From: Bacteroidales bacterium 6E
GTDB taxonomy: Bacteria; Bacteroidota; Bacteroidia; Bacteroidales; Prolixibacteraceae
Length of the DNA stretch: 64,000 nt
Assembly (NCBI GenBank): GCA_001270045.2
Contig: DF970690.1
Coordinates: 637,944 to 701,943, forward strand
Direction: 5' to 3'
The position numbers were made by a program, and so were the translations under genes. The notes below the pieces were generated by a model. It did not search any database. It saw nothing but the letters and a program-made list of their open reading frames with translations, and was not told the DNA's origin. This document shows, piece after piece, positions 1 to 64,000 of the stretch (its first letter is position 1; every line of letters starts with the position of its first letter).

Positions 1-85
1 TAATAGACACTACTGGGATTTATCCTTGAATGTTTCCGTCTGGTATTGACGGTGAGTGAGTGAATGTTCAGTTAAAATTGTCTTG

Positions 86-457
86 TCATACTGCCTTGGC
101 CGATAGCTGCCTGTTCAGGTAGAGGAGTAATTTCCATTCATTTTTCCGGGCTTTTTCCGTTTCGGAATGAGCCGACATCAGGTTGAAAATGAAATAGATG
201 ACAGTCGCCAAAATCACAATCGATATCGCGGATGCCAACCAAAGGACGTAATGCTCTGCGATTAGTTTCAACTGCTCTGAGAGTCCCAGGCTGGATGTCG
301 AAATCTTCAAACCTACCGTAATTGTTGAACATAAAAGAAATATGATCAGCAAAATGTTTCTTTTCTTTTTGAGGCGGTTTTCCTTCTCTTCACAGTTTTG
401 TCGTGCCTGACTGGCTTTTTGCAACATGGCAAAATCGGGTTCTAAACGGTCATTCAT
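86..457 (-). CDS. Small membrane protein of unknown function
   Basis: A 123-residue protein that I do not recognise. It has a charged, probably coiled-coil N-terminus (residues 1-33, rich in K, E and R). Two hydrophobic segments follow, at about residues 34-52 and 68-95, and then a short basic tail. This predicts a two-span inner-membrane protein. The open frame extends upstream to a TTG at 523, but the first ATG is at 457, so I chose that start. Nothing lies beside it that suggests a pathway: the window edge is downstream and a long non-coding stretch is upstream. Confidence 0.55.
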   Translation of the reverse strand: MNDRLEPDFAMLQKASQARQNCEEKENRLKKKRNILLIIFLLCSTITVGLKISTSSLGLSEQLKLIAEHYVLWLASAISIVILATVIYFIFNLMSAHSETEKARKNEWKLLLYLNRQLSAKAV

Positions 458-817
458 GGTTTGCGGAGTTGAGTTAGACTTCTGTTTTAAATCACAATCT
501 TCAATAAAAAGCGTATATGCCAAAAATCAAAATCAATACCAAAAAATGCAAGTGTCATAATATCAGTATTATAGGTATTAATGCAATTCGAAAGTTGAAT
601 TCATAATTGGAAGGTTTTCCCAAAATTGGAATCCTGAAGATTACCGGACGACGAATTTATAACTACCTCATTCATTTTTGGTTGTCCACGATTTGTCCAC
701 TTTTTTGTGGGTTACCATCCACTGGAACCACATACTTTTACATTATAAATACTCCGGACGACAAACCTCGCATAAAACTATAAGGACGCAATCAATTAAA
801 AGGCGGAGGATCTTACG
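458..817. other. Intergenic region without a recognisable gene
   Basis: About 360 AT-rich bases separate the divergent small membrane protein and FISUMP lipoprotein. The 9-mer CCGGACGAC occurs twice, near 645 and 755, roughly 110 bases apart, and a short GTCCAC/GTGG inverted pair sits near 697-712. I see no tRNA, no clear Bacteroidota-type promoter and no ORF with coding character. A GGCGGAGGA purine stretch at about 802-810 precedes the lipoprotein start. Confidence 0.5.
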
Positions 818-1792
818 ATGAGAAGCATATACCTGATGTTCATTTCAATGGTTTTCTTGCTGGCAGGGTGCCAGAAAGAGGACCAGATTTCATTGGTAAG
901 GATTACTTATCCCTACGATGGTGCCGTTTTTTTTAAGGGTGAAAAAGTAAAGATTTCCGTAGATGCCAGCGACGAAATGGCCAATGTGAAAGAGGTCCAG
1001 TTTTCTGTTGATGGCAAGGTTATTTTTCTTGATCAAAGGGCGCCTTTTGAATACACCTGGACAACAGGTAATGAGGATGTTGGAATCAGGAACATAGGGA
1101 TTAGGGTCATGAATTCGGGTTCCGTTCTGGGTGAAACCGGAATGACTGTGAAAGTGGATTCGACCTTTACCGATCCCCGGGATGGAAGGACATATAAAAT
1201 CATAACCATTGGAGATAACGTCTGGTTTGCCGAAAACCTTGCCTGGCTCCCGGATATCAGCCAACCCACCGAAGGGTCCATTTCCGAAAAACATTATTAT
1301 GTAAATGGTTACTCGGGTAACTTGGTGCAAAATGCCCGTCAAAATGAGAATTACAGGAAATACGGGGCATTATACAACTATGCGGCTGCAGTGACTGCTT
1401 GTCCACCTGGCTGGAGATTGCCCACCGATGAGGAATGGATGGAGCTGGAAAGAATCATCGGAATCCCGGAGGGTGAACTCACAAAGCAAGGCGCCCGTGG
1501 TACGAACCAGGATTCATCGGTCAAGGCTACCTTTGGCTGGCCTGAAAATGGTAACAACCTAAGTGGATTTACGGCTCTACCGGCCGGTTATTGCTGGCCC
1601 GGAAATTATTCCGAGGATGCCGATTCACCTGCCGTATTTGGATCCAACCTGGCGTCATGGTGGACAGCCTCTTCCAAAGATGCCGAAAAGGCCTGGTTCA
1701 GAAGCCTGATATCGGGTGTTGACGGGGTGGTCAGGGGATACCATCCCAAAAGTTATGGTCTTTCCATCCGTTGCATCAGGGACAGAAAATAA
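818..1792 (+). CDS. FISUMP-domain lipoprotein with an Ig-like domain
   Basis: A 324-residue exported lipoprotein. Its signal peptide ends in the lipobox LLAGC with the modified cysteine at residue 18. The residues after Cys are QKEDQ, which resembles the surface lipoprotein export signal described for Bacteroidota (K followed by D/E). Residues about 25-115 form a bacterial Ig-like domain of the type found in sugar-binding and adhesion proteins. Residues about 118-322 match the FISUMP family (Fibrobacter major paralogous domain): a DPRDGRTYK start, WFAENLAW, an YGALYNYAAA block, CPPGWRLPTDEEW and a terminal SIRCIRD. FISUMP proteins are surface proteins of largely unknown function. It precedes the his operon but has no evident functional link to it. 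Confidence 0.85.
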   Translation: MRSIYLMFISMVFLLAGCQKEDQISLVRITYPYDGAVFFKGEKVKISVDASDEMANVKEVQFSVDGKVIFLDQRAPFEYTWTTGNEDVGIRNIGIRVMNSGSVLGETGMTVKVDSTFTDPRDGRTYKIITIGDNVWFAENLAWLPDISQPTEGSISEKHYYVNGYSGNLVQNARQNENYRKYGALYNYAAAVTACPPGWRLPTDEEWMELERIIGIPEGELTKQGARGTNQDSSVKATFGWPENGNNLSGFTALPAGYCWPGNYSEDADSPAVFGSNLASWWTASSKDAEKAWFRSLISGVDGVVRGYHPKSYGLSIRCIRDRK

Positions 1793-1839
1793 GAACCGGT
1801 CCCTAAAGTATCCATATCTGGTGTATCCTGTCAAACAAC

Positions 1840-1870
1840 CTTGTTTCTCATCGAAAGAGCATTTTCTTTG
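1840..1870 (+). promoter_or_regulatory. Probable promoter of the his leader and operon
   Basis: CTTG at 1840-1843 is followed by 19 bases and TTTCTTTG at 1863-1870. This fits the Bacteroidota pattern TTTG-N19-TAnnTTTG with one mismatch in the -33 box and one in the -7 box. Transcription would start near 1875 and give an untranslated stretch of about 75 bases before the leader ORF at 1952. It is weaker than the promoters at 13979 and 29886, so it is tentative. Confidence 0.42.
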
Positions 1871-1951
1871 TAAAGAAATTGACAATTTATCCTTAGGGGA
1901 GGTATCTTCCTTACAAATTATCATTATCATTGCAGAAATAAAGATTAAAAA

Positions 1952-2002
1952 ATGAACAGAAATTTCGGACATTATGGTCATCATCATCCTTCCACCTGGT
2001 AG
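1952..2002 (+). CDS. hisL: Histidine-rich leader peptide of the his operon
   Basis: A 16-codon ORF encoding MNRNFGHYGHHHPSTW and ending in TAG. Four of the 16 codons are CAT (His), three of them consecutive at 1979-1987, and the ORF ends 86 bases before hisG. A peptide this rich in His directly before a his operon and an intrinsic terminator is the classic signature of ribosome-mediated attenuation: ribosomes would stall at the His codons when charged tRNA-His is scarce. The product itself is probably not functional. The upstream A-rich stretch (about 1939-1951) is typical of Bacteroidota translation starts. The ORF is too short to be called from length alone; I rely on its composition, position and the RNA structure next to it. 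Confidence 0.82.
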   Translation: MNRNFGHYGHHHPSTW

Positions 2003-2078
2003 GCCGAGATCGTGTTGTCTGTAAATAAAGGATATTATAACCTGAAAGGCTTACCAAAAACGGTAGGCCTTTTTTTAT
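1998..2078 (+). promoter_or_regulatory. his operon attenuator (antiterminator/terminator switch)
   Basis: The 8-mer GGTAGGCC occurs at 1998-2005, spanning the leader stop codon, and again at 2062-2069 as the 3' arm of the terminator. Both copies can pair with GGCTTACC at 2048-2055 through the same eight pairs, one of them G-U. A ribosome that reaches the leader stop would cover the first copy and let the terminator form. A ribosome stalled at the earlier His codons would leave the first copy free to pair with 2048-2055, forming an antiterminator with a loop of about 42 bases. The pairings are seen in the sequence; the regulatory behaviour is inferred from known attenuators. Confidence 0.78.
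2045..2078 (+). terminator. Intrinsic terminator in the his leader
   Basis: The stem AGGCTTACC (2047-2055) pairs with GGTAGGCCT (2062-2070) around a six-base loop, with one G-U pair. It extends by A-T pairs into a run of seven T at 2070-2076. It ends about ten bases before the hisG start, the normal place for an attenuator rather than for the end of the upstream gene, which stops 250 bases earlier. Confidence 0.85.
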
Positions 2079-2088
2079 TTCATACACT

Positions 2089-2949
2089 ATGCAGGAAAAA
2101 TTAAGAATTGCGGTCCAGGCAAAAGGAAGACTCAACGAGGGTTCGTTAAAGCTTTTGGAAGAGTCGGGGATTCACCTGATCTTCGGAAGCCGGAACCTGG
2201 TATCGCCAGCCAAAAATTTCCCCGTCGAGGTACTTTACCTCAGGGATGACGATATTCCCCAGACTGTAGCCTATGGGGCTGCCGATGTGGGAATCGTGGG
2301 CGAGAATGAGGTTCTCGAGAAGAAGGAGCCGGTCGAAATTATCAAACGGCTGGGTTTTAGCCGTTGCCGGCTGTCTTTGGCGGTGCCCCAGCAGGTCGAT
2401 TATACTGGCCCGAAGTGGTTTGAGGGCAAAAAAATCGCTACCTCTTACCCGGGTATCCTGAACGACTGGCTTGAAAAGAATCAGGTGAATGCCGAAATAC
2501 ATGTGATCAACGGATCGGTTGAAATTTCTCCGGGAATTGGCCTGGCGGATGCCATTTTTGACATCGTCAGCTCAGGATCGACGTTGGTCACGAACAGGCT
2601 CAAGGAGGTTGAGGTGGTTGCTACCTCCGAAGCGGTAATGGTTCGGAACCATTCGTTGTCTACCACGAAACAGGCCATCCTGGATGAGCTGATCTTCCGG
2701 TTGGAGTCGGTCCAGCGGGCTGAAGGGAAAAAATATATTCTGCTCAACGCGCCTAACGACAAGATCGCCGAAATTTCGGCCGTTTTGCCGGGGATGAAGA
2801 GCCCTACGGTGATGCCTCTGGCTGAAGAGGGCTGGAGTTCTGTCCACTCGGTCATCGACGAAAATGATTTCTGGGAAGTGATTGGCAGGCTCAAAAAGGC
2901 AGGAGCCGAAGGGATCCTGGTTATCCCGATCGAAAAAATGATTTTCTAA
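2089..2949 (+). CDS. hisG: ATP phosphoribosyltransferase, long form
   Basis: First enzyme of histidine biosynthesis: it joins ATP and PRPP to give phosphoribosyl-ATP in the cytoplasm. At 286 residues it is the long form, with its own regulatory domain, so it should need no HisZ partner. Visible features are the N-terminal RIAVQAKGRL start, the GAADVGIVGENEV segment near residue 65, and the PRPP-binding loop region DIVSSGSTL near residue 160. A C-terminal ACT-like domain (about residues 215-286, starting KKYILLNAPN) is where histidine feedback acts in the family. It is the first gene after the attenuator, and hisD follows after 10 bases. Confidence 0.97.
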   Translation: MQEKLRIAVQAKGRLNEGSLKLLEESGIHLIFGSRNLVSPAKNFPVEVLYLRDDDIPQTVAYGAADVGIVGENEVLEKKEPVEIIKRLGFSRCRLSLAVPQQVDYTGPKWFEGKKIATSYPGILNDWLEKNQVNAEIHVINGSVEISPGIGLADAIFDIVSSGSTLVTNRLKEVEVVATSEAVMVRNHSLSTTKQAILDELIFRLESVQRAEGKKYILLNAPNDKIAEISAVLPGMKSPTVMPLAEEGWSSVHSVIDENDFWEVIGRLKKAGAEGILVIPIEKMIF

Positions 2950-2959
2950 TCCACAGGTT

Positions 2960-4240
2960 ATGCAAGTTTACATCCAACCGCCCCGCCATGAGTGGCCCCA
3001 AATCCTGAAAAGGCCTGTTTTTGATGTGTCTGACCTCTATGGTAGGGTTTCGGAAGTCCTCGGTGATATCCGTAGCCGGGGTGAGGCTGCCCTTCGAGAG
3101 TATACCCTGAAATTCGATGGTGTTGAAATCGACCTTTGGGAAGTCACCCGTGAAGAGTTTGAATTGGCTAACCGGATGATTCCCGGTGAACTGAAGGAGG
3201 CCATCCGGATAGCTGCCGAAAACATCAGGGCTTTCCATGCCTCCCAGATTCCGGATGTTACCCACATCGAAACCATGCCGGGCGTGGTTTGCTGGCAAAA
3301 GGCGGTGCCTGTCGAGAAGGTGGGACTCTATATTCCCGGTGGCTCGGCCCCTCTCTTCTCCACTGTCCTGATGTTGGCGGTCCCTGCCCGCCTGGCCGGA
3401 TGCGGAGAGATTGTGCTTTGCACTCCCCCCGACAAGCAGGGAAAGGTCCATCCTGCCATCCTGTATGCCGCCTCTCTCGCTGGTGTGACCCGGGTATATA
3501 AGCTGGGTGGAATCCAGGCAATCGGTGCCATGGCTTACGGTGTTGTCACCCCAAAAGTGGACAAGGTGTTCGGGCCGGGTAACCAGTATGTCATGGCTGC
3601 CAAACAGCTGGTGGGCTACAGCGATGTGTCCATTGACATGCCTGCCGGCCCTTCGGAAGTGGCTGTGATGGCCGATGAATCGGCCGTGCCGTCGTTTGTT
3701 GCGGCCGACCTGCTTTCACAAGCCGAACATGGGCCCGATAGCCAGGTAATCCTTGTCCTGAAGGGTGAATCTTTGCTGAAGCCTGTCATGGATGAGGTAC
3801 AACGGCAACTTGAACTACTGCCGCGCAGCGGTATCGCGGCCAAGGCTCTGGAGAACAGCCGGGTGGTTGTTTTGGATGACGATGGGGATATGCTTGACCT
3901 GATCAATGGATATGCACCCGAGCACTTGATCATCAGCATGCGGAATTACAGCGATATCGCCTCCCGGATCCAGCATGCGGGTTCTGTTTTCCTGGGGAAT
4001 TATACCCCGGAGAGCGCCGGTGACTATGCTTCAGGAACCAACCATACCCTGCCGACCAACGGATGGGCCCGCTCTTATAGCGGTCTCAACATGGACAGCT
4101 TTATGAAGAAGATCACCTTCCAGGAGATTACGGCCGAAGGATTGCAAAACCTAGGGCCTGTGGTCGAAACCATGGCTGGTGCTGAATTACTCGATGCCCA
4201 CAGGAATGCGGTTTCCGTCAGGCTGAAATCCATTTCCTGA
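2960..4240 (+). CDS. hisD: Histidinol dehydrogenase
   Basis: Catalyses the last two steps of histidine biosynthesis, the NAD-dependent four-electron oxidation of histidinol to histidine. The 426-residue length is normal for the family. Recognisable blocks include YIPGGSAPLFSTVLM (near 122), the cofactor-region segment KLGGIQAIGAMAYG, the FGPGNQYVMAAK segment, DMPAGPSEVAV, LLSQAEHGPDSQ with the conserved zinc-region Gln and His, the APEHL motif near 320, and SAGDYASGTNHTLPT near 355. It lies in the operon after hisG with hisC downstream. No oddities seen. Confidence 0.97.
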   Translation: MQVYIQPPRHEWPQILKRPVFDVSDLYGRVSEVLGDIRSRGEAALREYTLKFDGVEIDLWEVTREEFELANRMIPGELKEAIRIAAENIRAFHASQIPDVTHIETMPGVVCWQKAVPVEKVGLYIPGGSAPLFSTVLMLAVPARLAGCGEIVLCTPPDKQGKVHPAILYAASLAGVTRVYKLGGIQAIGAMAYGVVTPKVDKVFGPGNQYVMAAKQLVGYSDVSIDMPAGPSEVAVMADESAVPSFVAADLLSQAEHGPDSQVILVLKGESLLKPVMDEVQRQLELLPRSGIAAKALENSRVVVLDDDGDMLDLINGYAPEHLIISMRNYSDIASRIQHAGSVFLGNYTPESAGDYASGTNHTLPTNGWARSYSGLNMDSFMKKITFQEITAEGLQNLGPVVETMAGAELLDAHRNAVSVRLKSIS

Positions 4241-4310
4241 CCGCTTGTTTTAATAAATGTTCCGATGTTTGGGAAATCGTTCCATACTTAAATTTGAAAA
4301 TGTCCTTTAT

Positions 4311-5348
4311 ATGAATCTCGATACTCTGATCCGAAAAAATATACTTGACCTGAAGCCTTATTCGTCGGCCAGGGATGAATTCTCGGGCGAGGCCATGGTT
4401 TTTCTTGATGCCAACGAAAACCCCTGGAACCAGCCCTATAACCGTTACCCCGATCCTTTGCAAAGGGAGCTGAAGGAGAAAATTTCCCGAATAAAGGAAA
4501 TCCCAGTGGACTCCATTTTTCTGGGAAACGGGAGCGATGAGCCAATCGACCTGCTGATTAAGGCTTTCTGTGAACCTGGCATCCACCATATCATCCAGAT
4601 GGAACCTACTTACGGTATGTACCAGGTGGCTGCCGGGATCAACAATACACCGGTCAGGCGGGTACCTCTTGCTGATAGTTATCAACTGGATGTTCCTGCC
4701 ATGCTGGCTGCAGTCGATGGAAACACCCGGATGATCTTCCTCTGTTCACCCAACAATCCCACCGGAAACCTTTTGCGTAAGGACGATATTGAGGCAATCC
4801 TGTATGGTTTTGATGGGCCCGTGGTGGTCGATGAGGCGTATATTGACTTCCGGCCTGAAGGTTCGTTCCTGCCTTTATTGGGGCAGTACGACAACCTGAT
4901 TGTCCTGCAAACCTTCTCCAAGGCATGGGGCATGGCCGGAATCCGTCTGGGAATGGCGTTTGCCCGTCCCGACCTGATTGCGATACTTAACAAGATCAAG
5001 TATCCGTATAACATCAATATCCTGACCCAGGCCAAGGCGCTGGAACTGCTCGACAACGCCGACGAAATGTCTCAATGGGTATCTGTCCTGGTGAAGGAGA
5101 GGGAGATCCTGGCCGCACAGTTGACGAACCTCCCTTTTGTCGAGAAGGTATGGCCTTCAGACGCCAATTTTCTATTGGTGAAGGTGAAAAATGCCCGGGG
5201 GATATATAATTACCTCGTTTCGAAAGGGATTATCATCAGGGACCGCTCACGGATCCTTTTGTGCGAGGAGAGCCTCCGGATTACCGTTGGCTCCGAAGAA
5301 GAAAACAAGATTTTGTTACAGGCCCTGCAGTCGATGCTGGAGGTTTAA
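4311..5348 (+). CDS. hisC: Histidinol-phosphate aminotransferase
   Basis: PLP-dependent enzyme that transfers an amino group from glutamate to imidazole-acetol phosphate, giving histidinol phosphate. It has 345 residues if started at the ATG at 4311 ([10 protein letters not shown]), where homologues usually begin; the open frame continues upstream to 4257 without family-like sequence. Visible features are [23 protein letters not shown], the CSPNNPTGN motif, VVDEAYIDF, and [15 protein letters not shown], which contains the Schiff-base lysine. It sits between hisD (70-base gap) and hisB (11-base gap). Confidence 0.96.
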
Positions 5349-5359
5349 AACAGATAAGA

Positions 5360-6481
5360 ATGAAAAAGGCTTTGTTTATTGACCGCGACGGTACCCTGAT
5401 CGTCGAACCTGCCGATGAGCAGATTGATTCGCTCGAGAAGCTGGAGTTTATTCCCGGGGTGTTCAGGAACCTATACCATATCAGGCAGAACCTGGATTAT
5501 GAACTGGTAATTGTCAGCAACCAGGACGGACTGGGGACTACTTCTTACCCGGAGGATACCTTCTGGCCGGCACAGAATAAGATGCTGAAGGCTTTCGAAA
5601 ACGAGGGGGTGGTCTTTGATGATATCCTGATCGACCGGACTTTTCCGCACGAGAACGCCCCGACCCGCAAGCCGGGACTGGGGATGATGAGTGCCTACCT
5701 CGACGGCAGTTATGACCTGCCGGGAAGTTTTGTGATCGGAGACCGTTTGACGGATGTCATCCTGGCGAAGAACCTGGGAGCAAAGGCAATCCTGATCAAT
5801 GACGGTTCACTGTCCGGAGAGCTTCGTGAAAAGGGACTTGAAGGGGTTTGCGTGCTGGTCACTACGTCATGGGACGAAATCTATGCCTGTGTGGCAGCCC
5901 CTGAACGCACCGCCGAGGTGAAACGGACAACCCGTGAAACCGATATCTATTTGAAAATCAATCTTGACGGGACTGGCAAGACACAAATTTCCACCGGATT
6001 GCATTTCTTCGACCATATGCTCGACCAGATCGGCCGCCATTCTGGTTGTGATCTCACCGTCCAGGTGAAGGGCGACCTGCATGTCGACGAGCACCATACC
6101 GTCGAGGATACCGCCATCGCGCTGGGACAGGCACTGGGACAGGCACTGGGCAACAAAAAGGGCATCGAACGATACGGATTTTACCTCCCCATGGATGATT
6201 GCCTGGCCTCGGTGGCCATCGATTTTGGTGGACGCCCCTGGCTGGTGTGGGACGCTGCTTTCAAACGGGAAAGGGTGGGCGATGTACCCACCGAGCTTTT
6301 TCACCATTTCTTCAAATCATTTTCCGACGCTTCCCTGAGTAACCTGAACATCAAGGTAGAAGGCCAGAATGAGCACCATAAGATCGAGGCCATTTTCAAG
6401 GCTTTTGCCAAGGCCATCAAAATGGCCGTTCGTCGCGATGTTTTCAATTTCGAACTGCCATCCACCAAAGGGATGCTGTAA
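5360..6481 (+). CDS. hisB: Bifunctional histidinol-phosphatase / imidazoleglycerol-phosphate dehydratase
   Basis: A 373-residue fusion. Residues 1-165 are a HAD-family histidinol-phosphate phosphatase: FIDRDGTL carries the nucleophile Asp, VSNQDG follows, then TRKPG, and GDRLTDV supplies the metal ligands. Residues about 180-373 are the IGP dehydratase, with the metal-binding motifs [21 protein letters not shown] and [13 protein letters not shown]. Together they catalyse two non-consecutive steps of the pathway. The zinc-loop cysteines of the E. coli phosphatase half are absent here: the segment before TRKPG reads [10 protein letters not shown] chose ATG 5360; the frame runs upstream into hisC in an overlapping register. 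Confidence 0.96.
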
Positions 6482-6497
6482 TAAGAACCAGATTGTT

Positions 6498-7382
6498 ATG
6501 CAAAGTATCAAGACATTACAGGAGAAGAAAAACACGGCCATCCTCCTGATCCATTGCCCCGATCGCCAGGGAATCCTGGCTACTGTCACGGAGTTCCTGA
6601 ACCGGAACAAGGGGAACATCATATACCTCGACCAGCATGTCGACCGGCAGGAGATGATCTTTTACATGAGGGTAGAGTGGGAGCTTGACCGTTTTGCCAT
6701 CCCTTCCGACAAGATCGGGGAGTACTTCGATACGTTGATCGGACGCCCCATGCAGATGGTCTGGAAACTCTATTTCTCGGCCGAAATCCCAAGGATGGCA
6801 CTGTTTGTCTCCCAAATGCCGCATTGCCTGTTCGACATCCTGGCACGCTATACGGCAGGGGAGTGGGACGTGGAGATTCCCCTGATCGTCAGTAACCACC
6901 AAAAGCTGGAGCCTGTGGCCAAAAGGTTCGGTATCGACTTTCACCATATTCCCGTTACAAAGGACAATAAAGCGGAGCAGGAAGCCCTCGAGCTTAAGCT
7001 CCTCGGGGAATACCGCATCGATTTTATCGTCCTTGCCCGCTATATGCAGATCCTGAGCAAGGGGTTCGTCGATAGGTTTCCCAACCGGATCATCAATATA
7101 CACCACTCGTTCCTTCCGGCATTTGCGGGGGCTAAACCCTACCATGCGGCCCATGAAAGGGGTGTCAAGATCATCGGGGCCACCAGCCACTATGTGACTT
7201 CCGACCTCGACGCCGGGCCGATCATCGAGCAAGATGTCACCCGCTGCAGCCATGCCGACACCGTGGAAAACCTGATCCGAAAGGGGCGCGACCTTGAGAA
7301 GATCGTCCTCTCCCAGGCTGTCTTCAAGCATCTTGAGCACAAGATCCTTGTCTTCAACAACCGGACGGTCGTATTTAACTGA
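6498..7382 (+). CDS. purU: Formyltetrahydrofolate deformylase
   Basis: Hydrolyses 10-formyl-tetrahydrofolate to formate and tetrahydrofolate, balancing one-carbon pools. It has 294 residues. The N-terminal ACT domain (about 12-95) starts ILLIHCPDRQGIL. The C-terminal formyltransferase-type domain (about 95-280) carries NIHHSFLPAF (catalytic Asn/His region) and the distal Asp in LDAGPIIEQD. I took ATG 6498, 16 bases after hisB, because the earlier frame only overlaps hisB. Its place as the last gene of the his cluster is unusual. A link is plausible because histidine synthesis releases AICAR, whose reuse consumes 10-formyl-THF, but that is inference. Confidence 0.95.
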   Translation: MQSIKTLQEKKNTAILLIHCPDRQGILATVTEFLNRNKGNIIYLDQHVDRQEMIFYMRVEWELDRFAIPSDKIGEYFDTLIGRPMQMVWKLYFSAEIPRMALFVSQMPHCLFDILARYTAGEWDVEIPLIVSNHQKLEPVAKRFGIDFHHIPVTKDNKAEQEALELKLLGEYRIDFIVLARYMQILSKGFVDRFPNRIINIHHSFLPAFAGAKPYHAAHERGVKIIGATSHYVTSDLDAGPIIEQDVTRCSHADTVENLIRKGRDLEKIVLSQAVFKHLEHKILVFNNRTVVFN

Positions 7383-7555
7383 CCGGATTACCCCAATTCC
7401 GTTGATAGTGCTCGAGGCAGATTTCGGGTATTTGGATTTTGTATACAGAAAAATTGTCAGATCTGTACGATTTGGTGGAAATATTTTTTGATAAAGGCTC
7501 AACCATATGATCCTGATTCCGTAATTTTATTTCATAAACCAAATCAACCATTATT

Positions 7556-9304
7556 ATGAACAGCATGTGGAGCCCGGCCAGACGATTGACATGGATCATT
7601 CCGGCCATTTTTTTCATGTTACAGAATGTCAATGCACAGAGGCCTGATTTCCTGTGGGCCAAAGGATTGCTGGGTGCCGAACAGGTGACCCCGACCGCAG
7701 TGGCTACCGATGCCCTCGGAAATGTGGTCATAGGAGGTGTCTATTCGGGTACCGTGGATTTTAATCCGGGGAGCGGTGTAACCAACATGACAGCCAATGG
7801 ATACGACGATATCTTTTTTCTCAAGCTGAATGGTTCCGGTGAATTTCTCTGGGCTTTCAGTCTGGGCGGTGAATCCTCAGAGTATCTCGAAGGGATGGCC
7901 CTGGATCCCCAGGGAAATATATACGTCACGGGGCATTATTCAGGGGAGGTTGATTTTGACCCGGGACAAGGTGTCCATAAACTTGCGGAAAATGGGGGCG
8001 CCGATATTTTTATCGCCAAATACAATTCTTCCGGAGCCTATCAATGGGCCCATTCTTTCGGGAATGAATATTCCGATGCCGGAACCCATATCCATATCGA
8101 CAAGGCAGGAAATGTACTGGTAGTGGGTGAGTTTCAGGATCCAACCGATTTTGACCCAGGTGCGGGTGTTGCCATCCTTGATCCTTTTGGAATGGATACC
8201 TTCATTGCCAAATATACACCCGCAGGTGCCCTGGTCTGGGCTAGAATGATTGGTGGTACAGGCAATGTCAACGGATACCACGTGACATCCGATGCACGAA
8301 ATAATGTCTACGTGACCGGTAGGGTCCGCAACAAGGTTGATTTTGACCCGGGGCCCGGCACACATGAAATTACCACGACCAATAATGAGGCTTTCCTGTT
8401 AAAACTGAATGCCGATGGACTGTTCAAGTATGTCGTGCTACCGGGCGGATCGGTAACAAGCAAGAATTTTAATAACCACAGGCCTGTCGGTGCCGACAAG
8501 GATGGAAGTGTTTACCTGGCATATGACTTTAAGTCAAGCGCCGATTTCAATCCAGGAACCGGTACGGTCACCCTCACCAGCAATGGCTTTGAAGATATAT
8601 TCCTTCAGAAGCTCGATTCACTGGGGAATTTTATCTGGGTGAAACAGGTGGGTGGCTCCAGTACCGACCTGGTGAACGATTTGATTGTCAGTGAATCGGG
8701 AGATCTTTTTGTTACCGGACGATTCAATGGGACGGTCGATTTTGACCCTGGGCCCGGCGTTGTCAATCTGAATGCCAACGGAGACTGGAATACGGGTATA
8801 TACATCGCACGATATAACAAGAACGGGGAGTTGGTATGGGCATACGATGTCAAGAGGAATGACGATACCTGGCCATATGGCGACGGCAACGCCCTTTGCC
8901 TCGACAAGGACGGAAATCTACTGGCTATCGGTGAATTTTCGGGAACCTATAATTTTAACCCAGGAAATACATCCGTGCTGTTATCTTCAGTGACAGAGAA
9001 TGTCCTTAACGGTTTTGTCATGAAGCTGAAGGGTACCCTTTCCGGTATGTCAATCACGGAATCTGGTTCCGGTGTCATATTGTTTCCCAACCCATTCAAT
9101 GACCAGCTCGAAATCAGGTCTGTCGAAAGCCTTAAGGATGCCCGACTGACGATCAGAAATCTCTCCGGACAGATTATTTACATTAAATCCTCCATGTATG
9201 GCAATAATTTTGTTGCTGACCTTCCCGTTATTCCGGCTGGAATTTATTTATTTGAAGTCGTGAATGGATCCCAAAGATCCACAGGGAAGATTGTCAAAAA
9301 TTAA
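7556..9304 (+). CDS. SBBP-repeat beta-propeller protein with T9SS sorting domain
   Basis: A 582-residue secreted protein with a signal peptide ending near residue 27 (FFMLQNVNAQ). About eight repeats of 45-65 residues follow, each with the pattern G-N-hydrophobic-hydrophobic-G-x-F/Y-x-G-T/E-V-D-F-N/D-P-G and a K-hydrophobic-D/N-x-x-G-x-F-x-W strand. This is the SBBP/beta-propeller family. Residues about 500-582 are a T9SS type A C-terminal domain, beginning ILFPNPFNDQLEIRS and ending GKIVKN. It should therefore be exported through the Por machinery and released or attached at the surface. Its role is unknown. It separates purU from the hisH block and is followed after 11 bases by a thioredoxin-like gene. 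Confidence 0.85.
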   Translation: MNSMWSPARRLTWIIPAIFFMLQNVNAQRPDFLWAKGLLGAEQVTPTAVATDALGNVVIGGVYSGTVDFNPGSGVTNMTANGYDDIFFLKLNGSGEFLWAFSLGGESSEYLEGMALDPQGNIYVTGHYSGEVDFDPGQGVHKLAENGGADIFIAKYNSSGAYQWAHSFGNEYSDAGTHIHIDKAGNVLVVGEFQDPTDFDPGAGVAILDPFGMDTFIAKYTPAGALVWARMIGGTGNVNGYHVTSDARNNVYVTGRVRNKVDFDPGPGTHEITTTNNEAFLLKLNADGLFKYVVLPGGSVTSKNFNNHRPVGADKDGSVYLAYDFKSSADFNPGTGTVTLTSNGFEDIFLQKLDSLGNFIWVKQVGGSSTDLVNDLIVSESGDLFVTGRFNGTVDFDPGPGVVNLNANGDWNTGIYIARYNKNGELVWAYDVKRNDDTWPYGDGNALCLDKDGNLLAIGEFSGTYNFNPGNTSVLLSSVTENVLNGFVMKLKGTLSGMSITESGSGVILFPNPFNDQLEIRSVESLKDARLTIRNLSGQIIYIKSSMYGNNFVADLPVIPAGIYLFEVVNGSQRSTGKIVKN

Positions 9305-9315
9305 AACCATAGGTT

Positions 9316-9861
9316 ATGAGGTATCTGATTGGATTCGTTGTATTGTTTTTTCATTCCTCCATTATGTTTGCACAGGTCAAAACCCAGGAAGTGCCGGCCG
9401 ATTATGGCTATATCGTGAAAATAGGCCAGCAGGTGCCCGATTTCGGCATGAAGCTGACCGATGGCAAAACCGTCAGGATGAACGACCTTCGGGGCAAGGT
9501 GGTCATGTTGCAGTTCACGGCCAGTTGGTGTGGCGTTTGCCGCAAAGAAATGCCGCATATCGAAAAGGACATCTGGCTGAAGCACAAGAATAACCCTAAA
9601 TTCGCCCTCTACGGAATCGACCTCGACGAGCCGCTTGACAAGGTGGTGAAGTTCGGCAAGGATGTCGGAATCACCTATCCGCTGGCTCTCGATCCGGCCG
9701 GAAGCATTTTCTACACTTTTGCCGAGAAGGGCGCCGGGGTGACCCGTAACGTCATCATCGATACCGACGGAAAAATCGTATTCATGACGCGCCTTTACAA
9801 GGAAGAGGAATTCAGCGAAATGGTCGGCGTCATCGACCAGCTGCTGGCCAAGGCCAAATAA
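9316..9861 (+). CDS. TlpA/ResA-like thioredoxin-fold protein, exported
   Basis: A 181-residue periplasmic thiol-disulfide protein. The signal peptide (about residues 1-20, ending IMFAQ) precedes a thioredoxin fold with the active site FTASWCGVCRKEMP, i.e. CGVC, near residue 74, and a cis-proline-region GVTRNVIIDTDG segment. The order AsWC..C then GIDLDEP is typical of AhpC/TSA-Redoxin members of the TlpA group, which reduce disulfides or support cytochrome c maturation. Partner unknown. It overlaps no gene and is 52 bases upstream of hisH, so it may share a transcript with it. Confidence 0.87.
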   Translation: MRYLIGFVVLFFHSSIMFAQVKTQEVPADYGYIVKIGQQVPDFGMKLTDGKTVRMNDLRGKVVMLQFTASWCGVCRKEMPHIEKDIWLKHKNNPKFALYGIDLDEPLDKVVKFGKDVGITYPLALDPAGSIFYTFAEKGAGVTRNVIIDTDGKIVFMTRLYKEEEFSEMVGVIDQLLAKAK

Positions 9862-9913
9862 ACCGTTCTCTGGCGGAGCATTCGTTATCCGCCGGGATAT
9901 TTGTCAAGGGAAT

Positions 9914-10519
9914 ATGCCTATGAATGTAGTCATCATAAAATACAATGCCGGCAATATTGAGTCGGTCAAGAATGCGCTCAGGCGAATCGGGGTCGATGCG
10001 GTCATCACTGCCGACCACGATGCGATCCGCAAGGCCGACAAGGTCATCTTTCCCGGGGTGGGGGAGGCTTCCACGACCATGGCCTACCTCAGGAAGGAAG
10101 GACTGGATCAGTTGATCCCTTCGCTCACCCAGCCTGTGCTTGGCATCTGCCTTGGCCTCCAGCTGATGTGCAGCCACTCCGAAGAGAATGACACCCCCTG
10201 TCTGGGAATATTCGATGAACGGGTGAAGCGGTTTATGCCTGAAAAGGGAAAGGAATTTACCGACAAGGTGCCTCACATGGGATGGAATGCCATTTTTCAC
10301 TTGAAGAGTGGAATTTTTTCCCCGGCAATGGAACAGCAATACGTTTACTTCGTACATTCGTATTATGCCAGCGTGGGTGAACATACGGCTGCCACCTGCA
10401 ACTATATCGTGCCTTTCAGCGCTGCATTGCACAAAGATAATTTCTATGCCACCCAGTTTCACCCCGAGAAAAGCGGTGATGTCGGGTCGCTCATCTTGAA
10501 AAATTTTATCCACATCTGA
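9914..10519 (+). CDS. hisH: Imidazole glycerol phosphate synthase, glutaminase subunit
   Basis: Glutamine amidotransferase subunit that supplies ammonia to HisF for formation of imidazole glycerol phosphate and AICAR. It has 201 residues. The class I triad is visible: the nucleophile Cys in GICLGLQLM (near residue 80) and the His/Glu pair in QFHPEKSG (near residue 181). The start could also be the ATG at 9920. Unusually, hisA and hisF do not follow; argB does, after 13 bases. An inverted repeat GGCGGA/TCCGCC at 9872-9893 lies just upstream without a T-run, so it is not an obvious terminator. Confidence 0.95.
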   Translation: MPMNVVIIKYNAGNIESVKNALRRIGVDAVITADHDAIRKADKVIFPGVGEASTTMAYLRKEGLDQLIPSLTQPVLGICLGLQLMCSHSEENDTPCLGIFDERVKRFMPEKGKEFTDKVPHMGWNAIFHLKSGIFSPAMEQQYVYFVHSYYASVGEHTAATCNYIVPFSAALHKDNFYATQFHPEKSGDVGSLILKNFIHI

Positions 10520-10532
10520 TTTTATTATTCAC

Positions 10533-11306
10533 ATGGACAGGCTGACGATTGTAAAAGTGGGAGGAAAAGTGGTTGAAGAGCCGGAGTTGCTGGATCGGTT
10601 GCTCGACGATTTTGTCCGGGTAACGGGTTACAAAATGCTGGTGCATGGTGGCGGTAAGGCTGCTACACAGATTGCCGACCGGCTCGGACTGGAAACCAAA
10701 ATGGTTGACGGAAGAAGGATCACCGATGCCGACATGCTCGAGGTGGTCACCATGGTATACGGCGGGCTGGTCAACAAGCGGGTAGTGGCCGGTTTGCAGA
10801 GCAGGAACGTGAATGCCCTCGGGCTTTCGGGTGCCGATCTTGATTTGATCAGGGCACGAAAAAGACCTGTGGAAGATATCGATTACGGTTTTGTGGGGGA
10901 TGTCGAAAATATCAATACCCGTGAACTCAGGCTGTTGCTCCGCGAGAATGTGGTGCCGGTAGTAGCACCGCTGACCCACAACGGAAAAGGCCTGATCCTG
11001 AATACCAACGCCGATACCATAGCCGCGCACATGGCAATCGACCTGGCCAACCATTTCAAGGTTTTCCTCTTTTACTGCTTCGAGAAAAGGGGTGTCCTGT
11101 CTGATCCGCTCGACGATAACAGCGTATTGCCCGAACTGAATGAATCGGAGTTCCTGCGTTTGCAGAACCTGGGGACCATCAGCAGCGGCATGATACCCAA
11201 ATTGCAGAATGGCTTCAAGGCCCTGCATAGCGGTGTCTCCGAAGTTCTTGTCACCAACCCGGAAAACTTTTCCCGGGGACGGGGGACCCGTTTGTTACGG
11301 GGATAA
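10533..11306 (+). CDS. argB: N-acetylglutamate kinase (possibly N-succinylglutamate kinase)
   Basis: Amino-acid kinase family enzyme of arginine biosynthesis that phosphorylates the gamma-carboxylate of an N-acylated glutamate. It has 257 residues. Visible motifs are VKVGGKVV at the N-terminus, the substrate-loop VHGGGKA, the LSGADLDLI segment, the ATP-site Asn/Asp in LNTNADTIAAHMA, and SSGMIPKL near residue 215. Bacteroides fragilis is known to use succinylated intermediates in this pathway, so the acyl group cannot be fixed from sequence alone. It is the last gene of the block and runs into a terminator hairpin. Confidence 0.92.
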   Translation: MDRLTIVKVGGKVVEEPELLDRLLDDFVRVTGYKMLVHGGGKAATQIADRLGLETKMVDGRRITDADMLEVVTMVYGGLVNKRVVAGLQSRNVNALGLSGADLDLIRARKRPVEDIDYGFVGDVENINTRELRLLLRENVVPVVAPLTHNGKGLILNTNADTIAAHMAIDLANHFKVFLFYCFEKRGVLSDPLDDNSVLPELNESEFLRLQNLGTISSGMIPKLQNGFKALHSGVSEVLVTNPENFSRGRGTRLLRG

Positions 11307-11340
11307 AAAAAGAAGCTGGCGAATAACCAGCTTCTTTTTT
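11305..11340. terminator. Bidirectional terminator between argB and the TonB receptor
   Basis: Stem AGAAGCTGG (11311-11319) pairs with CCAGCTTCT (11327-11335) around a seven-base loop. Six A precede the stem and more than five T follow it. The A-run and T-run make it usable from either side, which fits the convergent genes argB and the TonB-dependent receptor. Confidence 0.9.
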
Positions 11341-11370
11341 TATACGGTGCCTCGCCCTGCAGTCCCCGGA

Positions 11371-13812
11371 TCAGAACCTCAGGTCCAGTCCCACCATAAA
11401 ATGTCGTCCTGCCTGCGGGAAATATCCATCCATCTTGTACCTTTCGCCTCCCAGAATGTAACTGTATACCCATGCATTGCTTTCATATGTGGCGTCGGAC
11501 AGGTTGTTGACCATCAGCCTGAGGGTCACATCCCCTGCAAATCGTGTCCGGAAGGTGTAATCGGCCAGCAGGTTGCTGACAAACCAGGGATCGAGCGACC
11601 GGTCGTCCGATGCGGTGTTGTCGATGTATTGCTTCCCTGTATAGTTGGATATCAATGAGATGCTCCCTTTGTCGCTGGGAGTCCATTTCAGCTGACTGTT
11701 GGCCAGGAACCCTGGAGAGAAGGAGAGGTCGGTCGATCCCAGACCAAATGCCTGTTGCCCGCCGTTGTCCCAGTCGTCGACATACTCGGTGAAATCCATG
11801 ATCCTGCTCCTGCTGAATGTGGCGGTGGCATCCCATCTTAACGTGGAGGCTATTTTAAGGCCCCACATCAGCTCCACGCCTGCGCGATAGCTGTCATCCA
11901 CATTGACCATGACCGGTGCCCCTACGTCGTTTATTTTTCCTGTCAGCACCAGCTGCCGGTCATATAGCATATAGAACAGGTTGACCCCTCCGGTGAAGTT
12001 GATGCTGCTGTAGTGATATCCGGCTTCCAGGTCGTTGAGGGTCTCATGCGAGGGGAGTTGTCCCGGACTTGCATCCGTGAAGTTGTCGCGGTTGGGCTCA
12101 CGGCTTGCACGGGCAAATGAGAGGTATGCCTGCTGCCTGTCGGTGGGCTGGTAGAAGATGCCGGCCTTGGGATTGAAGAAATGGTAGTCGTGGTCCTGGT
12201 CGAGCGTCGCAAGGTCATCATCAATGCCGTCGATGCCATAGCTGATCTGCCGGTACTGAAGGTCGGCAAACAGGTTGATCCTGTCTGAAATGGCCTGGTT
12301 CAGCTTGATGTAGTTGTTGATGTCGGTCTTGACGCCCAGGTTCCGGTACCATTCAAAATCTTTGGGATTGTCGCCCATGATGCCTGCCCAGAGGATCGTG
12401 CCGTAATGACTGCCATCATACTGGTGCAATCCCCCTCCCCATGAAAGGTCGGTCTTGCCCTTCCGGTAATTCAGCGAAAATACTCCACCGTAAAAGTCGT
12501 TGTCGAGCCATTTGCGCCTGACAAGGTCGGTCCTTGATACTTCCGTATCCCCGATCACCGGCTTTTCCATGCCGTAATCCGCGAATTTGGCGTTGCCCTT
12601 GAACTGTTCGTAATAGCCCAGCCCGATGGTATAATGCAGCGAGGCATTGAGGTTGAGGTGGCTGTTCACCATGTGCGAAAAATGGAGCTGGAAATGGTCT
12701 TGCTGGTACTGGTCCACCTGGTTTTCGTAGGTATACAGGTTGTATGTGCGTGGGTTCGAGGCGATCATTTCGGCCGTTTCCTGTGGGGTGTAAAGCCAGT
12801 GTTCTTCATAGCGTTTCATCCCTTCGAGGTCGTTGTCCAGTCTTACCGACGGCACCCCGTTCCAGGCCTGGTAGGTGGTCTGCGTACCTCCGAACACCAC
12901 CGCCTTGATCACGGTCGTCGGGGTATAGTAGCCTCCCGAAACGAAGAAGGATTTCAGGTCGCTGAATGCCCGGTCAATGAATCCGTCAGAGGATATCTTC
13001 GAGAGGCGGGCATCGAGGGCAAACTTGCCGTTGATCAGACCTGTCCCTGCAGAGATGCTGTTTTTCAGCGTATTGAACGTTCCCCCGGCGGTCCTGATTT
13101 CCGCGTACGGTTCAGGGTTCAGCGAGAGGGTCTGGAGGTTGATGGTGGCCCCGAATGAGGCTGCACCATTTGTTGATGTTCCCACCCCGCGCTGAATCTG
13201 GATGTTGTTGGTCGAACCGGCCAGGTCGGGCTGGTCGACAAACCAGGTGCCGTGCGATTCGGAGTCGTTGAGTGGAATGCCGTTAACCGTCACGTTAATA
13301 CGGTTCAGGTCGGTGCCCCTGATCCTGAAATTGGTGTACCCGATTCCGGCACCTGCATCGGAGGTGGCCACAAACGAGGGCGAAAGGGCCAGCAGGTAGG
13401 GGATGTCCTGCCCGAAGTTCCGCTCCCGGATCTCCTCGCCGGTAATGTTCACATAGGCAACGGGGGTCTTGTCGCCGGCCAGGGTGGCCGATACCACGAT
13501 TTCCCCGGTGTAGACGACGGTTGGGGTGAGCACCACCTCGATGTCGCGCGATTGGGTCAGGTCGACCTCAAGTTCTGTAGGTTCGAAACCGATAAAGCTG
13601 ACTGCCAGCATGTATTTTCCCGGTTTCAGGTTTTTGAATTCGAATCGCCCGTCTCTTCCCGCCGATACCCCCGAATAGGTGTCGCGGATCACCACGCTCG
13701 CACCGGGCAATGGTTCTTCTTCCCGGTCTTGCACGATCCCACGCAGGGACACCTGCGACCAGGCCACCACGAACAGCAACTGCATGACCAGCAGTAAACT
13801 CCACTTTTTCAT
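11371..13812 (-). CDS. TonB-dependent outer-membrane receptor, probable thiamine-compound importer
   Basis: An 813-residue outer-membrane receptor. After the signal peptide (ending VVAWSQ, about residue 20) comes a carboxypeptidase-regulatory-like domain (about 22-105, LRGIVQDREEEPLPGASV). A plug domain follows at about 115-225 (FRIRGTDLNRINVTVNGIPL, then IQIQRGVGTSTNGAASFG), and then a 22-strand-type barrel that ends in the aromatic FMVGLDLRF. Such receptors take up scarce ligands with energy from TonB. The substrate is inferred from a TPP riboswitch in the 5' leader: thiamine, its phosphates or a precursor. No pnuT or thiamine kinase lies next to it. It has its own promoter at 13979-14009. 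Confidence 0.9.
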   Translation of the reverse strand: MKKWSLLLVMQLLFVVAWSQVSLRGIVQDREEEPLPGASVVIRDTYSGVSAGRDGRFEFKNLKPGKYMLAVSFIGFEPTELEVDLTQSRDIEVVLTPTVVYTGEIVVSATLAGDKTPVAYVNITGEEIRERNFGQDIPYLLALSPSFVATSDAGAGIGYTNFRIRGTDLNRINVTVNGIPLNDSESHGTWFVDQPDLAGSTNNIQIQRGVGTSTNGAASFGATINLQTLSLNPEPYAEIRTAGGTFNTLKNSISAGTGLINGKFALDARLSKISSDGFIDRAFSDLKSFFVSGGYYTPTTVIKAVVFGGTQTTYQAWNGVPSVRLDNDLEGMKRYEEHWLYTPQETAEMIASNPRTYNLYTYENQVDQYQQDHFQLHFSHMVNSHLNLNASLHYTIGLGYYEQFKGNAKFADYGMEKPVIGDTEVSRTDLVRRKWLDNDFYGGVFSLNYRKGKTDLSWGGGLHQYDGSHYGTILWAGIMGDNPKDFEWYRNLGVKTDINNYIKLNQAISDRINLFADLQYRQISYGIDGIDDDLATLDQDHDYHFFNPKAGIFYQPTDRQQAYLSFARASREPNRDNFTDASPGQLPSHETLNDLEAGYHYSSINFTGGVNLFYMLYDRQLVLTGKINDVGAPVMVNVDDSYRAGVELMWGLKIASTLRWDATATFSRSRIMDFTEYVDDWDNGGQQAFGLGSTDLSFSPGFLANSQLKWTPSDKGSISLISNYTGKQYIDNTASDDRSLDPWFVSNLLADYTFRTRFAGDVTLRLMVNNLSDATYESNAWVYSYILGGERYKMDGYFPQAGRHFMVGLDLRF

Positions 13813-13869
13813 TTTTTAGAAATTTTGGTTAAAGAACTAACCAATGAGGCAGGAATAATCCTGTTTTAC

Positions 13870-13964
13870 CTTCCCTCCGCCGGCATTATCCGGATCAGGT
13901 TTTAAGGGTATGATCTCAGCCTGTATTTTAACCCGGTTATTACCGGGCTTAGGCACCCCATTGA
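13870..13964 (-). ncRNA. TPP riboswitch (THI element)
   Basis: On the minus strand this stretch carries the conserved THI-box blocks in order: GGGGTGCC, a variable hairpin (CCCGGTAATAACCGGG), GGCTGAGATCA, TACCC, then ACCTGATCCGGATAATGCC and GGCGGAGGGA. The stem and binding segments match the thiamine pyrophosphate riboswitch family. It lies about 55 bases before the receptor ATG, so TPP binding probably lowers receptor expression, through the start region or premature termination. I see no strong terminator between it and the ATG, which favours translational control. Confidence 0.95.
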
Positions 13965-13978
13965 GTGAAATATCGGCG

Positions 13979-14009
13979 CAAAGGTAGATGGGAATTCGGT
14001 GATTTCAAA
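13979..14009 (-). promoter_or_regulatory. Promoter of the riboswitch-receptor unit
   Basis: On the minus strand, TTTG (14009-14006) is followed by exactly 19 bases and TACCTTTG (13986-13979). This is a perfect match to the Bacteroidota housekeeping promoter TTTG-N19-TAnnTTTG. Transcription would start about 13973, a few bases before the TPP aptamer. Confidence 0.85.
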
Positions 14010-14012
14010 ATG

Positions 14013-14045
14013 AAAAAGCCATAAATGTCTTTTTTATGGCTTTTT
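14013..14045 (-). terminator. Terminator of the long minus-strand operon
   Basis: Inverted repeat AAAAAGCCATAAA (14013-14025) / TTTATGGCTTTTT (14033-14045) with a seven-base loop, 24 bases after the stop of the glycosidase gene. On the minus strand the 3' arm ends in five T. It lies directly upstream of the -33 box of the receptor promoter and insulates the two units. Confidence 0.8.
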
Positions 14046-14069
14046 TGTGTTGTAGTGTATCCCTTACCT

Positions 14070-15191
14070 CTACTTTTTCAGTAGCTTCAGTGCCGCCCAG
14101 TGTTCGTCCTTCAGGTCGTTGTATGAGAACATGGCAATACCGCCAGCTCCCGCTTCAAGTGATACCCTGAAGGCTTCTGCCAGCTCTTCGGGCTTGATCG
14201 AGGGGATGAACAATCCCGAATAAACCGGTTTCTTCTCTTTCAGCTGGCCGATCTTCTCCCTCAGCTGGTCGCCAACCCACGACAGTCCTGCGTTGTAGAA
14301 GTTGTGGTAAAGCATCGGGAGGTAGCCGTCGAGGTTCCAGTTTCGCCACTCCTGCCTTACGCTTTCCCAGTTGGGGAACACGGCTGCAGTAATCTGCTTG
14401 CCGGCTTTGTGGGCTTCGGGGGTCAGCACTTCCCTGACCATATAGGTGATGGTGTCGTACCTGAATTGCCGCCATTCGGCATGGAATGCAGGGTCGGCAA
14501 TGTCCTTCATGGGGTCGAGCCCGGTCTTGTCCTTGAAGTTCTTCCGGCAGGTGTCGCAGTAGCAATAGTCGTATTCGGGGTATTCCTTGTCCTGCACGAT
14601 CTTGTAATTGGGCTGCAATGCTTCAGCCAGTATGACGTCGGGCAGACGTACATAGTCGAGGTGGACGCCTGCCAGTCCCTCTTTCGATGCGAGGTCGGCC
14701 ACGTTTTGCCGCACAAACTCCCTGACTTCGGGATTCGACGAACACATGAACCTGTAATAGGGGACATAGGCCGGCTGGGTATTGGCCAGTTGTCCTGCCC
14801 GGTTCACGGCGTACCAGTCGGGGTGTTTTTCGGTGTATATGGGCATATTGTTGGGCATGGTCCACATCCATGAATGTACCTCCACGCCGGTCTCCCTGCC
14901 TGCCTTGATCAGGGTCTCGAGCAGGGGCTCCCGCATGGGCAGCCTATTGGTCTCGAACCAGGCATTGTTGGAGTTATATACTTCGGGAAGTACGGCATCG
15001 ATGCCATGTGCCTTCATCTTTTCGAGCTGGGTTTTCCAGTAGTCGAGAGTCTTGCCGGCCTGTGGCCTGAGCCAGATCCAGTTTTTAGGGGTAGCCCCTG
15101 AACGGATAGGTTCACTGCCTATCGTGAACGGGGAGGTGGCAATGACTGCCAGCCCGAGCCCTGCCGTTTTGATGAATGTTCTTTTATCCAT
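14070..15191 (-). CDS. GHL10-like family 10 glycosylhydrolase, exported
   Basis: A 373-residue protein with an N-terminal KRTFIKTAGLGLAVIA export signal (Tat- or Sec-like). The rest is a predicted TIM barrel of the DUF187/GHL10 type: WIWLRPQAG, GIDAVLPEVYNSNNAWF, GVEVHSWMWTMPNN, a GVHLDYVRLPD strand with the conserved Asp/Tyr/Arg, and GGIAMFSYNDL near the end. Known relatives include putative glycan hydrolases; no substrate can be read from the sequence. A Cys cluster (YCYCDTCRKNF, near residue 200) recalls a metal- or disulfide-binding loop. It directly follows the CBM9-like gene, which fits a joint role on extracellular polysaccharide. Confidence 0.78.
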   Translation of the reverse strand: MDKRTFIKTAGLGLAVIATSPFTIGSEPIRSGATPKNWIWLRPQAGKTLDYWKTQLEKMKAHGIDAVLPEVYNSNNAWFETNRLPMREPLLETLIKAGRETGVEVHSWMWTMPNNMPIYTEKHPDWYAVNRAGQLANTQPAYVPYYRFMCSSNPEVREFVRQNVADLASKEGLAGVHLDYVRLPDVILAEALQPNYKIVQDKEYPEYDYCYCDTCRKNFKDKTGLDPMKDIADPAFHAEWRQFRYDTITYMVREVLTPEAHKAGKQITAAVFPNWESVRQEWRNWNLDGYLPMLYHNFYNAGLSWVGDQLREKIGQLKEKKPVYSGLFIPSIKPEELAEAFRVSLEAGAGGIAMFSYNDLKDEHWAALKLLKK

Positions 15192-15207
15192 GGTCGTTCA
15201 GTTTATT

Positions 15208-16293
15208 TTAATTCCAGATTTTGCTGTCCTCGGTGAGTTTCCACCACGATTGGCCATCGGCCGATTTTGCCCTGATCAGGTACTGTCCGGGGGTTACTTC
15301 AAATACGGGGACGAAATTCTCCGGGAATTCCGGAAGTTCATCACCAAAGAGTTCTCCCAGGCTGGCTGCATATTCCCTGTTCAGGTGGAAATATGCCCTC
15401 TGAGCTTCATATATTTTCCGGAGGCTGGTCTTGATGGGCTCGTCGGGATGGACCACAAATGCGTCTTTTCCCTCACCTGCCTTCAGTCCGCTGAACTGCA
15501 CAAATCCCCATCGGTCGGGATGGTGCATGTCTATGATGCCTTGCGGCGACCAGATCCAGTTGTATTCGGGCCAGGGCCTGCCGGTGTCGGGATTGATTCT
15601 TTTGGTGTATTTTCCGTTGACCACATCGAGGCGCCATTCGACCCTCGAGAAGTTGATCCGCCACTGGTCTCCCGGCGCAGGTCGTTGTTTTCGGGGGGCG
15701 CATTCGCGAAGCACTTCCCATGGAAGGGCCAGCTCGACCGACCACAATGTGTCGGTGTCGGCCGGATTGTTGATAGTGCCTGCATGGTGCACACCCACTT
15801 TCAACCCGATGATTTCCCACGAATTGATCGGCGGGCCGCCGTGGATATAAGGCTTCACCAGCAACAGGTCCCATTTGGTGCCCAGGGCGTTCACCTCCAG
15901 CTCGTAATAGTTATGGGTGTCGCCGTCGGGATCAATGAATACCTCAAAGTTATTTTCATGGAAGATAACGGTCTCATCCTCGGTGTAGGTGGCCCAGATG
16001 TCGGTCTCCGACAGCTCGGCACCTATGTACAGGTATTGCTCGTCGTACAGGATTTTGGCCCGTGTGCGGTGGGTCGGGACCGGCATGTGGAAGCCTTCGA
16101 TGTCGGCAAAGTCTTCGGTCCACTCAGAGTTTTGCCAGTCCGGTTCATCCAGCCTGCCATCGATCGTCAGCGTTCCGGCGGTATGGTAGGTTACATATTT
16201 TCGGGGAAGTTCATGGGATTGTCCCTGGCTGGCTGCCGGGATGAGCAACAAAATAAGGAGGGCATGAAAGAGAACAAGTTTTTTCCTGTGCAT
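15208..16293 (-). CDS. Carbohydrate-binding family 9-like exported protein
   Basis: A 361-residue protein. A signal peptide (about 1-24) precedes a CBM9-like beta-sandwich covering about residues 30-250. Typical segments are TIDGRLDEPDWQ, AKILYDEQYLYIGAEL, NFEVFIDPDGDTHNYYELEVN, WSVELALPWE and WRINFSRVEW. The C-terminal third (about 265-361) is helical and ends in a short strand-rich piece (FEVTPGQYLIRA). CBM9 modules bind reducing ends of sugars; stand-alone versions are common in Bacteroidota polysaccharide loci. It lies between the GT2 and GHL10-like genes on the same transcript. Confidence 0.82.
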   Translation of the reverse strand: MHRKKLVLFHALLILLLIPAASQGQSHELPRKYVTYHTAGTLTIDGRLDEPDWQNSEWTEDFADIEGFHMPVPTHRTRAKILYDEQYLYIGAELSETDIWATYTEDETVIFHENNFEVFIDPDGDTHNYYELEVNALGTKWDLLLVKPYIHGGPPINSWEIIGLKVGVHHAGTINNPADTDTLWSVELALPWEVLRECAPRKQRPAPGDQWRINFSRVEWRLDVVNGKYTKRINPDTGRPWPEYNWIWSPQGIIDMHHPDRWGFVQFSGLKAGEGKDAFVVHPDEPIKTSLRKIYEAQRAYFHLNREYAASLGELFGDELPEFPENFVPVFEVTPGQYLIRAKSADGQSWWKLTEDSKIWN

Positions 16294-16321
16294 GAATAGA
16301 AAACGATTTTTTTGGTTTCGG

Positions 16322-17377
16322 TTATTGATTCATCATGGGTGGGTGGAAGTTGAACTCACTGAATTTCTTTCGTTTTTTCAGATAGAAGTTAAACACCATG
16401 CTTCCGCGGTAAATTTCGGGATGCCTGTTTTTGGTCACCTTGGCCAACAGGGTTTTTCGTTTTTTGAGGAACTTTCCCAGGTTGCGGTAGAGCTCGACAT
16501 GGGCCTTGAAAACGGCACCAAAGGCCTGGTATTCACCCGAGACCACAAAACGGATGGCTGCAACGCCGTCGAGAACCATTCGTATGAAAAGGATGGGAAA
16601 CAGCCGGTTGGCCGGCAGGTTCTTGATCAGCATCCAAAGGTTGTTCCTGAAGTTGAGGAACACTTTTCTCGGGCTTTGGTAGGAGAGGGTGGCCCCGCCC
16701 AGGTGGTAAACCCTGCTCTCGGGCACGAATCCGATTTCCCAGCCTTGGTTCCGCAGTCTCCAGCAGAGGTCTATCTCCTCCATGTGGGCGAAGAAATCGT
16801 CATCGAATCCTCCGGCTTCCCTGAACACCTTGGCCTTGATCACCAAACAGGCACCCGTAGCCCAAAGGATGGATGCCGGCTGGTCATACTGGCCGTTGTC
16901 GGTTTCGGTCTCATTCAGGATGCGCCCCCTGCAGAAGGGGTAGCCGAGATAGTCGATGTATCCACCGGCTGCCCCGGCATATTCGAATTGCTCCTTGTGG
17001 TGGTAGCTCAATATTTTGGGTTGCACGGCTGCCAGCCGTGGATTTTCGACGAAACGCATTACGCAGGGCTCGAGCCAGTTTTCGGTCACTTCCACGTCTG
17101 AGTTGATCAAAACGAAGATGTCGGCATCGGTGATCTTCTCCAGGGCCAGATTGTAACCTTTCGAGAAGCCGTAATTGCCGCCGTTCTGAATGATTTTTAC
17201 CGTGGGGAAATGTTCTGCGAGGTATTCGACAGAGCCGTCGGTCGAGCCATTGTCGGCCACATAGATGTCCACCCCGTCCGATTCGGTATATCTAAGCACC
17301 GATGGCAGGAATTCAGAAAAGAGATTTCTGCCATTCCAGTTCAGGATAACCAATGCAATCCGGGGTGTCTTTGTCAT
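16322..17377 (-). CDS. Family 2 glycosyltransferase
   Basis: A 351-residue GT-A fold glycosyltransferase of the rhamnosyltransferase-like type. Visible are VILNWNG at the N-terminus, VADNGSTDGS, NYGFSKGYNLAL, the INSDVEV metal-binding segment (the DxD equivalent) near residue 93, and the acceptor-side HMEEIDLCWRLRNQGW near 215. A C-terminal region with a hydrophobic stretch (NRLFPILFIRMVLDGVAAI) probably associates with the membrane. It transfers a sugar from an NDP-sugar to an unknown acceptor. The unknown helical protein is 9 bases upstream and the CBM9 protein is downstream. Confidence 0.9.
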   Translation of the reverse strand: MTKTPRIALVILNWNGRNLFSEFLPSVLRYTESDGVDIYVADNGSTDGSVEYLAEHFPTVKIIQNGGNYGFSKGYNLALEKITDADIFVLINSDVEVTENWLEPCVMRFVENPRLAAVQPKILSYHHKEQFEYAGAAGGYIDYLGYPFCRGRILNETETDNGQYDQPASILWATGACLVIKAKVFREAGGFDDDFFAHMEEIDLCWRLRNQGWEIGFVPESRVYHLGGATLSYQSPRKVFLNFRNNLWMLIKNLPANRLFPILFIRMVLDGVAAIRFVVSGEYQAFGAVFKAHVELYRNLGKFLKKRKTLLAKVTKNRHPEIYRGSMVFNFYLKKRKKFSEFNFHPPMMNQ

Positions 17378-17386
17378 GTGTCTGAT

Positions 17387-17857
17387 TTATGCAAGGAGCA
17401 ACCGGGCCAGCATTCGCGACAGGTTTTCCTTTTCGAGTGTTTCCAGGATATCCGCCAGGCGCTCGGGCCTGTCAGACGCTTCCGAGTTTTTGATGGTTTC
17501 AATTTCTTTTATCTGCCGGCCGGTCAGCTCTTCGCGCAGAAGCTCCATGAGCTTGTCCGCTTCGGGTTGCTCATCGGGCAATCCCATTTTCTCGATCTCC
17601 TCGATGGTCGCTTGCAGGATGCTGCGTGCCTGAAACTTCACCGGGTCTTTCGACTGTCCGGCACCGGTGGTGTCGCGCAGGCTCCAGCTCGAGTAATCGT
17701 AGTGAAGGTCACGGATCAGCCTGACCTTGGTGCTTTCTTTTCCGAAGATTCTTTCCAGAAAAATGACAGTCTGGTTTTTCCAGGCTTCCAGATCAAACCG
17801 GGGTTCATTCAACCGTTCGATCTGCTCTTTCAATAAGGCAATTTCCCTGTCGGCCAT
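17387..17857 (-). CDS. Helical protein of unknown function
   Basis: 156 residues without signal peptide or membrane segment; predicted almost entirely helical and acidic. The middle contains YDYSSWSLRDTTG, followed by repeated leucine/glutamate helices such as ADKLMELLREEL. I recall similar helical segments at the N-termini of unrelated bacterial proteins of unknown function, but I cannot name a family. It is translationally close to the GT2 gene (9-base gap), so the two probably share a transcript. Confidence 0.6.
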   Translation of the reverse strand: MADREIALLKEQIERLNEPRFDLEAWKNQTVIFLERIFGKESTKVRLIRDLHYDYSSWSLRDTTGAGQSKDPVKFQARSILQATIEEIEKMGLPDEQPEADKLMELLREELTGRQIKEIETIKNSEASDRPERLADILETLEKENLSRMLARLLLA

Positions 17858-17951
17858 GATGATGAAAGTTTATGCGTGCAAGTTACGATTAAACCGTCAT
17901 TCCACCAAGTTGGAACCGGCTGTTTTCGGGTGTTTCCTATACTTCTGTCTG

Positions 17952-18749
17952 CTATCTTTTTCCCAGGTGCCGGTTCACGGTTTCCGAGAATTCGGGAAAG
18001 AACGCGGTGCTGGACGCGATGATCTCACCACCGAACAGCCATTTGTCACCACGGTTGAAGTCGGTCACGATGCCTCCGGCCTGCCTGACGACCAAAGCTC
18101 CGGCTGCCACATCCCAGGCATGGAGGGCGTGTTCGAAGAAGCCGTCGAACCGTCCGGCGGCCACATAGCAGAGATCGACCGCCGCGGAGCCCATCCTCCG
18201 CAGTCCACGGGTGGTCCGCATCAGCTGGCGCAATACCTCTATGTAGTCTTCCAGCCTGTCGAAATCGTAATAGGGAAATCCGGTGCCGATCAGGGCATCT
18301 TCCGGTTTCGAGGCGGTGCCGACATTGATGGGATGGCCATTCAGCAGGGCCGGGCCTCCTTTCCAGGCGGTAAACATCTCGTTGAGCCCCATTTCATAGA
18401 CCACGCCCACCACGGGATTGTTCTTTTCGACCAGCGCGATGCTCACCGAACTGGGGAAGATGCCGTGTATGTAGTTGGTGGTGCCGTCGAGCGGGTCAAT
18501 GATCCAGATCAGCTCCTCTCCCGAGGCACCCGCTGTTCCCTCTTCAGTAACGAATCCGGCTTCGGGAAGCAATTCCTTCAGGGCATCCACGATCATCTTT
18601 TCGGAGGTTTTGTCGACATACGTGACAAAGCTGGCGGTGCTTTTGGTCTCTACGTCGGAGGCCTTGATCTTTTTACGCTCTTCGGTGATAAAAGCGCCTG
18701 CCCGGCGGGCGATGCGCTCCACCTGCAGGCATAGGTTCTGGTAGTCCAT
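17952..18749 (-). CDS. suhB: Inositol monophosphatase family protein
   Basis: A 265-residue Mg-dependent sugar phosphatase (IMPase/FBPase/CysQ fold). The three metal motifs are present: the Glu in VTEEGTAG (near 67), IDPLDGTTNY (near 86), and AWDVAAGALVVRQAGG (near 215). Family members hydrolyse inositol-1-phosphate, other sugar phosphates or PAP; the exact substrate is not fixed by sequence and the gene symbol is by family resemblance. It follows xseB by 22 bases in the minus-strand operon. Confidence 0.9.
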   Translation of the reverse strand: MDYQNLCLQVERIARRAGAFITEERKKIKASDVETKSTASFVTYVDKTSEKMIVDALKELLPEAGFVTEEGTAGASGEELIWIIDPLDGTTNYIHGIFPSSVSIALVEKNNPVVGVVYEMGLNEMFTAWKGGPALLNGHPINVGTASKPEDALIGTGFPYYDFDRLEDYIEVLRQLMRTTRGLRRMGSAAVDLCYVAAGRFDGFFEHALHAWDVAAGALVVRQAGGIVTDFNRGDKWLFGGEIIASSTAFFPEFSETVNRHLGKR

Positions 18750-18771
18750 TTCGTATGGTGTCAGGGAGGCG

Positions 18772-18975
18772 CTAGTCCTCCATCTCGTTTAATATTTTTT
18801 CCACTTCCTCGTTGGTTTTCTGCAGTTTGTCCTTGCAGAATTTCAGCAGGAAAGACACCCGCTTGACCTTTTCGGCGAGTTCGTCGATGTCGAGTTCATT
18901 CCCTTCAATCTTTTCGAGGATTTCCTCGATTTCCTCCAGGGCTTCCTGGTAGGTGAGTTTCTTATTCGTTGCCAT
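18772..18975 (-). CDS. xseB: Exodeoxyribonuclease VII small subunit
   Basis: A 67-residue helical hairpin typical of XseB: LTYQEALEEIEEILEKIEGN, then LDIDELAEKVKRVSFLLKFC and EEVEKILNEME. It binds the long coiled coil of XseA to form exonuclease VII, a single-strand DNA nuclease. I chose ATG 18975 (MATNKKLTY); the frame extends upstream to 19032 but without family-like sequence. The start overlaps the end of xseA by 14 bases, indicating coupled translation. Confidence 0.93.
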   Translation of the reverse strand: MATNKKLTYQEALEEIEEILEKIEGNELDIDELAEKVKRVSFLLKFCKDKLQKTNEEVEKILNEMED

Positions 18976-20422
18976 ATGTGGTGGTTTTGATGATCTTACT
19001 GCTGATTGTGCCGTCGGCAAAGCGGGTCTCAAGGGGTACCGACGGGTCGGCCGTGGCGCTCGATTTCAATATTTTGCCGTTCTGGCTGGTGATGGTGTAT
19101 CCCCGTTTCAGGATATTGTCGGGATTCAGGATGCGCAGCTTTTCTTCGAGGTTCGCGATCCGCAGACTGCCTGAAGCAAGACTGCCCTTTACCTCCCGGC
19201 TGATCCTGGATTCCTTCTGCCGGAGGCTGATGGCGCTTTTCTGGATCTGCATCCCGGTGGCCATCCTTACCTGGTAGGTGAACCTGCGGAGTTCCTCGAA
19301 ACCTCGCTGACGTTGTTTCCCGAGGGTCACTTCCAGCCGGTGACGGGTTTGCTGCAAACGTTGCCTGCGGGCGTAAATCAGGTGGGTTACACCTTGGATG
19401 ACCCGATGGCCGGTTTTCTGGAGGTCGAGACTAAGCCGGTGCATGCGCTCCTGGGTGATGTCGGATATCGCGGAGGCGATTTCCTGTAACCGCTCACGCT
19501 CTGCCTCGAGGGTTTCCCTGACTTTCCTGCCGATCTCCTTCTCCAGTTCCGTGATTTTCTGGAAAAAGGAGAGTGCCCCGGTGATAAAAAACTCGGCGGT
19601 TGCGGTCGGGGTTTTCAGCCGGGTATGGGCCACGAAGTCGACAATGGTGTCATCTTTTTCGTGGCCGATGCCCGTGACGACCGGGAGCGGAAATTGTGCT
19701 ACCGTAAAGGCCAGGTCGAAGTTGTCGAAGCAGCTGAGATCGACCGATGAGCCTCCTCCCCGGATGATGGCCACCGCATCAAACTCTTCCTCTCTCCTGA
19801 ATATCTGGTCCAGGGCCTTCAGGATGCTGGGCACGGCCTCGCTTCCCTGCATGTAGGCCTCAAAAAGCTCATGGGTAAACCTGAAATGGTAGGGGTTGTT
19901 GTCGAGCTGATTCACGAAATCCTGGTATCCGGCAGCGGTTGCCGATGATATGACCGCAATGCGTTGCGGCACCAGGGGCAACGACAGCTCGCGGTTCATG
20001 TCGGCCACGCCTGCTTCCTGCAGTTGCCTAAGGATCTGGTTTCTGCGCCGGGCCAGGTCTCCGAGGGTATAGGTAGGGTCTATGTCCTTGATGTTGAGGC
20101 TCAACCCGTATGCAGGATGGTACTCGACCGACACCTGCACCAGCACCTTGAGCCCTTGCGTGAATTGCTGTCCGGTGACCGACTCGAAATAGGGGCGGAT
20201 CATCCTCCAGCTGTATGACCAGATGGTGGCACGGGCCCTTGCCCTGATGTCGTCGGTGATCTCGTCTTTCTCGATCAGCTCGAGGTAGCAGTGTCCCGAG
20301 CGGTTCTCCTTCATCTCGCTGATTTCGGCGACTACCCAGACGGTCGAGGGGAAGGATTCCTGTATGGCATCCCTGATGCCCTGGCTGAGCTCGAAGAGTG
20401 TCTGGTGTGCGCCGTTGTTCAT
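18962..20422 (-). CDS. xseA: Exodeoxyribonuclease VII large subunit
   Basis: Catalytic subunit of exonuclease VII, 486 residues, slightly longer than usual. The N-terminal OB-fold (about 1-110) includes VWVVAEISEMKENRSGHCYLEL. The nuclease domain (about 130-330) carries IAVISSATAAGYQDF, AIIRGGGSSVDLSCFDN and VTGIGHEKDDTIVDFVAHTRLKTPTA. A long coiled coil follows (about 340-450), then the C-terminal GYTITSQNGKILKS segment. Its ATG overlaps the TGA of the upstream subtilase gene (ATGA), so the two are probably translationally coupled. Confidence 0.96.
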   Translation of the reverse strand: MNNGAHQTLFELSQGIRDAIQESFPSTVWVVAEISEMKENRSGHCYLELIEKDEITDDIRARARATIWSYSWRMIRPYFESVTGQQFTQGLKVLVQVSVEYHPAYGLSLNIKDIDPTYTLGDLARRRNQILRQLQEAGVADMNRELSLPLVPQRIAVISSATAAGYQDFVNQLDNNPYHFRFTHELFEAYMQGSEAVPSILKALDQIFRREEEFDAVAIIRGGGSSVDLSCFDNFDLAFTVAQFPLPVVTGIGHEKDDTIVDFVAHTRLKTPTATAEFFITGALSFFQKITELEKEIGRKVRETLEAERERLQEIASAISDITQERMHRLSLDLQKTGHRVIQGVTHLIYARRQRLQQTRHRLEVTLGKQRQRGFEELRRFTYQVRMATGMQIQKSAISLRQKESRISREVKGSLASGSLRIANLEEKLRILNPDNILKRGYTITSQNGKILKSSATADPSVPLETRFADGTISSKIIKTTTYGNE

Positions 20423-22059
20423 CGTGTCTTGAGTATTTTATGGGTTTCCGTCTGTCCGCCTCCGGTGATACGCATGAAATACATGCCCGGTTGCAATCCT
20501 TGCAGTCCGTATAGCCTGGCCGACATCGTGAAGTCGATCTGGTCACGGTGGACCACCGCCCCCGATGCATGGATGATCTCCACGCTCACGGATTGTGGTG
20601 TATTGTCGGATGATATCAGCGTGATCCTGTCGGTAAACGGGTTGGGGAAGAGGGTCGTTTTTGGTTGGGTGGTTTCTTTGGAGTTGCTGAACTGGTTGAG
20701 CAGCAGGTCGGCCAGACTGAAATCGGGGATGCCATGCCCCAGCAAGGTGTCGGGCCTTAGGTTCTGGCTGGCGGAAATGGTCAGGATCCTCCGGATTTCG
20801 GTGGCGGGAACATCGCGGTGTGCCTGCCAGAAGGCGGCTGTCATCCCGGCCAGCACGGGCGAGGAAAAGGAAGTGCCGTTGCGGTTCACGATATCGCCGT
20901 TGGTATTCTGCACGGCTGTTCCGCTTCCCATGGCTGCAAGATCGGGCTTGACGGGTGTTCTGCCGGGGAATCCGACGGAGCTGAAGCCGGCATAATTCCC
21001 GTTGCGGTCGGTCGCCCCCACGGCAATCACGTCGGTGCCGTCGGCAGGTGCCGAAATATAGCGCCAACTGTTACGGGCATCGTTGCCGGCACTGTTGAAC
21101 ACGAGTATCCCTTTTTGGGCTGCCAGGTTGGCTGCACGGGTGATCCTGAGGGTCTTCCCGTCGAGTTCGGCCCAGGTGTGGTCCATCAGCGAGTCGTCGA
21201 AAGTGGTATATCCCAGCGACGAGTTGATGATGTCGGCTCCCACGCTGTCGGCAAACTCGGCCCCGGCCACCCAGTTGTCCTCTTCCACCTTAAACTCAGT
21301 GGCATCATCCTCGGTGCGGATCAGCCAGAAGGAAGCCTCCGGGGCAGTCCCGATCATTTGTCCGGGCAACCGTGCCCCAATAACCGAAAGTACCATCATG
21401 CCATGGCTGTGCTCGGCGTATATGTTGCTGTCCGGGTTCACGAAATCCCTGGTGCCCAATATTTTTCCCCCGTCGAACAGATGTCGGAGTGACGGGACTT
21501 CATCGGCTTTCTGGTAGCCGGCATCCAGCAGGGCAATGACCATGCCCTCACCGTAATACCCCTGTTCGTGCAGGTGCTGTCCCTGCATCAGCCCTACCTG
21601 GTACACGCTGGCCCCGTACAGGGAGGTGTCAATGTCGTTGCGTACTGCAGGGGTGCCGAATTTGGAGAAGGCGCTTTTGGTGGTGGTGTCGGCTGTCTTG
21701 GTAAGTTCCACCCTGCGCACGAACGGAAAGGCTTTCCACAGTGCCACGTGCCTGGTGTCGGCTGACTTTACCGTGATGCCGTTCATCCACCGGGAGGCAT
21801 GGAGCACTTCGGCCCCTGTGGCTGCAATGGAGTCGATATAGGCACGGTTCACCGGCAGGTCGGTCGGGTCAATGGCAATGCCCTGGGATGCCCTGCGGGC
21901 GATGGCACGTTCCGACAAATATTCACCGGGATTGTCGATGGAATAGGGGGTGTTGTTCTTGTCGGTGAATTCAATCCAGTACCACGATTGCCCATTTGCG
22001 GTAAACAGGCTTCCCCACAGGATGGCGATAAACAGTATGGTTTGTGAATGGATTTTCAT
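20419..22059 (-). CDS. Subtilisin-family (S8) serine protease with T9SS sorting domain
   Basis: A 546-residue secreted protease. A signal peptide (ending LFTANG, about residue 23) and a propeptide-like region (about 25-150) precede the catalytic domain. The triad is visible: Asp in IALLDAGYQ (near 177), His in AEHSHGMMVLS (near 217), and Ser in NGTSFSSPVLAG (near 395), with the oxyanion Asn in FNSAGND. Residues about 465-546 are a T9SS type A domain starting TLFPNPFTDRITL. The substrate is unknown. It opens the minus-strand operon, and its stop overlaps the xseA start. A promoter lies at 22093-22123. Confidence 0.93.
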   Translation of the reverse strand: MKIHSQTILFIAILWGSLFTANGQSWYWIEFTDKNNTPYSIDNPGEYLSERAIARRASQGIAIDPTDLPVNRAYIDSIAATGAEVLHASRWMNGITVKSADTRHVALWKAFPFVRRVELTKTADTTTKSAFSKFGTPAVRNDIDTSLYGASVYQVGLMQGQHLHEQGYYGEGMVIALLDAGYQKADEVPSLRHLFDGGKILGTRDFVNPDSNIYAEHSHGMMVLSVIGARLPGQMIGTAPEASFWLIRTEDDATEFKVEEDNWVAGAEFADSVGADIINSSLGYTTFDDSLMDHTWAELDGKTLRITRAANLAAQKGILVFNSAGNDARNSWRYISAPADGTDVIAVGATDRNGNYAGFSSVGFPGRTPVKPDLAAMGSGTAVQNTNGDIVNRNGTSFSSPVLAGMTAAFWQAHRDVPATEIRRILTISASQNLRPDTLLGHGIPDFSLADLLLNQFSNSKETTQPKTTLFPNPFTDRITLISSDNTPQSVSVEIIHASGAVVHRDQIDFTMSARLYGLQGLQPGMYFMRITGGGQTETHKILKTR

Positions 22060-22092
22060 GCTTTGACGGGCAAATGATCAACCGGCGCTCCT

Positions 22093-22123
22093 GAAATATA
22101 AGTTGTTTTATCCATCATCCCAA
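22093..22123 (-). promoter_or_regulatory. Probable promoter of the subtilase-xseAB operon
   Basis: On the minus strand TTG (22123-22121) is followed by 20 bases and TATATTTC (22100-22093). One base differs from TAnnTTTG and the spacing is one base longer than ideal. The start of transcription would be about 22086, giving a leader of about 27 bases. Confidence 0.5.
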
Positions 22124-22139
22124 GGGTTTTGAAGGGATT

Positions 22140-22940
22140 TTACGGCTGTTTCTGGTTCTTTAGGAGGTATTCGGTCGGGTCGTCCATGTATTTCTCGGGA
22201 TCGAGCAGGATTTTCCCCTGCGATTCCATGGTTTCCAGCATTTTGGTCTCTTCCTGCAGCAACACTTCCGGATTGAGCAGTTCTCCCTCGCGGTATTTCA
22301 GGGTGTATCTCAGCTCGCCGGTTTCGGTGTAATATTTCCATTCGCCGTCGGGCAGCCCGTCTTTGTACCGGGCATCCACCTCCATGGCTCCCGAGGGGTA
22401 GTAGGTGACGCAGAAACCCTGTCGTAGGTCGTAGGCATAGGTGCATTCGAGGAATGGCTCCCCGGTGGGGAAGAAGGCCCGGTAGGGTCCTGTTTTCTGG
22501 TCATGGGCATAGGTGGTTTCCTCGAGCAACTCGCCACCCGGGTAGAAGATCCGGCTTTTCCCGTGGCGCCGGTCGTTCACGAAGGTCTCTTCCGATATTT
22601 TACGGTCTTCCGAATGGAAGCTCCAGGTACCGGTTTTCTTTTCGTCCACATACTTGCCTTCAGCCATCATTTTCCCGTTGGTGTCGTACAAAACGGCGTC
22701 CACGGTATCATTGTCGATACGGTGGTTCAACACTGCCTTCAGGGCTCCGTTGTCGTGGTACCGTCTCCATTCACCCACGGGACGGTTGTCGGCAAACCGG
22801 CCTTCGTACATCAGTCGTCCGTTGGGATATTTTCTCTGCCACAATCCCTGCCTGAGCCCCGATGCGTCGGTCTGGTTCAGGGGTGCCTGCGAAAAGGCGG
22901 CCATGGGTATCAGCAATATCAGTATGATCAGGTATCTCAT
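22140..22940 (-). CDS. MORN/YwqK-like repeat protein, exported
   Basis: 266 residues with a signal peptide (ending MAAFSQ, about residue 18). Seven or eight MORN-type repeats follow, each built around a Y-x-x-G-x-x-x-x-E-x-x-Y/F core: YPNGRLMYEGRF, YHDNGALKAVL, YDTNGKMMAEGKY, FYPGGELLEETTY, FFPTGEPFLECTY, YYPSGAMEVDARY and YTETGELRYTLKY. Databases often label these YwqK-family antitoxin-like, but no toxin gene is nearby, so I would not infer an antitoxin role. The start is ATG 22940 rather than the upstream 22979, because the signal peptide begins there. Confidence 0.82.
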   Translation of the reverse strand: MRYLIILILLIPMAAFSQAPLNQTDASGLRQGLWQRKYPNGRLMYEGRFADNRPVGEWRRYHDNGALKAVLNHRIDNDTVDAVLYDTNGKMMAEGKYVDEKKTGTWSFHSEDRKISEETFVNDRRHGKSRIFYPGGELLEETTYAHDQKTGPYRAFFPTGEPFLECTYAYDLRQGFCVTYYPSGAMEVDARYKDGLPDGEWKYYTETGELRYTLKYREGELLNPEVLLQEETKMLETMESQGKILLDPEKYMDDPTEYLLKNQKQP

Positions 22941-23058
22941 GTTTGTCAAACTCAGTTTTCGGGAATTTATTTTCAACAAAAATACAACAATCTTTATCCA
23001 TCCGTTATAAAGAGTTCACGACGGCAGCCCCATGCGTGTTTTTTGCCGGCCGTTTGCT

Positions 23059-23066
23059 TAACTTTG
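23059..23066 (+). promoter_or_regulatory. Possible -7 promoter element before the VanZ-like gene
   Basis: TAACTTTG matches the Bacteroidota -7 box TAnnTTTG exactly and lies only five bases before the ATG at 23071, so transcription would start at or near the start codon. No good TTTG is found 19 bases upstream, which lowers confidence. Confidence 0.35.
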
Positions 23067-23070
23067 CATC

Positions 23071-23445
23071 ATGAAGATCCTCACATTCTGGAAACCTCTG
23101 CTCTGGCTGGCCATCATCCTGGTGCTCAGCCTGGTACCCGGGAACAAGCTCCCGGGAATCCCTTACATCCCGCATCTCGACAAGATCGTGCATGCGCTGA
23201 TGTATTTCGGTCTGGCAGTCCTGCTGGTCAGGCCCCTGAAAATCCTGCCCATTTCGAGGCCTTACCTTTGGTCGGTCATGATTTGCCTGGTCATCGGGTC
23301 GGCCGTCGAGTATTCGCAGGCCAACCTGACCGTCAATCGCTCGGGAAGTTTCTACGACGAGCTGGCCAATGTCTTCGGGGCCATGATGGGGGTCGCCTTT
23401 TACCACTTGTTTATCCGGAATTTTTATTGGGAAAAGTGGGCCTGA
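23071..23445 (+). CDS. VanZ-like membrane protein
   Basis: 124 residues with four hydrophobic segments, at about 7-22, 40-58, 68-84 and 97-115. The VanZ family signature is present: PYIPHLDKIVHALMYFGLAVL near residue 32 and the late SAVEYSQANLTVNRSGSFYD plus DELANVFGAMMG. VanZ-like proteins are inner-membrane proteins; one founding member confers low-level teicoplanin resistance, but most have no known role. It stands alone, divergent from the MORN gene. Confidence 0.85.
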   Translation: MKILTFWKPLLWLAIILVLSLVPGNKLPGIPYIPHLDKIVHALMYFGLAVLLVRPLKILPISRPYLWSVMICLVIGSAVEYSQANLTVNRSGSFYDELANVFGAMMGVAFYHLFIRNFYWEKWA

Positions 23446-23574
23446 TCCTTCCTTGATTTTCCATCTTCCTTTTGATTTTAATTGCTCTTTTCATTTTGCG
23501 GGGGTTAAATGATGACTTTCTGTTGTTTCCGACGTATAACCTGAAACAAATATATCAACCTAATCCCTCCAAAA

Positions 23575-25017
23575 ATGAAAAGGCATATCCTCCTGCTGCT
23601 AGTCGTGGCCATGCTGGGCTCACCGGCCCTGGCTCAGAATACCCGGGTTAAAAGAGAGAACGCTGCCGATTCCACGGCACGGGCCCGTGTCAGGGTCGAC
23701 CGCGAACCCCGTGATTTCCTGATCCTTTCGCACCGTCACCTCGAATTGTTCGAAGGGGGCGAGGCGGTGCAGTTATCCGTCAGGGCGACGGGCGAAGTTT
23801 CAACGGAAGGAATTACATGGATTTCAAAGAATCCCAACATCGTGTCGGTCGATGCCAGGGGACTGGCCACTCCCTTGCGGTTGGGACGCAGCACCATACA
23901 GGCCAAAGCGGCCGACGGCACCTTATCTGCCCCCTGCGAGGTGACGGTCACACGACCGAATGAGTGGGGAAACACCAACGGGAACGAGTCGCTGGTAATC
24001 CAGGGCAACTGGATCTATTTTTCGAACCGCGCCGATGAGGGCAGGTTGTACCGGGTCGGCATGGACGGCGAAAACCTGGAGCGGCTCTCAATGGATGTCC
24101 CCGGCAATCTCAATGCAACCGGACGATGGCTTTATTACGTGAACGGAAACCAGACAACCGGACAAGGCCTGGTGATGGTCTCGATTGATGGCGCTGACAG
24201 GGTACAGCTCACCCGGAATTCGAATATCCGTTACCTCAGGGTATATAAGGACGGAACCGCCTGGTATCTCGAAAACGCCAATGAAGTTTTCTACCTGGCA
24301 ACCCAGTCGCGATCGCCCATGAGAAGAAAACTGTTTGACGAATCGAAACCTATCTGGTCGGTCCAGGTCAACAACGAATATGTTTTTTATAACCGCAACT
24401 GGGAGGATATCGAACAACCCCGGGGAGGCGGCGGAATGTTTGTCCACAGCATGTGGCGCAACAAGTTGGAAAACTATCTGTCGGTCAACCGCAATACCCG
24501 TGAACTTATCCAGCATCCTTCCAGGAATACGGTCTATTTTTGTGTTTATAAGGTTGACCTGGTGCCTGTGGAGACCTTGCTCGACATATTTTCAAAGTCG
24601 CCAAGCCAGCCCTCCGGTTGGTTCCGCCTGGTTTTGTCCGACGATGAACCTGCCCAACAGCTCAGGGAGGAGGCTTTGCGGAAGGTGGCCACTTCGGGTT
24701 CCTCACAGTCTTCGGCTGCCGACATTTGGATGGAGAGGATGGCCCGTGTGCAGAAGTTCCCGCTTACCGAGGAGGACCGGATCCATTTCATTTCGGGAGC
24801 CTGGATCTATTATTCACGCGGAAACGAATTCCGGAAGATCCACGACGACGGGAAATATGACCAGTCACTCTTCACTTTATCCCCTGGTTTTGGGAATGAG
24901 GTATATCCGGGGAATGGCCAGATCTTCAGGTGGGTCGATGACCAGACCATTGTGCGGACCAAAACGGACGGCCGCGATGAACTGCGGATCGATGTCACTC
25001 CCGGTCGACGGGAATAG
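23575..25017 (+). CDS. Exported Ig-like (BIG2) and DUF5050-like protein
   Basis: 480 residues with a signal peptide (ending SPALAQ, about residue 21). Residues about 48-125 form a bacterial Ig-like group 2 domain, with ISKNPNIVSVDARGLATPLRLG as the characteristic strand. Residues about 130-300 resemble DUF5050-type propeller repeats: NWIYFSNRADEGRLYRVGMDG, WLYYVNGN, YVFYNRN. The C-terminal part repeats the pattern at AWIYYSRGNEFRKIHDDG. There is no T9SS domain, so it may stay in the periplasm. Function unknown. Confidence 0.72.
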   Translation: MKRHILLLLVVAMLGSPALAQNTRVKRENAADSTARARVRVDREPRDFLILSHRHLELFEGGEAVQLSVRATGEVSTEGITWISKNPNIVSVDARGLATPLRLGRSTIQAKAADGTLSAPCEVTVTRPNEWGNTNGNESLVIQGNWIYFSNRADEGRLYRVGMDGENLERLSMDVPGNLNATGRWLYYVNGNQTTGQGLVMVSIDGADRVQLTRNSNIRYLRVYKDGTAWYLENANEVFYLATQSRSPMRRKLFDESKPIWSVQVNNEYVFYNRNWEDIEQPRGGGGMFVHSMWRNKLENYLSVNRNTRELIQHPSRNTVYFCVYKVDLVPVETLLDIFSKSPSQPSGWFRLVLSDDEPAQQLREEALRKVATSGSSQSSAADIWMERMARVQKFPLTEEDRIHFISGAWIYYSRGNEFRKIHDDGKYDQSLFTLSPGFGNEVYPGNGQIFRWVDDQTIVRTKTDGRDELRIDVTPGRRE

Positions 25018-25151
25018 CCAAACTGATGTGTTTCAACCGGGGACTGAGAGCCTCTTCGCCTGAAGGCGGATGCTGGCTTGCCTGCCCGAAGTGGGGTCCG
25101 AAACTTGGAATATTGCATTTGAAATGTTATATTTAATGGATTATAAAAAAT

Positions 25152-25433
25152 ATGATTATGAGCATAAAAGAAAAAGTAAAAAGACAGATTGATGAAATGG
25201 ACGACCAGATCAAGGTTTGGGAGGCCAAAATGGATAGTGCCAAGGCGGAAGCCAAGGCTGAATACAAGGAAAAACTGGCTGTACTCAAGGCCAAACGGAA
25301 TGACGTAAAAGCCCGTTTTGAAGAGCTGGCAGATGCCGCCGAGGATAAATGGGAGGAATCCAAAGATGTCTTCGCTTCTGCTTCCGATTCCTTTAAGGAA
25401 GGATTTAACAAGCTTAAATCGCTGTTCGGTTAA
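25152..25433 (+). CDS. Small coiled-coil protein of unknown function
   Basis: 93 residues, or 91 from the second ATG at 25158. It is strongly charged and predicted to form one long helix or coiled coil (about residues 5-75, rich in K, E, D and A), with FKEGFNKLKSLFG at the end. There is no signal peptide. Proteins of this look are annotated as coiled-coil or stress-related small proteins, but no function is established. A terminator-like hairpin follows at 25452. Confidence 0.65.
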   Translation: MIMSIKEKVKRQIDEMDDQIKVWEAKMDSAKAEAKAEYKEKLAVLKAKRNDVKARFEELADAAEDKWEESKDVFASASDSFKEGFNKLKSLFG

Positions 25434-25451
25434 TCATTTAAAAGGAGATAT

Positions 25452-25486
25452 TGCAGGTTCAAAAATGATGGCCTGCATTTTTTTTG
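25452..25486 (+). terminator. Terminator after the coiled-coil gene
   Basis: TGCAGG (25452-25457) pairs with CCTGCA (25472-25477), with additional CA/TG pairing inside the loop, and eight T follow at 25478-25485. The stem is short, but the T-run and the position 19 bases after the stop codon support it. Confidence 0.6.
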
Positions 25487-25525
25487 CTTTCTTTTTCAAA
25501 ATCACTTATTGAATCGGTACTTCCA

Positions 25526-26287
25526 ATGAAAAAAATCGGACTGGCATTGGGTGGCGGCGCCGTTTTGGGGGCCGCCCACATTGGCGTTTTAAGGGCCCTG
25601 GAGGAAAGGGATGTCGAAGTTGGCTATTTGGCCGGCACCAGCATCGGGGCTTTTGTAGGGGCTTTGTATGCTTTTGGAAACACCTCCAAAGAGATTGAGG
25701 AAATCGCCCTCGGCCTGAACTGGATGGACATATCGGGAATAGCCATTTTTGAAAGCGGTTTGTTGTCCAATTCGAAACTCGGTGATCTCCTCGACAAAAG
25801 CCTGGGGGAAAAGAAGATCGAAGAGGCCAAGATACCGCTGGCCGTTATTGCCACCGACGTCAGCACGGGTGAAAAGGTCATCCTCGACAAGGGACCCGTG
25901 GCAAAAGCCGTTATGGCAAGTACCTGTATTCCCGGAATCTTTGGTCCGGTAAAATGGGACGAAAGACTATTGGTTGACGGCGGGATCGTGGAGAATATTC
26001 CCATCGACACCGTGAAAAAAATGGAGGCCGACTATGTCATCGGGGTCGACCTGAACGCCCGGAAAAACTACGATAAGCCCGACAATATCCTGGATGTGAT
26101 CATCAACAGTTTTCACTTTCTCATGAAAGCGGCTGCCAGATTCCAAACCCAGGATGCCGACTTGCTCATCACCCCCGAACTCTCGAAATTTAACATGGTG
26201 AGCACCGACCAGATCAGGGACCTGATTGAACAGGGCTACAATGACGCCAGCGAACAACTGGAAAAGGCCGGCTCGCCGCTAAAGTGA
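25526..26287 (+). CDS. Patatin-like phospholipase (RssA/NTE family)
   Basis: A 253-residue predicted serine lipid hydrolase. It has the family's oxyanion loop LALGGGAVLGAAHIGVL at the start, the nucleophile elbow GTSIG (near residue 40), and the catalytic Asp in LLVDGGIVENIP (near residue 153), so the Ser-Asp dyad is intact. No signal peptide, so it is probably cytoplasmic or peripheral on the inner membrane. I chose ATG 25526 because the glycine-rich loop starts immediately after it. It converges on the sensor kinase gene with only 14 bases between them. Confidence 0.9.
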   Translation: MKKIGLALGGGAVLGAAHIGVLRALEERDVEVGYLAGTSIGAFVGALYAFGNTSKEIEEIALGLNWMDISGIAIFESGLLSNSKLGDLLDKSLGEKKIEEAKIPLAVIATDVSTGEKVILDKGPVAKAVMASTCIPGIFGPVKWDERLLVDGGIVENIPIDTVKKMEADYVIGVDLNARKNYDKPDNILDVIINSFHFLMKAAARFQTQDADLLITPELSKFNMVSTDQIRDLIEQGYNDASEQLEKAGSPLK

Positions 26288-26301
26288 AGTGGTAGTGTCC
26301 A

Positions 26302-28128
26302 TCAGTTTGGGGCTATGACGGGCAGCCAGAACGAGAAGGTGGCCCCTATGCCGGGTTCTCCGGTGGCATCGACATAGCCGCCGTGCCTGACCACAATACG
26401 CTTGACGTTGGCCAGGCCGATGCCGGTGCCTTCAAATTCATTCACGGTGTGCAATCTCTGGAAAACCCCGAAGAGCTTGTCTTTATATTTCGGGTCGAAG
26501 CCCGCACCGTTGTCCTCGACCATGTATTTTACCATGTTCCCTTCATGAATGGAAGAAATGCGGATTACCGGTGCCTCTTTTTTGGAAGAAAACTTGATGG
26601 CATTCGTGATCAGGTTGATCCATACCTGCCTGATCAGTGAGGGGTCGCAGTAGGCCGGGCCCAGCGCTCCGACCTGGATGTCGGCAGGGGTTGGGCCTTC
26701 GGTCATCAATATCTCCTTGAGGACCAGTTTTACTGTTTCGTCCATGTCGGTGTGCATCATCTGCATCTCCTTGCGGGCAAGCCTCGAAAAGGCGAGCAGG
26801 TCGTCTATAAGTTGTCCCATCCGCTTGGCATTGTCGGTGATGATGCTCACCAGCCGTTGCTCTTCTTCCCCCATTTTGTTGCCATGCTCCGCCATCAGGA
26901 TATTCGAGAACCCGATGATGCCCCGGATGGGTGCCCGCAGGTCGTGCGACACCGAATAGCTGAAGGCTTCGAGCTCCCTGTTGGCGGCCACCAGCTGTCC
27001 GGTCCGTTCCTCGATCCTGGCTTCTAGCTGGTTGTTCAAGACCTCCAGCTGGTTTTGGGCGATCTTCTGGTCTTCCACCAGGCTGAGTAGCACCTTGCGT
27101 GAGGCTTCGGTGGCCTCCAGCAACTTTTTGATCTCTTCCTTCGATTCGAGGATCTCGGTTTCGGCCAGTTTTCGCTGGGTCACGTCACGGTTGCTGGCTC
27201 TGGCCCCCAGGTACTCGCCTTTTTTTCCGAAAATGGGCGTGCAAGAGTGGTTGATCCAAACCATGGTGCCGTCTTTCCGGATGATCCTGAAATCGACCAG
27301 GTCTTTGTGCATATGTGCCACCTCATGCTGGTGGTCACGGTATATGTATTGGTCATCGGGATGCACGATTCTTTCCAGGAGTGTCGGGTCGGCCGTGAAT
27401 TCATCGCAGGTATAGCCCGTGATCTCGTAACACGATTTGGAGCAGTAGTTGATCTTGCCGTCCGGACTCAGCCAGTAATCCCAGTTGGTGTTGTAGTCGG
27501 CTACGATGTTGAAAGTCTCCTCATTCTTCCGCAGGGTGGCGATGATGTTCTCGCGCTGTAGCCTGATGACGATGAGGTTGCCGATCAGACCGCTGATCAA
27601 GGGATAGATGACCAGTACAGGCAACAGTGGATCGAGAAAATTGTCAACGTCGAATCTCTTAAACGAAAAATACAGGATGATCACCATCAATCCATGGATG
27701 ATCAATCCCAGGAGGTAGAAATCGATGAACGAATAGTTGATCAGCTCTTTGCGCGAAAACCTTCGCCACAGGAGTCCGGCCATCCCCGACATGAAAATGA
27801 CGATGATGCCCGTGAATGCACCTGATCCTCCCTGGGTGTAGCGGAATATGGATGTCATGACCATGGCTACGAACGTCGGCACTGGTCCCCACACCGCCCC
27901 GGAAATCCCCAGTACGATCGAGCGGGAGTCGATGATAAAGCCCTTTTCGAGGGGCATGTTCATCTGCATGATAAACATTCCGATCAGACCGATGCCTATG
28001 CCGTTCACGATTTGCAGTGCCCGCCGGTTCCTGATCTTGATGTACGACCTGAAAAAGTCGAACAGGTAGACCAGGGTGAGCAGCAGTGCCGTATTGTTGA
28101 GCAGGTAAAGATATGCGTATACGTCCAT
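26302..28128 (-). CDS. LytS-type membrane sensor histidine kinase with PAS domain
   Basis: 608 residues. The N-terminal 190 residues hold five or six membrane spans of the 5TM-LYT type (AVWGPVPTFVAMVMTSIFRY is characteristic). A PAS/PAC unit follows at about 205-330 (YNTNWDYWLSPDGKINYC, VHPDDQYIYRDH). After a short coiled coil comes HisKA with SYSVSHDLRAPIRGI, where His is the phosphorylation site (near residue 394), and HATPase_c with LITNAIKFSS, DNGAGFD and GTGIGLANVKRIV. No receiver domain is attached and no response regulator is adjacent. It lies 17 bases after the PAS protein gene, so the two share a transcript. Confidence 0.93.
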   Translation of the reverse strand: MDVYAYLYLLNNTALLLTLVYLFDFFRSYIKIRNRRALQIVNGIGIGLIGMFIMQMNMPLEKGFIIDSRSIVLGISGAVWGPVPTFVAMVMTSIFRYTQGGSGAFTGIIVIFMSGMAGLLWRRFSRKELINYSFIDFYLLGLIIHGLMVIILYFSFKRFDVDNFLDPLLPVLVIYPLISGLIGNLIVIRLQRENIIATLRKNEETFNIVADYNTNWDYWLSPDGKINYCSKSCYEITGYTCDEFTADPTLLERIVHPDDQYIYRDHQHEVAHMHKDLVDFRIIRKDGTMVWINHSCTPIFGKKGEYLGARASNRDVTQRKLAETEILESKEEIKKLLEATEASRKVLLSLVEDQKIAQNQLEVLNNQLEARIEERTGQLVAANRELEAFSYSVSHDLRAPIRGIIGFSNILMAEHGNKMGEEEQRLVSIITDNAKRMGQLIDDLLAFSRLARKEMQMMHTDMDETVKLVLKEILMTEGPTPADIQVGALGPAYCDPSLIRQVWINLITNAIKFSSKKEAPVIRISSIHEGNMVKYMVEDNGAGFDPKYKDKLFGVFQRLHTVNEFEGTGIGLANVKRIVVRHGGYVDATGEPGIGATFSFWLPVIAPN

Positions 28129-28145
28129 GGGGTTTCTCTTTCTGT

Positions 28146-29810
28146 TCAGGTGGCGCTTTCATATCTGGGCGGCTTCCCTGAATCCGTTAATAACTGGTTC
28201 ACTTCTTTTTTCAGTTCCAGGATCCTGAACTCCCTGCCAAGCGTGGTGTCATGCCAGCGCTTCAGTTCCTGCAGCTGTTCCTCTATGGTCATCCGGGCCA
28301 TCTTCTGTTCATGGATGTTCCGGCCAATGCAAATCACCTCATGGATATTTCCATGCTCGTCGAGGGTGGCATTGTTGTTCCAGGCAATCCACTGGGGGCC
28401 CTCCGGGCTTTGCATGCGGAGTTCCATGTAGTGGTTGTGCGGCTGGCGGGAGATATCCTTCAGGATGGCTTCAGGATTGACCTTTTCCTCTTCCGGCATG
28501 AATGAAAAGAACGACCTGCCTTCACATTCCGATTCGGGGATTCCCGAAAATTTCTGGAAGGAGGGACTGGTATACAGGATATTTCCGCTGCCATCGAACG
28601 AGACGATCTGGTCCGACTGGTTTTCGATGAGCATGCGGTATTTGGTTTCGCTGTCGGAAATCTGTTTCAGGGACTTCATCCGCTCGGTGATGTCGCGGAT
28701 CACGACGCTCGACATGATGTTCCCCATGCTGGTCTTGAATATGGCCGACGTGAATTCACCCTGGAACCGGGTCTTGTCTTTTCTGATGAAAGTCAGAACG
28801 CCGCTTACCCTGCCCGTTTCCTGTCGCTCTTTAAGGTAGCCCGGCAGCCGGGGATCTTCGGTGTCAAGCACCAGTCCCCTGCCTCCCTCCAGGATCTCCT
28901 CCTCGGTCATGCCCAGCATTTTACACGCTGCCCGGTTGGCCGAAAAGATCCTGCCGTCGGGATCGGTCAGCATCACGGCGTCAATGCTGGAGTCGAGCAG
29001 TAACCGGTATCGTTCCTCGCTTTCACGAAGCCGGTTTTCCAGTTCCACCCTTTCGGTCAAATCCAGCAATATGCAATGGGTCCGGTCAAATTCGCCATTC
29101 GACTGGTATCCGATCCGCCCGTTGAACCTGACGACCATGTGGTTGCCCCATTTGTCGATGATGTTGATATCGGCACTGACTTTCCCGGTATCCTTGAATT
29201 GTTTGAACCTCGTGGGAAAGTAGGCAGCCTCTTCTGGTGGCATCACCGAGCCAAAGCTTTTGCCGACCACCTCGTCGTTGGTAAATCCCAGCGTACGCGT
29301 CCATTCCTCGTTCACGAACAGAAATCTGCCTTCGCTGTCGAGCGACTGATAACCCAGGGGGGCCTTGTCGAAAATCCGGTAGAACTGCTCCACCATTCCC
29401 GGCGAGGGCGCCTTGTTTGTACCAATCGAGGCAATGGCTTCCTTTAATGTGTCCAACAATCTGCCACTGACCTCCACATTCCAGCCGGAGGATGCATCAA
29501 TAAAGCCGTAGGCTCCATGACTCATGCACTCTACGGCATCCGAAATGGTTGCATGCCTTGCAACGATGATTACCAATTTATGGGGCATGGCTGTCTTGGT
29601 TTCGGACAGCCACTCAATCAACTGCTTGTCGGGTAAATCGGTGCATACCAGAAAGATGTCGGGGACGGCTTCCTCTGCTATATCAGCGGGTTTCGGGAGT
29701 TCGCGCAGGTGGGTTTTCTCACACAAAAGGCCGTTTTTTGTAAAAAATTCTTCGGGAATGAGCGATTCCTGAAGATCATGGATGTTTACCAGACTGATTC
29801 TCGGCTGCAT
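28146..29810 (-). CDS. Multi-PAS signalling protein with degenerate receiver-like N-terminus
   Basis: 554 residues, no membrane span. Residues about 1-125 look like a receiver fold that has lost the usual acidic pocket and phospho-acceptor (PDIFLVCTDLPDKQL, VIIVARHATISDAVECMSHG). Three PAS units follow at about 142-260, 268-385 and 391-505 (for example FRYSLLDSSIDAVMLTDPDG-like spacing and KTRFQGEFTSAIF). The protein ends shortly after a conserved helical motif, WHDTTLGREFRILELKKEV, with no kinase or cyclase domain. It is probably a sensory partner for the kinase encoded immediately downstream. A good promoter is at 29886-29914. Confidence 0.85.
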   Translation of the reverse strand: MQPRISLVNIHDLQESLIPEEFFTKNGLLCEKTHLRELPKPADIAEEAVPDIFLVCTDLPDKQLIEWLSETKTAMPHKLVIIVARHATISDAVECMSHGAYGFIDASSGWNVEVSGRLLDTLKEAIASIGTNKAPSPGMVEQFYRIFDKAPLGYQSLDSEGRFLFVNEEWTRTLGFTNDEVVGKSFGSVMPPEEAAYFPTRFKQFKDTGKVSADINIIDKWGNHMVVRFNGRIGYQSNGEFDRTHCILLDLTERVELENRLRESEERYRLLLDSSIDAVMLTDPDGRIFSANRAACKMLGMTEEEILEGGRGLVLDTEDPRLPGYLKERQETGRVSGVLTFIRKDKTRFQGEFTSAIFKTSMGNIMSSVVIRDITERMKSLKQISDSETKYRMLIENQSDQIVSFDGSGNILYTSPSFQKFSGIPESECEGRSFFSFMPEEEKVNPEAILKDISRQPHNHYMELRMQSPEGPQWIAWNNNATLDEHGNIHEVICIGRNIHEQKMARMTIEEQLQELKRWHDTTLGREFRILELKKEVNQLLTDSGKPPRYESAT

Positions 29811-29885
29811 ATATTGAGGGATTTTTCATGTATTTGAATAAATGCAATATAGGTTGGTTTATCGGTTTTAGCGTTCTCTGTTTTC

Positions 29886-29914
29886 CAAATATATGGATAT
29901 TGGGGAGATTCACA
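29886..29914 (-). promoter_or_regulatory. Promoter of the PAS-kinase operon
   Basis: On the minus strand TTG (29914-29912) is followed by 19 bases (with one extra T) and TATATTTG (29893-29886), a perfect -7 box with ideal spacing. The leader to the ATG at 29810 is about 70 bases. The rest of 29811-30064 is AT-rich and holds no gene that I can support. Confidence 0.72.
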
Positions 29915-30064
29915 AGATTTTTTTTTGTTTACTTTTTTGGCAAAAGTTCATGGCGCTGCCATTGGCAAGGCCATGCAAGGCATTCATAAGCAGGTGAATG
30001 CGAAATATTTGTCAAATAATTATTGCCTGTTTTGTACAATGGTGCATAAAGCCGGATATCCTGT

Positions 30065-32173
30065 TTACCTGGCCGGCTCCTCAATGATCAGCACGTCCCA
30101 CGCATTGACCGTCAGCTTGTTGCCTTTCTCCACCATCTTCCCCGTGACCAGTTCGGTCGCGCGGTTGTATGGGTAGGTGATTTCGCGTGGTTCTGATGAG
30201 TAGTTATAGTAGTATCGTATGGTGTTTTTCTCTTCGTTTTTGCCCGATTTGGTGATCAGTGGCCAACGCAGTTGCTGGTCGGGGGTGGTTAGGTTGAGCC
30301 GGTCCATTTCGCGCCTGATGATCCTTTCCTGCAGGGTGTCCGACAGCAGACAGCCCTGGTAGAGCAGGCTTCCCTTGCCATATTGGTTGACGGTGATGGC
30401 AGGGTATTCGCCCAGGTAGGGGTGGTCGTACCACGCCAGGGGCTCGGCCGTGTCGCAAATCAGGTACTCGGCCCAGGTGCTGACCTTGTTGTGCTCTGAC
30501 CCTGCCCCGAAGGGGTCGCCCTTTAACGCCATGGTTCTGAAGTTGCTGAATTCCTGGTAGTGGAACCCGCAGGCTTCCTTCAGCGGACCGGGTGCCATCA
30601 TGGGCCGTACCATCGAGTTCTCGTCGCAGAAGCCGCTCTTGAACTGCATGATCACATGCCCGCCGTTCCTCACGTAGGTGTTGATCTTCTCCAGCAATTC
30701 GTCACTCGCGATGTACAGCGAGGGGATGATCAGGAGGTCGTACTGATCATAGTTGTCATCATCGGGAAACACGAAATCGACCCCGATGTTGTTCCGGTAG
30801 AGGATCCTGTGGAATTGTGCCACCAGCTGGTTCCGGTAGTAGTCGTTGGGGTTGTTCTCCCATGGGGAGCCGCCCTGGTCGAAGGGCATGAAGTTGATAC
30901 CTTCGTTCGAGTCGTGGCTGAACAGGATGGCCACCTTGTTCTCTTTCTTCAGGTTGACCAGCTTTTTGCCGATCTTTTCGAGCTCACCGGCCGTCTTTGT
31001 CACCTCGGCATACGCCCGGTTAGGCTGCAGGTCGTGCGACAAAACCCCTTTCCAGTAGGTTTCCTGTCCGTAGTGGATCGAGTGCCAGTGCCAGTACTCG
31101 ACCATGTTGGCGCCCGACCCGAGGTGGGCATACACGTTCTGGCGCATTTGTCCGGGGTAGGGGGGCTGCTGGCTTCGCGAGTTCCACCCGATGGTCTGGG
31201 CGTTGGTTTCGGTCACCAGGTAGTTGACGCCCTTTTTCACCGACCTGAAATAGTCGCCGGCAAAGGCGATCTCGTCGCCCTTGAGGTCGTCCTGGTACCC
31301 ATGATACACGTTCAGGGCCATCATGTCCATCTCCTTTGCGCTTTCGCGCTGGTCGACCTCCTGCACCGAGGGCATGTAGCACTGCATCACGAACTGGTCG
31401 TCGCGTTTGTATTCACGCACCAGGCGGGTCTGCCATTGCAGGTAATCGGTGACCGCCTGGCGGCTGAATCGTTCCCATTCGAGCTTGTAGGCAGTGTTGG
31501 TGATGCCGTCGCGGGGGGCCAGCTCATCCCAGTCGTTGATGGTCATCCCCCAGTATTGCAGTCCCCACGTCTTGTTGAGTGCCTCCACCGTCCCGAATTT
31601 CTCTTTCAGGTGGTTCCGGAACATCGCCTGGAAGTTGTCGTTGTTGATGTCGCGAGGGGTGGTCTCGTTGTCGACCTGGTACCCTATGATTGCCGGATGT
31701 TTGGCATAGTGCTCCATCATCTTCCGGATGATCCTTTCGGCATAAAAGAGGAAGTCGGGATCGGTGTAGTTCACGTTCTGCCTGATGCCGTAGTATGCCT
31801 TACCCCCTTTCTGGTAGGTCAGCAGGATGTCGGGGTGCTGATGCCACATCCAGGCGGGGATCGAGTAGGTGGGGGTGCCCAGGATCACCTTGATCCCGGC
31901 CTCGTGCATCTTATCGATGATGCGGTCCATCCACGCAAACTCGAAAGTGCCGTTTTGCGGTTCAAACAGGCTCTAGGTCGATTCACCCACCCTCACCACC
32001 GATATGCCGGCCTCTTTCATCATCCGGATGTCCTCGTCGAGCCGGTCGGTGGGCATGTATTCGTGGTAGTAGGCTACGCCATACAATATCTGGTCAAACT
32101 TTTCCGGCTGCCCTTGCAGGGTCAGTGAGCCCAGCATACAAGCTGCCATCCATAACAGGAACCTGGTTTTCAT
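30065..32173 (-). pseudogene. GH42-type beta-galactosidase interrupted by an amber codon
   Basis: Read through, this is a 702-residue exported beta-galactosidase of family GH42: signal peptide ending TLQGQ, LYGVAYYHEYMPTDRLDEDI, the acid/base Glu in YQVDNETTP, the nucleophile Glu in YLVTETNAQ, and a C-terminal trimerisation-like and beta domain. The frame is broken once, by TAG at 31973-31975, where homologues have Trp in VGES-T-W-SLFEP; TGG to TAG is a single base change. Both parts (31976-32173 and 30065-31930) are otherwise intact and in the same frame. A start at the internal ATG 31930 would lack the export signal and first strand. It is a recent nonsense mutation, a sequence error, or a readthrough case. 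Confidence 0.85.
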
Positions 32174-32229
32174 TTTATTGGTTTTTGTTGGTCGGAATAA
32201 AAGGTTGAATTTAACAAAAAAACTTTCAA

Positions 32230-32296
32230 GGATGACATCTTTTCGTTGACAGACTCATCGGAAAAGATGTCATCCTCTAGCCCCGCATCACGCATC
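32230..32296 (+). repeat. Intergenic hairpin repeat, copy 1 (upstream of the peroxiredoxin)
   Basis: GGATGACATCTTTTC (32230-32244) and its perfect 15-base inverse (32261-32275) flank a 16-base loop. CCGCATCACGCATC follows at 32283-32296. The same three elements recur at 33392-33497, 0.2 kb beyond the peroxiredoxin gene. No ORF is involved. Around it, 32174-32528 holds only AT-rich sequence and presumably the peroxiredoxin promoter. Confidence 0.85.
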
Positions 32297-32528
32297 TTTT
32301 TTCCCATTGCCATCCCGAGTGCCCCCGGAGAGTAGCGGAATAATTGTTTTCGAACGAACCATACTCTTGTTTTAAAAATGAACCCCCTGAAAACACTGAG
32401 TTTTCGGGCTGTAAAGTGTTAATTATAAATTAAATAAGGATAAAAATGTATTTATATAATCTATTGTAATGATTGATAAATTGCATTGCCGTAACTTGTC
32501 TATAGTTTCACCTCAAAAATTAAAAAAC

Positions 32529-33263
32529 ATGAAAACAAGAATTGCATTTTTCATCGGTTTGCTGATGATTTCGGGCATTTTAACTGCCCAGGACAATGAC
32601 CACACGATTATTCCCTTAATCGGATCTGATGCACCTGCCTTTACGGCCGAAACGACAAATGGTACCCTTAGTTTTCCGGTCGATTACGGAAGAAAATGGA
32701 AGATCCTTTTCAGCCATCCGCAGGATTTCACCCCAGTTTGCACCACCGAATTACTGGAACTGGCCAGGTTGCAGGAGCGTATGGATGCCCTGGGTATTAA
32801 AGTGGCGGTAATCTCGACCGACACCAAAGAGCGTCACCTAATGTGGCAAAATTCGATGGAAGCGGTTCTTGGTCTTGAAAAACAGCCAACAAAGATCTCT
32901 TTCCCTCTGATCGACGACAGCAATTTCACGGTTTCAAAGATGTATGGCATGTTGCACGAACCGACCAGCACAACCAAAGATGTGCGTGGTGTATTTGTGA
33001 TCAACCCGGATAATAAGGTGGAAGCCACTTTCTTCTACCCTAATACCGTCGGGCGCAATATGGAAGAGATCGTCAGGACAGTGGAAGCCCTCCAGACTGC
33101 AAAATCCACAAAGCTGTTGACTCCCGTGAATTGGGAACCGGGCGGAGACTTACTGGTTCCGCATTTTCCATATACCCAGAAAGAACTGGCCAATAATCCC
33201 GAAATTGTGAAAGACTACTACCCGGTAGGTAACATGTTGTGGTATAAGAAAGGGGCAAATTAA
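32529..33263 (+). CDS. Exported Prx6-type peroxiredoxin
   Basis: A 244-residue peroxidase that reduces hydrogen peroxide or organic peroxides through a peroxidatic Cys. The active-site motif HPQDFTPVCTTEL is present (Cys near residue 74), with the conserved Arg region ISTDTKERH and the Prx6-type C-terminal half ending ELANNPEIVKDYYPVGNMLWY. It is unusual in carrying a signal peptide (residues 1-20, MKTRIAFFIGLLMISGILTA), so it should act outside the cytoplasm. I chose ATG 32529 because the signal starts there; the frame upstream to 32469 is not family-like. It is flanked by hairpin repeats and followed by a terminator. Confidence 0.93.
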   Translation: MKTRIAFFIGLLMISGILTAQDNDHTIIPLIGSDAPAFTAETTNGTLSFPVDYGRKWKILFSHPQDFTPVCTTELLELARLQERMDALGIKVAVISTDTKERHLMWQNSMEAVLGLEKQPTKISFPLIDDSNFTVSKMYGMLHEPTSTTKDVRGVFVINPDNKVEATFFYPNTVGRNMEEIVRTVEALQTAKSTKLLTPVNWEPGGDLLVPHFPYTQKELANNPEIVKDYYPVGNMLWYKKGAN

Positions 33264-33313
33264 ATGCATTAATGGCAGTGGACTGCCACTTTGAATTCAG
33301 AAAACAGAACAGT

Positions 33314-33339
33314 AAAAAGCGGGTCACCCCCGCTTTTTT
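33314..33339 (+). terminator. Terminator of the peroxiredoxin gene
   Basis: AAAAAGCGGG (33314-33323) pairs with CCCGCTTTTT (33329-33338) around a five-base loop and ends in T. It lies 50 bases after the stop codon. It is symmetrical enough to act from the other side too. Confidence 0.88.
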
Positions 33340-33354
33340 GTTTGATGATAATTA

Positions 33355-33370
33355 GCGCGATGAATCGCGC
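33355..33370. repeat. Palindrome GCGCGAT-GA-ATCGCGC
   Basis: A perfect 7-base inverted repeat with a two-base centre, between the peroxiredoxin terminator and repeat copy 2. It has no T-run. It could be a protein-binding palindrome or part of the adjacent repeat element. Confidence 0.55.
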
Positions 33371-33391
33371 CACCACAATTTCCCTCCAAGA

Positions 33392-33497
33392 GGATGACAT
33401 CTTTTCGTTGAGGACCTCTACGAAAGGATGACATCTTTTCGTTGCATCCGTCTTCGTAAAAGATGTCATCCGTTCGTTAGACTCCGCATCACGCATC
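33392..33497 (+). repeat. Intergenic hairpin repeat, copy 2 (downstream of the peroxiredoxin)
   Basis: Two direct copies of GGATGACATCTTTTCGTTG (33392-33410 and 33426-33444) are followed by the inverse AAAAGATGTCATCC (33458-33471) and CCGCATCACGCATCACGCA (from 33484). It is a longer relative of the element at 32230 in the same orientation. The tail overlaps the last codons and stop of the DHFR-family gene on the other strand. Confidence 0.85.
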
Positions 33498-34031
33498 ACG
33501 CACATTTTTCCGATAAACCATTTGCACCAACCCCGTATCAAACGCCTCCACCTTCACCAGCTCGAGGGATTGTTCGGGGCGGCCATCCTTGAAGAGGCGG
33601 GTACCGTTTCCGACAAGGACCGGCACGATGGAAATGATGAATTCGTCGATCAGGTCGTGTTTCAGGAGTTCGTGGATGATTTCGGCGCCGCCGTCGCAGA
33701 AGATGTTTTTGCCGTTTTCGGATTTCAGCCGGTGAACCAATCCGGCCGGGTCGCCGGTGTAAAAGGTGGTGTTTCCCGTGTCGGGCCTTGCGGTCCGCGT
33801 AATCACGTACACCTTCCGTTCACCGTTGTCGTAATGCGATGCACCGATCTCCCTGACCACATAGTCATAGGTTTTCCGACCCAGGATAATGGTGTCGATG
33901 GTGTCCATAAATGCAGCGTAGCCATAGTCTTCCCCCTCTTTCTCGACCGGCTTCAGGAAGCTCAGGTCATCGTCGGGCTTGGCAATGTAACCGTCGAGGC
34001 TGGTGGCTATAAAGAGTGACAGTTTTCGCAT
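33489..34031 (-). CDS. DHFR/RibD C-terminal family reductase
   Basis: A 180-residue NADPH-dependent reductase-like protein of the RibD_C family. It has KLSLFIATSLDGYIA at the start, ILGRKTYDYVV (near 54), VYVITRTAR, IFCDGGAEIIHELL (near 115), and DEFIISIVPVLVGNGTRLF near the end. Such proteins are usually stand-alone and of uncertain substrate; some act on pterin or flavin precursors. I prefer ATG 34031 to 34043, because family members start MRKLSLFIA. Its stop codon lies inside the repeat copy that ends near 33497. Confidence 0.9.
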   Translation of the reverse strand: MRKLSLFIATSLDGYIAKPDDDLSFLKPVEKEGEDYGYAAFMDTIDTIILGRKTYDYVVREIGASHYDNGERKVYVITRTARPDTGNTTFYTGDPAGLVHRLKSENGKNIFCDGGAEIIHELLKHDLIDEFIISIVPVLVGNGTRLFKDGRPEQSLELVKVEAFDTGLVQMVYRKNVRDA

Positions 34032-34837
34032 GGTGTTAAACATTAATGCGGTTATATTAGTGAGTCAATACAATTTTGCCTTTTTTTAAGGAGGTTGAAT
34101 TTATGATTGTTGTCAGATTATTGATAGACAAACGGACGGAATCTTGTTTTAAGTATTTGCTGTGCCATATATTATATATGTATAGATTTATTATTTTGGC
34201 ACCCATCCTGAAGTCTTCAACGGTGAATAATTCAAAAACCTGTCCGATTATTGACTTTTTATGACGCAATATCTCTTCTGATTGGTTTTTGATTACAAAA
34301 CAAAGAAGAAGCTATATAAAACTATTGTACCATATCAATTTTGCATATGAACGACTTTTGGATTTCGGTATCTATTATCTTGACATTGACGGAATATTAA
34401 TGTTTTATGAAGTGCTATTTTATAAGGTTCTTGAATTTACCCTGGGGTTACCCCTTACAGGTGGATTTGCGAATATTGGTGATGAATATGGTTAAAACAA
34501 GGTGTTACATTAAAAAGTTTGTTGGATGACATGTATGAATCTTGAGTTAGCTGTAGTAAAAACAGTTGGAACGAAAAATCATCCTTGAACATAAAACAAT
34601 CAGGTCTTTTTCTTCGAATAATTCAATGGATAGTAATAAAAAGGTTAATTAATACAAAGATTACAGTGAATATAAGAATAAGTATTATTTTGTTATTCAT
34701 TTTTTCTATATTCGAATTTGTAAAAAAAATAAACACCCTTCCGATGAAATTGTAAATTTTCTGGCGGGTATTTCAATAATTATAAACCAAACCATAAACC
34801 ATCTGGTAAGGATGGATCGAATTAATTAAGGGACAAG
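34032..34837. other. AT-rich region without a supported gene
   Basis: About 800 bases with clearly higher A+T than either neighbour. Two short frames exist. One is a 53-codon frame from ATG 34103, preceded eight bases upstream by AAGGAGG at 34088-34094; the other is a 68-codon frame at 34289-34495. Neither shows recognisable sequence, and both look like chance frames. No clear Bacteroidota promoter, terminator or tRNA was found. It borders the accessory adhesin locus and could be a remnant of an older insertion. Confidence 0.5.
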
Positions 34838-36688
34838 ATGAATATTTCGCGTTTTGGGATTGCAATAAGTTTCCTGTTGTGTATCATTGTTCAAGCTGTC
34901 AATATTAATGCTGCCGAATCTTCACCAGATACTGGCAATTCCAACATTCACGACTTTGTAAAAAAGGCCCAGGGATTAATACCGGCCAATATGGATTCGG
35001 CAAAAATCCTGCTTGAGAAAGCTCAGCCACTGGAAAACGTTGGATCCATTATCCATAAGGCTGATTACTATTCTGCATGGGGTCTTTTCTTTTGGTTTTC
35101 TGATCAGCCTAAGGAATCAATAAAATGGTTTGGCAAGGTGCTCCAATTACCGGAGAAAGAGGAAATATTGAATATGCATGCGGCTGCTGCCAACAATATT
35201 GGGGCGCTGTATAGTCGGCTTGGAATTTATGACAGTGCAAGGGTTTATTTGAACCATTCCCTAAACATTGATATAGTCGCCGGGAATGATCAGGGGATTG
35301 CGAAAACAAGATATGACCTGAGCCATTTGCATTTCAACCTTAATCAATATGAACTGGCCCTTCAGAATATTTTGGCAGCCATCAATCTGCAGGAGAAGGC
35401 TGGCGACCTTCAACGCCTGGCACGTTATTACAACACCCTTGGTAATATATACACCGAGATAGACAGCGTGGAAAAGGCCAGGGAAACCTATCTTGAAGTC
35501 ATCTCATTGGCCGAAGAATCAGGCTTGGAATCGCTGATTCCGTTAGCATACAATAATTTAGCCGCTACCTGGAACGAAAAGCCGGGCGGAATTGATCTGT
35601 CCATTCAATATGCCGAAAAGGGGTTAGAAGCTTTAAAGCCGCAACAGGACATTCCGACTACGATTGCGTTGTATACAAATCTTGGCATCTCATATTCCAA
35701 TGCCGGGAACAGGGAAAGGGCTCTTGAATATTATCATAAGGCATTGGAATTGTGTGCCGAATCACCTCACCCTGTCAAGGAAGCTGAAGTCACAAGCAGG
35801 CTTGGATATGAACATTATGTTTTGGGAAATTACCAGGAATCCCGAAAATATTACGAACAAAGCGATGAGATAGCCAACAGGATACGTTCGTGGAAGTATC
35901 AAAGTATTTGCCATTTTGGATTTGCAAAACTCGATAGTGTCAGTGGAGATCTGAAAGGATATTTTGACCATTATTGTGAAGGTATCAATTTGCGCGACAG
36001 TATATGGAAAAATGAGCGTTTGTCACGTCTGGATGAGTTGCAGATCATGTATGAGTCGGAAAAGGCCAGTCTTTTGATCAGTGAACTTGAGTTAAAGGAA
36101 AAGGCGAACAACAGGCTCTTATGGATTATACTGATCGCTTCCGTGCTTTTGGTTTCATTTTTGGCGTTAGTATCATTATATTGGAGAAAACAGCATGTGA
36201 TTGCAACCCAAAAAAGACTATTGGATGAAAAGGAGCGTGAACTATTGCAGGTTGAATTAAGCTCAAAGCGACAAGAATTGGCAAACAAGATACTCTCACT
36301 GGTAAAGGCCGAAGAATTATTGGGAAACATCAATTCGGAAGTCAAAAAATTAATCCCGGAACATAAAAGGGACCAGACTAGTGAAATGAAGACATTTCTC
36401 AGTCATATGAAGCATTATGACAATACCAAGGATTTATGGAAAGAATTCAGCGACAGGTTTAACGAATTGAATGATGATTTCATAACCAAACTGGTTGCAA
36501 AATACCCTGATTTGTCCCCCAGTGAAATCAGGCTATGCAGTATGCTGCGTATGCAGTATTCCACCAAGGAAATAGCCGAACTGACCAACCGTTCCGTGAG
36601 GACCATCGACTTTACCCGACACAGTATCCGTCAAAAGATGAATCTCCCTCCGGAAACCAATCTTACCACCCATATTCTTTCAATTTAG
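34838..36688 (+). CDS. TPR-transmembrane-HTH regulator
   Basis: 616 residues. A signal peptide (ending INA, about residue 25) precedes about seven TPR-like repeats (about 40-370; examples are AAANNIGALYSRLGIYDSAR, ARYYNTLGNIYTEIDSVEKA and TNLGISYSNAGNRERALEYY). A transmembrane helix follows at about 425-447 (LWIILIASVLLVSFLALVSL), then a coiled coil, and then a C-terminal LuxR-like HTH: SPSEIRLCSMLRMQYSTKEI and TNRSVRTIDFTRHSIRQKM. This Bacteroidota type places a periplasmic sensor and cytoplasmic DNA-binding domain on one chain. Its position in front of six surface-protein genes makes it a candidate regulator of them. It has no receiver or kinase. Confidence 0.88.
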   Translation: MNISRFGIAISFLLCIIVQAVNINAAESSPDTGNSNIHDFVKKAQGLIPANMDSAKILLEKAQPLENVGSIIHKADYYSAWGLFFWFSDQPKESIKWFGKVLQLPEKEEILNMHAAAANNIGALYSRLGIYDSARVYLNHSLNIDIVAGNDQGIAKTRYDLSHLHFNLNQYELALQNILAAINLQEKAGDLQRLARYYNTLGNIYTEIDSVEKARETYLEVISLAEESGLESLIPLAYNNLAATWNEKPGGIDLSIQYAEKGLEALKPQQDIPTTIALYTNLGISYSNAGNRERALEYYHKALELCAESPHPVKEAEVTSRLGYEHYVLGNYQESRKYYEQSDEIANRIRSWKYQSICHFGFAKLDSVSGDLKGYFDHYCEGINLRDSIWKNERLSRLDELQIMYESEKASLLISELELKEKANNRLLWIILIASVLLVSFLALVSLYWRKQHVIATQKRLLDEKERELLQVELSSKRQELANKILSLVKAEELLGNINSEVKKLIPEHKRDQTSEMKTFLSHMKHYDNTKDLWKEFSDRFNELNDDFITKLVAKYPDLSPSEIRLCSMLRMQYSTKEIAELTNRSVRTIDFTRHSIRQKMNLPPETNLTTHILSI

Positions 36689-37456
36689 TCAAGGATGGAT
36701 TACTTCTTCAATCCATGAATGAAATTACCATATATGAGTATTCTCCTTTTTTATACTCGCTTTAAATAACTATGCCTGTTAGCTTAATATTTTATGCTAC
36801 ACATACAAGCAATTTGTTCACGCAAGAGATCAATAATCAATTATTTCAACCAATTGATTATTAGTTTAATGCACGTTAATAAGTATTTTTCAGGTAGTCC
36901 CGTTTTGTATAAAATTTGCTTTTACGCATTTTTCAAGTACCCATTTTCCATAAGAAAAATAGAATAACTGAATAGGTTTATGCCCGTAACGGGATTCCGT
37001 TGTCCGGACATGGTGATTTCACCTGGCCGTGTCAAGGTGTTGAAACTATGATTTATCGGACTGGTTCTACGGCGTTTCCTGGGTTTCCCGGGATTCGCCG
37101 AGAACCAAAAATGAGATTGCTTCCATCGCTGATTTACAAATACCCCTGGGAGGCAAGCTCATAGAGCTCGAAATAAGGCAAAAACAGGCTTAATGACTTT
37201 AAAAAGAGTTTTTGAGCCGACCATTGAACCAGATCAACCCAAAGGGAGAACATAATATCTCCCTGTATATTATAAATGGACGCTAAAAAATCGCTTATGA
37301 GTTCTCATGCAACACAAATGGACTTGTGCCGGAATTATTACTGGTTCACTACGTGTGATTATTTGGATAATGCAGTTCCCAAATAAAAGACACCCTTTAC
37401 TGTTTTTAGGGGTGAGATAAAATTTTTAACAAATAACCAATAAGGGGAAAAGAAAA
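36689..37456. other. Long intergenic region before the adhesin genes
   Basis: About 770 bases without a convincing ORF. Near 36910-36930 TATAAAATTTG resembles a -7 box with one extra base, and TTTT lies 19 bases before it; this is weak. The middle (about 36960-37210) is GC-richer than its borders and contains short frames without recognisable homology, so a decayed gene is possible. A purine stretch AAGGGGAAAAG precedes the start at 37457. The long spacing would allow a structured leader RNA for the adhesin operon. Confidence 0.45.
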
Positions 37457-39871
37457 ATGAACTTGAAACATCCTGGTCATATTACAGATGAAGGTAGAAA
37501 TTCCTCAACGATGTGGCAACATAAAGTTACGTTTTTGCTGACAATTCTCTTGATTTTAATAATTGGCAGAAGGCTGCAAGCCCAAACGGTGACTATTGAT
37601 GCAACACTGGCAAATACCATTCAAGCAACGCTAAATGGGGGCAGTGATTATACAGTTACCTCCACATCTGATATCATAGTAAGCTCTTCCATTACAAAAT
37701 CGGCCGGATCTTCGGCGACTCTGACACTAAAGGCTGCACGCCATATATCTCTTCAAACCGGGGCAAATATAACGGCCAGCAACGGGGCGCTTAACCTGCA
37801 TTTGTGGGCAGATTCGGACAATTCAAGCGACGGCATCAATCAAATTGCGTCGAATATCAACACCAACGGCGGTTGGCTGAAGGCTGGCAACGATAACCAG
37901 ACTGCCACTATCAACAACATATCAACACGGGTAGGGGGCGATGTATTTTTCAATATGTCTTCACCACAAACGATCTCCACGAATGGTGGACAGATTGATA
38001 TCTATGGTGAGACTATCGTTAGCAACACCTCTGGGCTGACTATCAATAGTGGTAACGGGAATGTAACGCTGTACGGCCTGTTGAATTCAGGCAACCAGTA
38101 CACCGGTGTAAATTATTCGGGTAAAACCTGGCTTGAAGCTCAGGCACAGGCCGATGCAGATAATAATGCTAACACTTATTTGGCCACTATTACATCCAGG
38201 TTGGAAAATTCCATCGCAGCACTTTCTGTGTCATATAACACGGCTTGGTTGGGTGCACGCCGTGAGGCGAATGGCTTTTGGCGTTGGGAAAAAGGGCCTG
38301 AGGCCTTACAAGGCTTGACCTATACAAACTGGGCAACAAATGAACCAAATAATTTTGGTACAGAAATTAATGGATTGGGATACCCTGGTGAAAATGCACT
38401 TCAATTTACAGGTGCAAATGGCAATTGGAATGATTTGTGGGATAATGGTATACGTCCTGGAATTGATTTTTTAGATTACTACGTTCTTGAATTTACTCTG
38501 GTTGCATCACCTGTCACAATTGTTGCAGGAAGTGGTACGGTCACCTTTGAGGCAGCAGTTGGCGGCAGTAAGCCACTTTCCTCCTTGAACATCACCGCAG
38601 CAACCACCGCCATCAACGGCGGTAGCGTGACGACCTACGGTAGCTTTGCCGGCAGCCAGAGCTACTCGGGCAACATCACCCTTGGAAGCGCGAGCACAAC
38701 ACTAAACATGTTGGAAACTCCTTTGGATTTTAAACTTGCCGACGGAAAGAGTGTCAGTAACGCCACGAATGCCGATGCCACCCTGACGATCAAAAATGCG
38801 GCATCAATCATATTGGAAGCAGGAAGTTCCATTTCGTCCAACAACGGAAAACTGAACGTTATTCTTTGGGCTGATACCGATGCGAATGGCGGTTACATCA
38901 GAACCAACAGCGGCAGCAGCATCACCACCAATGGCGGACATTTGTGGATGGGAGGAGGCAGTGGGAGCAACACCTGGAATGGATTGACTGTCGGGAATGG
39001 TTATGCGTTGGGTAACGAATTGAATTCGAACGGAATACTGATCATCGGAAGTTCCATTGTTACCAATGGCGGGAACGTTGCCTTGTTTGGTAAAAGCCGG
39101 CCAGGTGCTGCTGTGGGAACTGATGGATCTGCAGTTAATACGAACGTTGATGGAATCAGGATAAGCCCTATTGCAAGTTCCTTAATCAACTCGGGTGACG
39201 GTTCTATAGTGATAGAAGGCGTTTCACAAGGAACGGACCAGGTCGCGTTGGGGGTTGAATTTTGCAGCCTAAGTCCTGTAACACATCTTATAACTTCTTC
39301 GGCTTCCGGCGATGCTATTACCATAACAGGAGTTGGAAGCCAGTCGTCGGGTACACAGGTGAATACCAATGGTGTATTCGTTCATAACGGGACTACCATT
39401 TCATCTACCGGGGGAGGAAATATAGAAATCAGAGGCGTTGGTGGTTCAGTCGGTTCAACCCAACAGTCAAATTATTTTAGTACGGGCTCTCAGGTAAATC
39501 CGGGTTCCGGAAACCTTACCGTTACCGGTAATTCAATTTATCTGGCAGGAACATTTTCCGGAAGCGGAATCCTTACCATTCAACCTGAAACCATAGATTC
39601 TACCATTGGTATTGGCGAAGGGGCAGGTAATTTACAACTACCGGCCAGACTTTTCTCAACCAATTTTACCGACGGATTTTCGAGTATCACTATCGGAAGT
39701 GCCAACGCCGGCGATATCACCGTCAACAGTGTGACATTCCACGATAATACGCGGTTGCTAAATGGCGGAAAGGTGATCATTGGCGCCGGCCAAACAGTAA
39801 CGGCTACAAATGTCAGGTTGCAAATTGACAATGGATTAACCTTGGGAACGGGGGCTAAAATCGTCAGGTGA
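37457..39871 (+). CDS. Beta-strand-repeat surface protein with C-type-lectin-like domain (A)
   Basis: 804 residues with a 20-residue polar extension and then a hydrophobic export signal ending RRLQAQ (about residue 44). Most of the protein consists of short, Asn/Gly/Thr-rich strands of the filamentous haemagglutinin/beta-helix kind (INTNGGWLKAG, ITTNGGHLWMGG). Inserted at about 218-350 is a C-type-lectin-like domain: YLATITSRLENSIAA, AWLGARREANGFWRWEKGPE, NEPNNFG with the EPN sugar/calcium motif, and ENALQFTGANGNWNDLWD. There is no recognisable T9SS C-terminal domain; it ends LTLGTGAKIVR. The next gene is a paralogue (62-base gap). Confidence 0.85.
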   Translation: MNLKHPGHITDEGRNSSTMWQHKVTFLLTILLILIIGRRLQAQTVTIDATLANTIQATLNGGSDYTVTSTSDIIVSSSITKSAGSSATLTLKAARHISLQTGANITASNGALNLHLWADSDNSSDGINQIASNINTNGGWLKAGNDNQTATINNISTRVGGDVFFNMSSPQTISTNGGQIDIYGETIVSNTSGLTINSGNGNVTLYGLLNSGNQYTGVNYSGKTWLEAQAQADADNNANTYLATITSRLENSIAALSVSYNTAWLGARREANGFWRWEKGPEALQGLTYTNWATNEPNNFGTEINGLGYPGENALQFTGANGNWNDLWDNGIRPGIDFLDYYVLEFTLVASPVTIVAGSGTVTFEAAVGGSKPLSSLNITAATTAINGGSVTTYGSFAGSQSYSGNITLGSASTTLNMLETPLDFKLADGKSVSNATNADATLTIKNAASIILEAGSSISSNNGKLNVILWADTDANGGYIRTNSGSSITTNGGHLWMGGGSGSNTWNGLTVGNGYALGNELNSNGILIIGSSIVTNGGNVALFGKSRPGAAVGTDGSAVNTNVDGIRISPIASSLINSGDGSIVIEGVSQGTDQVALGVEFCSLSPVTHLITSSASGDAITITGVGSQSSGTQVNTNGVFVHNGTTISSTGGGNIEIRGVGGSVGSTQQSNYFSTGSQVNPGSGNLTVTGNSIYLAGTFSGSGILTIQPETIDSTIGIGEGAGNLQLPARLFSTNFTDGFSSITIGSANAGDITVNSVTFHDNTRLLNGGKVIIGAGQTVTATNVRLQIDNGLTLGTGAKIVR

Positions 39872-39933
39872 TGAAAGAAATTTTAAAAGCTTAGAGCCCA
39901 TTGAAAGCGAATTGAGAGTGTAATCAAAAAAGG

Positions 39934-42396
39934 ATGCAACAGATGAAAATATTAAATCAAACCCCACCGAATCACATACATGGCTTGAAGAACAGGATGA
40001 AAGCATTGGTGATTTTTGGTATGCTGCTGGTGCTGGCCATTCAGGTACAGGCACAAACACTGACAATTTCAATTAGCGGCCAAACCGGAACTTCAGGAAT
40101 AAATTGGTCAACCACGGGTACAAATCCGGTTTCTATTCAGACTTCAGGAGATGCTTCCATCAATACATCTGTTATTGAAGGATACCTGAATTCAGGTACG
40201 AGTGTGATCTTGAATACCAATCTGGACATCAGGCTTTCTGATGCAATAACAAAATCTTCCGGCAGTCATGCAACCCTCACAATGAATGCGGGAAGGGATA
40301 TTTACATTCAGTCAAATATATCTTCCACCAGTAATGCACTTCACCTGTCACTTGATGCGGATACCGACAATAACAACATAGGTGCCATCACGATATCTGC
40401 CAACATTACCACAAATGGTGGCGCCTTGTCTTTTAAAGATGATGTCAGTTTCAATGGTTCGTCTGCCCAGGCAATTTCAGCAGGGGCAGGCACCATGGAA
40501 TTTACAGGAGAAGTCATGCTAAGCAACATCTTTGGCATTACCTTGACTACCTCCGATGCCAACGTGACTTTTTCGGCTGCAATCAACTCTGGCAACAGTT
40601 ATTCAATTGACAATACCTTAAGGACGTGGTCCAGTGCATATGCATCTTATAATAATAGCAATCAATACCTGGCAACTATCACTTCAAAGATGGAACTTAC
40701 GGCGGCGATGTCTGTCGTTCCGGCAGCTGGAGCATGGCTGGGTGGATCTGACCAACAGACGGAAGGCACATGGAAATGGGTCACCGGACCAGAATCTGGA
40801 TCAATTTTCTGGACCACTGCATTGGCACAGGGAGTGACGGGATATAACGGGACCAACGGAAGCTATGTTAACTGGAATTCCGGTGAACCCAATGATTCAG
40901 GAAGCAACGAAGATGCTCTTCAAATTCGGAATAATGCGGATGGATTATGGAACGATCTTCCTGTTTCAGGTTCAACCTTGGCTTCGGTAGTGGAAACGGA
41001 ACTCCCTCCCTCAGCATTAACCATCAACGCCGGGACAGGCACGGTTGTGTTTGGTGGTCCTGTAGGGGCAGGTAAGCCTCTCAAAAGCCTCCATGTAAAT
41101 GCCGCGAATACCAGTGTTAATGGTGGTAAAATTTTCACGGACAGTAAAGGTGGTTATGGTGGACAAACCTATTCAGGTAATATTAATTTGGGAAGTGCCA
41201 GCACAACCCTGAACATGCTGGATACTCCTTCGGACTTTATAATTGTCGCCGGCAAAAGTATCAGTAATGCCACAAATGCCGACGCCAGCCTGACGATCAA
41301 AACCACTGCCAACATTATTTTCGAAAGCAACGGTGCTATAGTATCGACTACGGGTAGGTTGAACACCCTTCTTTGGTCGGACAGCGATGCCGCATTCGGA
41401 GGCGGAATTCATGTCAAATCAGGTGCAAATATCAGCTCAAACGGCGGTAGTGTCACCCTGTCGGGTGGAAATGACTTTAACACGGGTTATGCCAAGGGCA
41501 CAGCTGGCATCGTACGAACACCTTTCGGTCCTGGAAATAATCTAACATTCGGCATCTGGTCTGGCATTCTGCTCGAAGGCGAAATCAACTCCAACGGCGG
41601 AAATGTCACTCTGCGAGGCGAGGCCGGTGCCATCCCCAATGGGCCGCAGGGCGGGGGTTACTCTTTGTCGGGTATTTATGTTGCACAAACTGGGTTAGTC
41701 TCATCCGGGGCTGGAAACATTAGCGTTTTTGGGAATGTAAGTAGCGATGTGGGCAGCAATCACATTATCCGGGCAATCACGATGGGCGATGGGGCAGGAA
41801 CTGTCAGTGGCAACAAAGCCAGGTTGAACACTTACACAGGTTCGGTGACAATGACGGGTATCGTTACCGTGACTTCAGCAAGTGGTGACTCGGGGATCTT
41901 GCTTGATGGCTCACTTATCAGCAGCACTGGATCCGGGAACATCAAGTTGACTGGCTCAGGGAAATTGGCTACCGACATACTTGTCTCCGGTGCTAACTCC
42001 ATTAGTTCGACGAATGGTAACATCGAATTGAACATGAATGGGTTTACGAAATATGGCACCAGCTTTTCACTTGCCAGTACAGGGTCTTTGAAGATTCAAC
42101 CCCGTACTGCTGAGACCACGATAGGTATTGCCGGTGCGGCAGGTACGCTTCAACTACCTGCCGACTTATTCTCTACGAGTTTTGCCGATGGTTTTGGCCT
42201 GATTACGATAGGGGGTAGTACACAAAGCGGTAACATCAGCCTCAATGGCGTGAGTTTCCGTGATAATATGCGCATTCAAACAACTGGTAGCGTAAATGTG
42301 AACGGAAATCAAACAATATATGCACCCAAAGGCATTAAGCTGCAGGTTGATAATGCCATGCAATTAGGTGTCGGTGCCAGGTTTGTAATAAACTAA
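39934..42396 (+). CDS. Beta-strand-repeat surface protein with C-type-lectin-like domain (B)
   Basis: 820 residues, paralogous to the preceding protein in order and detail. A polar extension is followed by an export signal ending IQVQAQ (about residue 36), then beta-helix-like repeats. A C-type-lectin-like domain lies at about 222-356 (YLATITSKMEL, GAWLGGSDQQTEGTWKWVTG, NSGEPNDSGSNEDALQI, ADGLWNDLP). More Asn/Gly strand repeats follow, and a C-terminus that aligns with the first protein (IKLQVDNAMQLGVGARFVIN). The segment LGSASTTLNMLDTPSDF is nearly shared at the DNA level with the paralogue. It too lacks a T9SS domain. The EPN motif suggests mannose-type sugar binding, which is inference. 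Confidence 0.85.
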   Translation: MQQMKILNQTPPNHIHGLKNRMKALVIFGMLLVLAIQVQAQTLTISISGQTGTSGINWSTTGTNPVSIQTSGDASINTSVIEGYLNSGTSVILNTNLDIRLSDAITKSSGSHATLTMNAGRDIYIQSNISSTSNALHLSLDADTDNNNIGAITISANITTNGGALSFKDDVSFNGSSAQAISAGAGTMEFTGEVMLSNIFGITLTTSDANVTFSAAINSGNSYSIDNTLRTWSSAYASYNNSNQYLATITSKMELTAAMSVVPAAGAWLGGSDQQTEGTWKWVTGPESGSIFWTTALAQGVTGYNGTNGSYVNWNSGEPNDSGSNEDALQIRNNADGLWNDLPVSGSTLASVVETELPPSALTINAGTGTVVFGGPVGAGKPLKSLHVNAANTSVNGGKIFTDSKGGYGGQTYSGNINLGSASTTLNMLDTPSDFIIVAGKSISNATNADASLTIKTTANIIFESNGAIVSTTGRLNTLLWSDSDAAFGGGIHVKSGANISSNGGSVTLSGGNDFNTGYAKGTAGIVRTPFGPGNNLTFGIWSGILLEGEINSNGGNVTLRGEAGAIPNGPQGGGYSLSGIYVAQTGLVSSGAGNISVFGNVSSDVGSNHIIRAITMGDGAGTVSGNKARLNTYTGSVTMTGIVTVTSASGDSGILLDGSLISSTGSGNIKLTGSGKLATDILVSGANSISSTNGNIELNMNGFTKYGTSFSLASTGSLKIQPRTAETTIGIAGAAGTLQLPADLFSTSFADGFGLITIGGSTQSGNISLNGVSFRDNMRIQTTGSVNVNGNQTIYAPKGIKLQVDNAMQLGVGARFVIN

Positions 42397-42482
42397 AATT
42401 TGCCTGATACAATCTCACTCCATAATATCATTAAAAATGAATGCCTGTTGACAATTCAATACTAAACACAAAATACAGCACA

Positions 42483-45400
42483 ATGATGAATATTTACAAA
42501 CTCTTGCTTCTTAAAAAAGCGATGCTCAAGGCATGCTTGTTTATAGGGGTTATGCTGTGGGGATTTGTTTCTTCATATGCACAAACGTACAACCTCCCCA
42601 TCACGGGCAGCGATGCCGTGCGATGCGGGGCTGGTGAACTGACACTCTCCGTGACCGAGAACAGCTCGGTGACGGATGGCTGGCCCGAAGGAATATCATT
42701 CAATGCAGCCAATGTAAAATGGTACACAGTACCGTTTTATGGCACCCCGATTGCCACCGGACTGACTTACAACACCGGGTACCTTGAGTTTTCCCGTACA
42801 TATTATGTCGATTATACGGGTTCTGATGGATGCAGCCAGTGTGACCGGTTAATCGTGAGGGCGGTAATCAACGATAATTCAATTGCCCCTCAGATTTCAT
42901 ACAAGCAATTGGCTATTTGTAACAATATCGACCAGAATTTCACGCCTGCCATTGTCGGGGCCAGTAGTGGGATATTCTCCGTTAATCCCAATACAGGATT
43001 AACGGTAAATGGAAGCACCGGCACATTTAATCCCAAAGGGGCTACTGCGGGAACCTACACCATCACCTTTCAGCCAACTGAGGTAATTGGTTGCGATTCA
43101 GATCCGGTCAGCACCACGGTAACCATTACCAATGCCCTGATTGAGCCGGTAATCAGTTATCCTTTGGCCAGTTATTGCTCTTCATCAGGAATAGTAAACG
43201 TTACACGTTCCGCAGGTGCTGCCGGTGGCACATATTCGGCTTATCCAACCGGGTTATCGATTGATCCTGCAACCGGAACAATCACTCCTTCTGCCAGTGC
43301 AACAGGTAACTATATTGTGTCATACACTGTCCCTGGCACTGGAGGCTGTTCTCCTGTGGTTGGCACGGCAAACATCAGCATTTTCCGCTTACCCGAAATC
43401 ACATCTATTTCATACCAGAGTCCATTTTGCGGATCTGACAATGATTTGCAGACACCGGTATTAACTGTGGAGAATAGCTATACTCCAGGATTGACGCCAT
43501 ACGGTTATACAGGTGATGGCACACTTGCATTGGATACTTCCACAGGCGAAATCAATCCATCTCTTTCAGATCCCGGTACATACCAGGTAACATATACAAT
43601 CCCCGCGGCTTCACCCTGCGGCGAAGTTTCTGCAACCGCCAGCGTCACAATACTGCCTGTCTCTTCTGCAACTATTTCGGCCGACAAGACCAGCGAATTT
43701 GTTGATGAAACTGCCCCGATTATTACATTCAGCGGAACAGGCGGGCCTGCACCATACACGTTTACGGCAAGGATCGATATTGGCAATGGTGGTGACTTAA
43801 TCATAGGAAATGAATTTGAGATAACGACTCCAGACGCCATGACAGCCACCAAAACCCTGTCACAATCAACCGAGGTGGCTGAAACCTTTACGTATCATCT
43901 GATAAGGGTAACCGATGCAAATGGTTGTTCAACTGAAATTTCGGGACAGTCTGTAACCATTACCATTAACGACATTCCGAACACCACTTTTGCCTACCAG
44001 GGCTCGCCATACTGTACCAATGGAGGTACGGCTGTTCCTTCCGGAAATGTGGTTGGTAGTTTTAGCTATTCGGGAAGTGGATTGGACTTAAACACCAGTA
44101 CAGGGGTAATTACTTTGGCTAACAGCACAGCCGGCACTTACACGGTTACCCAAACTTTAAGCGGATATTCGTCAACTGCCGAGGTAGTTATTACCAGGTT
44201 GCCGGTTGCAACATTTGCATATGGCTCGGCGTCATACTGTCCTACTGCAGGTGATGTTTCCCCTTCCGTAACCAATGATATAGGAATCTTTACCGCAAGT
44301 GATCCGGCTGTAATATTTGCCGAAGGTGTATCAGTGGCACCGGGTACAATCAATACATTGTTTACGCCTCCAGGTACCTATACAATAACAAATACCGTCC
44401 AGGCGGGTAACGGCTGTAGCGAAGTCAGCGCTTCAACGGAAATTACCATCAATGCCTCGCCAAACTATACAGGCACTCGTGCCTATTCCATTTGCAGTGG
44501 CGAAACCACGGCAATTACGCATACCGCCGATATAGAGGGTTCAACCTTTTCATGGACAGTCAGCGATGTAACCGGTGGCATTACAGGTGCATCTGCAGGT
44601 TCGGGAAACACGATAACCCAAACCTTGATAAATCCGGCAAATACCACTGTGGGAACTGTGTCCTACACTGTAACACCTAACGATGCCACAGGTTGTGGCA
44701 TTGGAGTTCCAACCACGGTTGTCGTTACGGTAAATCCCTTACCCGCTACACCTACAGCCAATAGTATTACCGTGACATATGATGGCTCGGAAAAATCAGC
44801 CAGTGCTTCTTCTTCAACAATAACGGCCACAAGCGAGGCTGCTGTGATAGCATGGTTTACTACTGAAGCAGGCACAACAGCAACAACGGCTCCAACCGGT
44901 ACCGATGTCGGAACTTACACGGCCTGGGCCGAAGCTTCCTATCTGTCAGGATGTAAAAGCGCCGGAAGGACTTTGGTTACACTAACCATTGAACCGGCAG
45001 AGCTTATCGTTACAGATGCAGTGGTAGCTGACCATACCTATGACGGAACCAATAATGCAACAATAAGTGGAGCCACTCTAGCCGGCGTTGTTTCGGGAGA
45101 TGATGTTGCCTTAGGTAATGTAACCAGCGGTACATTTGCCCAGGTGAATGCTGACGATGATATCGGTGTGACAACAGCCATGACAATCAGTGGAACCGAT
45201 GCCGGAAATTACACACTGACTCAACCAACACTGACCGGCAATATCATTAAGACAAACCTGACATATACCGCCAATGCAAAATCAAAAGTTTATGGTGAAG
45301 AAAATCCATCATTGGATTTCATTTATACAGGATTTGTCAACGGGGAAACACCGGCAGTTCTGACAATCGAACCGGTTGCATCCACAACGGTGGGCGCCGC

Positions 45401-46022
45401 AACGGAAGTTGGAATACACGACGATGCGATAACTGTTGATGGTGGAGTTGATGATAACTATAGCTTCACTTATATAGCAGCCGACTTTACAATTACAAAA
45501 GCGACACTTACCGTAACTGCTGACAACATCATCCGTGGTGTTGGTGAATCCACGCCAACCTACAGTTACAAAATAGATGGATTCAAGAATGGAGAAACCG
45601 AAGCAGGATTGAGAACTGGAAGTTCACTCTCCGGTACGGTCACCTTTACCGACAATACGAGTGGTTCAACGGCAGCTGGCACTTACACCATCACCCCAAT
45701 AGTCAGCGGACTTTCGGCTACCAATTACACTTTCTCAACTGTAAACGGCACTTTGACGATTTCAAATGTGGTGGTTGAAGCTACTGAAGGAACACTTCGT
45801 GCAGGCTACACTAATTTGGATGCAGCATACACAGCCATTAATGGCGGCACACATAAGGGCGACATAACCATTTACCTCTATGCGGATACGTCAGAATCTA
45901 CCACGGCAACGCTGAATGCCAGCGGCACGGGGAGTGCAAGCTACACCTCAGTCACGATTGTCGCGGTCAATGGTGTGACGGTAACCGGAACATCAAGCCC
46001 ACTCATGATATTGGGTCAGTAG
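42483..46022 (+). CDS. Ig/PKD/MBG-repeat surface protein, apparently truncated
   Basis: 1,179 residues from ATG 42483 (42441 is also possible). The export signal ends VSSYAQ (about residue 35). Residues about 36-560 are Ig/PKD-like units with paired cysteines (SYCSSSG, SPYCTNGG, SASYCPTAG). A PKD-like domain starting RAYSICSGET follows, then an Ig unit (about 760-840). One YDG module has VADHTYDGTNNATISGA, and two MBG modules have SKVYGEENPSLDFIYTGF and IRGVGESTPTYSYKIDGF. The last 75 residues (AGYTNLDAAYTAINGGTHKG onward) look like the first part of a longer beta-helix module, cut off at MILGQ. There is no T9SS domain. The frame after the stop does not continue the module. Confidence 0.82.
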   Translation: MMNIYKLLLLKKAMLKACLFIGVMLWGFVSSYAQTYNLPITGSDAVRCGAGELTLSVTENSSVTDGWPEGISFNAANVKWYTVPFYGTPIATGLTYNTGYLEFSRTYYVDYTGSDGCSQCDRLIVRAVINDNSIAPQISYKQLAICNNIDQNFTPAIVGASSGIFSVNPNTGLTVNGSTGTFNPKGATAGTYTITFQPTEVIGCDSDPVSTTVTITNALIEPVISYPLASYCSSSGIVNVTRSAGAAGGTYSAYPTGLSIDPATGTITPSASATGNYIVSYTVPGTGGCSPVVGTANISIFRLPEITSISYQSPFCGSDNDLQTPVLTVENSYTPGLTPYGYTGDGTLALDTSTGEINPSLSDPGTYQVTYTIPAASPCGEVSATASVTILPVSSATISADKTSEFVDETAPIITFSGTGGPAPYTFTARIDIGNGGDLIIGNEFEITTPDAMTATKTLSQSTEVAETFTYHLIRVTDANGCSTEISGQSVTITINDIPNTTFAYQGSPYCTNGGTAVPSGNVVGSFSYSGSGLDLNTSTGVITLANSTAGTYTVTQTLSGYSSTAEVVITRLPVATFAYGSASYCPTAGDVSPSVTNDIGIFTASDPAVIFAEGVSVAPGTINTLFTPPGTYTITNTVQAGNGCSEVSASTEITINASPNYTGTRAYSICSGETTAITHTADIEGSTFSWTVSDVTGGITGASAGSGNTITQTLINPANTTVGTVSYTVTPNDATGCGIGVPTTVVVTVNPLPATPTANSITVTYDGSEKSASASSSTITATSEAAVIAWFTTEAGTTATTAPTGTDVGTYTAWAEASYLSGCKSAGRTLVTLTIEPAELIVTDAVVADHTYDGTNNATISGATLAGVVSGDDVALGNVTSGTFAQVNADDDIGVTTAMTISGTDAGNYTLTQPTLTGNIIKTNLTYTANAKSKVYGEENPSLDFIYTGFVNGETPAVLTIEPVASTTVGAATEVGIHDDAITVDGGVDDNYSFTYIAADFTITKATLTVTADNIIRGVGESTPTYSYKIDGFKNGETEAGLRTGSSLSGTVTFTDNTSGSTAAGTYTITPIVSGLSATNYTFSTVNGTLTISNVVVEATEGTLRAGYTNLDAAYTAINGGTHKGDITIYLYADTSESTTATLNASGTGSASYTSVTIVAVNGVTVTGTSSPLMILGQ

Positions 46023-46070
46023 ATTACCAGAGAAGCAACAAATCAAGTGTAACAGATAAAATTGAATACC

Positions 46071-46550
46071 ATGATAAAAAATATGACCAAAACCCTTATG
46101 ATATGCCTGCTGGTAATTTTCGCCGTGCCCAGCAATGGTTTTGCGCAGGCAACAGAGGATTTCGTGTTTGTTGAGTCCAACGTTGGCGACCTTCAGCTGT
46201 TAAAACAGACCTTTGCCAACAATCCTCTTGTTTATTTTAATACCAATACAAAACCGGCTCTTTATGTATATAGCCAGATTTTAAATGGTCGCAAGGTAAA
46301 AAACCTATTCATCAATGTACCGGCAGAACCGGGAATACTCAAATTTGGTTCAGGGGATGTTAATACAGCAAACATTCATGAATTTACTGAATTCCTGACC
46401 ATTCTGGCAGCTAATGTCTCTGGAAGCATCATCCTGCACAGCAATAATGCTTTCAGTGGCTCTGAAGGAGCACAATTACGGGCAAGATTACAAGAGATTA
46501 CCGGTGTCAAGGTTGTCGCAAATATCAACCAGGAACCTTTTGGCAATTAA
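46071..46550 (+). CDS. Small exported protein resembling DUF4347, without its catalytic residues
   Basis: 159 residues with a signal peptide (ending NGFAQ, about 26). The mature part follows the DUF4347 pattern: FVFVESNVGDLQLLKQTF, a mid segment KVKNLFINVPAEPGILKFGS, EFTEFLTILAANVSGSIILH, then EGAQLRARLQEITGVKVVAN. In DUF4347 the middle normally reads SHG..G and the later segment YGC; here these positions are PAEPG and HSNNA, so the proposed His and Cys are absent. The match is by eye and moderate. DUF4347 normally sits at the N-terminus of giant adhesins; here it is a separate gene directly before one. The start is ATG 46071, since 46062 would be TTG. Confidence 0.62.
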   Translation: MIKNMTKTLMICLLVIFAVPSNGFAQATEDFVFVESNVGDLQLLKQTFANNPLVYFNTNTKPALYVYSQILNGRKVKNLFINVPAEPGILKFGSGDVNTANIHEFTEFLTILAANVSGSIILHSNNAFSGSEGAQLRARLQEITGVKVVANINQEPFGN

Positions 46551-46559
46551 ACTGTGACA

Positions 46560-49500
46560 ATGAAAAAAATGGATATTATGAATACAACGAACATATATAA
46601 TCAAATAAATGGTGGCAGATACCTGGATTGCAGATGGATTAAATCCCTTCCCGATATTCCCATCAGGAATGTTGCCTATGCTGCCAGGATGGTTTTCCTT
46701 ATGGTACTTATTATTTTTGTTGCAAACAGTGAGCTGTTTGGACAGTCCTTCTCGGCAACCTTGTCGTCAAACCAATTGTTTAAACGGCCTAGTCCCGGAA
46801 CATCAAACTGTGGTGGGACCTATGGGACATTTACCAGCGTCAGCTCGAATGCCTCGACCGATTATGCCTATGCAACACAATCTTTTACCATAAGTGCCGC
46901 TGGCAATTATACAATTACGGTTACTGCCAGTACAGCAGGCGATCCAATGCTGCTGGTCTATGGCAGTTTCAATCCGTCATCTCCAACCAGCGGTTTTATA
47001 GTGGGTGATGATGACAGTAATGGAAGTCTATTGCCAAAAATTGGTAGTTGTAATAACTATTTTTCATCTGGCACCTATACACTTGTGGTGACAAGTTATA
47101 GCGCGGCCACCAGAGCTGGTACGGTAAATTTCAATATTTCTGGCGCAGGTACCGCTACCATATTGCCAACCGTATCCACGAATACGGCCAGCTCTGTCAC
47201 CTCTACCAGTGTAATCCTTGGGGGTAATGTAAGTGCCGATGGTGGGGCGACCGTCTCGGCACGTGGGGTGGCCTGGGGTACATCTTCAAACCCAACCTCG
47301 GGAACACCCATGGGGAGCGGAACGGGTTCCTTTAGCCAGACAATCAATGGACTAACACCAGGTACTACCTATTATGCCAGGGCTTATGCCACCAACAGTG
47401 TTGGCACGGCTTATGGCCCACAGATATCCTTTACGACCCAGAATTATACCCCCCCCAGCGTTACAACGAATAGTGTGACCAATATTGGCCTTACCGCTGC
47501 AACTTTTAACGGAAATGTGACAAACACAGGTGGCCAGAGTGTCTCTCGGGGCTTTCAGTACAGCACCAATTCCTCGTTTAGTGGAGCAATTACCCGAACA
47601 ATTTCAGGAACCCAGGGGACAGGATCTTTCTCGTACAATGAAACCTCCCTTACAGGATCGACTCTGTATTATGTAAGAGCATGGGCGTCGAATAACGGAG
47701 GCACTACTTATGGCAGTGCAACCAGTTTTTATACCGATCATACCGTTACATATACATCCGGAGCAAATGGCACATTGAGTGGTTCTACATCTCAGACCGT
47801 TGATCACGGTGGATCAGGCAGTCCTGTAACGGCTGTTCCAAATGCTGGCTATCATTTTGTGCGCTGGAGTGATTTTAGTACATCCAATCCGCGAACTGAT
47901 GTCAACGTAACCTCAAGTTTCACGCGTACGGCAACATTTGCCATCAATAATTTCAGGTTTGCTGTCCAACCAGGTAACAGGGTAGCCGGTGTCCAAAATT
48001 CGTTTACGGTTGAAGCAATCGACAATTTGGGCAATCGGGTTACCAACTCTGACCGTGCAATTTCAATCGATGTAAAAAAAGCTGACGGAACCACGATCGA
48101 AACTTTGTCGGCAAACCTGTCATCAGGCTTTGCAACAGTTTCAGGCCCATCCATAACACAAACAGGTAACTATTATCTGTTTGTAAGCGATGCAGGCGGT
48201 GGTGTCAATGGAACCTTTAATTCCTTGCAATCTTCGACTTTCACCGTGACACCGGCAGCCATACATCATTTCACCGTATCCGGCATAACCGATCCCCATA
48301 AGGCCGGCGAAACCACCAGCCCGACTGTTACGGCCTATGATATGTATGGCAATATGAAATATGACTATACAGGAACGATTTCTTTCCATACCGACAACGT
48401 AAGTGCCAAACCCGATAAGCCGACCGTGCTTCCCGTCAATTATTCGTTTACGGGAACCGACCAGGGAACAAAAACTTTCACCAACGGCGCAAACCTGAAA
48501 CAATATGGCGAAAACTTTTTCGTGCAAGTCAAAGACACAGAAGTAACCGAAGCTTCTGGCAGGCAGGAAGGTATTTCTGTCACTTCCGCCGAACTGAACT
48601 ATTATGCCATTGCCGCCAATCCGGATGAATCAGGCAACCAGCAGGATGTAAAGGCAGGGAACGCATTTTCCGTTTTGGCTGAGCTATACGATGAATTTGG
48701 AAACAAGAAAGTCGACTATACCGGTGACCTTGATGTTAGCTTTACAAGCGATGCCTCTCCCTCGCCTCTCGGTAATGTGATTGTCATTCCTGCACCAGGC
48801 GACAGGACCTTTACCAATGGGGTTGCCACCATCCCCGGCTTTATTCTCTACAATGCGCAGGAAACCCCTGTAATTACCATCACCGAGACACTGACCGGCA
48901 GTTCAGGCACAACCGAACTTATGACAGTCTGGCCCGAAATGCTGGATAATTTCCTGGTTCAGGAAGCACCGGCCCAAAACCACGGGATAGGCGGTGTCCG
49001 TGTAACGGCAGGTGTACCCTTCTCGGTTAAGGTAACCGCCCGCGACCCGTACAACAATATTAAGCGTGACTATGCCGGATATATCAACTTCAAGTCGTCA
49101 AACGATGCGATCGTCCAATATCCAACCGGTCTCCAGCAATTTACCGTTGGTGAGGGTGCTTCTTTCAATAATGGGATCAGGATTTTTGAAAATGTTCTCA
49201 CCATTCCAACCATCGGGAGTTATTGGATCCGTGTGGCCGACTCGCCACAAGCGTTTAAAACCGGAACACTCGAGGATATTGTGGTTGGTCCCGGAATCCA
49301 GAGCCAGGTTGTGTCTGAACTGGCCTTCACGGAGCATCCCGGAATAACGACCTACCCATCAGAAAGCGTAAAAGCTGGCGATTTTGTTTCGGTCACCATC
49401 ACACCCAGAGATGCCAATGATAACCTTTTATGTGATTGCCAGTCCGTTCAGGTATTCCTGAATGGTGTCGACAAGCACAGGACAGGCACACCAGAAAATG

Positions 49501-52500
49501 GTGTTCCGGCATTGTCTCTAATCGAGGTTACCGATAACCACGACGGCACATATACAGCAATGGTTAGGGTAAGCGATATGTCGCAGACGAATGAGATAAC
49601 CGCAAGCGTTAATGGCACCACCCTGAATACCATTCTCCAGGTTGCGGTAAATGAACCCGATGCCCCATCCCTGGTGGTTTCTACCATTACCCCAGAGGCC
49701 AGCAGCATCACCACAGATGAAAATACCCTGGTAACCATCCAGCTAAAGGACCAGTTTGGAAACAACCGGCTCACCAACGACGGAACCATTTACATTAGTA
49801 CAACCGAGGGAGGATTTGGTGCCAACAACGGCATTGCCAACGGTTATGAAGCCACTTATAATGACAACGGCTCATATACCGCAACATTATATGCCAGTCA
49901 TGATGCCATTACTCATGGCGTTGGAACGGCAACCCTTTCCGTGATCGCTGATTTCACCGATGATTTGTTTGCAGATGGAGCATTAGCCCCGGTATCGATA
50001 CCAACAGTCATTATCACTGAAGGTTTGCCAAGCCTGATAACCAGCACCATTGCTGCCGATCCTGTGGAAATTACTACCGATGAGTTTTCGACTGTTACGG
50101 TTCAGTTAAAGGACCATTTAGGAAACCTCATACTCCATGACCGTGGCAGTATTGACCTGGAGACAGATGTCCTTGGTGAAATCACGGATGCCGTCTACGA
50201 CGAAAATGGCAAGTATGTGGCTTACCTGTGGGGCGATATCCGCCCTGTCAATGGTACAGGCATCTCTGTCATTTCAGGCTCATTTGCCGGAGCGGGCTCA
50301 GCTTCCGCAGTCAATGGCTATTTTAATGACGGCGGTTCACCTGCTGAAAAGACAACAGCTTCGGTAACCATTACCGAAGGATTGCCCGCATTGGATGAAA
50401 TCCAGATTACGGCTAACCCGGCGGTCATTACCACCGATGAATCCAGTATCATAACGGTTACCTTGTATGACCATCTTGGGAACCTGATCATCAATGGCAG
50501 AGGTACTGTTTCACTGTCAACCAATCTTGGTGTCCTCAGTACAGTTACCGATAATGGCGATGGTACCTATACCGCAATCCTTACCGCCGACGCTTCAGGT
50601 ACCGGAACGGCTACCATTACCGGAACGATTCTTATCGATAATGCAGGTCAACCTGTCGTAATTGAAGACAATGCAACTGTACTGATCAATGAAGGCTTAC
50701 CGTCGCTATCCATGTCTTCGGTTGCTTCAAATCCTGCCACCATGACCACCGATGGTTCCAGTACCATCACCTTGCAACTGAAAGACCAGTGGGGTAATGA
50801 TCTGACTACTGGCAGGGGAGTTGTAACCATGGAGTCAACCATTGGATTGCTTTCGGGAGTAACCGATCACGGTGACGGAACTTATACCGCAACGTTGACT
50901 GGCGATACCAGAGGAATCAATGGTACAGGCACTTCTGTAATCGATGCCTCATTTGAGGGTGATGCTTCCGCGTCATCGGTGAACGGGGACTTCACGAACG
51001 AAACATATGTTGTCATTTCCGAAGGTCTGCCAGCATTGTCCCAGATTGACATTGCGGTAAGTGACACTGAAATCACAGCGGATGAAACCAGCTCCATTAC
51101 AGTTCAACTCAAAGACCAGTGGGGCAATCTGCTGACCACAAGCCGCGGAACGATCACCCTTTCCGTAAGCCCGATCGGGGTCATTTCAACCGTGACCGAC
51201 AACAATGACGGAACATACTCAGCTACTTTCTCATTAAATGATTCTGGAACAGGCATCGCTACCATTACGGGCACAATTTCCGGTGAAGCCGATGGCGAAA
51301 TATTGGACAACGCAACAGTCGAGGTAAGCCATGGTATCGCCACAAACCTGCGTATCGACACCCAACCATCGGATTATGTCCGTGCCGGGGATGTATTGGC
51401 CATTCAGCCGGTTGTCAGCATCCGCGACGCGTTGGGAAATATCGTGACTTCCGACAATAGCACTACCGTAACTGCCAGCCGTAAGGCAGGGACATCAACT
51501 GAAACACTGAAGGGAACCGTCGCCATGACTGTTGAGGCTGGTGTGGTTACCTTTACCGACCTGAGATACGAGCTGATGGAAACCATCACCCTTGATTTTG
51601 TTGCCAACCCGGCCTTGTCAACCGTCACTTCCAACAATGTCCTGGTCGACCATAACGCAACTGTCAGGTATGAGTTTTCATCCGTTCCTGCCTATATCAT
51701 TGCTGGTGGACAACGCGGGGCGTATGTGGTTACACGCTATGATGCATACGATAACCTCGTGAATAATTCAGTCGGCGAAAACGGGGAAGACCTGATCACC
51801 GACGAGACGGTATATCTTTACACCAGCGCTGCCGACAACGACAGCGAACCGAATGTGACAAGCAAGTTCCATAGTGCAGCCACAGGAGGTACCATCGTCA
51901 CATCCATCGGCATCGCCAACGGTGCCACCAGCAAAGGGTTCTGGTATTATTCCACTGTGGCCGGACAGCATACCATATCCGCTTCTGATAAAACTCCATT
52001 GGATGTCACCGACGAGAATATCATAAATGCTGAGCATTTACTCGAAGTAAGGCCTGCCGCTCTAAGCCATTTTGTCGTAAGTGGTGTGGGAACCGATGCT
52101 GGCGGAGGCTGGACAGAGCATTATTATGGAGATGTCCAGTCGGTTACGGTAGAGGCTATCGATATCCTCGGTAACCGGAAAACCAACTACAACGGATCCA
52201 TCACTTTCAACCTGACCGACGGACAGGCGGTGGTGAATTCCAATTTCCCCCGGGACTATACCTTTACGGTCGGAACAGACAGCGACAATGGGATTCATAC
52301 GTTTGAAAATGCCATTCTGTTCACCCGACCTAGCTTTGAACACCCAAGTTATCCAACGGTAAATGAGTGGTGGGTTACGGTAATTGACAAAGCCCAGCCA
52401 TCCAAATATGGTTCGCAGGTGAAGATTAAGGTGTTGCCACGCCCGTTACTGGTAAGCATTGCCGAAACGCCCACGAAAGTATACGATGCCAATACCGGCA

Positions 52501-55500
52501 TTACGCTGACCGCTAGCTTCACGGTTGATAACCTGGTTACAGGGGAGACAATCACCGCATTCAATGCCGAAGCAAACTACGACACCAAAGACGTTGGAGA
52601 GGAAAAAGTGATCACTGCGATCATGGACAACAACTGGCTAACAACCACCGATTATGTTGCCGGGGCAAATACGATCCTTAAATATTACACCCTTCCGTCC
52701 AATGTGACCGGCACCGGTTCCATCACTCCAAAGGATGTCCTGGTTGAAATCACGGGAAATCCGACCAAAACCTATGACGGAAATACGATTGCAACACTCC
52801 AGACCAGTGACTATACAGTTACTACAGGCATCCCAGGCGAGACTTTCGAGGTGGTGAACCAGACCAATGCCACCTATGATGAAAAAAACCAGGGAACAAG
52901 AACGGTAAGCGTTGTCTTTAACACATTCCCGGGGACCGCTAATTATTTCAATAAGGATAACTGGTCGGCAGCCGCTACAAGGGGAAGTGCCAGTATTTCA
53001 TATCAAACCGTTGCTGGCGAAAATAGGTTGCGAATGGCCTATAATGGAAATGGATCGTATAGGAATGGTACATATACCTATACCATAACGGCAAACAGGA
53101 CTGAAACTGTCACGTTCGACTGGAAATTGACTGGATGCCATTCTTATTATCAATCAGTGGCCACTTTCAAATTATGGGTCGGGAATACCGGAAACATTAT
53201 CCAGACCCTTTATAGTGGAGGTGGATGTTCTTTCTCCAGGACAGGAACCAGCAGTTTTGAAATTGCTTCCGGTACTAAATGGGGGATCATCATTTATGGA
53301 GATCATTGGGATAGCATGAATCAAATCAATGGCTACCTGGATGTTGTATTACCCTCTTTCAACCCTGGCGAAAACACGCTGGCAGGGAACTATACTTTCC
53401 CGGCCACAGCCACTGGGGCTGGTTTAATCCTTCGCAAGGAAATCACGGGAACCATTGTCGCTTCCGATAAGGATTATGATGGCAATACTATCGCGACCAT
53501 TACCCAACGCACACTGACCGGAGTGATCGCAGCCGATGCTGACAAAGTAGCCCTTACCGGCGATGCTGCAACATTTGCGGGAAAAGACGTGGGAGAACAT
53601 ACGGTGACATCATCGGGCATGACCATTACCGGTGACGAGGCTGACAACTATAGCCTGACTGATGTGGCTACCACAACAGCCAGTATCTTGCCCAAAGCGC
53701 TTGCCATCACCGAGCCATCGATTGCCGACCGTGTTTATGATGGTACTACCACTCCGGGAGCCCTCACCATCGGTACCTTAAGTGGATTTGTCGATGGCGA
53801 AACCGTAACGGCATCCGGATTGGCCGATGATTACCCAGGGAAAGATGCAGGACAGTATATCGTTGACATCGCTTATTCGCTGCAAAACGGAACAGGTGGT
53901 GGATTGGCGACCAACTATAGTCTCGCAACGGGAACGGCAACCGGAACCGTTACACAACGACCGATTACGGCCAATTCAAGTGTCGCTTCAAAAGTGTATG
54001 ACGGTCAACCGACTACTGGCACGGTGGTTTTGGGTGAACTTGATAACCTTGTTGGAGACGAGACACTGGTCATAACAACCACTACCACCCCTTATGCCGA
54101 CAAACACGTTGGTACCGGTAAAGCCACAACCATCAGTTACACCCTTCTGGATGGCACGGATGGAAACGGAGGAATCGCTGCCAACTATACCATGGCCGAC
54201 AAAGAGGTGACTGGTGAAATCACTGTAAGAGCGATCAACGCTACCGCACAGGCTGACACCAAGGTATACGACGGAAGTCCCTCATCCGTAGTATCACCTG
54301 TTGTCGATGATTTGCAAACCGGAGATATCCTGGTGAATGCCGGAAGCCAGACTTTTGACAACAAGGACCAGGGTACAGGTAAAACCCTGACCCCGTCAGG
54401 TGCTTCCATTAACGATGGCAACAATGGTAACAATTATGCCATTACCTATGTCCCCAATACTAGCGGTGAAATCAGCAAACGACTGTTGGCTGTTTCAGTT
54501 ACCGGTGACCCTGAAAAAGTTTATGACGGTGATACTGAAGCCTCCCTTGTCGCAGCGGATTATACGATTACAAATGTAGTGGATGGCGAATCGGTGAGCA
54601 TCAGCGAAACGGCAGGTACCTATAACAGCAAGAATGTGGGGACAAGTCCCGACAGGACAGTAACGGTTACTTTGGCCGATGACGACTATGTGGCTGGTAA
54701 TGCAGGTACCACACTGGCTAATTATACGTTGCCAGAAACTGCAACAGGAGCCGGTACCATTACTGTGCGTTCACTGACACTGGACAACTTTGTTGCCAAC
54801 GACAAAACATACGACGGAACAACCAGTGTTACCGGTGACGGTTTCAGCGACAACCGTATATCGGGTGATGTCCTGACTTTCTCCTATGGTGTCGCCTTTG
54901 AGGACAAAAACGTGGGTACAGGCAAGGATGTAAACTTCACCAGCATTGCCATTTCCGGCGGAGCTGACCAGTCCAACTACACCCTGGTTACCTCTTCAGG
55001 TGTTGCCACGGCTGATATCTCGGCCCGTGACCTGACTCTGGACAACTTTGTTGCCGACGACAAAACATACGACGGAACAACCAATGTTACCGGTGACGCT
55101 TTCAGCGACGACCGCGTATCGGGTGATGACCTGACTTTCTCTTATAATGTCGCCTTTGAGGACAAAAACGTGGGAACAGGCAAGGATGTAAACTTCACCA
55201 GCATTGCCATTTCCGGCGGAGCTGACCAGGACAACTACACCCTGCTGACCACTACAGGTGTTGCCACGGCTGATATCTCGGTCCGTGATCTGACACTGGA
55301 CAACTTTGTTGCAAACGACAAAACATACGACGGAACAACCAGTGTTACCGGTGACGCTTTCAGCGATGACCGTGTATCGGGTGATGTCCTGACTTTCTCT
55401 TATAATGTCGCGTTTGAGGACAAAAACGTGGGTGCTGACAAGGATGTAAACTTCACCAACATTGCCATTTCCGGAGGAGCCGACAAGGACAATTACAGTT

Positions 55501-58500
55501 TGTTGACAACAGCAGGAACTGTTGAGGCTGATATAACCGCGCGTACCCTTAACCTCAGCAACTTTGCTGCCGACAATAAGGTGTACGACGGCACAACGGT
55601 GGCTACCGGCCTGGGATTTGACGACAACCGCATACCCGGTGATAACCTATCTTTCCAGCGTACGGCAGAATTTGAAACTCCCTCAGTTGGTTACAATAAA
55701 GTTGTGGTTTATGAGAGTGTTAGCATTACGGGTGGTACGGATAAGGATAATTACAGACTCGAAACTGATCAGTCCCATTGGAAAACTGCTCCCAACCGGA
55801 TCATTTCTCAAGCACCGGTCACGGTTTCGATTATGGCTTCAGATAAGCCTTATGATGGCAACACAATGGCAACTGTGTCACTGTCGGGTAATTTTGTCAC
55901 GGGTGATGAGGTTTCGCTGACCTACACCAGTGCCACCTTTGACGATGAATCGGTAGGCCTTGGCAAGACGGTTACCATCAGCGGTATCGCCTTGACGGGT
56001 ACAAACGCCGGTCAATATACACTGGCTTCTACAACCGCGACTACTACGGCAAGCATCACACCTGTTGCAAGGACTGTCGCCGTTACCGGTGTCTCTGATT
56101 ATATCTACAGTGGCCTGCCACAGGGTCCGGCTACCGCCACAGTTTCGGCTGGAGACGGGTCAGTAAGCTACAGCTACTCTGGAACCGGTTCTACCACTTA
56201 TGCCACAAGCAGCACTGCACCAACCAATGCCGGAACCTATCATGTGGTGGCAACGGTAGTGGAGAATGGCAATTACGCCGGCGCAACATCTGAACCATAC
56301 AGCTTTACGATAAACAAGAAAGAGCTGACGGTAATCGATGTCGTGGCGCAGGATAAGGTCTATGACAAGACTACCCATGCCAGTGTTAGCGTAGGCAGCT
56401 TATCGGGTGTGGTCGGTAGCGATGACGTTTCCGTTACTGCCTCGGCAAACTTCGACAATGCCCAGGTTGGCAATAACAAGACAATCACCGTATCGTATTC
56501 GTTGCAGGGTACAAAAGCTGCCAACTATATGGCACCGGCTGGAGGGGTTCTCACCTCCGCGGGTGAAATCACCCAAAGGCCTTTGACCATCACGGGAAGC
56601 TTTGATGCCATCGACAGGGTATATGACCGTTCGAATGCAGCCTCCATCACCAACGTTTTACTCCAGTTGGTGTCGGTGATTCCGGGTGATGATGTCACCC
56701 TGAAAGCCATCGCTTCGTTTGCCGACAAGCTGGTTGGCAACAGTAAGCCGGTTGCCCTGACATCTTCGATCCTCGAAGGTGCCGATTCAGGTAACTATAT
56801 GCTGACATTTACCTCGGCGCCCACCACCAGTGCCGACATAACCCCGAAAGCCCTGACGGTTACGGGAGCCATGGCACAGGATAAAACCTATGATGGAAAC
56901 ACTGAGGCCAACATTGCGGTGAGCTCGCTGAATGGGGTCATAGCGGGTGATGTTGTTACTTTGGATGCCCTGGTGGGTACTTTTGCCCAGTCTGATGCAG
57001 GAAATGGAATTCCGGTGACCCCGGCCCTCACCCTAAAAGGAACGGATGCCGCCAATTATGCGCTAACCCAGCCTTCGGGCCTGACCGCTTCAGTCCTGAA
57101 ACGTGAACTAACCGTAACAGGTGCTGAGGCAGTGGATAAAACCTATGATGCCACAACCGATATCGTGATCTTGGATGCGGTATTGCAAGGCAAAGTGTCG
57201 TCTGACGACGTAACGTTGGGCAGTCTGGGCGGCCGTGTAGCCAACAAGAATGTTGGAACTGACAAGCCGGTTACAGCCACCCTGACACTAACGGGGGCCA
57301 AGGTTTCCAACTATACGCTGGTGCAGCCTGTTGGACTGACCGTCACGATTTCGCCCAAGTCAGTCTCCGTTACAGGAGCCGTGGCAATGGATAAGACTTT
57401 CGACGGTACAACCGATGCGGTCATTTCCGGGGCAATATTGGATGGAATTATCGCCGGAGACGTTGTTTCGCTGATGAATGGAACCTCAGGTACATTTGCA
57501 CAATCTGAAGTAGGTAGCGAAGTGGAAGTCACAACGGCCATGTATCTTGCCGGTACCGATGCCGGCAACTACTTGCTGATACAACCACAGGGACTGAAAG
57601 CCGACATCATGCCGGGGATCCAGCAAATCAGCCTGACAGCAGGTTGGAACATCATTTCCATAGGCATGTCACCCACAGGTTCGACCAGGCTCATTGATAT
57701 CCTGAGACCGTTGATAGATGCAGGAACCCTGATCAAGGTCATTGACGATAAGGGGAACACCATCGAAAACCTGGGTTCCGACGAATGGTTTGAGAGCATT
57801 GGTGACTTATTGGCGACTGAGGGTTATCAGGTTAAGGTGAGTGAGAATACTTCGCTTGAGGTGAACGGAACACCGGTGCAACTGCCGATTGATATACCTC
57901 TGGTGAAAGGGTGGAACATTATCTCCTTCCCATCTCAGGTTGCACAGAATGCCATGGATGTATTTGACCAGTTAATCAAAGGTGGCTATCTTTTAAAGGC
58001 CATGGACGAGAAAGGCCGGCCTGTAGAGGAATTGGCCGGCGATTGGTACAATTTCATAGGCAATCTGGAGCCCGGCGAGGGTTATAAGGTCAAGGTTTCT
58101 TCGGCCTGTACCCTGACCATCCGTGAATCTTACACCAAATCACTGATTAACGTACCCGACCTTCTGTCATCCGACCATTTCATGCCGGTATACAGCGGAA
58201 ATGGTTACGACCACATGAACCTTCTGATCCGTGACCTTGAAGCGAGCGGACTGAAAGAGGGTGACGAACTGGGTATTTTTGATGGCGACCTTTGTGTCGG
58301 TTCCGTCAGGATTGATCACCACAGTATGTGGGATAACCTGATCAGCATTCCGGTGTCGGCCAGCGATGGTTTGTCGGAATTTGCGAACGGCTTTACCGAG
58401 GGGAATCGTTTTGCCATCAGGATATTCAGGGACGGTAACGAAAGGTATTTGACCTTCGAAGTGGAAAGTGGATCGACCCCGGTATTTACCAAAGGCGCAA

Positions 58501-58814
58501 CATCAGCCTTGAAGGTCACTTACACAAGTGTGGCAGTCGGCGTCAATCCGGCAAGGGTGCTGTCCATGACTTACTACCCGAATCCATTCAGGGATAGACT
58601 CAACATTGAGTTGGAAACTATACCTGGCACCAGGATTAGCGTGGGCATCGTCGATGTATTGGGACGCAAACTCAGCGAATTCAATATTGACAAGACCACC
58701 GGTCATGACGTGGTCCAGTGGCAGGGGACCGATGCACAGGGTGTGCCGGTACCTGCGGGAACCTACATTATCCTGATCAATGGACAACATGGAGGAACAA
58801 TTATAAGACAATAA
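46560..58814 (+). CDS. Giant YDG-repeat adhesin with T9SS sorting domain
   Basis: 4,084 residues. The start is ATG 46560; the frame begins with GTG at 46554. The export signal sits unusually at about 44-63, ending SELFGQ. In order: a PPC-like sandwich (65-200); two FN3-like units (201-390); an InlB B-repeat-like unit (392-465); about a dozen Ig/invasin-like units (466-1960, with repeated VQLKDQWGN and DNGDGTYTA); eighteen YDG/MBG modules (about 1963-3688, motif K-x-Y-D-G-T/N); two GWNIIS repeats (3690-3870); a DELGIFDG domain (about 3874-3990); and a T9SS type A domain starting YYPNPFRDRLNIE and ending GGTIIRQ. The second YDG module is interrupted by about 146 residues. It is predicted to be a long stalk on the cell surface; its ligand is unknown. 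Confidence 0.92.
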   Translation: MKKMDIMNTTNIYNQINGGRYLDCRWIKSLPDIPIRNVAYAARMVFLMVLIIFVANSELFGQSFSATLSSNQLFKRPSPGTSNCGGTYGTFTSVSSNASTDYAYATQSFTISAAGNYTITVTASTAGDPMLLVYGSFNPSSPTSGFIVGDDDSNGSLLPKIGSCNNYFSSGTYTLVVTSYSAATRAGTVNFNISGAGTATILPTVSTNTASSVTSTSVILGGNVSADGGATVSARGVAWGTSSNPTSGTPMGSGTGSFSQTINGLTPGTTYYARAYATNSVGTAYGPQISFTTQNYTPPSVTTNSVTNIGLTAATFNGNVTNTGGQSVSRGFQYSTNSSFSGAITRTISGTQGTGSFSYNETSLTGSTLYYVRAWASNNGGTTYGSATSFYTDHTVTYTSGANGTLSGSTSQTVDHGGSGSPVTAVPNAGYHFVRWSDFSTSNPRTDVNVTSSFTRTATFAINNFRFAVQPGNRVAGVQNSFTVEAIDNLGNRVTNSDRAISIDVKKADGTTIETLSANLSSGFATVSGPSITQTGNYYLFVSDAGGGVNGTFNSLQSSTFTVTPAAIHHFTVSGITDPHKAGETTSPTVTAYDMYGNMKYDYTGTISFHTDNVSAKPDKPTVLPVNYSFTGTDQGTKTFTNGANLKQYGENFFVQVKDTEVTEASGRQEGISVTSAELNYYAIAANPDESGNQQDVKAGNAFSVLAELYDEFGNKKVDYTGDLDVSFTSDASPSPLGNVIVIPAPGDRTFTNGVATIPGFILYNAQETPVITITETLTGSSGTTELMTVWPEMLDNFLVQEAPAQNHGIGGVRVTAGVPFSVKVTARDPYNNIKRDYAGYINFKSSNDAIVQYPTGLQQFTVGEGASFNNGIRIFENVLTIPTIGSYWIRVADSPQAFKTGTLEDIVVGPGIQSQVVSELAFTEHPGITTYPSESVKAGDFVSVTITPRDANDNLLCDCQSVQVFLNGVDKHRTGTPENGVPALSLIEVTDNHDGTYTAMVRVSDMSQTNEITASVNGTTLNTILQVAVNEPDAPSLVVSTITPEASSITTDENTLVTIQLKDQFGNNRLTNDGTIYISTTEGGFGANNGIANGYEATYNDNGSYTATLYASHDAITHGVGTATLSVIADFTDDLFADGALAPVSIPTVIITEGLPSLITSTIAADPVEITTDEFSTVTVQLKDHLGNLILHDRGSIDLETDVLGEITDAVYDENGKYVAYLWGDIRPVNGTGISVISGSFAGAGSASAVNGYFNDGGSPAEKTTASVTITEGLPALDEIQITANPAVITTDESSIITVTLYDHLGNLIINGRGTVSLSTNLGVLSTVTDNGDGTYTAILTADASGTGTATITGTILIDNAGQPVVIEDNATVLINEGLPSLSMSSVASNPATMTTDGSSTITLQLKDQWGNDLTTGRGVVTMESTIGLLSGVTDHGDGTYTATLTGDTRGINGTGTSVIDASFEGDASASSVNGDFTNETYVVISEGLPALSQIDIAVSDTEITADETSSITVQLKDQWGNLLTTSRGTITLSVSPIGVISTVTDNNDGTYSATFSLNDSGTGIATITGTISGEADGEILDNATVEVSHGIATNLRIDTQPSDYVRAGDVLAIQPVVSIRDALGNIVTSDNSTTVTASRKAGTSTETLKGTVAMTVEAGVVTFTDLRYELMETITLDFVANPALSTVTSNNVLVDHNATVRYEFSSVPAYIIAGGQRGAYVVTRYDAYDNLVNNSVGENGEDLITDETVYLYTSAADNDSEPNVTSKFHSAATGGTIVTSIGIANGATSKGFWYYSTVAGQHTISASDKTPLDVTDENIINAEHLLEVRPAALSHFVVSGVGTDAGGGWTEHYYGDVQSVTVEAIDILGNRKTNYNGSITFNLTDGQAVVNSNFPRDYTFTVGTDSDNGIHTFENAILFTRPSFEHPSYPTVNEWWVTVIDKAQPSKYGSQVKIKVLPRPLLVSIAETPTKVYDANTGITLTASFTVDNLVTGETITAFNAEANYDTKDVGEEKVITAIMDNNWLTTTDYVAGANTILKYYTLPSNVTGTGSITPKDVLVEITGNPTKTYDGNTIATLQTSDYTVTTGIPGETFEVVNQTNATYDEKNQGTRTVSVVFNTFPGTANYFNKDNWSAAATRGSASISYQTVAGENRLRMAYNGNGSYRNGTYTYTITANRTETVTFDWKLTGCHSYYQSVATFKLWVGNTGNIIQTLYSGGGCSFSRTGTSSFEIASGTKWGIIIYGDHWDSMNQINGYLDVVLPSFNPGENTLAGNYTFPATATGAGLILRKEITGTIVASDKDYDGNTIATITQRTLTGVIAADADKVALTGDAATFAGKDVGEHTVTSSGMTITGDEADNYSLTDVATTTASILPKALAITEPSIADRVYDGTTTPGALTIGTLSGFVDGETVTASGLADDYPGKDAGQYIVDIAYSLQNGTGGGLATNYSLATGTATGTVTQRPITANSSVASKVYDGQPTTGTVVLGELDNLVGDETLVITTTTTPYADKHVGTGKATTISYTLLDGTDGNGGIAANYTMADKEVTGEITVRAINATAQADTKVYDGSPSSVVSPVVDDLQTGDILVNAGSQTFDNKDQGTGKTLTPSGASINDGNNGNNYAITYVPNTSGEISKRLLAVSVTGDPEKVYDGDTEASLVAADYTITNVVDGESVSISETAGTYNSKNVGTSPDRTVTVTLADDDYVAGNAGTTLANYTLPETATGAGTITVRSLTLDNFVANDKTYDGTTSVTGDGFSDNRISGDVLTFSYGVAFEDKNVGTGKDVNFTSIAISGGADQSNYTLVTSSGVATADISARDLTLDNFVADDKTYDGTTNVTGDAFSDDRVSGDDLTFSYNVAFEDKNVGTGKDVNFTSIAISGGADQDNYTLLTTTGVATADISVRDLTLDNFVANDKTYDGTTSVTGDAFSDDRVSGDVLTFSYNVAFEDKNVGADKDVNFTNIAISGGADKDNYSLLTTAGTVEADITARTLNLSNFAADNKVYDGTTVATGLGFDDNRIPGDNLSFQRTAEFETPSVGYNKVVVYESVSITGGTDKDNYRLETDQSHWKTAPNRIISQAPVTVSIMASDKPYDGNTMATVSLSGNFVTGDEVSLTYTSATFDDESVGLGKTVTISGIALTGTNAGQYTLASTTATTTASITPVARTVAVTGVSDYIYSGLPQGPATATVSAGDGSVSYSYSGTGSTTYATSSTAPTNAGTYHVVATVVENGNYAGATSEPYSFTINKKELTVIDVVAQDKVYDKTTHASVSVGSLSGVVGSDDVSVTASANFDNAQVGNNKTITVSYSLQGTKAANYMAPAGGVLTSAGEITQRPLTITGSFDAIDRVYDRSNAASITNVLLQLVSVIPGDDVTLKAIASFADKLVGNSKPVALTSSILEGADSGNYMLTFTSAPTTSADITPKALTVTGAMAQDKTYDGNTEANIAVSSLNGVIAGDVVTLDALVGTFAQSDAGNGIPVTPALTLKGTDAANYALTQPSGLTASVLKRELTVTGAEAVDKTYDATTDIVILDAVLQGKVSSDDVTLGSLGGRVANKNVGTDKPVTATLTLTGAKVSNYTLVQPVGLTVTISPKSVSVTGAVAMDKTFDGTTDAVISGAILDGIIAGDVVSLMNGTSGTFAQSEVGSEVEVTTAMYLAGTDAGNYLLIQPQGLKADIMPGIQQISLTAGWNIISIGMSPTGSTRLIDILRPLIDAGTLIKVIDDKGNTIENLGSDEWFESIGDLLATEGYQVKVSENTSLEVNGTPVQLPIDIPLVKGWNIISFPSQVAQNAMDVFDQLIKGGYLLKAMDEKGRPVEELAGDWYNFIGNLEPGEGYKVKVSSACTLTIRESYTKSLINVPDLLSSDHFMPVYSGNGYDHMNLLIRDLEASGLKEGDELGIFDGDLCVGSVRIDHHSMWDNLISIPVSASDGLSEFANGFTEGNRFAIRIFRDGNERYLTFEVESGSTPVFTKGATSALKVTYTSVAVGVNPARVLSMTYYPNPFRDRLNIELETIPGTRISVGIVDVLGRKLSEFNIDKTTGHDVVQWQGTDAQGVPVPAGTYIILINGQHGGTIIRQ
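54774..55547 (+). repeat. Three tandem 258-base repeats within the giant adhesin
   Basis: The phrase CTGGACAACTTTGTTGC recurs at about 54780, 55038 and 55296, exactly 258 bases (86 codons) apart; a diverged fourth copy continues at the same spacing (CAACTTT at 55559). The three are nearly identical over their length, much more so than neighbouring modules, so they arose by recent duplication. Because 258 is divisible by three, gain or loss of copies keeps the reading frame. Confidence 0.95.
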
Positions 58815-58914
58815 ACGGAAGCTGCTAGAAAAAAGAGTCGGGGTACCCATGGAAGCCTCAAGCCGAAATTGGGCCCCGGCTTCAAGTTATTCGGAAATCA
58901 TAAAACAAAATACA

Positions 58915-61900
58915 ATGAATAAATTTTTACTTTTCGTGGCGATGATCCTCTCCTTTGGCCATACAATGGCGCAGGATCATTTTAAGGTAGCCTACACGGA
59001 ACAGCCGCAAACCTACATGAATATCTATGTTTTCAGTGCCAGTGTGGGTGGAAACAATCTGGGTGCCGGGGATGAGATTGCCGTATTTGACGGAACCATC
59101 TGCTGTGGTGTTTACAAAGTTTCCGGGGCTTTTGCCGGACCGGTGAATATCCCGGCGGCCAAGGCGGAGGCTGCAGGTACCGGATACACGGCAGGAAATC
59201 CCATCGTCGTAAAAATATGGGATGCCAGTGCCGGAATTGAGTATTCCGCAGATATCAGCTTCAGGGCAAATTCCCCCAATACCGTATTTACCAACAATGA
59301 ATCGGCCTATATGGATATCTCGGCCAAGGTCGCAGCAACCATACAGCTGACTGCCAACAACAAAACATACGATGGGACAACCAATGCCGATGTAGGATAC
59401 TCGGTGGTTGATGGTTCACTTGCCGGAGACATAACCGTAAACGTAGCGAACGGATTGTTTGCCGACAAACATGCAGGTTCGGGTAAACCGGTTACGGCCG
59501 ACATAACTGTGACGGGAGCTGATATCGAAAACTTTGACCTGACCATCATTGAAACGACAACGGCCACCATTTCGAAGAAAACAGTGGAAGTGATCAATGC
59601 CGTGGCACAGGACAAGGTGTACAACGGGAATGCCGTGGCGGTCGTCAGCGGAGCCTCCCTTGCCGGCGTGATCACGCCCGATGAAGTTATTATTTCGGGT
59701 GGGACTTCCGGAACATTCGCGCAATCCAATGTCGGGAATGCCATTTCAGTCACAACGGCTATGGCACTTACGGGTTCAGGGGCATCAAACTATGAGCTTA
59801 AATCACAGCCAGCCTTGTCGGCCTCCATTACCAAAGCACCCCTGACCGTCACTGCCGAAAATAAGTCGAAGACCTACGACGGCCAGGTGTATTCCGGTTT
59901 CACCTCAAAAATTACAGGTTTTGTTGGAGGTGAAACGCAATCAGTGATTTCGGGAAGTGTCACCTTTACGGGCGATGCCATTTCGGCCATCAACGCTGGC
60001 TCATACACGGTTTCCCCTGTTGTTGCCGGATTGAGTGCAACGAATTACTCGTTCTCGACTGCCAATGGTACCCTCACGGTTTCGAAGGCACCATTGACAG
60101 TAACGGCCAATGACCAGACCAAGGTATACGGCTCAGCCAACCCTGCATTGACCATAGCATATTCAGGTTTTGTAAACGGGGAGACTGCCTCAGTGCTGGC
60201 GACAGCCCCGACTGCCTCGACCCAGATTAACGCCACCACCAATGCCGGCACCTATGCGGATGCCATCACGATATCGGGCGGTGTGGACGAAAACTATAGT
60301 TTCTCATATGTAGCCGGCGATTTTACAGTGACCAAGGCGCCTTTGACAGTAACGGCCAATGACCAGACCAAGGTTTACGGCTCGGCCAACCCGGCATTGA
60401 CCATAGCATATTCAGGTTTTGAGAACGGAGAGACTGCCCAGGTATTGGCAACTGCCCCGACAGCCACAACCCAGATATCCGCCACCACCAGTGCAGGCAC
60501 CTATACGGATGCCATCACGGTATCGGGTGGCGTTGACGAGAACTACAGCTTCAGCTACATAGCCGGTGATTTCACGGTGACAAAGGCACCGTTGACGGTA
60601 GTGGCCAATGACCAGATTAAGGTATACGGCTCGGCAAACCCGGTGCTGACTTTCAACTATTCAGGATTTGTAAACGGGGAGACTGCCCCGGTACTGGCAA
60701 CCGCCCCTTCAGCAGCGACCCTGATTAACGCCACCACCAATGCCGGAACCTATGTGGATGCTATTTCGGTATCGGGCGGTGTCGACGAGAATTACAGCTT
60801 CACATACGTGGCCGGTGATTTCACGGTGACCAAGGCAACACCTGCCATTCAGGTGACCGGTGGATCCTATGTTTTTGACGGCACTGGCAAATCTGCAACC
60901 GCTTTTGCATATGGCGTGGGAGGCACTTCCGATGTGTTGTCACCCGCTGTCACCATTACCTATACCGGAGCAGATGGTACCATTTATGGTCCATCGAACA
61001 TTGCGCCTTCCGCAAGTGGAAGCTACCAGGTGAAGGCTGATTTTGTCGGCAATACTAATTACCTCGCAATTTCGGCTACCGCTTCCCTAATCATTGCCAA
61101 CACCGTATCAACCATCACGGTGACTGGTCCAAATAGCTATACCTACAATGGACAGGCACAGGGACCAGCCGCTGCAGAAGTGACTGGTTCGACAGGAGCG
61201 GTTACGTATATTTACACGGGAATAGCAGGTACCAACTATGGACCATCGTCAACACCCCCCATGAATGCCGGTAGTTACCAGGTGGTGGCAACCGTGGCGG
61301 CAGATGCCACTTATCAGGGTGCAAGTTCGGCAGCCTTTGTTTTTGCCATTCAAAAAGCTAGCCTTACCATTACTGCAACTTCACAGGGCAGGGTATACGG
61401 TATCGATAATCCCCAGCTGACATTATCCTTTGAAGGTTTCGTGGGTGGCGATGATGAGACGGTTATTGACGAGTTGCCATTGGCATCGACCGATGCCGTA
61501 ATAAGCTCGGATGCAGGGGCATATATTATCATGGTTTCCGGCGGAAATGACAATAATTACCAATTTATTTACAAGGAGGGAGTCCTGACCATCATGAAGG
61601 CCCAGGCGACCATCCAGCTTCTGAATCTGGAACAGGCCTATACAGGCAAACCGCTGGAGGTTTCTTACCAGACGACGCCGGCCGGATTGCTTGTCCTGTT
61701 TCAATATGACGGTATCAACATACTTCCCTCCGAATTGGGCGAATATGTTGTAACGGCCGTTGTCTCCGATAAAAACCATGAAGGGTCAACCACCGGTATC
61801 TTCAGGATATTGGAAGATGAGGACGGCGACGGAATTCCTGATATTTATGACCTGGATTCTGACAATGACGGAGTGCCTGATTACCTTGACAAATTCCCGG

Positions 61901-63159
61901 AAGATTCAAATGAATGGGCTGATTCTGATGGTGACGGCATTGGGGATAATGCCGACACGGACGACGACAATGACGGAGTGGACGATGTTGACGATGCCTT
62001 CCCGAATGATCCGGATGAGTGGGAAGATTCAGATGGGGATGGCATTGGCAACAATGCTGATTCGGATGATGATGGCGACGGGGTGGCTGATGAGGATGAT
62101 GCATTTCCACTGAACCCCGATGAGTGGCTCGACTCCGATGGCGACGGCATTGGGGATAATGCCGACACGGATGATGACAACGACGGTACACCGGATGAGC
62201 AAGATGCCTTTCCGTTTGATCCCAATGAGGACACCGACAGCGACGGGGATGGCGTGGGCGACAACAGTGACTTGTTCCCATTGGATCCTGAACAGTCGGA
62301 TGACCAGGTTGCCCCGGAGCTGGATGTCACCCAACTTACCCCTTTAACTTTGGTGTGCGGAATTGATTTTGAAGAGCAGTTGATAGCGTGGCTTGATTCC
62401 CAGGCCGGTGTGGTGGCGACCGATAATCACCAGCTGGATGCATGGAGCCATGATCTTGATATAGAAGAAATTCTTTCAGACCTGTGCAATGAAAGTAAAA
62501 CCATACCTGTGGAATTTACGGTGACCGATTATTCAGGCAATTCGAGCAGTTTTACCGCTACTCTTGTTGTTGTGGTGAATGCGGCCCCCGAGGTAATCTC
62601 ACCCCTTGAGGATGTGGTGATGGCCGTGAACGCGACACATCGCATTTTTGCCAGTCCTTTGCCGGGAGAGATGTTTGGCGACGACCAGGATCAGGCACTG
62701 GAGGTTCGTTATTTTGCATTGGGTTCCGACACATTGCCCTCCTGGGCCAAGGTCGTTAATGATACGCTGGTATTCAGTCCGGCGATTGCGGATACCGGCT
62801 GTTACCAACTGGTGGTGGAAGCCAGGGATATTTGGCAGGCATCGGTTACCGACACGTTCCAGGTATGCATTCGTGCCACCTTGGTGAACTCGGATCCATT
62901 GACAATGAATGGCCATGGGATCATCGTCTATCCGAATCCTGCCAGTGATTTCGTCAGGATCAAACCGGGTAAACAGCCCGAAACTCAGGTCGAGGTGACC
63001 CTTATGAATTTATCGGGACAGGCGGTTATACACCGGCAGTTTTGGAGTGATGAACCTCTTGAAATTGATTTGACAGGGCAGAAGACTGGAATGTATGTTA
63101 TACGCATCACGTTCAATAACCAAACCATGTACAATAAACTGATGATCGAACGCAGGTAG
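58915..63159 (+). CDS. MBG/TSP3-repeat surface protein with T9SS sorting domain
   Basis: 1,414 residues from ATG 58915 (MNKFLLFVAM); upstream frame to 58849 is not a better start. The signal peptide ends HTMAQ (about 19). Residues about 20-145 are a domain homologous to one near the end of the giant adhesin (GAGDEIAVFDGTICCGVYKV). Two YDG modules and about eight MBG modules follow (150-960), three of them near-identical. Acidic calcium-type TSP3 repeats (about 967-1130, DSDGDGIGDNADTDDDNDG) precede a HYR-like and a cadherin-like unit. The T9SS type A domain starts IIVYPNPASDFVRIKPG and ends LMIERR. A terminator follows at 63191. Confidence 0.92.
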   Translation: MNKFLLFVAMILSFGHTMAQDHFKVAYTEQPQTYMNIYVFSASVGGNNLGAGDEIAVFDGTICCGVYKVSGAFAGPVNIPAAKAEAAGTGYTAGNPIVVKIWDASAGIEYSADISFRANSPNTVFTNNESAYMDISAKVAATIQLTANNKTYDGTTNADVGYSVVDGSLAGDITVNVANGLFADKHAGSGKPVTADITVTGADIENFDLTIIETTTATISKKTVEVINAVAQDKVYNGNAVAVVSGASLAGVITPDEVIISGGTSGTFAQSNVGNAISVTTAMALTGSGASNYELKSQPALSASITKAPLTVTAENKSKTYDGQVYSGFTSKITGFVGGETQSVISGSVTFTGDAISAINAGSYTVSPVVAGLSATNYSFSTANGTLTVSKAPLTVTANDQTKVYGSANPALTIAYSGFVNGETASVLATAPTASTQINATTNAGTYADAITISGGVDENYSFSYVAGDFTVTKAPLTVTANDQTKVYGSANPALTIAYSGFENGETAQVLATAPTATTQISATTSAGTYTDAITVSGGVDENYSFSYIAGDFTVTKAPLTVVANDQIKVYGSANPVLTFNYSGFVNGETAPVLATAPSAATLINATTNAGTYVDAISVSGGVDENYSFTYVAGDFTVTKATPAIQVTGGSYVFDGTGKSATAFAYGVGGTSDVLSPAVTITYTGADGTIYGPSNIAPSASGSYQVKADFVGNTNYLAISATASLIIANTVSTITVTGPNSYTYNGQAQGPAAAEVTGSTGAVTYIYTGIAGTNYGPSSTPPMNAGSYQVVATVAADATYQGASSAAFVFAIQKASLTITATSQGRVYGIDNPQLTLSFEGFVGGDDETVIDELPLASTDAVISSDAGAYIIMVSGGNDNNYQFIYKEGVLTIMKAQATIQLLNLEQAYTGKPLEVSYQTTPAGLLVLFQYDGINILPSELGEYVVTAVVSDKNHEGSTTGIFRILEDEDGDGIPDIYDLDSDNDGVPDYLDKFPEDSNEWADSDGDGIGDNADTDDDNDGVDDVDDAFPNDPDEWEDSDGDGIGNNADSDDDGDGVADEDDAFPLNPDEWLDSDGDGIGDNADTDDDNDGTPDEQDAFPFDPNEDTDSDGDGVGDNSDLFPLDPEQSDDQVAPELDVTQLTPLTLVCGIDFEEQLIAWLDSQAGVVATDNHQLDAWSHDLDIEEILSDLCNESKTIPVEFTVTDYSGNSSSFTATLVVVVNAAPEVISPLEDVVMAVNATHRIFASPLPGEMFGDDQDQALEVRYFALGSDTLPSWAKVVNDTLVFSPAIADTGCYQLVVEARDIWQASVTDTFQVCIRATLVNSDPLTMNGHGIIVYPNPASDFVRIKPGKQPETQVEVTLMNLSGQAVIHRQFWSDEPLEIDLTGQKTGMYVIRITFNNQTMYNKLMIERR
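60089..60835 (+). repeat. Three tandem 249-base repeats within the MBG/TSP3 protein
   Basis: The phrase GTAACGGCCAATGACCAG and the following GTATACGGCTC recur at about 60100, 60349 and 60598, spaced exactly 249 bases (83 codons). The copies are close to identical apart from scattered third-position changes, and the third has slightly more differences. They code for three MBG modules (KVYGSANPALTIAYSGF). Confidence 0.95.
61814..62308 (+). repeat. TSP3-type acidic repeat array
   Basis: Five or six units of about 36 residues follow the pattern EWxDSDGDGIGDNADxDDDNDGxxDxxDAFPxDP. The DNA segment GGCATTGGGGATAATGCCGA is repeated at about 61935 and 62148. Thrombospondin type 3 repeats bind calcium in known proteins. 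Here they separate the MBG modules from the C-terminal Ig-like and T9SS parts. Confidence 0.85.
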
Positions 63160-63190
63160 CACAATGGAGGGTTAGTGATACCCATCCTTG

Positions 63191-63226
63191 GGAGGCTGTC
63201 CCAAAAAGACAGCCTCCTGCCTTTTA
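63191..63226 (+). terminator. Terminator closing the adhesin locus
   Basis: GGAGGCTGTC (63191-63200) pairs perfectly with GACAGCCTCC (63208-63217) around a seven-base loop, followed by TGCCTTTTATT. It lies 31 bases after the last T9SS gene, whose stop codon ends at 63159. Confidence 0.85.
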
Positions 63227-63428
63227 TTAAGATCTGAAGCGCAAATGGTAATATGGATAAAAAATCCAAAGTTCAGTATAGTTCCGAAAATCGGTTTATG
63301 ACCGGTTGACTCAAAAACATTGGTATAAAGCGCATCTCCAATCGTGGAAAAGTGTATTTACACAATAAGTTAATTGATATTAATCTGCATAATGTCAAAA
63401 GTTTATATATTTTTCTCACTTTTACGCT

Positions 63429-64000
63429 ATGAAAAATCGGGTAATGGATAACACAGTTGATGGCATTCAGAATGTCATTGATTCAGAGGAATATTTACGC
63501 CTCATGATTGATGCCACTGCCGAAGGCATTTATGCCATTGATACCCGGGGCAACTGTACCAAATGCAACCGTTCGGCCCTCTGGATGTTAGGATACCAAA
63601 ATGAGGCTGAGCTGATCGGCCGAAACATGCATCATCAGGTTCACCATACCCAAAGTGACGGGACTCATTTCCACGAGGAAGATTGCCTGATATACAAGGC
63701 GTTTCAGACTGGCAAGGGAAGCCATTCCCCTGAGGATATCCTGTGGCGAAAGGATGGCACTTCTTTTACGGCTGAAATATGGTCATTCCCAATCATTAAA
63801 GGAAGCACCCTGTTAGGTGCCGTTGTCACCTTTATGGATATCACCAAAAGGAAGGAAACCGAGAATGAACTTATTGCACTCAAGAATGAGCTGGAGCGGA
63901 AGGTGGAGGAGAAAACCCGTGAACTTCAGGAGAGAATCCGTGAACTGGAACGATTCCATGACGCCACCATTCACAGGGAGTTGAGAATAAAGGAATTGCG
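63429..64000 (+). CDS. PAS-domain sensor protein, partial (runs off the window)
   Basis: 190 codons are visible before the window ends. Residues about 18-155 form a PAS/PAC unit: YLRLMIDATAEGIYAIDTRG, then MHHQVHHTQSDGTHFHEEDC, WRKDGTSFTAEIWSF and TFMDITKRKE. A coiled coil follows, then ERFHDATIHRELRIKEL, the same helical motif that ends the multi-PAS protein at 28146. The output domain, if any, is beyond the edge. No membrane span is visible. The upstream 63230-63428 is AT-rich and holds no supported gene. Confidence 0.85.
   Translation, partial: MKNRVMDNTVDGIQNVIDSEEYLRLMIDATAEGIYAIDTRGNCTKCNRSALWMLGYQNEAELIGRNMHHQVHHTQSDGTHFHEEDCLIYKAFQTGKGSHSPEDILWRKDGTSFTAEIWSFPIIKGSTLLGAVVTFMDITKRKETENELIALKNELERKVEEKTRELQERIRELERFHDATIHRELRIKEL

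Follow-up and report, generated by a model that had tools for sequence, protein, structure and literature searches.

The window analysed here is a 64-kb stretch of DNA from the 4.4 Mb genome of Bacteroidales bacterium 6E. Near its start lies hisG (2089-2949, + strand, ATG at 2089), which encodes the long form with a C-terminal regulatory domain (Pfam HisG, 2.7e-50; HisG_C, 1.7e-29). It is the first gene of hisGDCB; the next three are hisD, a gene for an aminotransferase (hisC) and hisB. Within 2089-11306, hisGDCB is succeeded by a purU-like gene and genes for a secreted beta-propeller protein, a redoxin and a hisH-like amidotransferase, together with an acetylglutamate-kinase-like gene. The his genes are split, with hisA and hisF about 70 kb away (G000:C25:568701-570259); no second His-rich leader was found before this separate cluster. 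Elsewhere in the window, a TPP riboswitch scoring above the Rfam threshold (13855-13970, - strand) lies just upstream of a TonB-dependent-receptor-like ORF (11371-13812, - strand). Farther on, a 4086-aa ORF (46554-58814, + strand) combines 17 YDG domains with Invasin_D3 repeats, and next to it a 1436-aa ORF (58849-63159, + strand) contains repeats of the MBG and YDG types. Each has a type IX secretion sorting domain at its end, weak in the 4086-aa ORF.

A preliminary description of this DNA had placed ahead of hisG an ORF of 16 codons, four of them CAT, and this ORF is indeed present. It encodes MNRNFGHYGHHHPSTW (1952-2002, + strand), opens with ATG at 1952, stops with TAG at 2000-2002 and carries its CAT codons at 1970-1972 and 1979-1987. 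The terminator described directly before hisG was confirmed by folding (-17.5 kcal/mol, z -5.8), its full stem being 2044-2055 / 2062-2073 (+ strand; 12 pairs and a 6-nt loop, with T-rich sequence following). The T run spans 2070-2076 (+ strand), and its first four T also close the stem. A scan across 1780-2120 returned this single terminator-like site, where 0.2 were expected.

The core of the terminator 3' arm, GGTAGGCC (region IV, 2062-2069, + strand), recurs exactly at 1998-2005, where it overlaps the leader stop codon as had been reported. Only four copies exist on both strands of the 64-kb window (1.5 expected), and of 20,000 sequences made by mononucleotide shuffling of a 54-nt stretch of the leader, 6 contained the motif. 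Consensus scans also returned a weak promoter candidate, TTGACA ... TATCTTCC (1879-1910, + strand), and a loose match to the Bacteroidota -7 box, TATCATTG (1925-1932, + strand). For 74 of 188 relatives, the -7 box TAnnTTTG is located no more than 60 nt ahead of the leader ATG, with 9.1 expected.

Conservation of the leader across Bacteroidia

We gathered 279 hisG loci from Bacteroidota, mostly of class Bacteroidia, with distinct upstream DNA in 269. A short His-rich ORF, defined by three or more His codons in a run of seven, occurred in 223 of these 269 regions. Dinucleotide shuffles of the same regions gave 5-17 (about 12), and their reverse strand gave 10. A terminator-like hairpin was found between ORF and hisG at 217 of the 223 loci and was strong in 199. 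This joint conservation indicates that the predicted leader is old within Bacteroidia and no quirk of one genome. Nine Cytophagales-like loci have the leader ORF without a strong terminator, so the ORF is not always a sign of attenuation by an intrinsic terminator.

Upstream regions without a His-rich leader came chiefly from Bacteroidaceae/Prevotellaceae metagenome assemblies. Many of the regions L040-L094, mostly of this origin, lack the leader, and it looks as if control had been lost there or hisG were not the first gene. Pontibacter and similar genomes (L093, L095, L098, L208, L215, L220, L222, L223, L229) have leaders that mostly end in HHFHHSS before the stop. These leaders share a near-constant hairpin, ATTCCTC-nTnA-GAGGAAT, with the stop codon in its loop; a C-rich stretch often comes next, with no strong intrinsic terminator. 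Leaders of this type possibly work by a different mechanism, perhaps Rho-dependent or translational.

Three mutually exclusive helices

Folded alone, the leader forms a hairpin of 56 nt (1966-2021) that joins the His-codon region to the region II side through CGGACA/TGTCTG, TATGGTC/GATCGTG and CCTTCC/GGTAGG. The 5' side of this hairpin, I:II, is a Gly/His codon stretch (region I, 1966-1982, + strand) that includes the first His codons. Its 3' side contains the arm copy and, as its outer part in the folding, GAGATCGTG and TGTCTG (2006-2021, + strand). Hairpin I:II is the lowest-energy fold of the leader, which as a whole reaches -37.2 kcal/mol (z -4.1; 0 of 200 shuffles were as good).

The core of region II, TGGTAGGCC (1997-2005, + strand), thus lies within hairpin I:II and over the stop codon, and is also the 5' arm of the antiterminator. 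Positions 1998-2005 pair with 2048-2055 through 8 pairs, one of them G-U, or 9 pairs counting 1997-2056. This partner, region III (GGCTTACCA, 2048-2056, + strand), is common to regions II and IV, which bears out the earlier proposal that both arm copies compete for 2048-2055. As I:II shares the region II side, the helices I:II, II:III and III:IV are mutually exclusive. Prolixibacteraceae leaders also conserve a AAAGATATTAAC-like linker (2030-2040 in the window) that separates region II from region III. None of the three helices explains it, and it is perhaps a pause site or an unstructured spacer.

In an alignment of 71 family sequences, the terminator helix contained five pairs with compensatory changes on both sides. 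Helix II:III was paired in 96% of cells, its pairs hardly varying. Helix I:II was 91% paired and, as a helix that re-registers, gave no clear columnwise excess over shuffles. Because columnwise covariation was weak for these two helices, we adopted a partner permutation, in which each leader's partner was swapped for that of another species among 92 dereplicated leaders; neither this test nor the alignment counts model phylogeny. First swap tests, run without dereplication, were diluted by the consensus arms that leaders hold in common.

By this measure, I:II scored -15.9 with its own partner versus -12.1 when permuted (z -12.4), better than all 2000 permutations. Helix II:III gave z -12.4, or z -10.5 when the region II site was re-chosen for each swapped partner (0 of 5000 permutations as good). 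The z of -17.6 for III:IV is biased upwards, its arms having been chosen by pairing. Pairs not expected to form (1:3, 1:4 and 2:4) ranged from z -0.1 to -1.9 in the same 92 leaders. The signal stems from comparison between families and from re-registered outer helices. Regions II, III and IV change as a set between lineages: for example, most Bacteroidales have GGTAGGC / GCYTACC arms, and Flavobacteriia-type leaders have CTCAGGCG / CGTCTGAG arms that pair best with each other. The length of the exact arm copy was a weak measure of covariation (5.04 vs 4.74; 49 of 5000 permutations as good), since the arms match by pairing, including G-U, and not by identity. The preliminary description had asked that the leader ORF and its arms be conserved and covary in relatives, and the ORF counts, the permutations and the arm swaps between lineages together gave this result.

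That description had also proposed only two helices, II:III against III:IV, with a ribosome at the stop codon as the sole block of region II. Both of these helices are real, and a ribosome at the stop codon would cover region II. Against so simple a scheme, the long hairpin I:II is the lowest-energy fold and covaries between partners as a whole helix, and across Bacteroidia its outer part, outside the shared arm, still gives z -10.2. Comparison of region I with synonymous recodings likewise carried a signal for I:II, although a modest one (58 of 189 leaders at p<=0.05). The two-helix proposal was dropped once folding and partner permutation had revealed I:II, and we regard it as improbable.

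Placement of the leader stop codon

Stop codon and region II overlap in 55 of the 92 dereplicated his leaders, where 30 would be expected from random placement between the last His codon and region III. In 29 others region II ends just before the stop, giving 84 of 92 leaders with the stop codon in region II or downstream of it; in the other 8, region II comes after the stop. The known regions of E. coli trpL, our sole positional yardstick, show a different arrangement, with the stop (69-71) located 5' of region II (from 74). The textbook arms of E. coli hisL and leuL were missed by a simple best-duplex search.

The overlap described earlier thus holds in the window, but its exact frame is not fixed. 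The arm is read TGG-TAG-GCC in the window and GGT-AGG-CCG-TAA in the same-genus locus L003. In four of the five same-genus relatives compared, GGYAGGCC supplies the last codons before the stop, with peptides ending in GGRP or TGRP. As the arm bases are kept while the frame changes among species of one genus, it is the RNA and not the peptide tail that is kept.

Attenuator-like leaders with cognate codons also occur before other amino acid biosynthesis genes of the same genome. These precede ilvD (MKLFSAYIIVLVVVILGTS, L287:9240-9364, + strand; Ile/Val/Leu codons), leuA (MNSVNNISLLGIIILILWIKN, L284:1328-1460, + strand; Leu/Ile codons) and trpE (MNKKTLWWWRNNLIQYPC, L288 reverse complement 1773-1883; Trp codons). 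In each, the antiterminator arm lies over the leader stop, the trpE version being weaker. A leader was looked for before thrA in this genome and none was seen. The leaders of relatives show the same overlap of stop codon and region II in 19 of 20 cases for leuA and 27 of 29 for ilvD (46 of 49). By sequence comparison, this recurring position of the stop codon in region II is the distinguishing trait of the predicted Bacteroidota his attenuator.

Proposed mechanism and relation to known attenuators

The leader combines a short ORF rich in codons for the pathway product before the first biosynthetic gene, an intrinsic terminator between that ORF and the gene, an antiterminator II:III exclusive with terminator III:IV, and a protector helix I:II carrying the control codons, as indicated by folding and partner permutation. 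We consider it highly likely (probability about 0.9) that 1952-2078, with its helices I:II, II:III and III:IV, controls the his operon by classical ribosome-mediated attenuation of transcription. If the leader were left untranslated, I:II would form, leaving III for IV, and transcription would terminate before hisG. With histidine scarce, a ribosome would stall on the CAT codons, cover region I and open I:II. Its leading edge would lie near 1998, so that region II would be free to pair with III and no terminator would form. With histidine ample, the ribosome would reach the stop codon inside region II and cover that region, III:IV would form, and transcription would stop.

Translation, stalling, the ribosome footprint and the histidine response are the parts of this model that we infer. 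The footprint length used is a general value, not one specific to Bacteroidales bacterium 6E. Region II begins 12 nt after the start of the last His codon in the window (median of 18 nt in relatives), and this spacing is at least 9 nt in 96% of leaders and under 9 nt in 4%. Such spacing suggests that a ribosome on the His codons would cover region I and leave region II free. The conserved, covarying ORF and arms support the original suggestion of ribosome-mediated his attenuation in Bacteroidota. The attenuator very probably recurs across class Bacteroidia as a real and conserved design variant of a known mechanism.

A constitutive partial terminator beside a meaningless short ORF, with histidine exerting no control over hisG here, is less probable still than the two-helix scheme. 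What can be said for it is an absence of evidence, whereas the His-rich ORF and competing arms are conserved across Bacteroidia far above chance, and the ilvD, leuA and trpE leaders parallel them. Least probable is another RNA regulator of hisG (a T-box, riboswitch, catalogued leader family or Rho-dependent leader): Rho-dependent or translational leaders could also use a His codon run, and the nine Cytophagales-like loci without a strong terminator would suit them, but here a strong intrinsic terminator is present with a covarying competitor, and the covariance models of Rfam 15 gave no family at threshold, the best weak matches being far below.

The attenuator proposed for the window resembles the E. 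coli / Salmonella hisL leader (RF00514), which likewise has a His-rich leader peptide and a competing terminator and antiterminator upstream of hisG. RF00514 (His_leader) gave no match at the gathering threshold or at E<=10 at the leader. E. coli has seven consecutive His codons, against four CAT codons in the window leader. E. coli trpL has the same I:II / II:III / III:IV arrangement and likewise carries its control codons in region I. Among catalogued leaders, the nearest in kind is the Bacteroid-trp leader (RF01692) of the same phylum (PMC2864571), also an amino acid peptide leader, but of trp and not his; the window scores 19.5 bits against its cut-off of 49. The duplicated arm is not special, as regions II and IV resemble each other in any II:III / III:IV attenuator. 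"Complementary triples" of arms have been described for Actinobacteria, analogous to those of proteobacteria (PMC1262725), so a duplicated arm is to be expected.

Attenuators have reportedly been predicted in some Bacteroidetes/Chlorobi (Vitreschak et al. 2004). According to a survey published in 2010, no peptide-leader system had by then been demonstrated beyond Proteobacteria and Actinobacteria, apart from the atypical ermC leader (PMC2965389). In Flavobacterium psychrophilum, an expressed structured 5' element precedes hisG, is conserved in other Flavobacteriaceae and has no Rfam hit (PMC9723704). The same transcriptome gave strong clues for leader-peptide attenuation upstream of amino acid biosynthesis operons; the main text of that study gives no account of the helices of the hisG element, of how its stop codon is placed or of its occurrence outside the family (PMC9723704). 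Our literature search, which had most subscription papers outside it, found no paper giving the helices or stop placement of Bacteroidota his leaders.

In E. coli, an extra hairpin of the his leader keeps basal readthrough low, and a theoretical study from 2005 suggested that the same could be achieved by placing the stop codon far along region II (PMC1183508). The window leader differs from that of E. coli in having no such hairpin and a stop codon inside region II. We infer that leaders of Bacteroidota take the first of the routes in PMC1183508, with the stop codon far down region II. There is perhaps an even chance that this is a distinct Bacteroidota-wide design for his, leu, ilv and perhaps trp, in which the stop lies in region II, a ribosome terminating there occupies the antiterminator arm, and basal readthrough stays low with no need for the additional hairpin seen in the enteric his leader. 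If so, one of the two strategies theorised in PMC1183508 would be realised in nature by the Bacteroidota design. As the layout recurs, the theoretical rule for low basal readthrough could be tested by moving the stop codon. Regulation in Bacteroidota is still poorly charted, and a class-wide his attenuator, absent from Rfam 15 at this site, would provide a covariance-model seed and a ready reporter.
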